Of a stretch of 36,165 nucleotides of DNA, positions 1 through 36,165 are shown piece after piece (positions within the stretch are counted from its first letter, which is position 1; each line of letters starts with the position of its first letter). The notes beneath the pieces were generated by a model. The model did not search any database, was not told the DNA's origin, and was given only the letters and a program-made list of their open reading frames with translations. The DNA comes from Gemmatimonadota bacterium. GTDB lineage: Bacteria; JBHIER01; G020348925. The stretch spans positions 4,096,683 through 4,132,847 of the forward strand of contig CP070758.1 of the NCBI GenBank assembly GCA_020348925.1, given 5' to 3'. The translations under genes were made by a program, and so were the position numbers.

Positions 1-60
1 CACATATTCGACTCTAAATAAAAATCATAAAACCGTCCAAGTCAAGTAATATATGACAAT

Positions 61-508
61 AAAATATTAATTGAAATTGACGACGAAAATCTTCGGAGAG
101 CAGTTCTGAGTGTACGTGGGTTGCTGAAAAGGATCTTCACAACAGTTGATGAGGTCGCTTTTGTACAGGATGAGGATCTTCGATTACTCGGATCCCGAAC
201 GCCAAAATTTTTCGGCGTCGTGCCCGGGAAAAGACACAGGGAGCAGTCGGCACCTACCTCTCCCACAATGACAGCGTCGTTTTCCCTAAACCTCCTGATA
301 CATAACTTCAAGACCAAGGGAAAAGAAACACCGGACCACTCGAAACAAGAGAACTACGGTTTTCCAGAGAAGATGCAGAAAAGAAATACTTATAGGAGAA
401 AGAGTCGGAACCATTGTCGTCCCAGATGCCAAACTTGTCAACACGACCCAGGAACTATACAACATCCCCAGCACAACAAGGCCCACGCTGTTATCCAGAA
501 CATCATGA
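61..508 (+). pseudogene. Possible relic of a protein-coding gene, broken across three frames
   Basis: No intact gene is visible in the first 0.9 kb. Short stretches that read like protein occur on the plus strand in successive frames: an acidic/leucine-rich piece (EIDDENLRRAVLSVRGLLKR, from about 73), a piece reading VGTYLSHNDSVVFPKPPDT in another frame (about 246-302), and one reading VGTIVVPDAKLVNTTQELYN in the third frame, whose frame ends with TGA at 506-508. This pattern would fit a gene decayed by several indels or poor assembly near a contig end. It could equally be chance, and I recognise no family in the pieces. Confidence 0.2.
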
Positions 509-927
509 AATCAAACAGATGAAACCCAAATCTCTCTTCCGGCATAGAATTTACCCCCTTTCAGTTCTATATTATTTTCCTTCTATTGAACACTTTCATT
601 TTAAACAACACAAGGATTTTTCATCAAAGATTAATATTTCATCCAAGAATCACAGAAATCAGTACGATTTGAGTAAAACCTCCAACATTTTCCAAGTCAA
701 GCCCATGATTCTTCCTAAATAGTCTTAAGAAACCATGTGTTGAAGAAGTTTTGGCTTCGATCATCTCCCTAAATAAGTTCTCGAATCCATCGTCCCCAAT
801 CCGTTCCGCCCAGAGATTCAATAAAAAGGGTACTCGACCAATTCTCCATTGCATCAGTATGAAAGGGCTAGTCATAGTCTATGATCACAGCGAGAAGCGG
901 CCCCCACTGATGATGATAGAGAGGAAT
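509..927. other. Intergenic, nothing recognised
   Basis: AT-rich stretch between the possible relic and the 3' end of galT. Only short open frames with no coding character were seen. No clear terminator was found after galT: a small CTCCG/CGGAG hairpin overlaps the galT stop codon but has no T-tract behind it. Confidence 0.4.
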
Positions 928-1890
928 TCACTCCGATTTTTCCGGAGCCCCTAATCTCAGTTCTCTGGCCTTCGCCTCAATATCGGTGGGGTTGACTTGA
1001 ACGCCACTGCCGGTCTCACCGCCGGCGATGTATCGGATGTTTTTTTCATCCATCAGTGGCGGATAGAATTCAACGCGGAAATGATGGTACAAATACGCAC
1101 CGCCATCCGTAGGCTTCTGGCTGAAAATCATCATGTAGGGAAAGGTCATGTCAAAGAGGTTGTCGTATTTCCGGACCACGGCCTTGAGGGTTTTGGCAAA
1201 AGAGTTTGCCTCTTCGGACGTCAGATCCGACAGGGATTGAAGATGGCGTTTGGGATAAAGGTGCACCTCGTACGGATAGGCTGCAAAGAACGGGACAAAG
1301 GCGATGAAATGGGGATTGTCCACGATGATTCTTCGGCCATTGTCCTTTTCAGAATCAATAATGTCACAGCAGAGACAACGCCCCCTATCCACCCAGTATT
1401 TCTCTTCGTTGGCCAGTTCGCGTTGCGGTCTCGGCGGAACGAATGGATAGGCATAAATCTGTCCGTGAGGATGGGTTATGGTGACCCCAATAACGTCACC
1501 CCTATTCTCAAAGATGAGCACATAGTTCACAAAGTCCTTCGATCCCAAAGTTTCATAGCGCTCACGCCACAGGTCTATCAGTTTTCTCAGGTGATCGAGA
1601 TGTAAATCCGCCAATGTTGCCTCATGCTCAGGCGAATAGAGAATGACCTCACACGCTCCCCTCAATGTGTCCACCGGAGAGATGGGTGAGCTCTCAACAT
1701 CCGGTTCCGGAGGGTTTTCCATGAGAGAGGGAAAATCGTTGGGATAGGCATAAACGTCATACCCGTCCGGGACTTTGCCAGACCCCGGGCAAAAGGGACA
1801 CCACTCCTTTGGCCGGTGCGGACGATTCCGCCGATGCGCAGCGACAATAATCCATTGTCCCTGTATCGGATTCCATCTCAATTCGGCCAT
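928..1890 (-). CDS. galT: Galactose-1-phosphate uridylyltransferase
   Basis: A 320-residue HIT-superfamily nucleotidyltransferase. GalT moves UMP from UDP-glucose to galactose-1-phosphate in the Leloir pathway, in the cytoplasm. The N-terminal CPFCPG motif (about residues 31-36) matches the zinc-binding Cys pair. The active-site motif HPHGQIYAYPF (about 140-150) contains the nucleophilic His of the His-Pro-His triad, and a CLCC motif and C-terminal GalT domain follow. Length is typical (330-350 in most members). I chose ATG at 1890 over the in-frame GTG at 1893: GAGGTG lies about 4-5 bases before the ATG, and the preceding gene's TGA overlaps it by one base (TGATG), so the two are probably translationally coupled. 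No galK, galE or galM is nearby, so it may act on other sugar-1-phosphates. Confidence 0.93.
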   Translation of the reverse strand: MAELRWNPIQGQWIIVAAHRRNRPHRPKEWCPFCPGSGKVPDGYDVYAYPNDFPSLMENPPEPDVESSPISPVDTLRGACEVILYSPEHEATLADLHLDHLRKLIDLWRERYETLGSKDFVNYVLIFENRGDVIGVTITHPHGQIYAYPFVPPRPQRELANEEKYWVDRGRCLCCDIIDSEKDNGRRIIVDNPHFIAFVPFFAAYPYEVHLYPKRHLQSLSDLTSEEANSFAKTLKAVVRKYDNLFDMTFPYMMIFSQKPTDGGAYLYHHFRVEFYPPLMDEKNIRYIAGGETGSGVQVNPTDIEAKARELRLGAPEKSE

Positions 1891-2432
1891 CACGCACCTC
1901 GCGCCTGTTCCATATAGCGCTGCCGAGCATCCGCGAAGAAATTTCTGGCGAGATCGGTTCGATAATCAGGATAGGTCCATTCGAGCGGTTCAAATCCACT
2001 TTTCCGTAAATACCGCAGCGTGACCTCAGCAAAGATGCCCTGCCCGATATAAATCCGATGGCTGAAATTTTTCGTGCTGGCCAGCACAAGCTTCGAGTCC
2101 GTCACAAACCCTGGATCAAGATTCGTGCGCCGCTTTCTTTTATCACCCACCAGTACGGTGAACTGTTCTTCAATCCCGTTTGTTTGAATCTTGATCGCAG
2201 CCAACTCGGATTTATCAAACAGTCTCTCGAAACTAAAAATCTTTTTAACTAATGCACTCCCCATCTCACCCTGATAATAATCGGTAAACGTAAATGGGTA
2301 GATACTGCTCTCCAGATCGACGGGACCGAAATGTACCTGGAGTGTTCGGTGCACTTCTTCGAACAGCTCCTCAGCAGTGACCGTCACTGCTATGATCAAT
2401 TTCGCCTTGGGAGGATGTTTGACTTTTCCCAT
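1890..2432 (-). CDS. DUF4416 family protein
   Basis: A 180-residue protein matching the DUF4416 family, which has no established biochemical function to my knowledge. It starts GKVKHPPKAKLIIAVTV and has the conserved FGPVDLESSIYPFTFTDYY segment and a C-terminal WTYPDYRT segment. A longer frame runs upstream to 2612, but those extra 60 residues lie inside the preceding iron-sulfur gene and look like shadow sequence, so ATG at 2432 is preferred. The start lies 62 bases inside the upstream QueG-like gene, and the stop overlaps the galT ATG. The three genes are therefore packed as one overlapping unit. Family assignment comes from recall of the motif pattern. Confidence 0.75.
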   Translation of the reverse strand: MGKVKHPPKAKLIIAVTVTAEELFEEVHRTLQVHFGPVDLESSIYPFTFTDYYQGEMGSALVKKIFSFERLFDKSELAAIKIQTNGIEEQFTVLVGDKRKRRTNLDPGFVTDSKLVLASTKNFSHRIYIGQGIFAEVTLRYLRKSGFEPLEWTYPDYRTDLARNFFADARQRYMEQARGA

Positions 2433-3105
2433 GTACCGATTTTCCCTTGCATACTTTGACGCACAGTCCACAGATGTAGTGTCCGATTTTCCTCTTATCC
2501 CGAAACGCCTTGAGCTGTTCGAAACACCGATCGAAATTGTAGTCCTCCGGTGTCTCCCCCAAGGCCTGAGAGGGGCAGACAGAAAGACACCTCCGGCATG
2601 CGTTGCAGCCAAATTCTAAAGGTTTTGCGGTCGGCAGAGGCATATCAGTCAAAACGGTCACATAGCGGACCGTTGCGCCGTACTGCGGGTGAACCAGAAG
2701 ATTGTTGCGTCCGATCCAACCGTGGCCCGCTAAGACACCCACATGCTTGTGAGACAGATGCGCAATCTGCTGACGCCAGTCAATAATTTGAGACGCTGCG
2801 ATGGGTAGCGCCCGGTATCCCTGCTCTTGTATGTACTCTGACAGTCGAAAGGCAACTCTATCCAGCACAATATTGGCTTGACGATAATGCCAGGCATAAA
2901 GCAGAGTCGGTCCGTCCTCAATCTCTGCAAGCACAGCGCCGGATAACCGCACGCCAAGAGATATGCCGCAGTCGAGTTCTTCCTTTATACTTGGCAGGCG
3001 GAAGGTCTGACGGATTTGGCGGACATCTGCAACCCCAAAAAGAGTTGATCCCTCGCGAAGGCAGTGCTCCTTCAGCAACGCATAATTCTGATCATTCAAA
3101 CCCAT
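2371..3105 (-). CDS. QueG-like (epoxyqueuosine reductase-related) 4Fe-4S protein
   Basis: A 244-residue iron-sulfur protein with two ferredoxin-like clusters: a full CxxCxxCxxxC motif at residues 167-177 (CNACRRCLSVCP) and a second set C212, C215, C219 (CGLCVKVCKG), with C194 probably completing the pairing. The segment GHGWIGRNNLLVHPQYGATVRYVTVLTD (128-155, key residues GxGWIGRNxLL) is the typical QueG/reductive-dehalogenase-like region before the clusters. It lacks the C-terminal HEAT repeats of long QueG proteins and is shorter than usual (about 310-380). Whether it reduces epoxyqueuosine in tRNA or serves another reduction is unclear. The last 20 residues overlap the DUF4416 start, and the gene follows era after 32 bases. 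Confidence 0.75.
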   Translation of the reverse strand: MGLNDQNYALLKEHCLREGSTLFGVADVRQIRQTFRLPSIKEELDCGISLGVRLSGAVLAEIEDGPTLLYAWHYRQANIVLDRVAFRLSEYIQEQGYRALPIAASQIIDWRQQIAHLSHKHVGVLAGHGWIGRNNLLVHPQYGATVRYVTVLTDMPLPTAKPLEFGCNACRRCLSVCPSQALGETPEDYNFDRCFEQLKAFRDKRKIGHYICGLCVKVCKGKSVHGKSQTSSQGEIDHSSDGHC

Positions 3106-3137
3106 AGAAATACGAAAAAGTTATCCACGAAGAACTG

Positions 3138-4028
3138 TTATGGGGTGTACTCCAGGTCCTTGACATCGTGTTTTTTTCTTCGCCATTTTTTTCGCACCTT
3201 TACCCACAGGTCGAGAAAGACGTCTTCTTCCAGGAATATCTCGATCTCTCTGCGAGCCTTCCGCCCCAATTCCTTCAAGGCCTTTCCCCCCTCCCCTATC
3301 AGTATGGCCTTTTGAGAATCTCGTTCCACAAAAATATCGGCTCTGATGTACAATTTTTTTCTTTTTTTAAACTCCGCAATTTTGACGGTTGCCGAGTAAG
3401 GAATTTCATCTTTGAATTTTTTAAAAATTATCTCCCGAATCAATTCGGAGACAAAAAATCGTTCCGTCTGATCGGTCAAGGCCTCTGCAGGATAGAACGG
3501 GATCCCCTCGGGAAGATAGGAAACGGTTACCTGGAGAAGATGCTCAAGCCCTTCCTTTTGGAGAGCCGAGATGGGAATCAACTCTGAGAAGGGATAGATC
3601 TCTCGGTACGCATCTATGAGCGGCAGGATGTGTTCTTTCGGTACGAGGTCGATTTTATTCATAACAAGAAGAACAGGTTTGGACACATTATGTATTTCAG
3701 CGATGATCTTTGGATCGAGATGATACCCTTTCTCTGCCGCATCAACGAGAAGAAGAACCACGTCGGCTTCATGCATGGTCGCCAGCGCGGTCTTGACCAT
3801 CATCGACTGAAGGATATAGTCCGGGGTAAAGAGACCGGGCGTATCGAAAAAGACGATCTGATAGTTTTGCTCGGTGAGGATGCCCATGATTTTGTGACGG
3901 GTCGTCTGGGGCTTCGGCGAAGTAATGGCCAACTTCTGCTTAATCAGGGCATTGAGCAGCGTGGACTTACCGACATTGGGGCGCCCCGCGATGGCTACAT
4001 AGCCTCTTCGAAACTCCGTCTGTTTCAT
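3138..4028 (-). CDS. era: GTPase Era
   Basis: A 296-residue essential GTPase that binds the 3' end of 16S rRNA and assists 30S subunit assembly. The G motifs are all present: G1 GRPNVGKS (15-22), G2 threonines at 42-43, G3 DTPG (62-65), G4 NKID (124-127) and G5 SAL (154-156). The Era signature TDQTERFFVSELIREIIF follows (about 185-202), and a C-terminal KH domain has IGEGGKALK (244-252). Length is normal. The start is supported by a GAGG element shortly before ATG at 4028. The csp terminator lies just upstream, so era probably begins its own transcript, leading into the QueG-like, DUF4416 and galT genes. Confidence 0.97.
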   Translation of the reverse strand: MKQTEFRRGYVAIAGRPNVGKSTLLNALIKQKLAITSPKPQTTRHKIMGILTEQNYQIVFFDTPGLFTPDYILQSMMVKTALATMHEADVVLLLVDAAEKGYHLDPKIIAEIHNVSKPVLLVMNKIDLVPKEHILPLIDAYREIYPFSELIPISALQKEGLEHLLQVTVSYLPEGIPFYPAEALTDQTERFFVSELIREIIFKKFKDEIPYSATVKIAEFKKRKKLYIRADIFVERDSQKAILIGEGGKALKELGRKARREIEIFLEEDVFLDLWVKVRKKWRRKKHDVKDLEYTP

Positions 4029-4083
4029 CGCCTCGTCATACTCCGCTCAAAAATTTGAATATCAGGCCGGTGACGTCTAAAAA

Positions 4084-4111
4084 AACCCCAACGTTTCAAA
4101 GTGTTGGGGTT
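4084..4111 (-). terminator. Rho-independent terminator of the csp transcript
   Basis: A perfect 9-bp stem (AACCCCAAC at 4084-4092 with GTTGGGGTT at 4103-4111) and a 10-base loop. Read on the minus strand it is followed directly by a run of seven T (4085-4079). It lies between the cold-shock gene and era and separates their transcripts. Confidence 0.9.
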
Positions 4112-4149
4112 ACGGGATACCCTTGCACGCTCTTTCAAACAGGACAGAG

Positions 4150-4350
4150 TCACTTTTTCAAAACATTCACAGCCTGCGGTCCTTTGTCACCTTCAACGAT
4201 GTCAAACTCCACCCGCTGGCCTTCCTCCAACGTTCTGAATCCTTCTCCCCGGATATCTGAATAATGGACAAAGACATCAGATCCGTCGTCACGTCGAATG
4301 AATCCATACCCCTTGTTTTCATTGAACCATTTTACGCTGCCTTGTTCCAT
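4150..4350 (-). CDS. Cold-shock domain protein (CspA family)
   Basis: A 66-residue single-stranded nucleic-acid binding protein, likely an RNA chaperone. It has the canonical [14 protein letters not shown] start with RNP1 (KGYGFI) and RNP2 (DVFVHY), and ends in the usual [10 protein letters not shown]. The frame extends 12 residues upstream, but MEQGSVKWF is the family start; an AGGAG element lies 14 bases before ATG at 4350, somewhat far. The gene follows the lipid-kinase-like gene by 55 bases and ends 39 bases before a strong terminator. It is therefore the last gene of the PorV-lipid kinase-csp run. Confidence 0.95.
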
Positions 4351-4405
4351 ACGCGAATCTTCATCTCCTGTCATCGAACGTTTCACATCCCATCGAGTGG
4401 ACGTT

Positions 4406-4981
4406 CTAGACGAACGTTAACATATACTGCATGGCTGCACCGGACAGTATGGGAATGAGAAAATTGTCATCCAGAGGAATGGGAAGGAGTTCTATGAGTG
4501 TCGCGACAACTGCTCCTATCAGGCCGACGACGAAGTCCAGCGGTGGAACGATCAGAACAATAATGATGCACGTCCCCAGACAGGCCAAACTCCCTTCGAT
4601 CGTTTTGCGGAACACCTTGATGCGTCCGAAAGTTTTTCCCACCAGAGCTGCCATGGTGTCACCCACAATTAAAAAACAGAGAGCGGCAACGGCGATGGGT
4701 TTCTGAAAAATGAGCACGCACACCAGGGAGGACATGAGGAGCGTTGTCGAGCCGGTTAATGTGAATCGTTCTTTTCTCCTCAGTATCGAACCGAAAAAGG
4801 TATAGAATATTTTCGAAGTGGGCCTGTGGACCATTCGCAATATTTCAATGGAGAGAAAAAGAATGGTCAGGAAAAACAGAATTTGGACACACGTCCTCTT
4901 GGGCAAGAAATAAATTCCAATCGGAATGCATAATGAAGAGAGATGGACCAGCTTTCGATTGAGTTCGTCAAAAAAATCCAT
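4406..4981 (-). CDS. Dolichol/diacylglycerol kinase-like, phosphatidate cytidylyltransferase-family membrane protein
   Basis: A 191-residue integral membrane protein with about six hydrophobic segments. The family motif is visible as a [14 protein letters not shown] segment near residues 108-121, after an N-terminal [12 protein letters not shown] segment that is typical of CTP-dependent SEC59/DgkB-like polyprenol or diacylglycerol kinases. The likely role is phosphorylating a lipid alcohol in the inner membrane; the exact substrate cannot be read from sequence. Its ATG directly abuts the TAG stop of the PorV-like gene, so the two are probably translationally coupled. Confidence 0.75.
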
Positions 4982-5995
4982 CTAAAATCCTACGGCTGCA
5001 GAGATCCTGTATGTATTATCCAAATCTCCCTTGGTCAGAAATGCAAAATCGAGAGCGATCTGTTCAATATTCAATCCCATTTGCCCGAACCGGAATCCGG
5101 TTCCCGCAGAAAACCGGCCAATGTCATCGGAGCCCAACCGAACAGCGAGCATATTTCGAAACCAATATTCCGCTCCGAAGCGGACATCGGCGCTCACATC
5201 ACCCCAGTGAAACCGTGATGCATATTTACGCCCCTCGAATCTCATATCAATATCCACAGCAGGAGTGAGATACCCACGCAAAAAATCAAGTCCCAACACG
5301 TATGCCCCTCCGATTTTCAACGTGGGCGCAATCCATTCTCTGGTCCCATTTTCTGTATCCCAGTCAATAAGGGTTTTGGTGGCATCCTGGAGATTGACCC
5401 CCAAACTGAACCGTTCGACGGGTTTGAAGAGAAGCCCTACATCGACTCCCAGACCCCAGGCCGAATACTTGTCCACACTCTTTCGCAGTATTTTCACATT
5501 GCCACCGTAAGAGAGGACGGCACTTGTGCTCCGGGCGTATGAGAGGAACAGGGCGTATTCCACATCACTAACCCTCCGAAGGATATAGGGGCGGTTGTCA
5601 TGGGGATTGAAGTCCCTGGTCTCGTCAGGCAGGGTCGTGATGGGAATGTCATCCACGCCCAAGCGGATCAAACTGATCCCGAAGGTCCCAAACCGCGCTT
5701 CGTCCTGGTGGGGATGGACATAGCTCAGCCAATCGTATTTCACGATCCCTGCGAACCGTTCTGAATGCATAATGGCAATTTCCCGTTGGGGAACTTGAAT
5801 CAAGCCGGCAGGATTCCAGTAGACTGCACTGGCATCGTTGGCCACGGCCGCGAATGCCCCTCCCATTCCCAAGGCTCTTGCCCCAACACCCATACTTAAA
5901 AACTCACCGGCATACTTCGTAGCAAGACCGGAGCCTGTCTGGAAGAGGTTCATGATGATGAGTGTGAAGAAAAATGTGACTCTTCGTATTCCCAT
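4982..5995 (-). CDS. PorV/PorQ-family outer-membrane beta-barrel protein
   Basis: A 337-residue secreted protein. An N-terminal signal peptide (to about residue 25) is followed by the diagnostic segment GVGARALGMGGAFAAVANDA and YWNPAGL (about 36-65), shared by PorV/PorQ-like and FadL/OmpP1-type proteins. The rest is beta-barrel-like, with alternating aromatic and polar residues, and ends in a hydrophobic residue (AAVGF), typical of an outer-membrane signature. In Bacteroidetes, PorV shuttles type IX secretion substrates at the cell surface. That role fits the sorting-domain proteins in this window but is inferred. No strong ribosome-binding site precedes ATG at 5995. It is first in the run with the lipid kinase and csp. 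Confidence 0.8.
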   Translation of the reverse strand: MGIRRVTFFFTLIIMNLFQTGSGLATKYAGEFLSMGVGARALGMGGAFAAVANDASAVYWNPAGLIQVPQREIAIMHSERFAGIVKYDWLSYVHPHQDEARFGTFGISLIRLGVDDIPITTLPDETRDFNPHDNRPYILRRVSDVEYALFLSYARSTSAVLSYGGNVKILRKSVDKYSAWGLGVDVGLLFKPVERFSLGVNLQDATKTLIDWDTENGTREWIAPTLKIGGAYVLGLDFLRGYLTPAVDIDMRFEGRKYASRFHWGDVSADVRFGAEYWFRNMLAVRLGSDDIGRFSAGTGFRFGQMGLNIEQIALDFAFLTKGDLDNTYRISAAVGF

Positions 5996-6066
5996 AATGC
6001 AACTTTAAAACTATATTCTGGACATGTATAGGGCAAATCTACAAGCATATATCAGGTGCACTTTCC

Positions 6067-6097
6067 CAAAAATACAACGGAGCCTTTCCAAAGTCAA
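6067..6097 (-). promoter_or_regulatory. Candidate promoter for the PorV-like operon
   Basis: On the minus strand, TTGACT (6097-6092), a 17-base spacer and TATTTT (6074-6069). The -10 continues as TATTTTTG, which also fits the Bacteroidetes TAnnTTTG pattern with an upstream TTG 20 bases away. The leader to ATG at 5995 would be about 65 bases. Confidence 0.5.
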
Positions 6098-6162
6098 TGC
6101 CTTTTTGTGAAAAGAAAAAAGTAGGTTTTTTCAGGAGCGTCCTGTGATGTGTATTCGTCATA

Positions 6163-8358
6163 CTACCGGATGACGGCTATCTTTTTCGTCTCGACAAAAT
6201 CCTCGGTTCTGATCGAATAGAGATAAATCCCTGACGCAACCGTCTTTCCGTGCTCATTCTTTCCTTCCCAGTAGCTTTCGCTCTCCTCGAGAATAACCAC
6301 GTTCTGGTACGGGCCTGCTTTTAATTCGCCCAGGTTCTTTTCCCATACCAAATCCCCGGCTATGCTGCGTATGCTCAAAATGACTTCAGCATCTTTGTAA
6401 AGATTGAAGGGGAAATAGGTTTTTTTGTGCTCGGAAATTTTAAAGGGGCTCGGAAAATTCTGCATGACGGCACTCGGAATGGTACCGGCACCGCTTAAAC
6501 CGATCGTGATCTCCTGTGCAGCCGGATCATCACTCGTGAGTGTGACAGAACCGGTGATGACACCGATTTCATTGGGACGAAACGTCACAACAATTGCAAT
6601 GCTCCCCAAGACATCGAGGGTCTGCGGGAGTGACACGTCCTGAATCGTAAATATGCTTTCAGGCATAGCGGACACAGTATAGAGAGTACGAGCGCCTGTC
6701 CCTCGGTTGGAGACGATCATCTCCCAGTCAGCCGTATGGCCCAGGAGCACACTGCCGAAATCGTGCGGGGCGTCGGATACCTCGAGACTTGCACCCAAGT
6801 CCGGATCATATTCCGCATCATAAGTGTACGTATAATTTTGTCCTGATGTCGATACCACACTGGGAATAAGTGCGATCTCAAGATAATCCTTCCAGTTTCT
6901 GGTGGCATGGACACCTCTGTTGAGGTCGTCAAGTGTCATCTCCCTGGCAAAGTGGGTTTCTGAATTCAGATATTCAATAACCATCACCTTCCAATTCGGA
7001 TTGGAGATCCCGGTAAATGAGATCCGCAAGCCGCCGATGGTTTTTCGAGGGGCAAAGCCTATATAGTTGGCGCCCAAGTGGTTCACCAGTCCGGAGCCGG
7101 ACGCAGGATAGGACAGGTGTCTCTCCTCAAATTTCAGCAGAGGATAATCAGCACCTTCTTCATAATATAAGTTCGGATTTGAACGGCTTCCCGTGAAATA
7201 GTTCCATACGGAAAACCCTTGAAATGCCTCCGCCAAGCTGCTACCTCTCTCGGTTAAGGCCGTTTGCATGGCATTCAGGGCATTTGTCGTCACACACCCC
7301 TCCCAGATCTCTCTTATAATATCGACGTGATATTTCTTTGAAAGGAAGATGGCCCAAATGCAACTTGCATATTCGTGTCGTCCATTGAACTCATCGAGGG
7401 ACGCTTCCGGATCGTCAAAGAACCATCGCAGGTAGGCGAAATAATCGTTGACGTCGTCATACATCATATCTTCCATCCATACCGATGAAATCTCCATCCA
7501 GTATCGGTCGGATTCCTCAACGGCATCGTAGCCAAAATGGATGGCATGGAAAAATTCGTGGGCCGCGGTGACCTTCAACCCGTCGAGGGAGAGCTTTCCC
7601 TGATTATAACTCGGATACCAATCATAGTCATTGTCAACGACAATGTAACTCGTGGCACTCCGACCGGTGGTCACATATTCACCCTGCGTGTATCCGAAAA
7701 CCGTCTGCCAGCCAAGATCTTCAATGTAAACGTCGTATCGCGAATCGTCCCCGAAGTCCTCTCCCTGGGGATACCAGTCTCCGTCTTGAGGTGGCGCCTG
7801 GTAGCCCAAGGCATCGACCTCTCGTGTCCAGACATAATCAAAAATAGCGCCACAGTCGTTCACATAATCCGGAACAGTATCCCTCGGATTGACATCAATC
7901 GAATCCGGGGCATCATCGGTCGTTCGAACGTACCAAATTCTGAAGTGACCGCTCGGCGTGTCGTAGAATTCAGGATCTGTTGTATACGCGTGCCCCCAAG
8001 AAGGGTCCTGACCAGCTTCTGTGGGCCGCAGCAAATAGGGCAGAAGTTGAGCCTGGGTCTCCGGACTCAGTACGGACCACTGACTTCCTATTTCCATGAA
8101 AAGCGATGTGGCGCACTTTTCCGGTCCAAGACCTTCAGCCTTAAATCGAGCATCAACATTCTGAGGTCGAAAGATTGAAAAGACTTTCTGAACCAGCGCG
8201 GTTTCATAGTCAATCGTTCCCTCATCGTACGCTTCATCGATGACCGAAAACCGCGTCTCTCCCCGCAGCTCCGCAGAAACCCACCGGATATTGAAAAAAG
8301 AAATGATGAAAATGAACACGACACAAATCTGATGAGATGTAATATGCGATTTTTGCAC
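6163..8358 (-). CDS. Secreted zinc metalloprotease (MXAN_6640-like) with C-terminal sorting-type domain
   Basis: A 731-residue exported protein. A hydrophobic signal peptide occupies about residues 1-29. A metalloprotease-like domain contains AAHEFFHAIHFGY, an HExxH zinc motif (His267, Glu268, His271), followed by acidic WMEI and WMED segments that could supply the third ligand. After the protease region comes an abnormal-spindle/choice-of-anchor-D type Ig domain (about 530-620: DFGSVLLGHTADWEMIVSNRGTG). The C-terminal module (QNFPSPF through ASGIYLYSI and KKIAVIR) resembles FlgD/Por sorting domains. I chose GTG at 8358 because AAGGAGGT stands 4-5 bases before it; the frame extends to 8388 without a better site. 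It is probably a surface or secreted peptidase. Substrate is unknown. Confidence 0.8.
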   Translation of the reverse strand: MQKSHITSHQICVVFIFIISFFNIRWVSAELRGETRFSVIDEAYDEGTIDYETALVQKVFSIFRPQNVDARFKAEGLGPEKCATSLFMEIGSQWSVLSPETQAQLLPYLLRPTEAGQDPSWGHAYTTDPEFYDTPSGHFRIWYVRTTDDAPDSIDVNPRDTVPDYVNDCGAIFDYVWTREVDALGYQAPPQDGDWYPQGEDFGDDSRYDVYIEDLGWQTVFGYTQGEYVTTGRSATSYIVVDNDYDWYPSYNQGKLSLDGLKVTAAHEFFHAIHFGYDAVEESDRYWMEISSVWMEDMMYDDVNDYFAYLRWFFDDPEASLDEFNGRHEYASCIWAIFLSKKYHVDIIREIWEGCVTTNALNAMQTALTERGSSLAEAFQGFSVWNYFTGSRSNPNLYYEEGADYPLLKFEERHLSYPASGSGLVNHLGANYIGFAPRKTIGGLRISFTGISNPNWKVMVIEYLNSETHFAREMTLDDLNRGVHATRNWKDYLEIALIPSVVSTSGQNYTYTYDAEYDPDLGASLEVSDAPHDFGSVLLGHTADWEMIVSNRGTGARTLYTVSAMPESIFTIQDVSLPQTLDVLGSIAIVVTFRPNEIGVITGSVTLTSDDPAAQEITIGLSGAGTIPSAVMQNFPSPFKISEHKKTYFPFNLYKDAEVILSIRSIAGDLVWEKNLGELKAGPYQNVVILEESESYWEGKNEHGKTVASGIYLYSIRTEDFVETKKIAVIR

Positions 8359-8396
8359 ATGGACCTCCTTCGTCGACTCAAGCTGCAATATAATAC

Positions 8397-8425
8397 AGTA
8401 TACATGATTCTTTCGTACAAATCAA
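8397..8425 (-). promoter_or_regulatory. Sigma-70-type promoter of the metalloprotease gene
   Basis: On the minus strand, TTGATT (8425-8420), a 17-base spacer and TATACT (8402-8397). The leader is about 30 bases and contains the strong AAGGAGGT ribosome-binding site before GTG at 8358. Confidence 0.6.
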
Positions 8426-8686
8426 GCAGTTTTCGAATGCTGTTCTACGCCGTCCTCCGTTTGGCGCCCTTGATTCCCTGTGCATTCTTCTTAACGGAGT
8501 GATAAAGGCCCAAATAGTTCCCACAAAAATACGAATTGCAGCATTCGCCCAGAATGCTTCCGAGGAAAACCCAATCTGTACGGTCGTACGAAAGTCAGCA
8601 GAAGAGCTCTGCATGAGAGGGATATGGCTTCATACCGATCGGGAACATGTTGATGTGTGAAGACAGGCAGAATGGAACATTTTGTA
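8426..8686. other. Intergenic, nothing recognised
   Basis: Lies between the PHP gene's 3' end and the metalloprotease promoter. The one longer minus-strand frame (8614-8378, 78 codons) runs over the promoter and has no recognisable protein character. I see no clear terminator for the PHP gene. Confidence 0.4.
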
Positions 8687-9511
8687 TCACATGTTATTCC
8701 GAAGATTTTCCAGCTCCTTCAGCCACGACATCGGGACCTTGAATCGACCGATAGCCGCCATATTTGTGTGGGGCCCATGAAAATCAGATCCCCCTGTCAC
8801 AATCAGTCCGAATTTGCGAGCAACATCGGTATAATGTTTCGTGACAGATGGATTATGATCCGGATGAATAACCTCCAAACCTTGTAGGCCTTGAGCTATA
8901 AAACCGGGTATGAGCTCATCTTTTTTCACTGTTCCGGGATGAGCGTAGACGGATATGCCCCCGGCTGACCGGACCAGGTCGATGGCCTCAGCCAGGGACA
9001 TCTTAAATTTAGGCACATATGCAGGATTATTATAGCCGAGGAACCGAACAAAAGCTTCATTGAATGACGTCACGAACTGTTCTTGCAGTAACGCCTCGGC
9101 AATATGGGGTCTTCCAATAGATCCTTCTCCAGCGATCTTTCGAACGTTTTCAAAGTCAATGGGGATACCCAGCTCGTTCAGTTTTTGAACGATCTTCTCC
9201 GCTCTCTCTTCACGAACTTTTCTGAAAAACTCCAATCTCTTTGCAAATTGACTGTCTGTGTAATCTATGTAATACCCCAGAAGGTGCATATCTATTCCAT
9301 TCATCGTGACACTCAACTCAACACCTGGGACAACCTGGCAGTCGAGATTTTTTGCCGAATGGATGGCTGGAACGATACCTTCGATCGCATCATGATCAGT
9401 GATAGCAATGGCCTTCAGATCGGTTTGGAGGGCAAGCTCTACGATCTTCTCAGGTGATACTGTACCATCAGATGCTGTCGTGTGCACATGAAGATCCGCA
9501 AATCCTTCCAT
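8687..9511 (-). CDS. PHP-domain phosphoesterase (RNase AM / YciV-like)
   Basis: A 274-residue metal-dependent phosphoesterase. It shows the PHP metal motifs in order: DLHVHTTASDG near the N-terminus, ITDHD at about 41, VPGVE at about 65, VYAHPG in the middle and GGSDFHG near the C-terminus. The closest known type is the YciV/RNase AM (3',5'-nucleoside bisphosphate phosphatase) group, which has this length and the inserted helical region. The frame runs 17 residues further upstream, but ATG at 9511 has GAGGAGA five bases before it and starts the family's usual DLHVHTT block. It is divergent from the FN3 lipoprotein operon. Confidence 0.88.
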   Translation of the reverse strand: MEGFADLHVHTTASDGTVSPEKIVELALQTDLKAIAITDHDAIEGIVPAIHSAKNLDCQVVPGVELSVTMNGIDMHLLGYYIDYTDSQFAKRLEFFRKVREERAEKIVQKLNELGIPIDFENVRKIAGEGSIGRPHIAEALLQEQFVTSFNEAFVRFLGYNNPAYVPKFKMSLAEAIDLVRSAGGISVYAHPGTVKKDELIPGFIAQGLQGLEVIHPDHNPSVTKHYTDVARKFGLIVTGGSDFHGPHTNMAAIGRFKVPMSWLKELENLRNNM

Positions 9512-9617
9512 TGTTCTCCTCACCACAACATGTGAATACGAATTCACTCGGCAAAGGGTCAAACAAACACGACATTGTCGTTATGCGAAAAGCCAACACG
9601 AAATCATAAGTTCCTTT

Positions 9618-9647
9618 CAAAGATATATCCAAAAGAGATAAAGTCAA
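9618..9647 (-). promoter_or_regulatory. Candidate promoter of the PHP gene
   Basis: On the minus strand, TTGACT (9647-9642), a 16-base spacer and TATCTT (9625-9620). The -10 extends to TATCTTTG, fitting the Bacteroidetes TAnnTTTG form with TTG 19 bases upstream. The leader would be about 100 bases. Confidence 0.45.
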
Positions 9648-9667
9648 TCGATTTCTACAATTTAAAA

Positions 9668-9708
9668 TGTCCAAAAATAAGGACAAACATTGTCCTAATT
9701 TGAGGACA
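9668..9708. promoter_or_regulatory. Tandem TGTCC-N8-GGACA dyads (enhancer- or operator-like)
   Basis: Two 18-bp dyads, each TGTCC-8 bases-GGACA, at 9668-9685 and 9691-9708, with centres 23 bp apart. The second is part of a longer perfect inverted repeat (ATTGTCCT/AGGACAAT). Exact repetition of the same architecture suggests a dimeric DNA-binding protein. They lie about 180-220 bp upstream of the predicted start of the lipoprotein operon (about 9888) and just upstream of the PHP promoter, so either side could be controlled. The binding protein is not identifiable here. Confidence 0.6.
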
Positions 9709-9862
9709 ATTGGGGTTCAAAGAGTACTGCCCATGGCATGGCACGTGATCGGTTGAAAAGGGGCACAGGCACCTATGGATCATACACAACCTATTGATAT
9801 TCATTATAATATTAAATTCCCGATAATACTTGCCAGTCAAAGGATGCGTCTGTTTCCCCTTG

Positions 9863-9878
9863 TGGTATACAATTTGCG
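9863..9878 (+). promoter_or_regulatory. Sigma-54-like -24/-12 promoter element
   Basis: TGGTATACAATTTGCG has GG (9864-9865) and GC (9876-9877) separated by exactly 10 bases and a full TTGC at the -12 side. It departs from TGGCACG in the middle of the -24 box. Transcription would start near 9888, about 49 bases before the lipoprotein ATG. A sigma-54 promoter needs an enhancer-bound activator, which the dyads at 9668-9708 could bind. Confidence 0.4.
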
Positions 9879-9936
9879 TTGGAGATGAATTGAGACGAAC
9901 GATGAACGAGCATTCTGAAAATAGGAGATTTTGAAC

Positions 9937-10758
9937 ATGAAAAAGAGAACGAAAATGATTCTTCTCATCGGATTCGCGAGCCTCCTGGTCGGATGTGAAG
10001 AGGAACGCCGCTGTTTCCGTCCCGATTACACTCCCCCAGCTGTACCAAGAGGGGTCACGAGCGTGACCGGTAACTGGGAGGTCTATATCTCCTGGTATCC
10101 AAACAACGATCAGGACCTCGCCGGTTATAATGTGTATGTCGGTTCAGAGCCCGAGGGGTATTACACCCTCATCGCCTCGACACCGTCTGCCAATTTTGTT
10201 GACCGCGATGTCCTCAACGGCGAAACATATTACTACGCCGTAAGCGCCTACGATTACAGTGGCAACGAGAGTGAACTGAGTTTCGATCTTGTCTTTGACA
10301 CGCCCAGACCTGAAGGATGGGGCGCACGACTGTGGGACCTTCATATCTTTCCGAACGATGCCGGTTACGACTTCTCCTCTCAGCTGGTGCTGCCGTATAC
10401 AGACAGTCGAGCCGATATATTTTTCGAGATCGACAAGGGGATTCCCTTCATGTGGAGGGCTACGGTCAATACTGACATTCAAGATTTCGGCTATACGACC
10501 TCAATCGACGATGTTGACTACGCTCCCGAATTCGGATGGATCCTCATGGACTGGCTGGAACTTGTCGCTGGGCATACCTACATAGTCTGGACCGAAGATA
10601 ACCACTTTGCGAAGTTTCGTGTCATCCAAGTAGGAAGCAATTTTCTTACGTTCGACTGGGCCTACCAGGTTGATCCGGGTAACCCGGAATTGAAACTCGT
10701 TCGAGAACGCATTCAGAAGCGAAACAGTGAACTGTCCGAAAGTGAAAGCGTGAGGTGA
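9937..10758 (+). CDS. Lipoprotein with a fibronectin type III domain
   Basis: A 273-residue predicted lipoprotein. The N-terminus MKKRTKMILLIGFASLLVGC has a basic start, hydrophobic core and lipobox, with Cys20 as the lipidation site. Residues about 33-118 form a fibronectin type III domain: PPAVPRGVTS, WEVYISWYPN, LAGYNVYVGS and ETYYYAVSAYDYSGNES. The C-terminal half is unrecognised but rich in aromatic beta-strand residues. ATG at 9937 is preferred to the in-frame TTG at 9931 because AGGAG lies nine bases upstream. It is first in a four-gene envelope run; the next ATG is five bases after its stop. Likely a periplasmic or surface scaffold or binding protein. Confidence 0.8.
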   Translation: MKKRTKMILLIGFASLLVGCEEERRCFRPDYTPPAVPRGVTSVTGNWEVYISWYPNNDQDLAGYNVYVGSEPEGYYTLIASTPSANFVDRDVLNGETYYYAVSAYDYSGNESELSFDLVFDTPRPEGWGARLWDLHIFPNDAGYDFSSQLVLPYTDSRADIFFEIDKGIPFMWRATVNTDIQDFGYTTSIDDVDYAPEFGWILMDWLELVAGHTYIVWTEDNHFAKFRVIQVGSNFLTFDWAYQVDPGNPELKLVRERIQKRNSELSESESVR

Positions 10759-10763
10759 TTTCA

Positions 10764-12089
10764 ATGATCCGCTCGATAGGACGCGTATTTCTCCTGGCAA
10801 GTATACTCCTCTCCGGAGTTTCCGCTCTTGAATCACAAGAAGGGGTTACTCATATTCACGAGGGAACGTTTGACCGTTTCGACGTTGATGTGTGGGTGGA
10901 CAGGGGTGAAGCTGCGGTCTATTATCCCGGAGAACGCCTTCGAGTCTATTTCAGACCGACCCATGATTGCTATGTTGCCGTATTCAGCATCGACACCGAA
11001 GGCTCTGTCAGGGTCCTGTATCCCTATGGCTACGATGATGATCCTTTCGTATATGGGGGCAGGACTCGGCGCATACCGGATTCCTGGGACCATCATGATT
11101 TGCTTGTCAACGGTCCTTCGGGTATCGAATACATCGTTGCGGTCGCGAGTGCGCGGCCCATCACCATACCCCATTGGCGGAGGTATTATGATACCCGCTA
11201 CGAACCGAACCCTGACCTTATCGACCGCATTACAGGTGATCCTTACGAGGGCATGTTCCACCTGACGAATCTTATCGTACCCGTCGGGTCTCGCGAGCAG
11301 GAATATATCACAAACAGCACTTACTTTTACATCGAGCAACGAGTATGGTACCCTCGCTATATGTGCTATGATTGCCACCGGCCTCGCCCCGTCTCTTTTC
11401 ATCCGTATGTGGATGTCTGCCTTGGTTTTGAAATCGTCATCGTTGATTATGACTGGTACGATGACTGGGCATACTGGAGACCACACCACCCGCCAGTCCG
11501 CTACCGTCGGGGTTGCTGGAGGGTCAGACGACGGACCCAGACAGCACAGACGACGTATACGAATGAGCGGTATGCACGCCGGCGAGGATTTAAGAACATT
11601 GGATTTTCCAAAACCGATGTGGCACCTGTCGACAGAGAAAAGGTGCGAAGCGATTTGGAACACACGTCAGATATTGAGCGGCGTCGTGGGACAGGTCGTT
11701 CGACAGTACCTCCGAACCCCACGGATACAATGAAGGAAAATATCATAAAAGAACAGAGTCCCTCGAGAGAACGCTCGAAGTATGATGCGCAATACGAACG
11801 CCGCACAGAGCCAACGCTCCCTGAACGAAAACAGGAAAAAACGTCTCCGGAAGATGTGAAAAAGAGAACGGGCAAGACGTCCAAACGGCAACAAAGTTTC
11901 TGGGATAAGATTACTGATTGGAATAAGAAAAGCAAGAGTACACCCAGTGTTTCAAAGCCGAAATCGAAACCGGAAGAAAAGAAATCATCGAAGCCACACA
12001 AGGCAACGCCTTCGAAAAAAAGGAAACCATCCACGAAAAGCTCACCACCCAAGAAGGGTACGTCGAGCAAAGGGAGAAAAAAGAGATGA
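10764..12089 (+). CDS. DUF4384-containing exported protein with long basic tail
   Basis: A 441-residue exported protein. A signal peptide (MIRSIGRVFLLASILLSG...) is followed by a DUF4384-like domain at about residues 30-180; the marks are YYPGERLRVYFRP, DCYVAVFSID and GSVRVLYPYGYDDDP. A Tyr/Trp/Asp-rich segment follows (about 210-245, including VDYDWYDDWAYWRPHH). The final 160 residues are low-complexity Lys/Ser/Pro/Arg-rich sequence, probably disordered. ATG at 10764 has GAGG eight bases upstream. DUF4384 domains occur in surface and signalling proteins, but the function is not known. The charged tail might contact peptidoglycan or acidic polysaccharide, which is only a guess. Confidence 0.75.
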   Translation: MIRSIGRVFLLASILLSGVSALESQEGVTHIHEGTFDRFDVDVWVDRGEAAVYYPGERLRVYFRPTHDCYVAVFSIDTEGSVRVLYPYGYDDDPFVYGGRTRRIPDSWDHHDLLVNGPSGIEYIVAVASARPITIPHWRRYYDTRYEPNPDLIDRITGDPYEGMFHLTNLIVPVGSREQEYITNSTYFYIEQRVWYPRYMCYDCHRPRPVSFHPYVDVCLGFEIVIVDYDWYDDWAYWRPHHPPVRYRRGCWRVRRRTQTAQTTYTNERYARRRGFKNIGFSKTDVAPVDREKVRSDLEHTSDIERRRGTGRSTVPPNPTDTMKENIIKEQSPSRERSKYDAQYERRTEPTLPERKQEKTSPEDVKKRTGKTSKRQQSFWDKITDWNKKSKSTPSVSKPKSKPEEKKSSKPHKATPSKKRKPSTKSSPPKKGTSSKGRKKR

Positions 12090-12160
12090 GCTTTCGCCCT
12101 GTTCACAGTATCGCTCTGTTCCTGACGAACACTGCACGGAATCTGAAAAGGAGGTTGACG

Positions 12161-13402
12161 ATGAAGCCCTGTTTCAAGAAACGGATAATAACCCTGGGAG
12201 TCATTCTATCCCTCACCGGAATATGTCTCTCCGGGGACGGCTATGCTCAAGACGAAGTGCTTATCGGTAAGTTCTTCGGATCGGGGGCCCGTGCCATGGG
12301 TATGGGTGGTGCTTTCCTGGCCGTAGCCGATGATTATTCAGCACTCTATTGGAACCCTGCCGGTCTTGCCCAGATCCCCCGCCTCGAAATCTCCGGCTCC
12401 CTCTCTCACGATCGCATGAGGAACAACGCAACGTATTATGGTTTTGGCATGAAGGACTCTCAATCAAAGACTCGCCTGAATGCTCTCGGTCTGGCCTATC
12501 CCCTACCAACCGTTCGAGGAAGTCTCGTTTTGGGATTGGGTTACAACCGTCTCAGTAGCTTCGACAATCTGTTAACCATAAACTCAAACAGGATGCCCAC
12601 GCAATATGTCGATGCCCTGGAAACCGAATCGGGTGGATTGAGCGCGTGGTCAATCGGCGGGGCCATCGATGTCTCACCGTCGCTCTCACTGGGAGGAGCC
12701 CTTAATATTTGGACGGGAGATGACAGGTATACGTGGGATTATCTGGTCTCCGATACCCAAGATCCTTTTCGGGATTATCGGTATCTTGACACCATCGATG
12801 GTGATTACAGTGGCGTTGGGTTGAAATTCGGAGCTCTTCTCCGCGCCCGAAGATATGCTTCCTTCGGACTGACCGTTACCTCTCCTGTCACCTTTACGGT
12901 CAAAGAATTCTGGACGCAGCAAACCGACACACTGTTTTTCAGGTATTACGATGAGGGGGAGTTTGAATATGAAATCACAACGCCGTACCGCGTCGGTCTG
13001 GGTGGTTCCATCGCTTTCCGCCATCTTACACTTGCCGCCGATGTCGAATACGTGGATTGGACTCAGACCGAATACAAAAGCCCCTACTGGATGATTTCGG
13101 ACAACTGGGTCTTCAAAAATTCCTACCGAGAAGTCTATACGTATCATATGGGTGCTGAATATGCGATTCCCAGATCCGATGTGACCCTGCGGGCCGGGTA
13201 TTACAACGACCCACTCCCCCGCAACGATGGTCGGATTCAAAGAGACAGGGACTATGTAACGGTCGGCGCCGGTTTTCTGGTCGATAATACGGTCAAGATC
13301 GACGTCGCTGTTGTTCACGGTCTTTGGGAAAAAACCACCGACAATCTGACGGAGAAGATTCAGGCCGACAGAGTTTTTCTGTCTATGGCTTACCGATTCT
13401 AA
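12161..13402 (+). CDS. FadL/OmpP1-type, PorV-like outer-membrane protein
   Basis: A 413-residue outer-membrane beta-barrel protein. After a signal peptide (about residues 1-30) comes GSGARAMGMGGAFLAVADDY and YWNPAGLAQIP, the same N-terminal block as in the PorV-like protein at 4982-5995. The barrel region has regular aromatic/glycine strands and ends in SMAYRF, with the terminal Phe of outer-membrane barrels. It resembles the OmpP1/FadL/TodX hydrophobic-compound transporters in length. The frame opens at 12086, but ATG at 12161 has a full AAAGGAGGT five bases upstream. As a member of the sigma-54-like operon it is probably the barrel partner of the neighbouring lipoproteins. Confidence 0.8.
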   Translation: MKPCFKKRIITLGVILSLTGICLSGDGYAQDEVLIGKFFGSGARAMGMGGAFLAVADDYSALYWNPAGLAQIPRLEISGSLSHDRMRNNATYYGFGMKDSQSKTRLNALGLAYPLPTVRGSLVLGLGYNRLSSFDNLLTINSNRMPTQYVDALETESGGLSAWSIGGAIDVSPSLSLGGALNIWTGDDRYTWDYLVSDTQDPFRDYRYLDTIDGDYSGVGLKFGALLRARRYASFGLTVTSPVTFTVKEFWTQQTDTLFFRYYDEGEFEYEITTPYRVGLGGSIAFRHLTLAADVEYVDWTQTEYKSPYWMISDNWVFKNSYREVYTYHMGAEYAIPRSDVTLRAGYYNDPLPRNDGRIQRDRDYVTVGAGFLVDNTVKIDVAVVHGLWEKTTDNLTEKIQADRVFLSMAYRF

Positions 13403-13424
13403 ATCGAAAAAGGAGGTGCCCATC

Positions 13425-14072
13425 ATGTCGAAAAAATATGCCAATGTTTTGATCGTGTTCGGTATCCTGATGATCGTCATGACAACATCCGGATGTTACA
13501 CAGTACTTCAAATGCGCTCGGGTAACGCCTGTTATCGAGAATACTGTTATGACGCTGATTACGATTTCTATGATCCCTGGTACGATCCTTTTTTCTCCTA
13601 TCATCCGTACTCCCATTATGGATACGTATCGACCTATTATCAACCCTGGACCTATTGGTGGAGAAATCCGTATTGGACGTACCCCTATTATTACACAACT
13701 CGCTATTCTCCCTATAGTCCTTACGACTGTGGATCGCTAAAATGGCAAAAGAGCTCTCGGAGGCGGGGATTTCAGACGCGTCCCTCATCACCCACGTCTG
13801 TCACGTCGAGGCGTTCGATCACCTCGCAAGGCTCTCTTGGGAGGGATGAAAAAAGACTGAAAACGTTGCGGAAGATAGGAACCGGTGTCACGTCAAAACC
13901 AGTACGGAGAACGGGCATAAGTCAAACTCCAACTCCACCCCCCCGAACGATCAGTCGATCGACTCCGGCGGTCACGAGACAAACATCCAAAACCTCGAGT
14001 CCGAGTTCCAGCAAAGCAGCAGCCCCATCCCGGAGTGCAACCTCTGCAAGGAGACGAGGTTCACAACGATAA
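13425..14072 (+). CDS. Small Tyr/Trp-rich lipoprotein with basic Ser/Thr/Arg tail
   Basis: A 215-residue predicted lipoprotein. The signal is MSKKYANVLIVFGILMIVMT with a TSGC lipobox and Cys24 as the lipidation site. Residues about 40-103 are extraordinarily rich in Tyr, Trp, Pro and Asp (for example DYDFYDPWYDPFFSYHPYSH). The remainder is Ser/Thr/Arg/Pro-rich and probably disordered. I recognise no family. The layout, an aromatic block followed by a basic low-complexity tail, parallels the end of the DUF4384 protein two genes upstream. ATG at 13425 follows AAAAGGAGGT, the strongest ribosome-binding site in the operon. Last gene of the run. Confidence 0.7.
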   Translation: MSKKYANVLIVFGILMIVMTTSGCYTVLQMRSGNACYREYCYDADYDFYDPWYDPFFSYHPYSHYGYVSTYYQPWTYWWRNPYWTYPYYYTTRYSPYSPYDCGSLKWQKSSRRRGFQTRPSSPTSVTSRRSITSQGSLGRDEKRLKTLRKIGTGVTSKPVRRTGISQTPTPPPRTISRSTPAVTRQTSKTSSPSSSKAAAPSRSATSARRRGSQR

Positions 14073-14197
14073 CCAGACAGAAAACTCGAACACGAACAGG
14101 AACGTGTGCTCGCGAGGGGTGGTTTTACCCGAAGGGCAGGGCGGTTGACGATAGGCAGCGTCGACCGCTATTTTCATGGCACACACGGAAAAAGGTG

Positions 14198-14226
14198 TTG
14201 ACAATGTTGAAGCGAAGATATATTAT
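14198..14226 (+). promoter_or_regulatory. Sigma-70-type promoter upstream of the DUF4783-like gene
   Basis: TTGACA (14198-14203), a 17-base spacer and TATTAT (14221-14226): one mismatch from the ideal sigma-70 promoter. The leader is about 38 bases. It probably drives the DUF4783-like gene and the histidine kinase gene together. Confidence 0.7.
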
Positions 14227-14270
14227 ACTGAAAACATAATTTCCGTTCACCCGATGGGAATGTCGAGTCG

Positions 14271-14795
14271 ATGAAAATCACGTACAACCAAATTTGCATC
14301 ATCAGTGTCCTTCTTGCGGTCGGAATTTTCGCAGACACGTTCGGTCGCAACGCCACAGACGTTTCCCCGAGCAAAAAACCTCAAACTCCGAAAGAAGTTT
14401 TCAATGATATCCGGAGAGCATGGCAAGGGGCTGACGTTCAAAAGCTTATGGACTATCTGGGTGATGTCAAAACAATCATCTCTTTCGAAAATGAGGGACT
14501 TGAAAGTGGTTTATACAGTCGAAATCAAGCCTATTATCTATTCGAAAACCTGTTTCAAAATACAAAGACTAACGATTTCACTTTCGTTAAAATTATCGAA
14601 GTTCAAGAAAGAAACACCAATCCCCATGCCTTCGCAAATCGCACATATATGCGATTGCGTGACGGGAGTCAACTCAGCGATCAGATTTACATTGCCCTTA
14701 CCATGGTCAACAACCGATGGTTCATCACACACATCATGTCACTTGAAAAATCCAAGAAACAGCATCCGAGCAGTGGCTCCAATGTGGGTCCATAA
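14271..14795 (+). CDS. DUF4783-like (NTF2-fold) exported protein
   Basis: A 174-residue protein with an N-terminal hydrophobic segment (about residues 7-23) that looks like a signal peptide or anchor. Residues about 40-150 match the pattern of the NTF2-like DUF4783 group: an AWQGADVQKLMDYLGD start, FENEGLESGLYSRNQAYYLFENLF, and an ending in NNRWFITHIMS. Function of this family is unknown to me; many NTF2-fold proteins are small ligand-binding domains. It lies 57 bases before the giant histidine kinase and shares its presumed promoter, so it may act as an exported accessory of that sensor. Confidence 0.6.
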   Translation: MKITYNQICIISVLLAVGIFADTFGRNATDVSPSKKPQTPKEVFNDIRRAWQGADVQKLMDYLGDVKTIISFENEGLESGLYSRNQAYYLFENLFQNTKTNDFTFVKIIEVQERNTNPHAFANRTYMRLRDGSQLSDQIYIALTMVNNRWFITHIMSLEKSKKQHPSSGSNVGP

Positions 14796-14852
14796 ATTTG
14801 AGAGTTGCTTCTGACGCTCCCCTCTCAATCCTTTCTCAGTCAATGAAAACTT

Positions 14853-17800
14853 ATGGAAATATTCACTACGATATTCAACACGCTTACAAAAATCGAAAAA
14901 AATAAAAATCAGAATTGGATTGTGCTCGTCTTCACAGCCACACCTCTGATCCTGTTGAGTATTGATGTTGCTTATCAACACTCTTTTCTGTCAATTGTAA
15001 CGACCATACTTTTACTCATTCTCTACATCTTTCTTCTCTATATGTATTGGAGAAAGAAACGAGTGACTGGCTTTCGTCCTCATCGGTATTTTCTTCCGGT
15101 CATCTTACTTTTACTGGCCGTTCCCTTAGGATCGAAAATACATTTCGAAATCAATTCGTACAACGCAAAAAGAAATTGGGAAAGCCTCTCTCGATCGTCA
15201 CTGCGTAAGGACGCTGAGACAATCCGGAACAGTTTTCAGGATGTGCTTCGTTCAGCGGAACAACTCGCCAGAAATGTTGCGGACCATCCTACATTGAAAA
15301 AAGCACTCGGAGATCCCAATATCGAGAACCGAGCCACCATTTTTCAAATTCTGTCTGATATTGATCCTGAATTTCACGGCGATTACGGTCTTGAAGTATT
15401 TGACAAAAATAGGCAGAGCGTTGCCTGGAGAGGTGTCACGTTTCCACCACAAGAGCTCTTAAAACAGCATATCTCCATTGTCACCGGTCAAATATACACA
15501 ACGCTGTGCGTCGGAGAACATGTGCTCAACACACCGGACGGACAAGTGCTGGGTTCATTCTTTGTCTACAGACCATTACGACTGAACATTCCAATTCAGA
15601 TAAAATCGCTTCGACAATGGAGCTTTGAAAAAGATGTATCCGCGAATATCCGTGCACCATTTCGTCTCGATTTTATTACCACCAGCAGGGATAACATTGA
15701 TTCAGGCGTGTGGCTCCCGTCTGACAATGAAGAGTTTTCCGTAACACTCTCGGATCTGGAGAACAATACCCTCGGGGTGGCTCGTTTATCCAAACCCTCA
15801 TATGAAAGCTACATGCGTGTGCAGCGTACAAAATCCATCAGGATTTCAATCCTTTTTCTCGGACTCATCTTTGTGTACGTTCTCATAAGACTCCTCAGAA
15901 TTCTTTACTTCTCTGTTCTTCAGGAGCGAAACCGACACGAAAAAATCTCTCGAAGGTACTTTGTGACTTTTTGCACAATGACCATTGTGTTATGGACCGT
16001 CCGATATGGACTCCTGTTTATCGGATTTCCTGCGAAGGTCCTTACTCTTTCAATCTTCGACCCGATCCACTACGCGTCTCCCTTCTTCCTTGGCATTTCT
16101 CGCTCCGCCGGTGAGCTTCTGATAACTCTCATTGTTCTCATAGTGAATATCTATCTGGGGTGGAGACTTTTCCTCTTTTCAAAAAAAGGGACCACCGCAC
16201 GAATTCCGTCCAGAATTTTCGCTCTCATTGCTGTACTGCCAATTGTGGCGCTCATCCATTTTCTCTTCGAGACGTACATCTCAGGCATACGGAGTCTTGC
16301 ACACGACTCAACCCTGAGTTTCTTCAACTATCTTGAGCTGTTCTCTTCTCTCCCCCTGCTCGTTACGATGACAAACCTTTTCCTGTTGAGCCTGGCAACT
16401 CTTTCCTTCAGTCTGCTTGGCCTCTGTCTGATCGAACACCTTCTCCGGAATGCAATAGGATCTCAGATATCACGGTGGACCTGGATTTTCTTTGCCTATA
16501 GTCTCGCAGGGGCGCTCTGGCTACTTGCAACAAACCAGCCGACATACCTCATTGAGAGAATGTGTTTTATTCTCGCTCTCCTGATGCTTGCTTCTGTGAC
16601 AGACCGTTTCCTTGTCGCAGCGACTGGAAACAGGTGGGTTTTTTTATTCATACTTACAGGCATTTGTGCCATTCTCTCTTTTCCAATTTTTCGTAAGGAA
16701 ATAATGAAAGAGGAGGATCTTCTTATCCGTCAGAGAACCGTGGAAGCTCTCCAACCAACGGAAAGTTGGATCCGTTTTGTTTTGGAGAACAGTCTGGATT
16801 ACTTTGGCCAGAGCATGAATATTCAAAAATCCCTCGCCGATAAGGAACATATAAATCTTGCGAGTCTGGCGTTCGTAGAGTGGGCGAGAAGTCCTCTCAG
16901 CCATCTGAATTTTGGAAGCTCGATCACTATTTTGGATGAAGCGGGTTCGAATGTCAGTCAATTCGATATTTCTACGCCTGTTGGACTGGAACAAACGGCT
17001 GCATCCGTTCTGCAGGAAATTGAGGACGTGAGCGGAAAATTCATCACGCTGAGCAGAGCTCATATCGAAGGGCAAGAGATAGACCTCTATTCAGGTGCAA
17101 CTCCCGTTTTTGACGAGGGGAAATTGTACGGGGCAGTCATTGTAAACATTCCTGTCGCAAAATCTCCCTGGGGTGCATTGACCAGACTGAGTGGCGTATA
17201 CCCCACACCCCTTCGCCCCTTTGAACCCGGAGGACAGCTCACTCACAAATATGGACCGACCGAATTGGTCGTCGCAATGTACGAGAGAGAAACACTCGTC
17301 GAATCAACCGCTCCGGCTTTTATCAGAGGGCGACGTCCATCCGAAGAAATCCTCAACAAGATGTTCGACGAAAAAATAGAATATTTACGCATTTGTGAAA
17401 AAATCGGTGACAGACAATTCGTAAATTTCTATTTTCCTCAAAAAGGCGAAAGCGTGGTCGGAATGGTCTCAGTCGGTTACGGGAAAGCAGAAATATGGAC
17501 GATCATCCACGACTGTTTGCGCTTGCTCTTTACCTATCTCCTCTTGATCATATCATTGTACGGCTTGTATCGGATCAGCGTTGTCGTTCTTCGAGGCAAC
17601 ATCCGCGGTATCATATCTATTAAACGGTTTCAAGACAAACTGCTCTTGTCCTTTGCGATGCTCATCATATTTCCCATGCTTGTTATGGCTTTTCTGGGCC
17701 GTAATGTTGTTCTCTCTCAGCAGGAGGACTGGATCCGATCTCGTATCGAAGAGGATCTCACGCGTGTTCGTGCGCTTCTTGACGAAGAGACGATCACTGC

Positions 17801-19361
17801 TGCTCGAGAAATTGCATCCAACCCTGAGATCATCGATTTTCTGAACCAACCCGAGGAACACCAACTCACCGCACTTCGTCCAAGGAAGGAAACGATTACG
17901 CTTTGTAACGCTGAGGGTGATGAGCTTTGGAGTAATGCAGCGGGACGAGCAAGCGATGAAATAAGAGATCGGGTGAGATTCACGTATACGCCACGCGTTT
18001 TTTATTCTCATGCACCCTTCCTTGCTATCGGGTCCGTTGTTCCTATCATCGATGCCGAAAAGGAGAGCGAGTATATTGGATCCGTTGAATATCTTCGACC
18101 TATCGACGATGCACTGTGCAAAAGATTGAGCCAAAGAGTGGGACGTGACATTAATGTATATCACAGGGGTATCGAAATCGCCTCGACACGCCCGGAGTTA
18201 TTCCAATCCGAGTTCCTCATGAAAAAACTTCTTGGCGACGCTTTTCTGAACATTGAACTCCTCGATAGAAAATTTTTCTACGCGAAAAGAATAATGGGAA
18301 CGCATCCGTACATCGAAGGCTATCAGCCCCTGAGAGACATTCTGGGCAGAACCGCCGGTGTTCTTTCCATTCCTACCATCTATCAGGAACAAACCGTACA
18401 ACAGGAGACGGCGAAAACAATTTCTGTCATACTGGTTATCTATGGGCTCGTTCTCTGTGCGACCCTCCTCGTCGGACTCATTCTATCACGACGAATCTCC
18501 TCTCCCGTACGAGAGCTGACAAAGGGCACACGGCAGATCGCATCCGGTGATCTCAGTTTTCGAATCGAGATGAAGGCCAAGGACGAACTCGGCGATCTCG
18601 TTGCCTCGTTCAACAAAATGACTGAAGATTTAAGATCGAGTCAGCAGAGGCTCGTGCAGGCGGAAAAAGACGCTGCCTGGCGAGAGATGGCCCGTCAGGT
18701 TGCGCACGAAGTCAAAAACCCACTCACCCCAATGAAACTCTCGATCCAGCATCTCGTACAGGCTTACAAAGATAAGGCAGAACATTTTGAAAAGATTCTC
18801 TCAGAGACAACCACAATGGTTTCGGATCAGATTGATGTTCTCAGAAACATTGCCTCGGAGTTTTCCTTGTTCGCCAGATTACCGAAAAGAAAAGTCCAGG
18901 CGTGTCAAGTTCAAGATATTATGCAGGAAAGTCTGCGCTTGTTCAGTGATAGTTTTACAGGAATCACGCTCGTTACTGAGTACGAAAAGTCTCTCTCTCC
19001 CATCCTGGCCGATCCGGAGGAACTGCAGCGAGTCTTTGTCAATCTGATCCAAAACGCCATCCAAGCAATGCAAGGTGGAGGTACTCTGAACATTGAGATA
19101 TCAACGCAACGTATGCGAGATAAAAATGGAGAACAGCAATACATCATCATCCGCATTATTGATACCGGCTGCGGAATCCCGGACGACCAGAAGGAAAAAC
19201 TCTTCGAACCGAGCTTCTCGACCAAAACCGATGGAACGGGTCTCGGATTGGCCATATGCAAAAGGGTCATTGATGATCTCGGAGGAAACATTGACATTGA
19301 CAGCACCGTCAACGTGGGGACAAAAGTCACCTTGATCCTGCCGGTTCATCGGAACGTCTAA
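14853..19361 (+). CDS. Giant NtrY-like membrane histidine kinase
   Basis: A 1502-residue sensor kinase, about twice the normal size. Three N-terminal membrane segments (about 22-40, 45-67, 79-95) lead into an extracytoplasmic domain (about 96-325). A block of about eight membrane helices (330-612), a second extracytoplasmic domain (615-885), two helices (890-950), a third Cache-like domain (955-1188) and a last helix (1189-1212) follow. The cytoplasmic part has a HAMP domain (1213-1262), an H-box REMARQVAHEVKNPLTP with His1285, N-box NLIQNAIQAM (1397-1406), G1 DTGCGIP (1437-1443) and G2 GTGLGLAI (1461-1468), all intact. The H-box is NtrY type; NtrY partners are often NtrX-like sigma-54 activators. 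No response regulator is in the window. The ribosome-binding site is weak. Confidence 0.9.
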   Translation: MEIFTTIFNTLTKIEKNKNQNWIVLVFTATPLILLSIDVAYQHSFLSIVTTILLLILYIFLLYMYWRKKRVTGFRPHRYFLPVILLLLAVPLGSKIHFEINSYNAKRNWESLSRSSLRKDAETIRNSFQDVLRSAEQLARNVADHPTLKKALGDPNIENRATIFQILSDIDPEFHGDYGLEVFDKNRQSVAWRGVTFPPQELLKQHISIVTGQIYTTLCVGEHVLNTPDGQVLGSFFVYRPLRLNIPIQIKSLRQWSFEKDVSANIRAPFRLDFITTSRDNIDSGVWLPSDNEEFSVTLSDLENNTLGVARLSKPSYESYMRVQRTKSIRISILFLGLIFVYVLIRLLRILYFSVLQERNRHEKISRRYFVTFCTMTIVLWTVRYGLLFIGFPAKVLTLSIFDPIHYASPFFLGISRSAGELLITLIVLIVNIYLGWRLFLFSKKGTTARIPSRIFALIAVLPIVALIHFLFETYISGIRSLAHDSTLSFFNYLELFSSLPLLVTMTNLFLLSLATLSFSLLGLCLIEHLLRNAIGSQISRWTWIFFAYSLAGALWLLATNQPTYLIERMCFILALLMLASVTDRFLVAATGNRWVFLFILTGICAILSFPIFRKEIMKEEDLLIRQRTVEALQPTESWIRFVLENSLDYFGQSMNIQKSLADKEHINLASLAFVEWARSPLSHLNFGSSITILDEAGSNVSQFDISTPVGLEQTAASVLQEIEDVSGKFITLSRAHIEGQEIDLYSGATPVFDEGKLYGAVIVNIPVAKSPWGALTRLSGVYPTPLRPFEPGGQLTHKYGPTELVVAMYERETLVESTAPAFIRGRRPSEEILNKMFDEKIEYLRICEKIGDRQFVNFYFPQKGESVVGMVSVGYGKAEIWTIIHDCLRLLFTYLLLIISLYGLYRISVVVLRGNIRGIISIKRFQDKLLLSFAMLIIFPMLVMAFLGRNVVLSQQEDWIRSRIEEDLTRVRALLDEETITAAREIASNPEIIDFLNQPEEHQLTALRPRKETITLCNAEGDELWSNAAGRASDEIRDRVRFTYTPRVFYSHAPFLAIGSVVPIIDAEKESEYIGSVEYLRPIDDALCKRLSQRVGRDINVYHRGIEIASTRPELFQSEFLMKKLLGDAFLNIELLDRKFFYAKRIMGTHPYIEGYQPLRDILGRTAGVLSIPTIYQEQTVQQETAKTISVILVIYGLVLCATLLVGLILSRRISSPVRELTKGTRQIASGDLSFRIEMKAKDELGDLVASFNKMTEDLRSSQQRLVQAEKDAAWREMARQVAHEVKNPLTPMKLSIQHLVQAYKDKAEHFEKILSETTTMVSDQIDVLRNIASEFSLFARLPKRKVQACQVQDIMQESLRLFSDSFTGITLVTEYEKSLSPILADPEELQRVFVNLIQNAIQAMQGGGTLNIEISTQRMRDKNGEQQYIIIRIIDTGCGIPDDQKEKLFEPSFSTKTDGTGLGLAICKRVIDDLGGNIDIDSTVNVGTKVTLILPVHRNV

Positions 19362-19416
19362 GGATCCATTGAAAAATGGCTTCATGTTGAACGACCGAAA
19401 TGAATCTCTTCGACAC

Positions 19417-19451
19417 AAAAAGCCCACCGAATGACCTTCGGGCGGGCTTTT
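19417..19451. terminator. Bidirectional rho-independent terminator
   Basis: The outer stem AAAAGCCC/GGGCTTTT and inner stem CCGAA/TTCGG, with a small bulge, lie between the convergent kinase (plus) and PDZ (minus) genes. T-runs follow in both directions (TTTTGTT plus, TTTTTGTG minus). Confidence 0.8.
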
Positions 19452-19526
19452 GTTCAAAAGAGCATGAGGCTACTCCAGGAATCTTCACACGATGAACAGC
19501 GCACCTGAATCCCTGGGTGCAGTCTA

Positions 19527-20528
19527 TTACCTGTCCTTCATCTTTTCGATTTCGCGCTCGAGTTTTCTGAGGCGTTTCTGGAGATCCCGCAGAGCATCTT
19601 CCTCGATATCTCCACGGAGTCGGTACTGCCACATCTTATCCTGGAGTTCATCCTCCTCGTCAAAGTGTTCCCAGCGTTCGAGATAGTCATCGAAATATGG
19701 CCTTCCAATGTATGGAAGCTCAAAGACGTTTCGTTTGGATCGGCGATATTTTTGGGGAGTTTTACCAATTTCCGCACGAATCATTTGTTTGCTCTTGTTC
19801 CGTATGACTTCAATTTCAACTTCTTCCCCTTCCACGGATTCACGGACAGCTTCAATGAGTTCCGCAGCATCGTCGATTTTCTCGCCGTCAAACGAGACAA
19901 TCACATCTCCTGCCTGCAGACCGGCTTTCTCCGCAGGACTGTCTTCGACCACCTCGGTAACAAGGACACCGTCACCATCGGAGACTCCAAAATATTCACC
20001 CAATTGTTCGGTCACATTCTGGAGATGGATACCCAGCCACCCTCTCCTTTCCGCCTTCTCCTTCAAGAGATGAGGTTTTACCCTGTCTCTCTGTTCAAAC
20101 CAGTATCCATGACCCTCTGATTTCTCCTGGATTGTGGCTGTGACCGTCAATTCCCGCCCTTTCCGAACGACTACGATGTCGACCTTTTCGCCTGGATCGG
20201 TTGCTCGAACTTTGCGGATCAGGTTCCCTGTATTCGAAATCGGCTTTCCATCATAGCGGATAATAACGTCTCCTTCTTGTATCCCGGCCTCCTTGGCAGG
20301 GCTGCCGTCTTCAACATCGTTGACCAATACACCCACATCACGGTCATAGTCCATGGCTTCCTTGAGCGCCGTCGTCAAATCCTGAATAGAGACGCCCAGC
20401 CAGCCACCTTCATCGTCCGTTTTCCACAGAAATGCTTCTTGGGAAGAAGCAACGGCTGAGCACATAAGAAGGCCACCGATACATACGGTAAACACTGTGA
20501 CATAGGCAAGGCGATGGACGTTTCTCAT
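19527..20528 (-). CDS. Exported protein with two PDZ domains, no protease domain
   Basis: A 333-residue protein with a signal peptide (about residues 1-29, ending CSAVASSQ). PDZ1 spans about 43-133 (GGWLGVSIQDL, GSPAKEAGIQEGDVI) and PDZ2 about 163-255 (RGWLGIHLQNV, DSPAEKAGLQAGDVI). The two are clear duplicates of each other. The last 25 residues are a heptad-like charged helix (LQKRLRKLEREIEKMK), a likely coiled coil. No HtrA-type Ser-His-Asp domain is present, so it is a binding or adaptor protein rather than a DegP-type protease. ATG at 20528 follows AAGGAGGT; the longer frame to 20564 is less likely. Probably periplasmic. Confidence 0.85.
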   Translation of the reverse strand: MRNVHRLAYVTVFTVCIGGLLMCSAVASSQEAFLWKTDDEGGWLGVSIQDLTTALKEAMDYDRDVGVLVNDVEDGSPAKEAGIQEGDVIIRYDGKPISNTGNLIRKVRATDPGEKVDIVVVRKGRELTVTATIQEKSEGHGYWFEQRDRVKPHLLKEKAERRGWLGIHLQNVTEQLGEYFGVSDGDGVLVTEVVEDSPAEKAGLQAGDVIVSFDGEKIDDAAELIEAVRESVEGEEVEIEVIRNKSKQMIRAEIGKTPQKYRRSKRNVFELPYIGRPYFDDYLERWEHFDEEDELQDKMWQYRLRGDIEEDALRDLQKRLRKLEREIEKMKDR

Positions 20529-20838
20529 CGTCTGCACCTCCTTCGAAAAAGTTGGATATCTCACCCCCTACTGTTGAATTAAACTTATTCTATAAGGAAA
20601 AGGTTCCAAGTTATCCAATTGTGATTTGAAATGAAGCTCTGCGTCTTTCCCTGTCCGTTCCCAGTGAAAGGTTTTGCTCAATGAAGCTGTGATAAAAATG
20701 TTGCATTTCATATTGAAATCTCATAATTTCCATGTCCATTGCATGAACCGTTTTCACCAGAATCGTAAAGCGTGCTTTTTCATTCAATTCATAACGTGGT
20801 GTGAAACATAGAGAAAAAATCGTCTCAAAGGAGGTCTC
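20529..20838. other. Divergent intergenic region (PDZ gene / C69 peptidase)
   Basis: Holds both promoters of the divergent pair. A perfect inverted repeat ATTTCA-TAT-TGAAAT lies at 20705-20719, overlapping a weak TTGCAT (20701-20706)/TAATTT (20724-20729) promoter candidate for the plus gene. For the minus gene TTGGAT with TATAGA 18 bases away is a possible promoter. None of these is strong. No gene seen. Confidence 0.4.
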
Positions 20839-22479
20839 ATGTCTGGACATTCTTTAACATCGAGGGTGCTTGAACAACGTTCAGTATGTTTCTCAACGTG
20901 CACTGTTTGTGCTATATTTCTGTTTTTCCAATTCTCGCCTGTCGTTGCACAGAGTACTGATTGGATTGATGGGCGCCCGGATGGCTGCACCACAATTACT
21001 ATAGGAAGAAAGGCCTCCAAAGAAGGCTGGGTTACAACGTCTCACACCTGTGACAGCCATCGCACGCGTTCGTGGTTGGACATCATGCCGGCAAAAAACC
21101 ATAAAAAAGGGGCACCGGTCACTCTGGTGAAACGCACGAATGAGGATTCACTGGCCATGCCGGCATACACCCACGTACCGGTCGGTGAAATCCCACAAGT
21201 TGAACATACGCATGGCTTTATTAATACGGCGTATCCGTGTATGAACGACCATCAATTGGCGATCGGCGAATCGACCTTCGGTGGGCGAAAATCCCTTCAT
21301 TCCGAGCAAGGTCTTATTGATTGTCAACAGCTCGTGCAACTCATGCTTGAACGATGCACAACTGCCCGGGAAGCCATCCAATTGGCCGGTGACCTGACGA
21401 AAGAATATGGCTATATCGATGAGGGGGAATGTTTGACCGTTGCCGATACAAGGGAAGTCTGGCACCTGGAAATTGTTGGACCTGGAGCCGGAAACGTCGG
21501 TTCAATCTGGGCCGCGCAACGCGTCCCAGATGATCATGTTTCTGTCAATGCCAATGCCAGTCGTATCCGTCACATCGATCGTCATGATCCAGACTCCTTC
21601 ATGGCCTCAGAAAATGTGTTCTCGGTAGCCCAGGACAGTGGATGGTGGAACCCGAAATCGGGACCTTTTGAATTCTGTTACGCCTACGACCCCGAGGGTC
21701 GCACATCGTTCGCCGCCCGACGGCGAGAATGGCGTGTGCTGGACCTGGTGGCACCATCTCTGAAACTTCATCCCAATTCTGAAAACTACCCTTTCTCCGT
21801 GAGGCCAGATACGCTGGTCACGTTGGAGAAATTGGTCTCAATTTTCCAGGACTATTTTGAAGGGACAGATTTCAATTTTATCAAAAACATCACCTGGACC
21901 AACGAAGAGGGGAAAACGGAAATCTCCCCTCTGGCCAACCCGTTTATGCCATACGACATGAACCACATCTTTAACATTAACGGTGGTTGGGGCTGGCGCG
22001 GGGAGCGCCCCATTGCCCGATGGTACACCATGTATGCCACCATCACCCAATCCAGGGATCAGCTGCCGCATGAAATCGGCGGGGTCGTCTGGCTCGCTTT
22101 TGACAACGTGGCATCATCAATTTACGTACCGCTCTATTGCGGTATTACTGATGTTCCACAATCTTTTAAAACACCTGGCCGGGTAAACGGCTACACTCGG
22201 GATTCCGCCTGGTGGGCCTTTAATCGGACCGGGACTTTGGCTGCTCAGAGATGGGGTGACATGCGCCAGGACGTCGAAGCCGTCTGGGGACCGCTCCAGA
22301 CCGAATTGTTTGCAAATCAGAAAAGGATCGAAAAAGAGGCCTTGGCTCTTTTCGAAAAAAATCCAAAGGAAGCGAAAGCCTTCTTAACCGACTACAGCAA
22401 AAAATGGGGCGAAAAAGTAGTAAAGGAATGTTGGGATCTGGGGGATCATCTCTGGACGAAATACGATGAGAAGTTTTGA
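20839..22479 (+). CDS. Secreted peptidase family C69 (dipeptidase, Ntn-hydrolase)
   Basis: A 546-residue exported peptidase. The signal region (hydrophobic at about 18-37, SPVVAQS) is followed by DGCTTITIGRKAS, where Cys50 is the expected N-terminal nucleophile of family C69. Further conserved marks are the WVTTSHTCD segment, the NDHQLAIGESTFGGR block (about 135-149), EYGYIDEGECLTVADTREVWHLEIVG (about 189-214) and VSVNANASRIRH. C69 enzymes are Ntn-hydrolases that cut dipeptides after removal of the residues preceding the Cys. It is about 70 residues longer than typical PepD, mainly at the C-terminus. ATG at 20839 follows AAAGGAGGT. A nutrient peptidase role in the periplasm is inferred. Confidence 0.9.
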   Translation: MSGHSLTSRVLEQRSVCFSTCTVCAIFLFFQFSPVVAQSTDWIDGRPDGCTTITIGRKASKEGWVTTSHTCDSHRTRSWLDIMPAKNHKKGAPVTLVKRTNEDSLAMPAYTHVPVGEIPQVEHTHGFINTAYPCMNDHQLAIGESTFGGRKSLHSEQGLIDCQQLVQLMLERCTTAREAIQLAGDLTKEYGYIDEGECLTVADTREVWHLEIVGPGAGNVGSIWAAQRVPDDHVSVNANASRIRHIDRHDPDSFMASENVFSVAQDSGWWNPKSGPFEFCYAYDPEGRTSFAARRREWRVLDLVAPSLKLHPNSENYPFSVRPDTLVTLEKLVSIFQDYFEGTDFNFIKNITWTNEEGKTEISPLANPFMPYDMNHIFNINGGWGWRGERPIARWYTMYATITQSRDQLPHEIGGVVWLAFDNVASSIYVPLYCGITDVPQSFKTPGRVNGYTRDSAWWAFNRTGTLAAQRWGDMRQDVEAVWGPLQTELFANQKRIEKEALALFEKNPKEAKAFLTDYSKKWGEKVVKECWDLGDHLWTKYDEKF

Positions 22480-22593
22480 GCCTCACGGACACCGCGAGCC
22501 ATCGTTTGGATGAAATACTCCCCTTGCAGATCTCAAAATGCGCAATTCTCAAGAAGGGCGCTGCACTGCTTTCGGGCCGAGATACTCTCGTCC

Positions 22594-23346
22594 CTATTCT
22601 TTATTTGTCGAGAGTTGTGTTCTCACCGACTCCGTAGCCTCTCTGACCCTCCGCTCATCACCCAAATAGAAGTGAGACTGAACCTTCAATTCCTTGTCGA
22701 ACTCATACACCAGGGGAATACCTGTGGGAATGTTGAGCATGACGATGTCCTCATTCGACATGGTATCCAGATATTTCACGAGCGCTCGGATACTGTTTCC
22801 ATGAGCTACGACGAGAACTTTCTTTCTCTTTTCCAATTCAGGGACAATTGTTCCGTGCCAGTACGGGAGGACTCTCTCGAGGGTGCGCTTTAAGGATTCG
22901 GCTGCAGGCAACAAATCCTTCGGTATCCCCGTATACCGAGGATCATGGATTGGATGACGACTGTCGGATTCAGACAGTGAATGCGGTGGGACGTCGTAAC
23001 TGCGCCGCCACAAATGGACCTGCTCGTGTCCGAATTTTTCCGCCGTCTCCTCTTTATTGAGACCCTGCAGATCGCCGTAATGGCGTTCGTTGAGCCGCCA
23101 CGACCGATGCACCGGAATCCACATGAGATCCATATCGTCCAGAATGATCCAGAGGGTTCTGATGGCCCGTTTGAGCACCGACGTGAAAGCGATATCGAAG
23201 GTATATCCCTCTTCTTTCATGACCCGAGCTGCTTCATGAGCCTCCCGAAGACCTCTTTCCGAGAGATCAATGTCCGTCCATCCGGTAAATCTGTTCTCCA
23301 GATTCCAGAGGCTCTCACCGTGTCGAACAAAAACGAGTTCCATCAT
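22594..23346 (-). CDS. gpmA: 2,3-bisphosphoglycerate-dependent phosphoglycerate mutase
   Basis: A 250-residue glycolytic enzyme interconverting 3- and 2-phosphoglycerate in the cytoplasm. It has the catalytic RHGES motif (phospho-His at about residue 9), [37 protein letters not shown] and the second catalytic His in [15 protein letters not shown], all typical of the dPGM family. I use ATG at 23346 of two adjacent ATG codons, because GAGGTG stands seven bases before it. It starts 18 bases after the aldolase stop and is last in the run with DUF4230, RidA and aldolase. Confidence 0.95.
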
Positions 23347-23364
23347 CGAAGCACACCTCATTCA

Positions 23365-24279
23365 TCATACCCTTGAGTAAATGTTCCAGGCTTCATCCAC
23401 GCTCTTGTTTTCAATGGTAACGGCGAAAATGGCATCGCACATCCTTACAGCCTCATCGAGTCCCTTCTGGTGGATGTTCCGACCGGTGGCATTTCCCGAA
23501 GCCCCGCTCACATGGATCTGATCGTGAAGTTCCTGGAGAAAATCCTTCGGAGCCCTACTGGAACCACCGGCACACACAACCTTGGTTCTGCCAGCCGCCA
23601 AAATGGCCTCTTGAAATACTTCCGCCGATGACGCCTTCTCTTTCTTCGGATAATTGACTTTGACAAAATCGGTACCAAGGCAGCCGGCAACACCCGCTGC
23701 ACCTGCAATCAGGTGCGGATCCCGCTCATCCGATACAGCTTTCCCCCGAGGATACACCCACAAAACCGTCACGAGACCTTGCGTATGGGCTTCGTACACG
23801 ATTTGCGTTGCCTGATGAAGCATGTCGGCTTCAAATTCGCTTCCCAGGTAGATTGTATACCCCACACCGAGGATCTTCAGTTCGCTCTCTTTCTGAAATT
23901 CGACCACTTGATGGACATCGAGACACTGATTGCTGAACGGATCCATCTGCTTGGTACTGACAAGATTCGTCTTCGAATTCAGTTTGACCAGGTACGGCAC
24001 GTCCCGATAATCCATCCCATAGCGCGCTATGAGACCGAGCTGCGTCGCAAAAACACCGATCTTTCCCTTGTGGGCGATCCGAAAAAGATGCTCAGGATCG
24101 GCATCATCAGGATGAATCCCCTCCCCGAAAAAATCGTCGTTGAGATGCTCCACCTTTTGGTCGCCGGCAAAAAGCATGAGTCGACCGCTCGCTTTCGTTA
24201 TTTCCATAAAGTTTCTTCGATAGGCATCCTGGGCGTGCCGGGGGACATCAAGGGGAACAAGAATGTCTGATATCTTCAT
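23365..24279 (-). CDS. Class I fructose-bisphosphate aldolase, archaeal/DhnA-LsrF type
   Basis: A 304-residue TIM-barrel aldolase of the DeoC/LacD superfamily. It cleaves fructose-1,6-bisphosphate by a Schiff base; the likely lysine is Lys207 in GTDFVKVNYP. Other marks are LFAGDQKVEH (about 36-45), VLWVYPRGKAV (172-182) and the phosphate-binding CAGGSSRAP (236-244) and SGASGNATGRNIHQ (258-271). The related enzyme LsrF acts on autoinducer-2 derivatives, but no lsr genes are here and gpmA is adjacent, so a glycolytic role is favoured. ATG at 24279 follows AAAGGAGA. Confidence 0.85.
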   Translation of the reverse strand: MKISDILVPLDVPRHAQDAYRRNFMEITKASGRLMLFAGDQKVEHLNDDFFGEGIHPDDADPEHLFRIAHKGKIGVFATQLGLIARYGMDYRDVPYLVKLNSKTNLVSTKQMDPFSNQCLDVHQVVEFQKESELKILGVGYTIYLGSEFEADMLHQATQIVYEAHTQGLVTVLWVYPRGKAVSDERDPHLIAGAAGVAGCLGTDFVKVNYPKKEKASSAEVFQEAILAAGRTKVVCAGGSSRAPKDFLQELHDQIHVSGASGNATGRNIHQKGLDEAVRMCDAIFAVTIENKSVDEAWNIYSRV

Positions 24280-24344
24280 GGTTCTTCTCCTTTTGTTATC
24301 TCTTTTTCAGGGACTTCGGTCTGGAGGCACATACCTGCATGGGT

Positions 24345-24737
24345 TCATTCTTCCGCTATGACGCAATCGGCTTCAATCTCCACAAGCCAATCCTCTTGGA
24401 CGAATCCTTTGACTTCGACAAAGGTACACGCGGGTTTGATGTGAGAGAAATATTCCCCGTGAGCTTTTGCGGCCTCCTTCCATGCAGAGATGTTTTTGAG
24501 CATGATCCTCGTTCGAATCACATCCTCAAGGTTCCCACCCGCTTCTTCAAGCACTCTTTTCATAATCTCCAAGCAGTACCCTGTCTGGCCGTAGACATCG
24601 CCTTTATGTGCGGTCGAGCCATCGGGAGCAATCGGTGCTGTTCCCGACACGGAAATCATATTGCCGATCCTTACCGCTCTCGAGAAGCCAATGACGTCTT
24701 CATAAGGAGAACCCGATGAAACGTTTTTTCGATCCAT
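24345..24737 (-). CDS. RidA family (YjgF/YER057c/UK114) protein
   Basis: A 130-residue small trimeric-type protein. RidA hydrolyses reactive enamine/imine intermediates made by PLP enzymes. The signature region is present: ISVSGTAPIAPDG, DVYGQTGYCLEIMKRVLEEAGG and VIRTRIMLKN, where the second Arg of RTR is the substrate-binding arginine, then the EVKGFV segment and a final VEIEADCVI. Length is normal. It lies 16 bases after the DUF4230 gene with GGAAGGA before its ATG, and 65 bases before the aldolase gene. Confidence 0.93.
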   Translation of the reverse strand: MDRKNVSSGSPYEDVIGFSRAVRIGNMISVSGTAPIAPDGSTAHKGDVYGQTGYCLEIMKRVLEEAGGNLEDVIRTRIMLKNISAWKEAAKAHGEYFSHIKPACTFVEVKGFVQEDWLVEIEADCVIAEE

Positions 24738-24753
24738 CTTTTTCCTTCCAATC

Positions 24754-25455
24754 CTATTTTTCAGCTGTTTCCTGCAAAACAGTCTCTACTTTCGAGCGGA
24801 TCAAATCGGCGTGGGTGAAATCGAATGCCACGTCCTCCGCACCGAAGTTTTTGGCCAGCGCCTCCAATGTCTTGCGGGTCGAGTTTTGGACTTCGGATCG
24901 CATCTTTTGTACAAGATGATCAGCCATCTGCGCAGCTTGCTGCTTTGCTTCTTCCTTGAGACGATTCTTATCCTCTTCTGTCGAACCAGAACCGAAAGCT
25001 TTCGTAAGGAGACCGGGCAGTAGCCACGGCAACAGTTTTGCGCTTTGTTCATCGTAGAAGCTGATATCCCGGATGTGTACCTCGTAAATGCACTTCGGCA
25101 TTTTTAAAAGATAGCGGTTATCACCCCTGCCCTCGATGACAAAATGTGGGCTCTGGAGATCGTACCGAAAATCGATTTCGAATTCGAATATCATGGCCAT
25201 CTTCTTTGTCGACACGAGCCATTGAAAATATTTTTTCCCTCGCTCTCCGAACCAGTGTTCCGCCGTCGTAACAATCTCTTTCGTGATAATTTTGAACACG
25301 ACGAGCTCACCGACGGACCGAAGGTCCTCGATGGATGTATGGATCTGCACTTTTGGTCCCGATGAGCCGCGCCGCAATTTCATAATCCAGAGTATGATAA
25401 AGAGGAGAACGGCAAAACCAAAACCCAAAATTCCTGAAAGAAGTATTGCTTCCAT
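24754..25455 (-). CDS. DUF4230 family membrane-anchored protein
   Basis: A 233-residue protein with one N-terminal membrane helix (about residues 4-26). The central domain (about 45-150) has the DUF4230 pattern: LRSVGELVVFKIITKEIV, FEFEIDFRYDL and an IRDISFYDEQSA-like region near the end. The last 80 residues form a long charged helix with likely coiled-coil character. The function of DUF4230 is not known. It begins the run leading to RidA, aldolase and phosphoglycerate mutase. A candidate promoter is TTGGCG-N16-TATTAT about 80 bases upstream (minus strand). Confidence 0.8.
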   Translation of the reverse strand: MEAILLSGILGFGFAVLLFIILWIMKLRRGSSGPKVQIHTSIEDLRSVGELVVFKIITKEIVTTAEHWFGERGKKYFQWLVSTKKMAMIFEFEIDFRYDLQSPHFVIEGRGDNRYLLKMPKCIYEVHIRDISFYDEQSAKLLPWLLPGLLTKAFGSGSTEEDKNRLKEEAKQQAAQMADHLVQKMRSEVQNSTRKTLEALAKNFGAEDVAFDFTHADLIRSKVETVLQETAEK

Positions 25456-25607
25456 ATCCGGTTTCCCTTTCTCGTAAACTGTTCAATACGTTTCTCAATG
25501 GTAGTTCTTTAAACTTTTCAGTTCCGTTGAGGATTCATAATAATTTTTACGTTCATACCGCCAAGCTTTTCACCGTTTCAAAACATGCCTCTCTGTGATG
25601 GGTCACC

Positions 25608-26018
25608 TCATGAATGGTGTGTCATCAATATATAGGAAAACGAGAGCGCTACCAAATCGCCGACGATGGAGCTCACAAATATGATGGCTGTAAGGAATGC
25701 ATGTCCTGGAAATTGACCTGCTATGAAAAGCGGCAGAAGAACACCGATCAACCAGATCGACTTGAAACATAGTTGCATGAAGAGAAGCGGTGCAAATTTC
25801 AGAGGGGATCGAAGGCCGAGCAGTGATCCTATACCGAATGCGATCAATACACTGGCATACGCGCCAAATACGACCGGATCCTGAACCGGAAATCCAAGGG
25901 TTGATTGAATTGTATGTGGAATACACAGCATTGCTACACCACATCCACCGGCCCCGACAAAAGTGTAGATATACACAAACCGCAGCCAACGCCATCTTAT
26001 TCTGAAATTGTGAGACAT
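25608..26018 (-). CDS. Small four-helix membrane protein, unrecognised
   Basis: A 136-residue hydrophobic protein with about four membrane segments (about 14-32, 45-67, 74-98, 106-130) and a basic N-terminus. I recognise no family. It overlaps the upstream membrane-protein gene by 22 bases, so translation is probably coupled and the two may form a complex or be redundant in topology. It contains no obvious catalytic motif. Confidence 0.6.
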   Translation of the reverse strand: MSHNFRIRWRWLRFVYIYTFVGAGGCGVAMLCIPHTIQSTLGFPVQDPVVFGAYASVLIAFGIGSLLGLRSPLKFAPLLFMQLCFKSIWLIGVLLPLFIAGQFPGHAFLTAIIFVSSIVGDLVALSFSYILMTHHS

Positions 26019-26572
26019 TTTTTTTGTTCCCCTTCCCCGAAATGAAGGATGAGACTCACTTCACCGGTTGTAATAACCGTTTTGAAAACGACGGCTCCTA
26101 TTGCCAGGACTGCATAGAAACCCAATATGGTGCTCACCGGTCTCAGCACAAACGGAAATTCGGGAATGCCGAAAAGGATGCCTTCCTCAACACTAAAAAT
26201 ATTTTTTCCACCAATCCACAATACGACGGGAATAGTGATGAAGGAAACCGCGGGGAGACAGGTGTACAGGGAAAGTGAAAGCGCCGTTTTCAGGGCCTGC
26301 CGCACTGACGTGCGGGCCCGCAGCCACAAACCGAACACGACACCCCAGACAAAAGCCATCCCCACGCTCAACACCGGTATCCCCATTCCCACGGCCATAG
26401 AAAGACATTCAATGCAATAGACCCCAACAAGAAAAACAGAATAGCGAAATACACTCTTTGATTTTTCGACCACCTGCCCGACACGTTTGGCAAGAGGCAC
26501 GGGACATCCCATTCCAGCTATGACATTTATGACCGCTAACACAATGAACACCGTTGACTCATGAAAATTCAT
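25997..26572 (-). CDS. Polytopic membrane protein, unrecognised
   Basis: A 191-residue protein with about five to six hydrophobic segments and charged loops. Possibly notable residues are paired Cys in GMGCPVP near residue 22 and CIEC at about 53-56, which might bind metal or form disulfides. I recognise no family. The 3' end overlaps the start of the next membrane-protein gene. It starts 71 bases after the flavin-reductase-like gene, so the three may be co-transcribed. Confidence 0.55.
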   Translation of the reverse strand: MNFHESTVFIVLAVINVIAGMGCPVPLAKRVGQVVEKSKSVFRYSVFLVGVYCIECLSMAVGMGIPVLSVGMAFVWGVVFGLWLRARTSVRQALKTALSLSLYTCLPAVSFITIPVVLWIGGKNIFSVEEGILFGIPEFPFVLRPVSTILGFYAVLAIGAVVFKTVITTGEVSLILHFGEGEQKKCLTISE

Positions 26573-26643
26573 TCTGTGTATCCTTCAGCTTGATTTACAG
26601 TCGATCCGAAAACATTCGTAATGACAATGCTCGTTGTCAGTCT

Positions 26644-27213
26644 TCACACCACCTCTCTTCCTATTGAAAATGCCTGGGCCAGGAACTCCCCGATTTTATA
26701 ATAGATGCGATTGCCGGGAGAGAAGGCAATGGGATTGACCTTCTTTATGTCAGGAAGTCCCGCCTCGTCAAGGACGGTTTCATCCGCTTTCACGTCCATG
26801 ATCTTCCCGATGAATTGTGTGTGGAGTCCTAATTCAAGGGTGTGGAGAAGCTGACATTCTAAAATTAAAGGGAATTCCTTCACATACGGAGCATCCACCA
26901 AGTCACTCTTGACAGGCGTTAAGCCGGTTGTTGAAAATTTATCCTTTTTCCTGCCTGAAGTGATTCCGAAATAGTCTGCTTCTTTAACATGTGCTTCAGA
27001 AGGAATATTGACGGTGAAGGCTTCTCGTTCGACGATATTGCCGTAAGAATACGTTGCTTTTCTGAGAGAGAGGGCAATACAAGGTGGATCCGAGCAACAC
27101 AGCCCTCCCCAGGCAACCGTCATGACGTTCGGCTTACTCTCTTCGTCATACGTTCCGACAATGAAAACTGGCGTAGGGAAAACAATGGTTTTTACTTCCA
27201 CAGATTTTTTCAT
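26644..27213 (-). CDS. Flavin reductase-like FMN-binding protein
   Basis: A 189-residue protein of the split-barrel flavin reductase family. The start VEVKTIVFPTPVFIVGTYDE, followed by SKPNVMTVAWGG (about 26-37) and CCSDPPCIALSLRK, is the typical FMN-binding N-terminal half. FTVNIPSEAHVKEADYFG (66-83) and the later IGKIMDVKADE segment fit the same family. Such proteins reduce flavins with NAD(P)H or bind FMN in electron transfer; the partner oxygenase, if any, is not in the window. ATG at 27213 has GAGGGAG upstream. Confidence 0.87.
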   Translation of the reverse strand: MKKSVEVKTIVFPTPVFIVGTYDEESKPNVMTVAWGGLCCSDPPCIALSLRKATYSYGNIVEREAFTVNIPSEAHVKEADYFGITSGRKKDKFSTTGLTPVKSDLVDAPYVKEFPLILECQLLHTLELGLHTQFIGKIMDVKADETVLDEAGLPDIKKVNPIAFSPGNRIYYKIGEFLAQAFSIGREVV

Positions 27214-27491
27214 TTTTACTCCCTCGTTTTATCACCTCATCGGTTTCTCACAATACGACTGATATCTCTCCCGCTGCTCTCGCAAAGAACCACCGTGCCA
27301 CAATTGCTGTTCTCCCATGAAAGGCGTCTGCCTCCCACAAATCCGGTTTTGAAAACGCGTTTTTTCCCTTTCCATATCAACGACTGTCGATACAATCCGT
27401 ACGGCTGAAACCTGCCAGAGGCTACATCTCCGATAAAAAATCAAATAGGACACTTGCGACACCATGAGTGGGGCATTGTCTGCGAGCACTC
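27214..27491. other. No confident gene
   Basis: A minus-strand frame of 91 codons (27507-27232) ends just before the flavin-reductase gene, but its product shows no recognisable domain and its start overlaps the likely frameshifted gene next to it. I treat it as chance or as part of the degenerate stretch. Confidence 0.3.
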
Positions 27492-27954
27492 TCATGGTGT
27501 TCTCCACAAGCTCCGTAACGGTTCACTTTGGATATCATAATTTCTCAATAATTTATGTCGATTGTTGACCAAATAGAAAATACAAGTCGTCCCAACAAGA
27601 ACGCAGAGCAAAAAACGGTGCAGTGTATCGAAAAAGCAGAGCCCGGAATTTGAAAGGACTCCTCTTTTCCTGCATAGAGATACTATCCGGCAGGCGTGAG
27701 AGATCGATATACCTTTCTGCGAAAAAGACGAATTATTGCCAGAACGCAAAATATCTCTTGAACAACATCTCCCACATTGAATCCGAGGGCAATGGTAACT
27801 CCCATTTCCCCGATCCACCTCTTTGGCTCATGGAGACTCATTGAAACAGCGATATCATAGTTGAAAATTCCTGTTTGGGCCATCAACAACATGAGGACAT
27901 TGACAGCAAAAAACAAAATTACGATTCAATAAATGATACCTCTGTGTAGGACAT
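27492..27954 (-). pseudogene. Probable frameshifted small membrane-protein gene
   Basis: A gene-like signal is spread over frames. AAGGAG precedes ATG at 27954, which gives MSYTEVSFIES then a stop. A one-base shift right there opens a strongly membrane-like frame (IVILFFAVNVLMLLMAQTG, then MGVTIALGFNVGDVVQEIFC and LAIIRLFRRKVY) ending at a TAG at 27685. In another frame the sequence continues with a second membrane-like stretch (FLLCVLVGTTCIFYLVNNRH) to a stop near 27492. Two indels would restore a protein of about 150 residues with about four helices. Either the gene is decayed or the sequence has errors here. Family unknown. Confidence 0.45.
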
Positions 27955-28131
27955 GAACTCCTTGAATAAACGTTGATGCGTATTGTCACGTGCAGACTTT
28001 GGGAGAGTATGACCTCTTCTGGATTTTCGAACGTATTCTGGTAACAGCAATTTCGGAAACTTGAATCGTTTTGCCGGATATGAAAACAGAATCCGTAACC
28101 GATATGTTATCCCATATTCCTTTCAAAGCGA
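27955..28131. other. Intergenic, nothing recognised
   Basis: Spacer between the tandem-kinase 3' end and the degenerate membrane-protein gene. I see no convincing terminator or gene in it. Confidence 0.4.
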
Positions 28132-31077
28132 TTAGGGAGAAACCTTCATAATGAATTGAATCTTTTCTCTTTCATTGGCTTTGATAGTAATATATTTCGT
28201 TTCCGTCGTGTATCCGTCCTTAATAATCTGTACCTGATGCTGGCCCACGAATAAATCGCGAATAACCTTAGGTGGTGTACCATGCGTTTTTCCGTCAATC
28301 CATATCTCACCAAAAACTTGGTTCCTGTACTCATCGATACAGGTAATATTGAGCGATCCTTTTGCCGTGAAGTCATGCGACACAGATGCCACCTCATTGT
28401 CACCAACGTGCACCCTCCTCTCATGCGGAAAATAGTTCGGATGTGTCAGTCTGAGCTTGTGACTGCCAGCAGTGATCTTCTCGAAAGTTCCCTTTTCCTT
28501 CGTTGTTCCCAAGCTTTTCCCATCGACAAAAACTTCCGCCCAGGGCGTCGCATGAATTTTAAGAGATCCAAAAACGACGGCATCCTCAAGTGATGATAAT
28601 ATGAACTGTTCGGGATGTTCTTGTCCAGGCCGAAACGTGAGCAGTGTTTCGAGAGGGACAAAACCTTCCTTCATGATATTGATAAGATGTTCCCCCGGTT
28701 CTAACGAAAGTGTCAACGGTGTTTGATCTTCGTATTCTAAACTGTCAATCCAAAGGCTGGCACTTTCAGGGACAGTGGAGACGATAAATGTTGACGGGAG
28801 AGGCGACAGACGAGAACGCGAGGTGTCGACAGCACCTTGAGAAATATTGACGCGACCCTCCCAGGGCGTGTACCCAGGAAGATGTAAGGTCAGAGTATGA
28901 GCACCGATTTTCAGTTGTTCAATTTGCACAGGTGTTGTGCCACGAGAAACATCATCGAGTACAACCTGCGCACCGGAGGGATCACTCTCCACTGAAAGTC
29001 CTCCAAATGATTTTGAAAGGGGTAAAATCAGATCAATCTTATCGCTCTCCTTCAAGGAAAACCGATGGACTTCCTCCGCATAATCGGACATTGAAATGTG
29101 AAACGTGTGCTCCCCCAACACGATTTGTTCCTTCGTCATCTTCAAGGGAGTGGTTCCAAGAAATACGCCGGCTTCGGTAACGGAGGCACCGGGGGGTTCT
29201 GTTTTCAGGACCAAGGCGAACGGCGTCATGAGTTCAAAGTAATAGATCGCTGCAGCACCAAGCACAAGAACAAGCATAATGGCCATTAAAACAACGATGC
29301 GTCTTGCTCTCTTACGACGATGGGGTTTTTTCTTGGATGGTGTACCTCTATCACCGGAAAGTTTCTCCTTGGCCAAACGGAGATCCTCGATCATCTCCTC
29401 TCCGGTTTGATAGCGTTTCTCTTTTTCTTTTTGGAGGGCTTTGAGCACGATCCGATCAAGCTCTTCCGGAATACTGGGATTTTTTTGGGAGGGTGCCATA
29501 GGAATTTCATTGACGTGTCGATACATGGTTCCCACGGCCGTGCTCCCCTCGAAAGGCACTTTGCCCACCAGCATCTCATAGAGAACAATTCCCAGAGAGT
29601 AAAGGTCGGCTCTTCCATCCGTCTCTTTTTCCCCTCGTGCTTGCTCGGGGGACATATACTGAGGCGTGCCGATACTCGTTCCGGTCGTCGTTAAACCACC
29701 GCTGTCAGCAGCTCTCGCAATACCGAAATCGAACACTTTCGTCACTTTCAGCTTACTGATCATAATATTGTGCGGTTTTATGTCGCGGTGGATAACACCG
29801 TGCTTGTGGGCAAAATCGAGAGCTTTGCACGTATCCCAAGCAATATCGAGGACTTGTTGAATCGGCAGCGCCCCTTTCTCCTCAATAAGATGTTTAAGGT
29901 TCTTTCCCTCAATGTATTCCATGATAAAATAGTGAATGCCGCTCTGTTGGCCAATCTCGTAAATCTGAATAATGTTGGCATGATTCAATCCCGCGGCAGC
30001 CCTCGCCTCACGTCGAAAACGACCGAGAAACTCTTGATCCCGAGTATACTGTTTTGGGAGTACTTTCATCGCAACGATCCGATTCAGTGACGTCTGAAGG
30101 GCCTTGTAGACGACACCCATACCACCCCGTCCAATTTCTTCGATGATCTGATAGTTCCCCACCGTTTGCCCAATGAGCTCCTCCGGGTCAAGAATTCCAG
30201 TTCCCATTTCTCCCCCACCGGGGGTGATATCATGACCCGGCGTCGTCGGGGTCGGTGTTCCCTCCAGGAGTCTTTTCGCCGCCTTCAAGTCTCCCAGCAT
30301 CTCCTCCATGGTCTGGTATCGATATGCCTTATCCTTCTCCAAAGATTTTTGAAGGATCGTTGCCATAGCCGACGCCAGTACCTGAGGAATGACCTCAACG
30401 GGTTCCGGATCTTCATTCAGCAGTGAATAGAGAATGGCCGCTTCATGCTCCCCTCGAAAAGGGCGATGGCCCGCTATCATCTCATAAAGAACGACCCCCA
30501 AGGAAAACACATCGGTTCGGTAATCAACCTCCAACCCCTGAGCCTGCTCAGGAGACATATACGAAATGGTACCCACAGTGCTTCCTGTTCTGGTAAGACG
30601 GCTCACCCCTTTCAACTTGGCCAGTCCAAAGTCCATAATTTTTACGAGACCGCGAGGAGTCACCATGATGTTATCGGACTTGATATCCCGATGAACGATC
30701 CCCTTTTTATGGGCTTCGGAGAGACCGTCGGCAGTTTGAATAGCGATATCCAACACTCTCTCAATAGGAAGTGAATCTGAACCGAGAACATCACTCAGGG
30801 TCTGACCCTCGACATATTCCATACAGATAAACTCCAGACCTCCCTCCTCGAACATATAATAAATCGTGGCGATATTGGGATGATTAAGGGCTGAGCTGGC
30901 TTGGGCTTCTTGCGCAAGGCGTTTCTTTGCATCTTCATCGGAAGCAAGTTGGGGTGGAAGACATTTCAGGGCAACGGGTCTGTTCAGTTTCGTATCCTCT
31001 GCTTTAAACACCGCTCCCATGCCTCCCTCACCCAGCTTCTCGACTATTTTGGAATGCGATACAACGTTCCCAATCAT
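28132..31077 (-). CDS. Transmembrane protein with two tandem Ser/Thr kinase domains and PEGA repeats
   Basis: A 981-residue protein. Kinase domain 1 (about 8-272) has GEGGMG (16-21), Lys38 (VALK), HRD at 129-131, Asn136, DFG at 149-151 and a YMSPEQ activation-loop end. Kinase domain 2 (about 309-575) has GRGGMG (316-321), Lys338 (VAMK), HRD at 430-432, Asn437 and DFG at 450-452. Both sets of catalytic residues are complete. A basic linker and one membrane helix (593-614) lead to an extracytoplasmic region of about five PEGA-like repeats of 65-75 residues (TEPPGASV, ESDPSGAQVVLDD, VPESASLWIDS, HATPWAEVFVDG, EIWIDGKTHG). PEGA domains are thought to bind envelope surfaces. It starts 33 bases after the NHL/TPR gene and is probably co-transcribed. 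Confidence 0.9.
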   Translation of the reverse strand: MIGNVVSHSKIVEKLGEGGMGAVFKAEDTKLNRPVALKCLPPQLASDEDAKKRLAQEAQASSALNHPNIATIYYMFEEGGLEFICMEYVEGQTLSDVLGSDSLPIERVLDIAIQTADGLSEAHKKGIVHRDIKSDNIMVTPRGLVKIMDFGLAKLKGVSRLTRTGSTVGTISYMSPEQAQGLEVDYRTDVFSLGVVLYEMIAGHRPFRGEHEAAILYSLLNEDPEPVEVIPQVLASAMATILQKSLEKDKAYRYQTMEEMLGDLKAAKRLLEGTPTPTTPGHDITPGGGEMGTGILDPEELIGQTVGNYQIIEEIGRGGMGVVYKALQTSLNRIVAMKVLPKQYTRDQEFLGRFRREARAAAGLNHANIIQIYEIGQQSGIHYFIMEYIEGKNLKHLIEEKGALPIQQVLDIAWDTCKALDFAHKHGVIHRDIKPHNIMISKLKVTKVFDFGIARAADSGGLTTTGTSIGTPQYMSPEQARGEKETDGRADLYSLGIVLYEMLVGKVPFEGSTAVGTMYRHVNEIPMAPSQKNPSIPEELDRIVLKALQKEKEKRYQTGEEMIEDLRLAKEKLSGDRGTPSKKKPHRRKRARRIVVLMAIMLVLVLGAAAIYYFELMTPFALVLKTEPPGASVTEAGVFLGTTPLKMTKEQIVLGEHTFHISMSDYAEEVHRFSLKESDKIDLILPLSKSFGGLSVESDPSGAQVVLDDVSRGTTPVQIEQLKIGAHTLTLHLPGYTPWEGRVNISQGAVDTSRSRLSPLPSTFIVSTVPESASLWIDSLEYEDQTPLTLSLEPGEHLINIMKEGFVPLETLLTFRPGQEHPEQFILSSLEDAVVFGSLKIHATPWAEVFVDGKSLGTTKEKGTFEKITAGSHKLRLTHPNYFPHERRVHVGDNEVASVSHDFTAKGSLNITCIDEYRNQVFGEIWIDGKTHGTPPKVIRDLFVGQHQVQIIKDGYTTETKYITIKANEREKIQFIMKVSP

Positions 31078-31110
31078 GAAATCAATCTCCAGATAGAAAC
31101 GACTTCAATC

Positions 31111-33999
31111 TTAATCTGCCTTTTGCATCTCGCTTTTCAAAGACTCGAATTTAAGTCGAAATTCCGGTGAAAAACTCTCGTCGAGGGCATTCTCGGGATG
31201 CAACTGAATTGATTTCTTGAGAGCTTCCTCGACTTTCGACGAATGTTCAGAAAATGGGAAATAGGAGTACGCCAACCATAAATATGCCTCGGAGAGATCC
31301 TCGTCGTTCATTTCCTGAGTCGTGATGGCCTCCAAAAAGGCCGTTTGAGCGCGTTCAAACTCAGCAGAAAGGTGTAACCGCCTTCCTTCTTCGAGCAGAT
31401 ATCGCGCCTGAGGCGTCGTCTTCTTGATCCGTTGAAGTTGAATCACACCCACATCGAGTTGAATGCCCTCTGAGACATTGAGATTTTCCACGACATGCTC
31501 GACGTACTCCTGAGCACGTATGGCGAGTCTATAAAGACCCGCATACAACCCTGGAGTCTGAAACATACCATTTTCAGCACGGGCAGTCACAGTGGTAATT
31601 TCCTTGTCTTGACTGAAGAGTGTCACGAGAGCACCGACATGCGGCGGGCTGACAAAACCGACAATACTGCCCGGTTTTTTCACATAGGTTGTATCATAGG
31701 CGACCCTTCCGCTTTCCACGACCATGGTGTGAGGTATCACCGGACTGACATACCCTTTCGCCTCCACTTCAATCGCGTACTCACCAGGCCTGACGTCAAG
31801 AAACACAAAACAACCATCGTCTGGGTTCACTGTCGCTTCGGCTATATATTGCAGATCTTTTTTAAGACGAACCCTCGCCTCGGATACTTTCGGAACGACC
31901 ACCCCGGAGATCGAACCGTTCTCCTCCAGGAGTATCATGTCAGTTCGAACGACCCGTCCAGGAACAATTTGCACCGCCACCTGATTCGTTTGAACGTATC
32001 CCGGAGCCTTAATCTGGATCGTGTACTCATTTGGGGGAATACCACTCACAAAGAAGGAGCCATCCCAAAAGAGTGAATCGATTGTGACAGGTTGTCCGTG
32101 GAGATAGAGTGCAACGTGGCCACTCTCCGGAACCGGCTCCACACAACCTTCGACAGCACCGTCCTTCAAATGGGTCAGACGGAATATTGATATCCGGTTA
32201 TGTTCGGCGTCGGAGACATATATCTTTCCCCCAGGACCCAACTCGATGTGTGTCGGTTTGCGAAACTGACCAATGAGATTCCCTGAAGAAGCGAAACGCA
32301 CCATCGGACGCCGTTCGCGGTCATACACATGAATTCCGGTTCGGGTATCTAACACGTAAATATTTCCACTCGTATCGACATCAACGCTGACCGGATCTTG
32401 AAACGGTCCTCGCTCCTCATCGCCAATGAACGACATTCTGCTGCCGTTCGGTCCCAAGATGCTTACGGTGCGGCTCCCCTCTTCCACCACGTACACTTTC
32501 CCATCGACTGCCACAACCCCTTGAACCGGCTTTCGAAGAGGTGCACCTGTATCACCGGCAATCATTCTCAGAAAAGCACCCTCAGCATCCAGTACCTGAA
32601 TACGATTATTATTTTTATCCGCGACATAGAAATTGCCCTTGTCGTCAAGCGCCACAGCATGAGGTCCGTTAAATTCCAATGAACCTCCGCCCTTTTTCCC
32701 CAACTGACCTTGAAACACTCCGGAATCGCTCCATTGTTGAAGGCGATTGTTGCCCGTATCTGCGACATGGAGGATCTTGTTTTGACTCCAGACGATGCCC
32801 ATCGGTTTTTTGAGACGGCCAGGATCCGCACCTTCGCCCCCAAAATTCATCAAAAAACTCCCCGCCCATGTATAGACATAAATCGAATTGAACTCCCCGT
32901 CTGCACAGTATACGTTCCCCTCGTAATCCAGCGTAAACGAATTGAGACCTCGCGAGTTGGGTGCGCTGGAATGTTCGAAATCACCGATCCAGACAACACC
33001 TTTGGGAAGCATCTGCTCTGAGGGTACGACCAGTCTGTTTTTCCTTTCATCGAGGCCCACCAATGAAAATTGTTGAATATTGTAGTTTTTATTGTCCGCC
33101 ACATACAACGTGCCCTTCCCATCGACAAGAACAGCATTTGGACTTCTGAACTCGCCGCGCCCCTGCCCTTTTACCCCTAACCGAGCATAGTACGAGGGGG
33201 GCTTGCCTGGAGTGACGGCCGAGCCGATGATAAAAACGTTGCACCGCTCGATGTCTGTGACGTACAGAGTACCATCACCTTCCACAAAGATTCTTCCAGG
33301 AGCGGAAAGTGTAAATCTGGGCTCACTTCCCGGCATCACAGTGTTGAGCAACCGAAAATTATAATCAAAGACATGAATTCCAGCACCCTCGGCATCCAAA
33401 ACATAGAGATTTCCCAAACGATCGACGCCGATATCCACCGGCTTCCCGAGGTCTGCCAACCGTCCCATGTAAATCCCCTGATTGTTGTAACAAAATACGT
33501 ACCCCTTCCGGTCAGCCACGAACAGGCGTCCAAATTTATCACACGCAATACCAGTAGGTTCGGAGAGTTTGGTCTCTGAATCATCCGCGGGTCCAAAGCA
33601 CCTGAGAAAACGGCCCTTCTCGTCGAAAACGAGAATTTGCCCGTTTGCACCGTCTCCGATGAAAAAATTCCCACGCGCGTCTGTTGCAAAACAGTCAGCC
33701 TTGCCCAGGGTGTATTCAGATTCTCGTTGGGAAAGAGATATTATGACTTTTGCGGCAAGCGAGTCCAGAAGAGCGATTGAAGCATCATCGTTCAGCAGGT
33801 ACACGCTCCCGTCTGCGCCGACATCCATGTCCACCACCCGTGCGGCACGTTGGCTGACAAAGTCGACGCGGACGTGTTGGGCATGACTCGGAACTCCCGT
33901 GAAGAGAAGAAAAGCGGAACACACACCGGCGAATATTCTCACCACTTCCGTTACGGTTCCGTGAAACGCCTGCGATGACATGGAGGACCGTCGAAACAT
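31111..33999 (-). CDS. Secreted NHL beta-propeller protein with CarboxypepD_reg-like and TPR-like domains
   Basis: A 962-residue exported protein with an N-terminal signal (about 20-41, ending SHAQ). About ten NHL repeats cover residues 45-600; typical units are LYVADNKNYNIQQF, LHVADTGNNRLQQW, FYVADKNNNRIQVL and IYVSDAEHNRISIF. Three carboxypeptidase-regulatory-like beta domains follow (starting VEGCVEP, ISGVVVP and IVGFVSP, each containing PGEY- or PNEY-like turns). The last 100 residues are TPR-like helices (ARYLLEEGRRLHLSAEFERA) ending in the FSPEFRLKFESLK motif seen in TPR/PEGA surface proteins. NHL propellers bind proteins or glycans. It is expected in the periplasm or on the surface, upstream of and probably co-transcribed with the double kinase. 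Confidence 0.85.
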   Translation of the reverse strand: MFRRSSMSSQAFHGTVTEVVRIFAGVCSAFLLFTGVPSHAQHVRVDFVSQRAARVVDMDVGADGSVYLLNDDASIALLDSLAAKVIISLSQRESEYTLGKADCFATDARGNFFIGDGANGQILVFDEKGRFLRCFGPADDSETKLSEPTGIACDKFGRLFVADRKGYVFCYNNQGIYMGRLADLGKPVDIGVDRLGNLYVLDAEGAGIHVFDYNFRLLNTVMPGSEPRFTLSAPGRIFVEGDGTLYVTDIERCNVFIIGSAVTPGKPPSYYARLGVKGQGRGEFRSPNAVLVDGKGTLYVADNKNYNIQQFSLVGLDERKNRLVVPSEQMLPKGVVWIGDFEHSSAPNSRGLNSFTLDYEGNVYCADGEFNSIYVYTWAGSFLMNFGGEGADPGRLKKPMGIVWSQNKILHVADTGNNRLQQWSDSGVFQGQLGKKGGGSLEFNGPHAVALDDKGNFYVADKNNNRIQVLDAEGAFLRMIAGDTGAPLRKPVQGVVAVDGKVYVVEEGSRTVSILGPNGSRMSFIGDEERGPFQDPVSVDVDTSGNIYVLDTRTGIHVYDRERRPMVRFASSGNLIGQFRKPTHIELGPGGKIYVSDAEHNRISIFRLTHLKDGAVEGCVEPVPESGHVALYLHGQPVTIDSLFWDGSFFVSGIPPNEYTIQIKAPGYVQTNQVAVQIVPGRVVRTDMILLEENGSISGVVVPKVSEARVRLKKDLQYIAEATVNPDDGCFVFLDVRPGEYAIEVEAKGYVSPVIPHTMVVESGRVAYDTTYVKKPGSIVGFVSPPHVGALVTLFSQDKEITTVTARAENGMFQTPGLYAGLYRLAIRAQEYVEHVVENLNVSEGIQLDVGVIQLQRIKKTTPQARYLLEEGRRLHLSAEFERAQTAFLEAITTQEMNDEDLSEAYLWLAYSYFPFSEHSSKVEEALKKSIQLHPENALDESFSPEFRLKFESLKSEMQKAD

Positions 34000-34071
34000 C
34001 CCAGCAATTCACCTTCCTAAAAAAACCGCCATGAACCCACATGGGCTCTCGGACATCTTATAAGATTATAA

Positions 34072-34100
34072 ATTATAAGCTATTGAAAAGAAAAAAGCAA
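34072..34100 (-). promoter_or_regulatory. Sigma-70-type promoter of the NHL/double-kinase operon
   Basis: On the minus strand, TTGCTT (34100-34095), a 17-base spacer and a perfect TATAAT (34077-34072). Transcription would start about 65 bases before ATG at 33999. The downstream DNA has short AT-rich palindromes (CTTATAAG at about 34057-34064). Confidence 0.65.
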
Positions 34101-34163
34101 GTTTTTTTAACAATCGCACTTTTTCCGGTCATTCCGGGACCTTCCTTTTTTTTCGAATTTCTC

Positions 34164-34192
34164 TTGACTTCACCTTCATTTAGGGATATTAT
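34164..34192 (+). promoter_or_regulatory. Sigma-70-type promoter of the GAF-SpoIIE phosphatase gene
   Basis: TTGACT (34164-34169), a 17-base spacer and TATTAT (34187-34192), giving a leader of about 70 bases to ATG at 34268. It is divergent from the NHL/kinase promoter with the two -35 boxes 63 bases apart. Confidence 0.65.
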
Positions 34193-34267
34193 TGGGTATT
34201 ACTTATTCTTGCCTCGGGTACGGAACAGGCATCCTGACTGCAACTCATTCACCGGACGAACGCCACT

Positions 34268-35554
34268 ATGACGGAAAAATCATTAGAGTCCCTCCAGGAA
34301 GAAAACAGACGTCTCCACAGGGCTGTTGAGGAACTGTCCATCCTCAATGACCTCGCCCGAGTCATTAGCTCCACTTTGAGCGTCAATCAGATTATGGAAT
34401 TGATTGTCCAGAAATCGGTAAAGACCATCGGCGTGGAACAAGGGTCGATAACCCTCCTCTCCACCGAGGAAGCAGCTCCCATGAAGACGCTGGTTCGGGG
34501 TGCGGACTCAAGTTACGGAAAAATGCCTTACCACATAGGGGTCAACCTCACAGGCTGGATGATCAAGCATCAAAAACCACTCATCACGAATGACCTGCAA
34601 ACCGACCCTCGTTTCAGAAGCCTCAAGGATGTGGAAATCAACATTAAATCTATCTTGAGCGTTCCTCTGAAAGTGAAAGATCGTCTCATCGGATCCGTCA
34701 ATCTCTTCAACAAACTGAAGGGATCGTTCACCGATGCTGACCAGCGGCTCCTTTCGATCATAGGGACTCAATCGGCTCAAGTGATCGAAAATGCTCGCCT
34801 CTATGAGGAGGAGCGTGAGAAGGAGCGACTCATGAGGGATCTCATTACGGCGCGAGAGATCCAGATGAGTCTCCTGCCCGACGACAATCCGCAGCTACCG
34901 GGTGTGGATATAGCCGGGCGCAGCATCCCCGCGTTTGAAGTCGGTGGTGATTATTTTGATTTTGTCCCCTTGGAGGACAACCGGCTCGCCATTACGCTCG
35001 GGGATGTCTCAGGCAAAGGCATACCTGCCGCGCTCCTTATGTCAAACCTTCAGGCGGCTCTTCGAAGTCAGGCCTCCTCCTCCCCTCTCCCCAAACCGTG
35101 TATCACTCAGGTCAACAGACTGCTCCATTCATGTACAAGCTCCGAGAAATTCGTGACACTCTTCTACGGCATCTTTGATGCTCAAAAGAGATCCCTCCAT
35201 TATACAAATGCCGGTCACAATCCTCCGTTGGTCATAGATCCTCACGGAGAGTATTCAACCTTAGATGTCGGAGGCATAGTAATCGGTGCCGTTCCTCAGT
35301 TTCCATATGAGGAAGGGATCATACAATTGAATCCGGGACATATTTTGGTCATGTACTCCGATGGTATAACCGAAACCGAAAACGAAAAGGAGGAACAATT
35401 CGGCGAAGAGAGATTGATCCGCATAATCCGTGAGCATGCTGATTTGAAGGCTACAGAAATCTCAGAAAGAATTATCGACCAAGTGAATTCCTTTTCACAA
35501 GAGAGCCCCCAACAAGACGACATGACCCTCATCGTTATGAAGGTGTTGGAGTAG
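34268..35554 (+). CDS. GAF domain and SpoIIE/RsbU-type PP2C phosphatase
   Basis: A 428-residue cytoplasmic protein. A short N-terminal coiled coil leads into a GAF domain (about 22-178; SVNQIMELIVQKSVKTIGVEQG, KSILSVPLKVKDRLIGSVNLFNK). A helical linker (180-205) precedes a PP2C-type SpoIIE domain (about 210-427). It contains the metal-binding GGDYFDF (227-233), GDVSGKGIPAALLMS (245-259), TNAGHNPP, YSDGITE and a final QQDDMTLIV. Such proteins dephosphorylate Ser/Thr-phosphorylated partners (often anti-sigma antagonists) under control of the GAF domain. No anti-sigma pair is nearby. Divergence from a two-domain Ser/Thr kinase suggests a shared substrate, which is inference. No strong ribosome-binding site precedes the ATG. 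Confidence 0.93.
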   Translation: MTEKSLESLQEENRRLHRAVEELSILNDLARVISSTLSVNQIMELIVQKSVKTIGVEQGSITLLSTEEAAPMKTLVRGADSSYGKMPYHIGVNLTGWMIKHQKPLITNDLQTDPRFRSLKDVEINIKSILSVPLKVKDRLIGSVNLFNKLKGSFTDADQRLLSIIGTQSAQVIENARLYEEEREKERLMRDLITAREIQMSLLPDDNPQLPGVDIAGRSIPAFEVGGDYFDFVPLEDNRLAITLGDVSGKGIPAALLMSNLQAALRSQASSSPLPKPCITQVNRLLHSCTSSEKFVTLFYGIFDAQKRSLHYTNAGHNPPLVIDPHGEYSTLDVGGIVIGAVPQFPYEEGIIQLNPGHILVMYSDGITETENEKEEQFGEERLIRIIREHADLKATEISERIIDQVNSFSQESPQQDDMTLIVMKVLE

Positions 35555-35645
35555 TACGTCTTCATATCCGAGATGGAGTTGTTCTCCCATTCTCAATACA
35601 TCCACTCCTTATCACACATTATGGAATATTTGGCAAGCTTACTCC

Positions 35646-35678
35646 AAACTTCCGAAGTCTTGGAAACTTCAGAAGTTT
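35646..35678. repeat. Two ACTTC-N-GAAGT palindromes in a larger inverted repeat
   Basis: Copies at 35648-35658 (centre C) and 35666-35676 (centre A), 18 bp apart. Together they form a cruciform-like inverted repeat with outer arms AAACTTC/GAAGTTT. It lies in the convergent intergenic region. Confidence 0.6.
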
Positions 35679-35692
35679 TCTCTTACAAAGAA

Positions 35693-35724
35693 AAACCGCC
35701 CCAATCTTATGACCGGAGCGGTTT
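35693..35724. terminator. Terminator hairpin between convergent genes
   Basis: A stem of AAACCGC (35693-35699) with GCGGTTT (35718-35724), extended inside by CC/GG pairs. T-rich DNA follows on the plus strand (TTTCTTC) and TTTTTC on the minus strand. Probably serves both the phosphatase gene and the sorting-domain gene. Confidence 0.65.
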
Positions 35725-35782
35725 CTTCATTCCTTTACTTTTCGATCCCTCGCTTCAGCTCAGGACATGCTCTTCAACCTAT

Positions 35783-35806
35783 TAACTTAGTAACTTTGTA
35801 ACTTGG
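35783..35806. repeat. Three tandem 8-bp TAACTTNG units
   Basis: Consecutive TAACTTAG, TAACTTTG and TAACTTGG units occupy the last 24 bases or so before the stop codon of the sorting-domain gene. Short and imperfect; significance unknown. Confidence 0.55.
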
Positions 35807-35809
35807 TTT

Positions 35810-36165
35810 TCACTTCATCAACACCATCTGCCTGGTGGCGGTAAAATCGTTCGCCTCGATCCGGTAGAAGTAGACGCCGCTGGGCAGGCCCGCCGTATCC
35901 CAGGAGAAAGTGTAATAGCCGGCATCCAGACCATCGTCAACCAACACCGCCACCTCCTGTCCCAGCATGTTGTACACCCTCAGCCTCACCTGACTGTCCT
36001 CAGGCAAGCCAAACTCAATATTGGTCTCGGGATTGAAAGGATTCGGATAGTTCTCCAATAAAATATATTCCTCTGGAACAATTCCCCCCTTTGTCGCCAG
36101 AGGTCCCCGAAAATGTGGCAGCCGCCTCACTTCCATTGTCACGTCCACACTGTGTGTCACATCGC
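35810..36165 (-). CDS. C-terminal fragment of a surface protein with type IX (Por) sorting domain, cut by window edge
   Basis: The visible 118 or so residues are the C-terminus of a larger protein; the frame is open to the window end with no convincing start. Residues in the last 85 positions match the Por-type C-terminal sorting domain closely: LENYPNPFNPETNIEFGLPE, VRLRVYNMLGQEVAVLVDD, GLDAGYYTFSWD and LPSGVYFYRIEAND, ending in TRQMVLMK. In Bacteroidetes such domains direct cargo through the type IX secretion system and are cleaved at the surface. This agrees with the PorV-like protein at 4982-5995. The passenger domain lies beyond the window. Confidence 0.9.
   Translation of the reverse strand, partial: DVTHSVDVTMEVRRLPHFRGPLATKGGIVPEEYILLENYPNPFNPETNIEFGLPEDSQVRLRVYNMLGQEVAVLVDDGLDAGYYTFSWDTAGLPSGVYFYRIEANDFTATRQMVLMK

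Follow-up and report, generated by a model that had tools for sequence, protein, structure and literature searches.

We found that a Gemmatimonadota genome (GCA_020348925.1, contig CP070758.1) encodes a giant NtrY-type sensor histidine kinase, and the best explanation of the data, which we consider probably correct, is that this kinase works with an unlinked NtrX partner and with a DUF4783-like protein that acts on its Cache domains. The explanation builds on what was established from the sequences, namely the architecture of the kinase, the nearness of its catalytic core to NtrY, the recurrence of the giant form, the co-occurrence of NtrX with it and their coupling in some relatives, and the linkage to a DUF4783-like gene. 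The whole stretch of DNA that was analysed (36,165 nucleotides) is called the window below, and its features are collected in Table 1.

Table 1. Features of the giant kinase gene and of the DNA upstream of it (window positions; residues of the kinase in the third column)
Feature	Position	Residues	Strand	Evidence
Two adjacent dyads TTGTCC-N8-GGACAA, 5' of the 9931 gene	9667..9709		+	sequence
FN3-type lipoprotein-like gene	9931..10758		+	homologues near giants
Terminator-like stem, 11 pairs	14140..14169		+	consensus match only
Sigma-70-like promoter TTGACA-17-TATTAT, 11/12	14198..14226		+	consensus match only
DUF4783-like protein, 174 aa, NTF2 fold	14271..14795		+	sub-threshold Pfam, fold, linkage
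Giant NtrY-type sensor histidine kinase, 1502 aa	14853..19361		+	intact ORF, domain profiles, core trees
Three N-terminal membrane helices	14916..15146	22-98	+	hydropathy, AlphaFold model
Outside region 1, Cache fold	15147..15848	99-332	+	structure search of model
Eight-helix membrane block	15849..16691	333-613	+	hydropathy, AlphaFold model
Outside region 2, Cache fold	16692..17534	614-894	+	structure search of model, few rows
Two membrane helices and the turn joining them	17535..17696	895-948	+	hydropathy/model
Outside region 3, Cache fold	17697..18419	949-1189	+	structure search, Pfam sub-threshold
Last membrane helix	18420..18476	1190-1208	+	hydropathy/model
HAMP	18483..18635	1211-1261	+	Pfam, above cut-off
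HisKA with conserved His1285	18678..18821	1276-1323	+	Pfam, just under cut-off
HATPase_c	19011..19349	1387-1499	+	Pfam, above cut-off

Translation of the plus strand gave the kinase frame without any internal stop. In its catalytic half, HisKA scored 25.2 bits against a Pfam cut-off of 26.9, and the motifs were an H box (HEVKNP) from residue 1285, an N box at 1397 and G boxes at 1437 and 1461. A PAS domain between HAMP and HisKA is typical of NtrY kinases; the Pfam domain scan found none there in the giant kinase, and PAS was present in two of the seven other giants scanned. In one core tree, all eight other sigma-54-type kinases of the genome stood apart on a long branch (100/100), and in a tree with all 11 of its own kinases, cut by profile, nine were set apart from the giants and ordinary NtrY (100/99), with L134 and L144 weakly placed. 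The giants lay between ordinary NtrY and the remaining kinases in these unrooted trees and formed one group with modest support in two of them (94/84 and 75/82). In the earliest core tree, which left out 11 of 18 ordinary loci and three of the 11 own kinases that misfitted an H-box pattern or position filter, the giants were not one group, and three ordinary kinases fell among them without resolution; the 94/84 tree likewise lacked those three own kinases. What supports the nearness to NtrY is the separation of most own kinases by the long branch; monophyly of the giants is not relied on. These results indicated that the catalytic core is, by sequence, nearer to ordinary NtrY than to the other sigma-54-type kinases of the genome, which agrees with the original prediction of an NtrY-like kinase.

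Hydropathy and AlphaFold helices, taken together, predicted 14 membrane helices. Lys and Arg numbered 26 in 109 residues of the seven short loops predicted inside and four in 77 residues of the four predicted outside. Since the helices come in the order 3, 8, 2, 1, the three large regions between them all face the side opposite the kinase. The structure search matched region 1 to LuxQ (Z 13.8, rmsd 4.7, 180 aligned) and KinD (Z 13.6, rmsd 3.0, 174 aligned), region 2 to the WalK receptor (Z 11.4, rmsd 4.2, 133 aligned) and McpH (Z 10.8, rmsd 9.2, 211 aligned), and region 3 in a single row to 8py1_A (Z 10.7, rmsd 3.4, 129 aligned); the rows of the long model fell mostly on region 1. Region 3, whose model has pLDDT below 50 at residues 997-1068, also gave dCache_3 and sCache_3_3 in Pfam, both under cut-off. 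Thus, in the AlphaFold model all three outside regions have a Cache-type fold, and the roughly 14 helices and three outer domains that had been read from the letters, and the outside rather than cytoplasmic placement of the latter, were upheld by topology and structure prediction.

The giant therefore has the ordinary NtrY layout (helices, Cache, helix, HAMP, HisKA, HATPase) with an N-terminal extension of about 890 residues, in which two further Cache domains flank the eight-helix membrane block. It departs from the usual layout of four helices and one outside domain, which is typical of NtrY and not defining, and we therefore call it a giant variant. Eight helices exceed what anchoring needs, and the total in relatives ranges from about 9 to 14; both facts would suit a quite unlikely reading in which this block, as a transporter-like or lipid-sensing module, is the sensor proper and the Cache domains are structural, a role at odds with Cache domains being the usual ligand sites.

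The same architecture was sought elsewhere and found. Of at least 594 confirmed candidates, 80 loci were analysed, and a kinase ORF that fitted the strict motif was present in 78: 62 were uncut and had at least 1150 aa, five were cut by a contig start, and 11 were uncut but shorter (484-1098 aa). Each of the 62 long uncut ORFs (62/62) showed at least three large loops separating predicted helices; the length filter favours giants, and it is by this filter that "giant" is defined here. These relatives came mainly from Bacteroidota, Ignavibacteria and Acidobacteria. Ten ordinary NtrY-type kinases encoded directly 5' of ntrX had one large loop each, with four helices in eight and two in the other two. 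The claim that the sensor half holds far more than usual thus stands against ordinary NtrY and does not stand as a peculiarity of this genome. Giant counts from the first searches, which were insensitive, are lower bounds, as G006 and at least six others were missed there and surfaced in other searches.

As predicted, the window has no response regulator: none of the 53 Response_reg matches of the genome falls there, the nearest lying about 276 kb and 289 kb away, nor does any of the 26 Sigma54_activat matches. The genome has 24 full-length sigma-54 activators, 13 of them with a receiver, and a kinase was seen within the fetched 6.5-7 kb for 11 of these 13. No kinase was seen within that distance of a lone NtrX gene at G000:C1:2474795-2476153, 1.6 million bases from the giant kinase, whose product has a receiver, AAA+ with GAFTGA and a C-terminal HTH. 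The hunt for a co-conserved regulator that the original prediction had proposed led to this gene. It was matched at E<=1e-60 in 28/28 giant-kinase genomes, including G098 and G338, whose giant is only in pieces (best matches 423 to 587 bits), and 27 of the 28 best matches clustered with it in the tree (87/87), with L062 outside the NtrX group. In a scan of 386 genomes, the window's own included, with four candidates scored per genome, a match at E<=1e-122 was present in 13/13 of the other 385 genomes with a detected giant and in 114/372 without one; this cut-off was set after the scores of eight of the 13 were known, and the five new tests all passed (Fisher 0.003), counts drawn from related and hence non-independent genomes.

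The surroundings of NtrX were read in the 20 best-scoring of the 28 genomes and in six added later; the remaining eight were read to 1.5 kb, and a kinase was visible in two of these, the giant itself both times. NtrX was uncoupled from any kinase in 26 of the 27 giant genomes examined, the exception being G354, where it is coupled to an ordinary kinase with DUF4390. Another, divergent kinase lay 0.7-2.3 kb away in five of 20 giant genomes. Among 20 control genomes without a previously seen giant, NtrX was coupled to an ordinary kinase in 10; a full giant turned up in five of the remaining 10, and a cut giant-like ORF in one. For G053, G078, G104 and G198, a giant was looked for among the matches listed, and none was seen there in the lone-NtrX genomes G053 and G104; two further lone-NtrX controls were counted neither way. 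Two long frames in G091 and G053 were rejected as giants after their sequence was fetched. The room upstream of NtrX was at least 2.8 kb in uncoupled giant loci, 541 bp in the control G154 and 174 bp in the control G198, whose NtrX may therefore have a kinase out of sight.

Direct coupling was seen in some relatives. In G219 the giant and NtrX genes stand in operon order and share 4 nt. Two Bacteroidales carry NtrX next to the giant in convergent orientation, and a third carries it three genes upstream. On these sequence grounds, the unlinked NtrX is the likely partner of the giant kinase, which would pass its phosphate to it. Its service to another kinase, with the giant feeding a different regulator such as L121 (G000:C1:1401377-1402939) or another receiver, is a reading to which we give little credence. 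Besides NtrX, only L121 among the 13 receiver-bearing sigma-54 genes lacks a full kinase in its 7 kb, those 13 are the ones checked for coupling among the 53 receiver matches, and the giant of G065 is followed, two genes downstream, by an unrelated sigma-54 regulator. However, L121 is flanked by receiver genes and a kinase-like fragment, and the co-occurrence, the uncoupling of NtrX, and the G219 and Bacteroidales cases all favour NtrX. The G065 regulator (L033) was rejected as an NtrX, being of a different class on a long branch. Against the preferred pairing, the genome with the giant also has a coupled kinase-regulator pair (L134), with a regulator 52% identical to NtrX; the G354, L062 and G065 cases, the divergent kinases near NtrX in five genomes, and the lone NtrX of G053 and G104 count on the same side.

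The gene before the giant encodes a protein whose N-terminus forms a hydrophobic helix, taken to be an export signal. Its DUF4783 score (23.6 bits) lies under the Pfam cut-off of 24.1, and we therefore call it DUF4783-like; 18 of 20 aligned proteins matched DUF4783 at E<=0.01 (best 1.8e-32), and the product matched 4q53 with Z 16.4 (rmsd 1.9, 108 aligned). The earlier reading had missed this neighbour, as it had the wide spread of the kinase architecture. With a profile built from 19 of the loci later searched (L036, L038, L088, L090, L105, L253 and L255 lying outside that set), such a gene was found directly 5' of the giant on the same strand in 15 of 82 loci, at a gap of -4 to 57 bp, and on the opposite strand in 11, all Bacteroidota by title; it was absent within 3 kb upstream in 56, mostly Bacteroidota and some with little upstream sequence. 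The exported protein is thus probably part of the same signalling system as the kinase, and it would contact the Cache domains physically. The opposite-strand and absent cases also suit an unlikely alternative, in which the giant NtrY-NtrX pair holds and the neighbour stays in place as a bystander through old gene order, as do an RlmH-type gene at -1 in 12 loci (SPOUT_MTase in the one member scanned) and the company of nadC-like and rlmH-like genes in some Bacteroidota, the former assigned to nadC from the sequence. Against a bystander speak the 15 same-strand loci, which come from several phyla and family codes and differ in the genes that lie beyond, among them SecF, dihydroorotase-like, dehydrogenase-like and lipoprotein genes. 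DUF4390 had no match in the genome, and a reading of DUF4783 as a distant DUF4390 was not supported, the profiles not matching (hhalign probability 2.7%).

A terminator-like stem and a sigma-70-like promoter precede the DUF4783-like gene, where both kinds of match are about twice as frequent as expected, and their sequence suggests that this gene and the kinase form their own transcription unit. The dyads five genes upstream of the kinase, therefore, need not bear on it. These dyads, noted earlier, are real; across the genome, the motif with at most one mismatch occurred at 17 places against 21 for the reversed control, with no sign of a regulon. The sigma-54-like promoter reported beside them was rejected, as no consensus match with at most two mismatches occurs at 9562-9931, and across the window, where chance alone would give 13.3 such matches, there are 10. 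The proposed sigma-54 link loses its promoter and keeps a co-conserved NtrX, of sigma-54-activator type, elsewhere in the genome. Five other loci have a homologue of the 9931 gene at -2 or -3 relative to the giant kinase.

Returning to the preferred explanation, the three proteins would form a split three-component system working like PlrP-PlrS-PlrR of Bordetella. The DUF4783-like protein, outside the inner membrane, would act on one or more Cache domains and set the kinase/phosphatase balance, as proposed for PlrP on PlrS, and phosphorylated NtrX would then act at promoters, possibly in a cell envelope role. More tentatively, and with slightly more doubt than belief, we propose that an exported DUF4783 protein, a triple-Cache giant NtrY and a split-off NtrX constitute an undescribed system across the Bacteroidota-Ignavibacteria-Acidobacteria side, arisen separately from the DUF4390 (PlrP) version, with NtrY kinases repeatedly recruiting an unrelated exported protein at the same 5' position. 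A widespread giant sensor gains a regulator and an exported partner, both probable, the DUF4783 family, which has solved structures, gains a testable role, and the Bacteroidota include genetically tractable species. In the literature searched (titles and abstract openings of the papers listed, with most subscription journals outside its scope), we found no description of the giant NtrY family and no paper naming DUF4783.

Among known systems, the DctB/KinD/LuxQ-type Cache sensor kinases share the fold of outside region 1; they have one periplasmic sensor region each and other partners. The DUF4783 proteins of Bacteroides (4q53, 4ouq and 4orl) share the fold of the exported protein, with Z 15.8-16.4 over 105-110 residues, but at 16-18% identity and with a Pfam score just short of cut-off. 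Proteobacterial-type NtrY-NtrX has the nearest catalytic core, HAMP, and an NtrX with receiver, AAA+ (GAFTGA) and HTH, whereas the giant has 14 helices and three Cache regions where the ordinary form has four and one, lacks PAS after HAMP and has an unlinked ntrX. Bordetella PlrP-PlrS-PlrR sets a precedent for NtrYX with a third, exported component, and the Discussion of the 2026 report suggests as a possibility that such exported regulators are common even outside proteobacteria (PMC13001219); the giant system is a concrete candidate for one. In both systems the gene immediately 5' of the ntrY-type gene codes for a small exported protein, and the outside sensor is of PDC/Cache type. They differ in that the exported protein has a DUF4783-like NTF2 fold here and DUF4390 there, with no profile match, and in that here the sensor is giant and ntrX lies elsewhere in the genome.

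The ORF of the giant kinase is intact and encodes 1502 residues, the last 290 of which form a standard HAMP-HisKA-HATPase core with H, N and G boxes present. The sensor half (residues 12–1208) was modeled with AlphaFold using an alignment of 62 relatives, yielding a mean pLDDT of 79 and a pTM of 0.78. Hydropathy and the model helices agreed on 14 membrane helices in the order 3-8-2-1, an arrangement leaving three large regions (residues 99–332, 614–894 and 949–1189) predicted to lie outside. The K/R content of the short loops agreed with this topology (26 in 109 residues inside versus 4 in 77 outside). Structure comparison of the model gives Cache folds for all three regions: region 1 matched the LuxQ, KinD and DctB sensor domains (Z 12–14), region 2 the WalK receptor (Z 11.4) and McpH (Z 10.8), with few rows, and region 3 a chemoreceptor sensor (Z 10.7), with one row and part of the region poorly modeled. 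The original prediction of about 14 helices and three outside domains was thus borne out in both predicted topology and modeled structure.

Named genomes were then scanned with an alignment of eight giants. Among the best 80 of at least 594 confirmed candidates, 62 loci had an H-box ORF that was uncut and no shorter than 1150 aa, and in every one of the 62 at least three large loops separated predicted helices; the remaining 18 comprised 2 without a strict-motif ORF, 5 cut and 11 shorter ones. Judged by their record titles, giant loci among these 80 were mostly from Bacteroidota, the rest mainly from Ignavibacteria, Acidobacteria and a Rhodothermus, and additional giants were found in genomes of other family codes. 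The window's kinase branched beside the Ignavibacteria-Rhodothermus-Bacteroidota giants in three core trees (99/91, 99/91 and 99/96), which makes its host a probable neighbor of these lineages. The architecture recurs elsewhere, and the kinase is a genuine giant NtrY variant of a kind found repeatedly.

In an unrooted core tree of 25 giants, 11 ordinary NtrY (NtrY-type kinases encoded next to ntrX) and eight other sigma-54-type kinases of the genome, a 100/100 branch separated all eight of the last from the rest. After three kinases dropped by a filter had been added, 9 of the 11 own kinases still stood apart (100/99), and those of loci L134 and L144 were weakly placed. The giants, which had not been one group in a third, still earlier tree, formed one at 75/82 in the enlarged tree, which weakened the claim that they are a single clade. 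Since these trees are unrooted, all that can safely be said is that most of the genome's other sigma-54-type kinases are more distant from the giant core than NtrY is, in keeping with the NtrY-type catalytic half originally predicted. Ordinary NtrY had four helices in 8 of 10 cases, otherwise two, and one large loop; the giant therefore looks like an N-terminally extended NtrY, the extension contributing an eight-helix block and two more Cache domains.

None of the 53 receiver matches in the genome falls within the window, as had been noticed from the sequence, the receivers nearest to the kinase being ~276 and ~289 kb away. Of 26 Sigma54_activat matches in the genome, 24 are full length; 13 of the 24 have a receiver, and a kinase was present within the fetched stretch for 11 of these 13. 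One of the two without a kinase is a textbook NtrX (452 aa, GAFTGA, HTH), 1.6 Mb from the giant kinase. This lone NtrX answers the search for a co-conserved NtrX-like regulator: all 28 giant-kinase genomes had a match at E ≤ 1e-60 (best matches 423–587 bits, the lower end overlapping the scores of paralogues), and 27 of the 28 top hits fell into its group in a tree (87/87). At E ≤ 1e-122, a match was found in 13/13 genomes with a detected giant versus 114/372 others (Fisher 3.6e-7; 385 other genomes, kinship ignored). Because this cut-off was set after 8 of the 13 had been seen, a fair test comes from the five giant genomes that were new, all of which passed (Fisher 0.003, kinship ignored). 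At locus L134, a regulator (G000:C1:288057-289385, in the window's own genome) 52% identical to the lone NtrX is coupled to a kinase that falls between NtrY-type and other kinases in the enlarged tree; judged by sequence, this pair is possibly a second NtrYX-like system.

NtrX lacked a coupled upstream kinase gene in 26 of the 27 giant genomes examined, the window's genome included; in the sole exception, G354, it follows a DUF4390 gene and an ordinary kinase. Another kinase, divergent, lay 0.7–2.3 kb from NtrX in five giant genomes. The control consisted of the 20 best NtrX matches from genomes not so far seen to hold a giant, and in 10 of them NtrX was coupled to a same-strand ordinary kinase (-33 to 34 bp). 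NtrX without a visible kinase, as in the other 10, predicts a missed giant, and a second search of these genomes turned up a complete giant in each of five (G060, G154, G202, G333 and G349). In G078 the contig start truncated the ORF to 892 aa, with six helices and two large loops already visible; in G255 and G198 the best kinase ORF was cut by the contig end (in G198, 174 bp of contig precede NtrX), and neither G053 nor G104 yielded a giant. One of the 10 coupled control genomes, G219, also had a giant; it shares 4 nt with a second NtrX gene, the two standing in classic operon order. In Bacteroidales, NtrX was convergent with and adjoining the giant at L088 and L120 and three genes upstream of it at L077. 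The case for the unlinked NtrX as the probable partner of the giant kinase gained strength from the G078 frame and from the receiver search.

Bacteroidota NtrX was examined at L165, L166, L167, L168, L169, L171 and L172. In 7 of the 8 Bacteroidota genomes examined (not counting L042, labeled Bacteroidota and grouping with Ignavibacteria), NtrX stops after AAA+ without an HTH (382–410 aa), and in 7 of 8 GAFTGA is replaced by ..FTSA; these proteins may therefore have lost the role of a working DNA-bound sigma-54 activator. The L166 match continues across three stop codons.

Features of the window and the lone NtrX
Feature	Position	Strand	Remarks
MXAN_6640-family putative metalloprotease	6163-8388		choice-of-anchor D domain
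Paired TTGTCC-N8-GGACAA dyads	9667-9709		adjacent, 23 bp apart
FN3-type lipoprotein-like gene	9931-10758	+
DUF4384 protein, then BamG/PorV/FadL-kind outer-membrane barrel	10755-13402		4-nt overlap
DUF4783-like gene	14271-14795	+	57 bp upstream of giant kinase; N-terminal hydrophobic helix
Giant kinase	14853-19361	+
Large gene	28132-31077		Stk1/PknB-type Ser/Thr kinase models matched in two stretches
Lone NtrX	G000:C1:2474795-2476153

The DUF4783-like protein scores just below the Pfam DUF4783 cut-off; in fold it resembles three DUF4783 proteins of solved structure (Z 15.8–16.4). Among 82 giant loci, such a gene stands directly upstream on the same strand (gap -4 to 57 bp) in 15, the window included, from Ignavibacteria and an adjoining Bacteroidota MAG, a Rhodothermus, two Acidobacteria and six further genomes; it is on the other strand in eleven Bacteroidota loci, and none was found within 3 kb in 56. 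In front of the gene lie a stem resembling a terminator and a sigma-70-like promoter with 11 of 12 positions matching, both consensus matches only, in a region holding about twice the expected number of these; they suggest that it forms a two-gene unit with the giant kinase.

A sigma-54-like promoter had been claimed five genes upstream of the kinase, and this candidate was rejected, no consensus being found at ≤2 mismatches before the FN3-type gene. The paired dyads claimed there are present; across the genome the pattern occurs no more often than its reversed control, and perfect single copies also occur at G000:C1:4055844 and 4685086. Homologues of the FN3-type gene lie near the giant (-2 or -3) in five other loci, including L041, L042 and L046, and the DUF4384-barrel pair sits between this gene and the kinase unit. 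At its C terminus the metalloprotease weakly matches a model of a type IX secretion protein. SecF-type genes (SecD_SecF_C) are one or two upstream of the giant at L032, L033, L034 and L035 (G237, G065, G134 and G366), preceded in 3 of 4 loci by a gene of SecD length (length only).

The giant kinase would pass phosphate to the unlinked NtrX. NtrYX is reported to regulate the cell envelope (PMC7240162); from this precedent and the SecF and lipoprotein-like genes in some neighborhoods, we infer a cell-envelope role for the system. Among beta- and gamma-proteobacteria, ntrY-type genes often have a DUF4390 gene on their 5′ side, and in Bordetella genetic evidence makes PlrP a third component, likely to act through the external PDC domain of PlrS (PMC13001219). 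By analogy, the DUF4783-like protein is probably an exported third component of the giant NtrY system, one that would act on the kinase in a PlrP-like manner. Profile comparison gave no match between DUF4783 and DUF4390, so it would be an independent counterpart, not a member of the PlrP family but one working alike.

Follow-up and report, generated by a model that had tools for sequence, protein, structure and literature searches.

Sequence analysis of a Gemmatimonadota locus encoding a tandem Hanks-type kinase, an NHL-propeller protein and a divergent GAF-SpoIIE phosphatase

Gene organization

The window analysed here is the whole stretch of 36,165 nucleotides from a Gemmatimonadota genome (G000), which consists of a single contig of 5.04 Mb. 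The locus under study comprises three genes (Table 1). The gene for an NHL-propeller protein lies 33 bp upstream of that for a tandem kinase, both on the - strand, and this short gap and shared strand make it likely that the two form an operon. The gene for a GAF-SpoIIE phosphatase is divergent from them across a 268-bp spacer, as an earlier note on this DNA had claimed, and the kinase and phosphatase families which that note had read from motifs were borne out by Pfam matches to Pkinase, GAF and SpoIIE, together with the catalytic and metal-binding motifs. A scan of the window against Rfam gave no match.

G000 contains ~26 Pkinase matches and 11 SpoIIE matches. The genomes that gave relatives of the window proteins are akin to G000 at the domain level only; since G000 has no close kin in the genome collection, conservation can be assessed at a distance only.

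Table 1. Features of the locus and of two protein families recurring near phosphatase relatives (coordinates without a locus prefix are those of the window)
Feature	Coordinates	Strand	Remarks
Tandem kinase gene	28132..31077	-	981 aa; Hanks-type Ser/Thr kinase, one TM helix, PEGA repeats
Kinase domain K1	30313..31053	-	residues ~9-255
Kinase domain K2	29404..30153	-	residues 309-558
Transmembrane helix	29242..29298	-	residues 594-612, hydropathy
Predicted extracytoplasmic region, five PEGA domains	28132..29160	-	Pfam
NHL-propeller / CarboxypepD_reg protein gene	31111..33999	-	predicted secreted, 962 aa
Signal-peptide-like N-terminus of NHL protein	33877..33999	-	hydropathy, hydrophobic
Divergent spacer	34000..34267		268 bp
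GAF-SpoIIE (PPM-type) Ser/Thr phosphatase gene	34268..35554	+	428 aa, predicted cytoplasmic
GAF domain	34376..34789	+	residues 37-174, Pfam
SpoIIE phosphatase domain	34976..35545	+	residues 237-426, Pfam
~252-aa ABM family	L150:11372-12136, L151:7296-8054, L153:6236-6994, L154:9134-9892, L159:2081-2839, L163:11451-12188		
~112-aa family	L150:12145-12486, L151:8072-8410, L156:5524-5934		

The tandem kinase

Pfam returned two Pkinase stretches (E=3.5e-111) and five PEGA domains for the kinase. We found that K1 and K2 each keep GxGxxG, the lysine of VAxK (VALK, VAMK), HRDxKxxN (as HRDIKxxN), DFG and SPEQ, and that both activation loops are Thr-rich. Having a Pkinase match with the Lys, HRD, DFG and activation loop, both domains are of the Hanks type and look catalytically intact, in agreement with the earlier claim of two complete catalytic domains. 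The single TM helix is placed after K2; K1 and K2 precede it and are therefore predicted to be cytoplasmic, and the PEGA repeats, which follow it, to be outside. Extracellular PASTA repeats were not detected by Pfam, PEGA domains being in their place. The best match of NF033483 to the protein covers residues 307-571, a kinase domain.

Among the ~26 Pkinase matches in G000, only the window kinase has two kinase domains in one gene, and nine other kinases covered by the Pfam scan each consist of one kinase domain followed by TPR repeats. The PEGA region was unmatched in other kinases within the own-genome stretches compared, and a search of 386 genomes at E<=1e-85 gave no relative matching the double kinase over its full length. 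K1 groups with the STPK (Ser/Thr kinase) expansion of G000, the lineage that accounts for the majority of STPKs in G000 and for the majority of those next to phosphatase genes in relatives. K2 represents another STPK lineage, grouping with kinases of G254, G024, G052 and others (branch 100/99). Internal duplication was considered as the source of the two domains, and a forced sister pairing of K1 and K2 was rejected (delta lnL 78, AU p=3e-11); a fusion between two already existing kinase lineages is thus the best reading of the gene. One tandem kinase built from two kinase lineages would be a further unusual feature of the locus.

The NHL-propeller protein and the divergent spacer

In the protein encoded upstream of the kinase, Pfam detected NHL (E=5.6e-35) and three CarboxypepD_reg stretches. 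The earlier description as a secreted NHL/TPR protein stood as regards the propeller and the signal-like N-terminus, but no TPR was found at Pfam E<=0.01, the C-terminus merely looking helical. The best structure-database matches were TRIM-type NHL propellers, and the PknD sensor (1rwi) was matched as well (E=4.8e-10). An AlphaFold model made without an alignment was unusable (pLDDT 38). The protein found no relatives when used as query against the genome contigs, no full-length relative of it was found, and in none of the relatives examined does such a protein lie beside the phosphatase or the kinase. Since neither the NHL protein nor the double kinase has full-length relatives, the links that involve them rest on one genome.

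A parallel exists elsewhere in G000, where the gene for a PD40-propeller protein immediately precedes that for another STPK (L149:9172-11598 and 6417-9167, - strand). An open frame of G019 with kinase and NHL matches was considered as a fusion precedent and set aside, its propeller match being weak (29% over part). Involvement of the NHL protein, based on this single operon and on analogy with Mycobacterium tuberculosis PknD, is plausible, as is a propeller-kinase partnership, because of that analogy and the PD40-STPK gene pair in the same genome. We give about an even chance to the NHL protein being a sensor partner of the kinase. Nothing in the relatives connects it with this phosphatase, and the propeller protein would seem to be a local extra.

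The spacer had been described as carrying a well-formed promoter each way. On the + strand, TTGACT-17-TATTAT scores 10/12, which 63 of 500 shuffled versions of the spacer equalled or beat, and the best site on the - strand (9/12, with the -35 at 3/6) is ordinary. These sigma-70-like matches are at chance level, and paired promoters were rejected as evidence of co-regulation. The 268-bp spacer contains no inverted repeats beyond A/T-rich runs.

The phosphatase and its gene neighbourhood in relatives

Pfam matched GAF and SpoIIE (E=7e-53) in the phosphatase, with one weak unrelated match, and detected no PP2C-type domain (PF00481/PF13672). The protein retains all metal-binding motifs (GGDYF, DVSGKG, SDGITE and DDMT) and, having PF07228 with the metal-binding Asp motifs, is a SpoIIE-type PPM phosphatase; its relatives in the PDB include SpoIIE and Rv1364c.

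The best relatives of the phosphatase in G001, G009, G055 and G045 were all located near STPKs. When an alignment of these relatives was scanned against genome contigs, at least 80 named loci were obtained. Among the matches listed, relatives of 43-48% identity came from MAGs of Bacteroidetes, Ignavibacteria, Melioribacteraceae, Balneolaceae, KSB1, Calditrichia, Zixibacteria, Aminicenantes, Eisenbacteria and one Bryobacterales, the taxon labels being used as written. An STPK was present within 10 kb in L150, L151, L152, L154, L155, L156, L159, L160, L161 and L163, as well as in L164 (a 39% relative), and orthologues with none at that distance were those of L157, L170, L274, L275 and L277. More distant relatives, among the matches listed, had an STPK in L169 and L190 only, and a good number carried HATPase and/or STAS genes in its place. 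The window's phosphatase and kinase genes diverge, with the NHL gene between them, whereas many relatives have the two in the same direction, and the adjoining STPKs do not all belong to one orthologous clade. No HATPase_c_2 gene was found beside STPK-linked orthologues. In a Rhodothermia MAG, an FHA-GAF-SpoIIE fusion (L164:9602-11278) adjoins an STPK, FHA being a phosphothreonine-binding module.

The earlier note had proposed that the three genes act together and that the same trio should be sought in related genomes. The trio is not conserved, as no relative examined has the NHL protein beside the phosphatase or the kinase, but adjacency of phosphatase and kinase recurs in MAGs of several labelled phyla; the phosphatase is thus regularly apart from an NHL protein but not from a kinase.

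Three further observations concern these neighbourhoods. A family of ~252 aa, for which ABM-domain matches were obtained (two stretches in both of the members scanned), is repeatedly encoded beside the phosphatase, in many cases with the STPK on its other side. Another conserved family, of ~112 aa, recurs between phosphatase and STPK; it has the pattern GWFD....SP..T.I.GCTWGGS..EFGNRL and no Pfam match, and its modest model (pLDDT 73) gave no significant match in the PDB. Convergent to the closest phosphatase relative among the matches listed (53%) is a gene for a 1492-aa STPK/NB-ARC/TPR protein (L272:12547-17025).

Linkage of the phosphatase clade to Ser/Thr kinases

In a first tree, among the matches listed, an STPK lay within 10 kb in 14 of 20 clade members and in 2 of 63 members outside (Fisher p=1.5e-9), the 20 being the other named or fetched rows in the window's set with the own-genome paralogue left out. 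With short flanks set aside, the fractions among the matches listed were 14/16 and 2/51. Calculated from per-genome STPK counts, again among the matches listed, 11 of 16 were seen within 10 kb against 1.1 expected (P=1.5e-10), and 9 against 0.36 within ~2 kb. The clade boundaries in these comparisons were set after the adjacency pattern had been noticed, G001, G009 and G045 are the genomes in which it was first seen, and the rows are not independent. L150 shares 81% identity with L151, and L132 and L154 represent a single contig, counted once as L154. STPK abundance was considered as the cause and rejected: most of the counted genomes of unlinked paralogues are equally or more STPK-rich, so abundance does not explain the adjacency.

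Of six more relatives (45-53% identity) in a follow-up set, three were beside STPKs (L272, L273 and L276), a linkage weaker than in the first set, still above expectation. A careful tree including these rows placed the window phosphatase in a clade of 26 rows (98/90), of which 18 are STPK-linked, the window included. Among the neighbours of this clade are L033_own and L275b (joined 100/100), both in phosphatase-HATPase-STAS loci; the branch uniting them with the window clade has lower support (80/98). Judging from these genomes, the clade of the window phosphatase is recurrently encoded beside predicted Hanks kinases in distantly related organisms.

STAS proteins as candidate substrates

The classical substrates of SpoIIE-type phosphatases are STAS proteins that HATPase kinases have phosphorylated, a point that was overlooked in the earlier note and that changes the likely substrate. 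Neither a STAS gene nor an HATPase anti-sigma kinase gene adjoins the window phosphatase, and most STPK-linked relatives have no STAS gene nearby. In L130, L160 and L275, the gene immediately after that for the phosphatase encodes a STAS protein, and alignment revealed an NST-G-(L/M)-G motif in all three products, the Ser of which we take to be the position phosphorylated in SpoIIAA/RsbV. L275 contains, in addition to the orthologue and its STAS gene, a second phosphatase-HATPase-STAS set. G000 itself encodes 7 STAS proteins and several HATPase_c_2 genes, with complete modules at 1.77 Mb and 4.94 Mb. The closest own-genome STAS protein (G000:C1:4429396-4429695; NSSGLG) is 43% identical to that of L130; its gene adjoins a second STAS gene, with no kinase gene among the ORFs listed around it. 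The STAS neighbours and the FHA fusion support, short of proof, a relay made up of Hanks kinase, phosphatase and STAS protein.

Comparison with known systems

The RsbU/RsbP/SpoIIE-RsbW-RsbV systems likewise combine a sensor domain with a SpoIIE phosphatase, and STAS genes adjoin some orthologues of the window phosphatase, but their kinases are of the HATPase type, whereas the window clade is mostly found with Hanks kinases and the window locus has no STAS or HATPase anti-sigma gene. In PrkC/PrpC and PknB/PstP, kinase and PPM phosphatase are likewise encoded together; the phosphatases are PP2C enzymes that lack GAF, and the kinases have PASTA repeats and one kinase domain. Reversal of Hanks-kinase phosphorylation by a SpoIIE-type phosphatase has been reported for Stk1 and RsbU acting on MgrA in S. 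aureus, where the sensor domains differ and where, to our knowledge, the two genes share no neighbourhood.

PknD resembles the window proteins in being a membrane Hanks kinase with an NHL propeller, although other NHL propellers score higher than 1rwi against the window propeller, and in having a STAS-type target as proposed here. It differs in that the propeller is part of the kinase chain and there is one kinase domain, as opposed to a separate secreted propeller and two catalytic domains with PEGA. The literature surveyed yielded no phosphatase of the SpoIIE type as a partner of PknD. The PknD propeller reportedly senses osmolarity, and its substrate Rv0516c is an anti-anti-sigma factor phosphorylated at Thr2, not at the STAS serine; the opposition of RsbU to Stk1 on MgrA is reported in the same source (PMC4601284). 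Both cases are precedents for the function proposed below. An STPK with NHL repeats has been noted in D. radiodurans (PMC1262709). In a signalling survey, Hanks kinases with PP2C and HATPase kinases with SpoIIE and STAS are presented as two distinct systems (PMC9239204), and a survey of the myxobacterial phosphatome found few genetic linkages of SpoIIE with ELKs and called the opposition of SpoIIE to Hanks kinases unclear (PMC2887360). The locus is a variation on known kinds rather than a new kind, and, the literature surveyed being partial, the clade may have been described earlier. Coupling would combine in it two systems that are usually regarded as distinct, and a clade with recurrent Hanks-kinase linkage near partner-switching branches offers defined protein sets for the question of SpoIIE against Hanks kinases.

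Possible function of the locus

The locus may be a reversible Ser/Thr phosphorylation system facing the cell envelope. The PEGA region would control the kinase, and the NHL protein may assist it by binding a ligand in the periplasm; K1 and K2 would phosphorylate target proteins, and perhaps each other too; and the GAF-regulated phosphatase would strip those phosphates. The likeliest targets would be STAS anti-sigma-factor antagonists, as the phosphatase has a STAS gene next to it in three relatives; in G000 they would be encoded elsewhere, the STAS gene at 4429396-4429695 being the best candidate, and the outcome would be a partner-switch-like relay with a Hanks kinase in place of the usual HATPase (RsbW-type) kinase. 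Coupling of kinase and phosphatase at the locus is, from the recurrent neighbourhood, quite probable; coupling in which a STAS protein is one plausible target, and not a proven one, is evenly balanced; a STAS protein as the target is a tentative proposal, somewhat short of even. A wider reading has a modest chance of being right in full: a widespread and undescribed hybrid relay where Hanks kinases stand upstream of STAS proteins in the role of RsbW-type kinases and a dedicated GAF-SpoIIE clade counteracts them, here with a two-lineage fusion kinase under a separately secreted NHL propeller.

The phosphatase may instead dephosphorylate the kinase itself and many kinase substrates with no STAS step, as PrpC does for PrkC and PstP for PknB. 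This would fit the common sharing of an operon by Hanks kinase and PPM phosphatase genes (PMC6213207), the scarcity of STAS genes near linked relatives, the Thr-rich activation loops, and the FHA fusion of L164, which is compatible with phosphothreonine substrates; yet the enzyme is a SpoIIE type with GAF, which the literature keeps apart, with the RsbU type, from the STK-cognate PP2C phosphatases (PMC6213207; PMC9239204), and related phosphatase branches lie in STAS/HATPase operons. We consider it rather unlikely.

Classical Rsb-type switching in trans, in which the phosphatase has as its sole substrates STAS proteins that HATPase kinases encoded elsewhere have phosphorylated and its proximity to the kinase is incidental, agrees with the classical targets of such enzymes, with the STAS genes, HATPase_c_2 genes and complete modules of G000, and with the second set in L275, but is made improbable by a clade-specific STPK adjacency far beyond expectation and by the STPK-linked orthologues having no adjoining HATPase_c_2 gene. 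Two separate units, an envelope-sensing NHL-kinase operon and an unconnected phosphatase system that merely share an intergenic region, would account for the divergent orientation, the chance-level promoter matches and the orthologues elsewhere without NHL protein or double kinase, but are very doubtful given that the phosphatase clade adjoins STPKs in most relatives examined, so that the proximity in the window was probably retained and is not accidental.

Other genes near the locus

Elsewhere in the window, positions 14853-19361 encode a multi-TM histidine kinase of 1502 aa, the first ~1000 residues of which have no Pfam match. Downstream of the phosphatase, the end of a frame at L134:18492-18842 resembles by eye a type IX secretion C-terminal sorting domain (LLENYPNPFNPETNIEFGLPED); the frame starts past the masked stretch of the window. 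Just past the end of the window, an HdrA-like frame (L134:19596-19900) contains an in-frame TGA where Cys would fit (FPTNDCSI-TGA-ILAPKM), suggesting that it may encode a selenoprotein.
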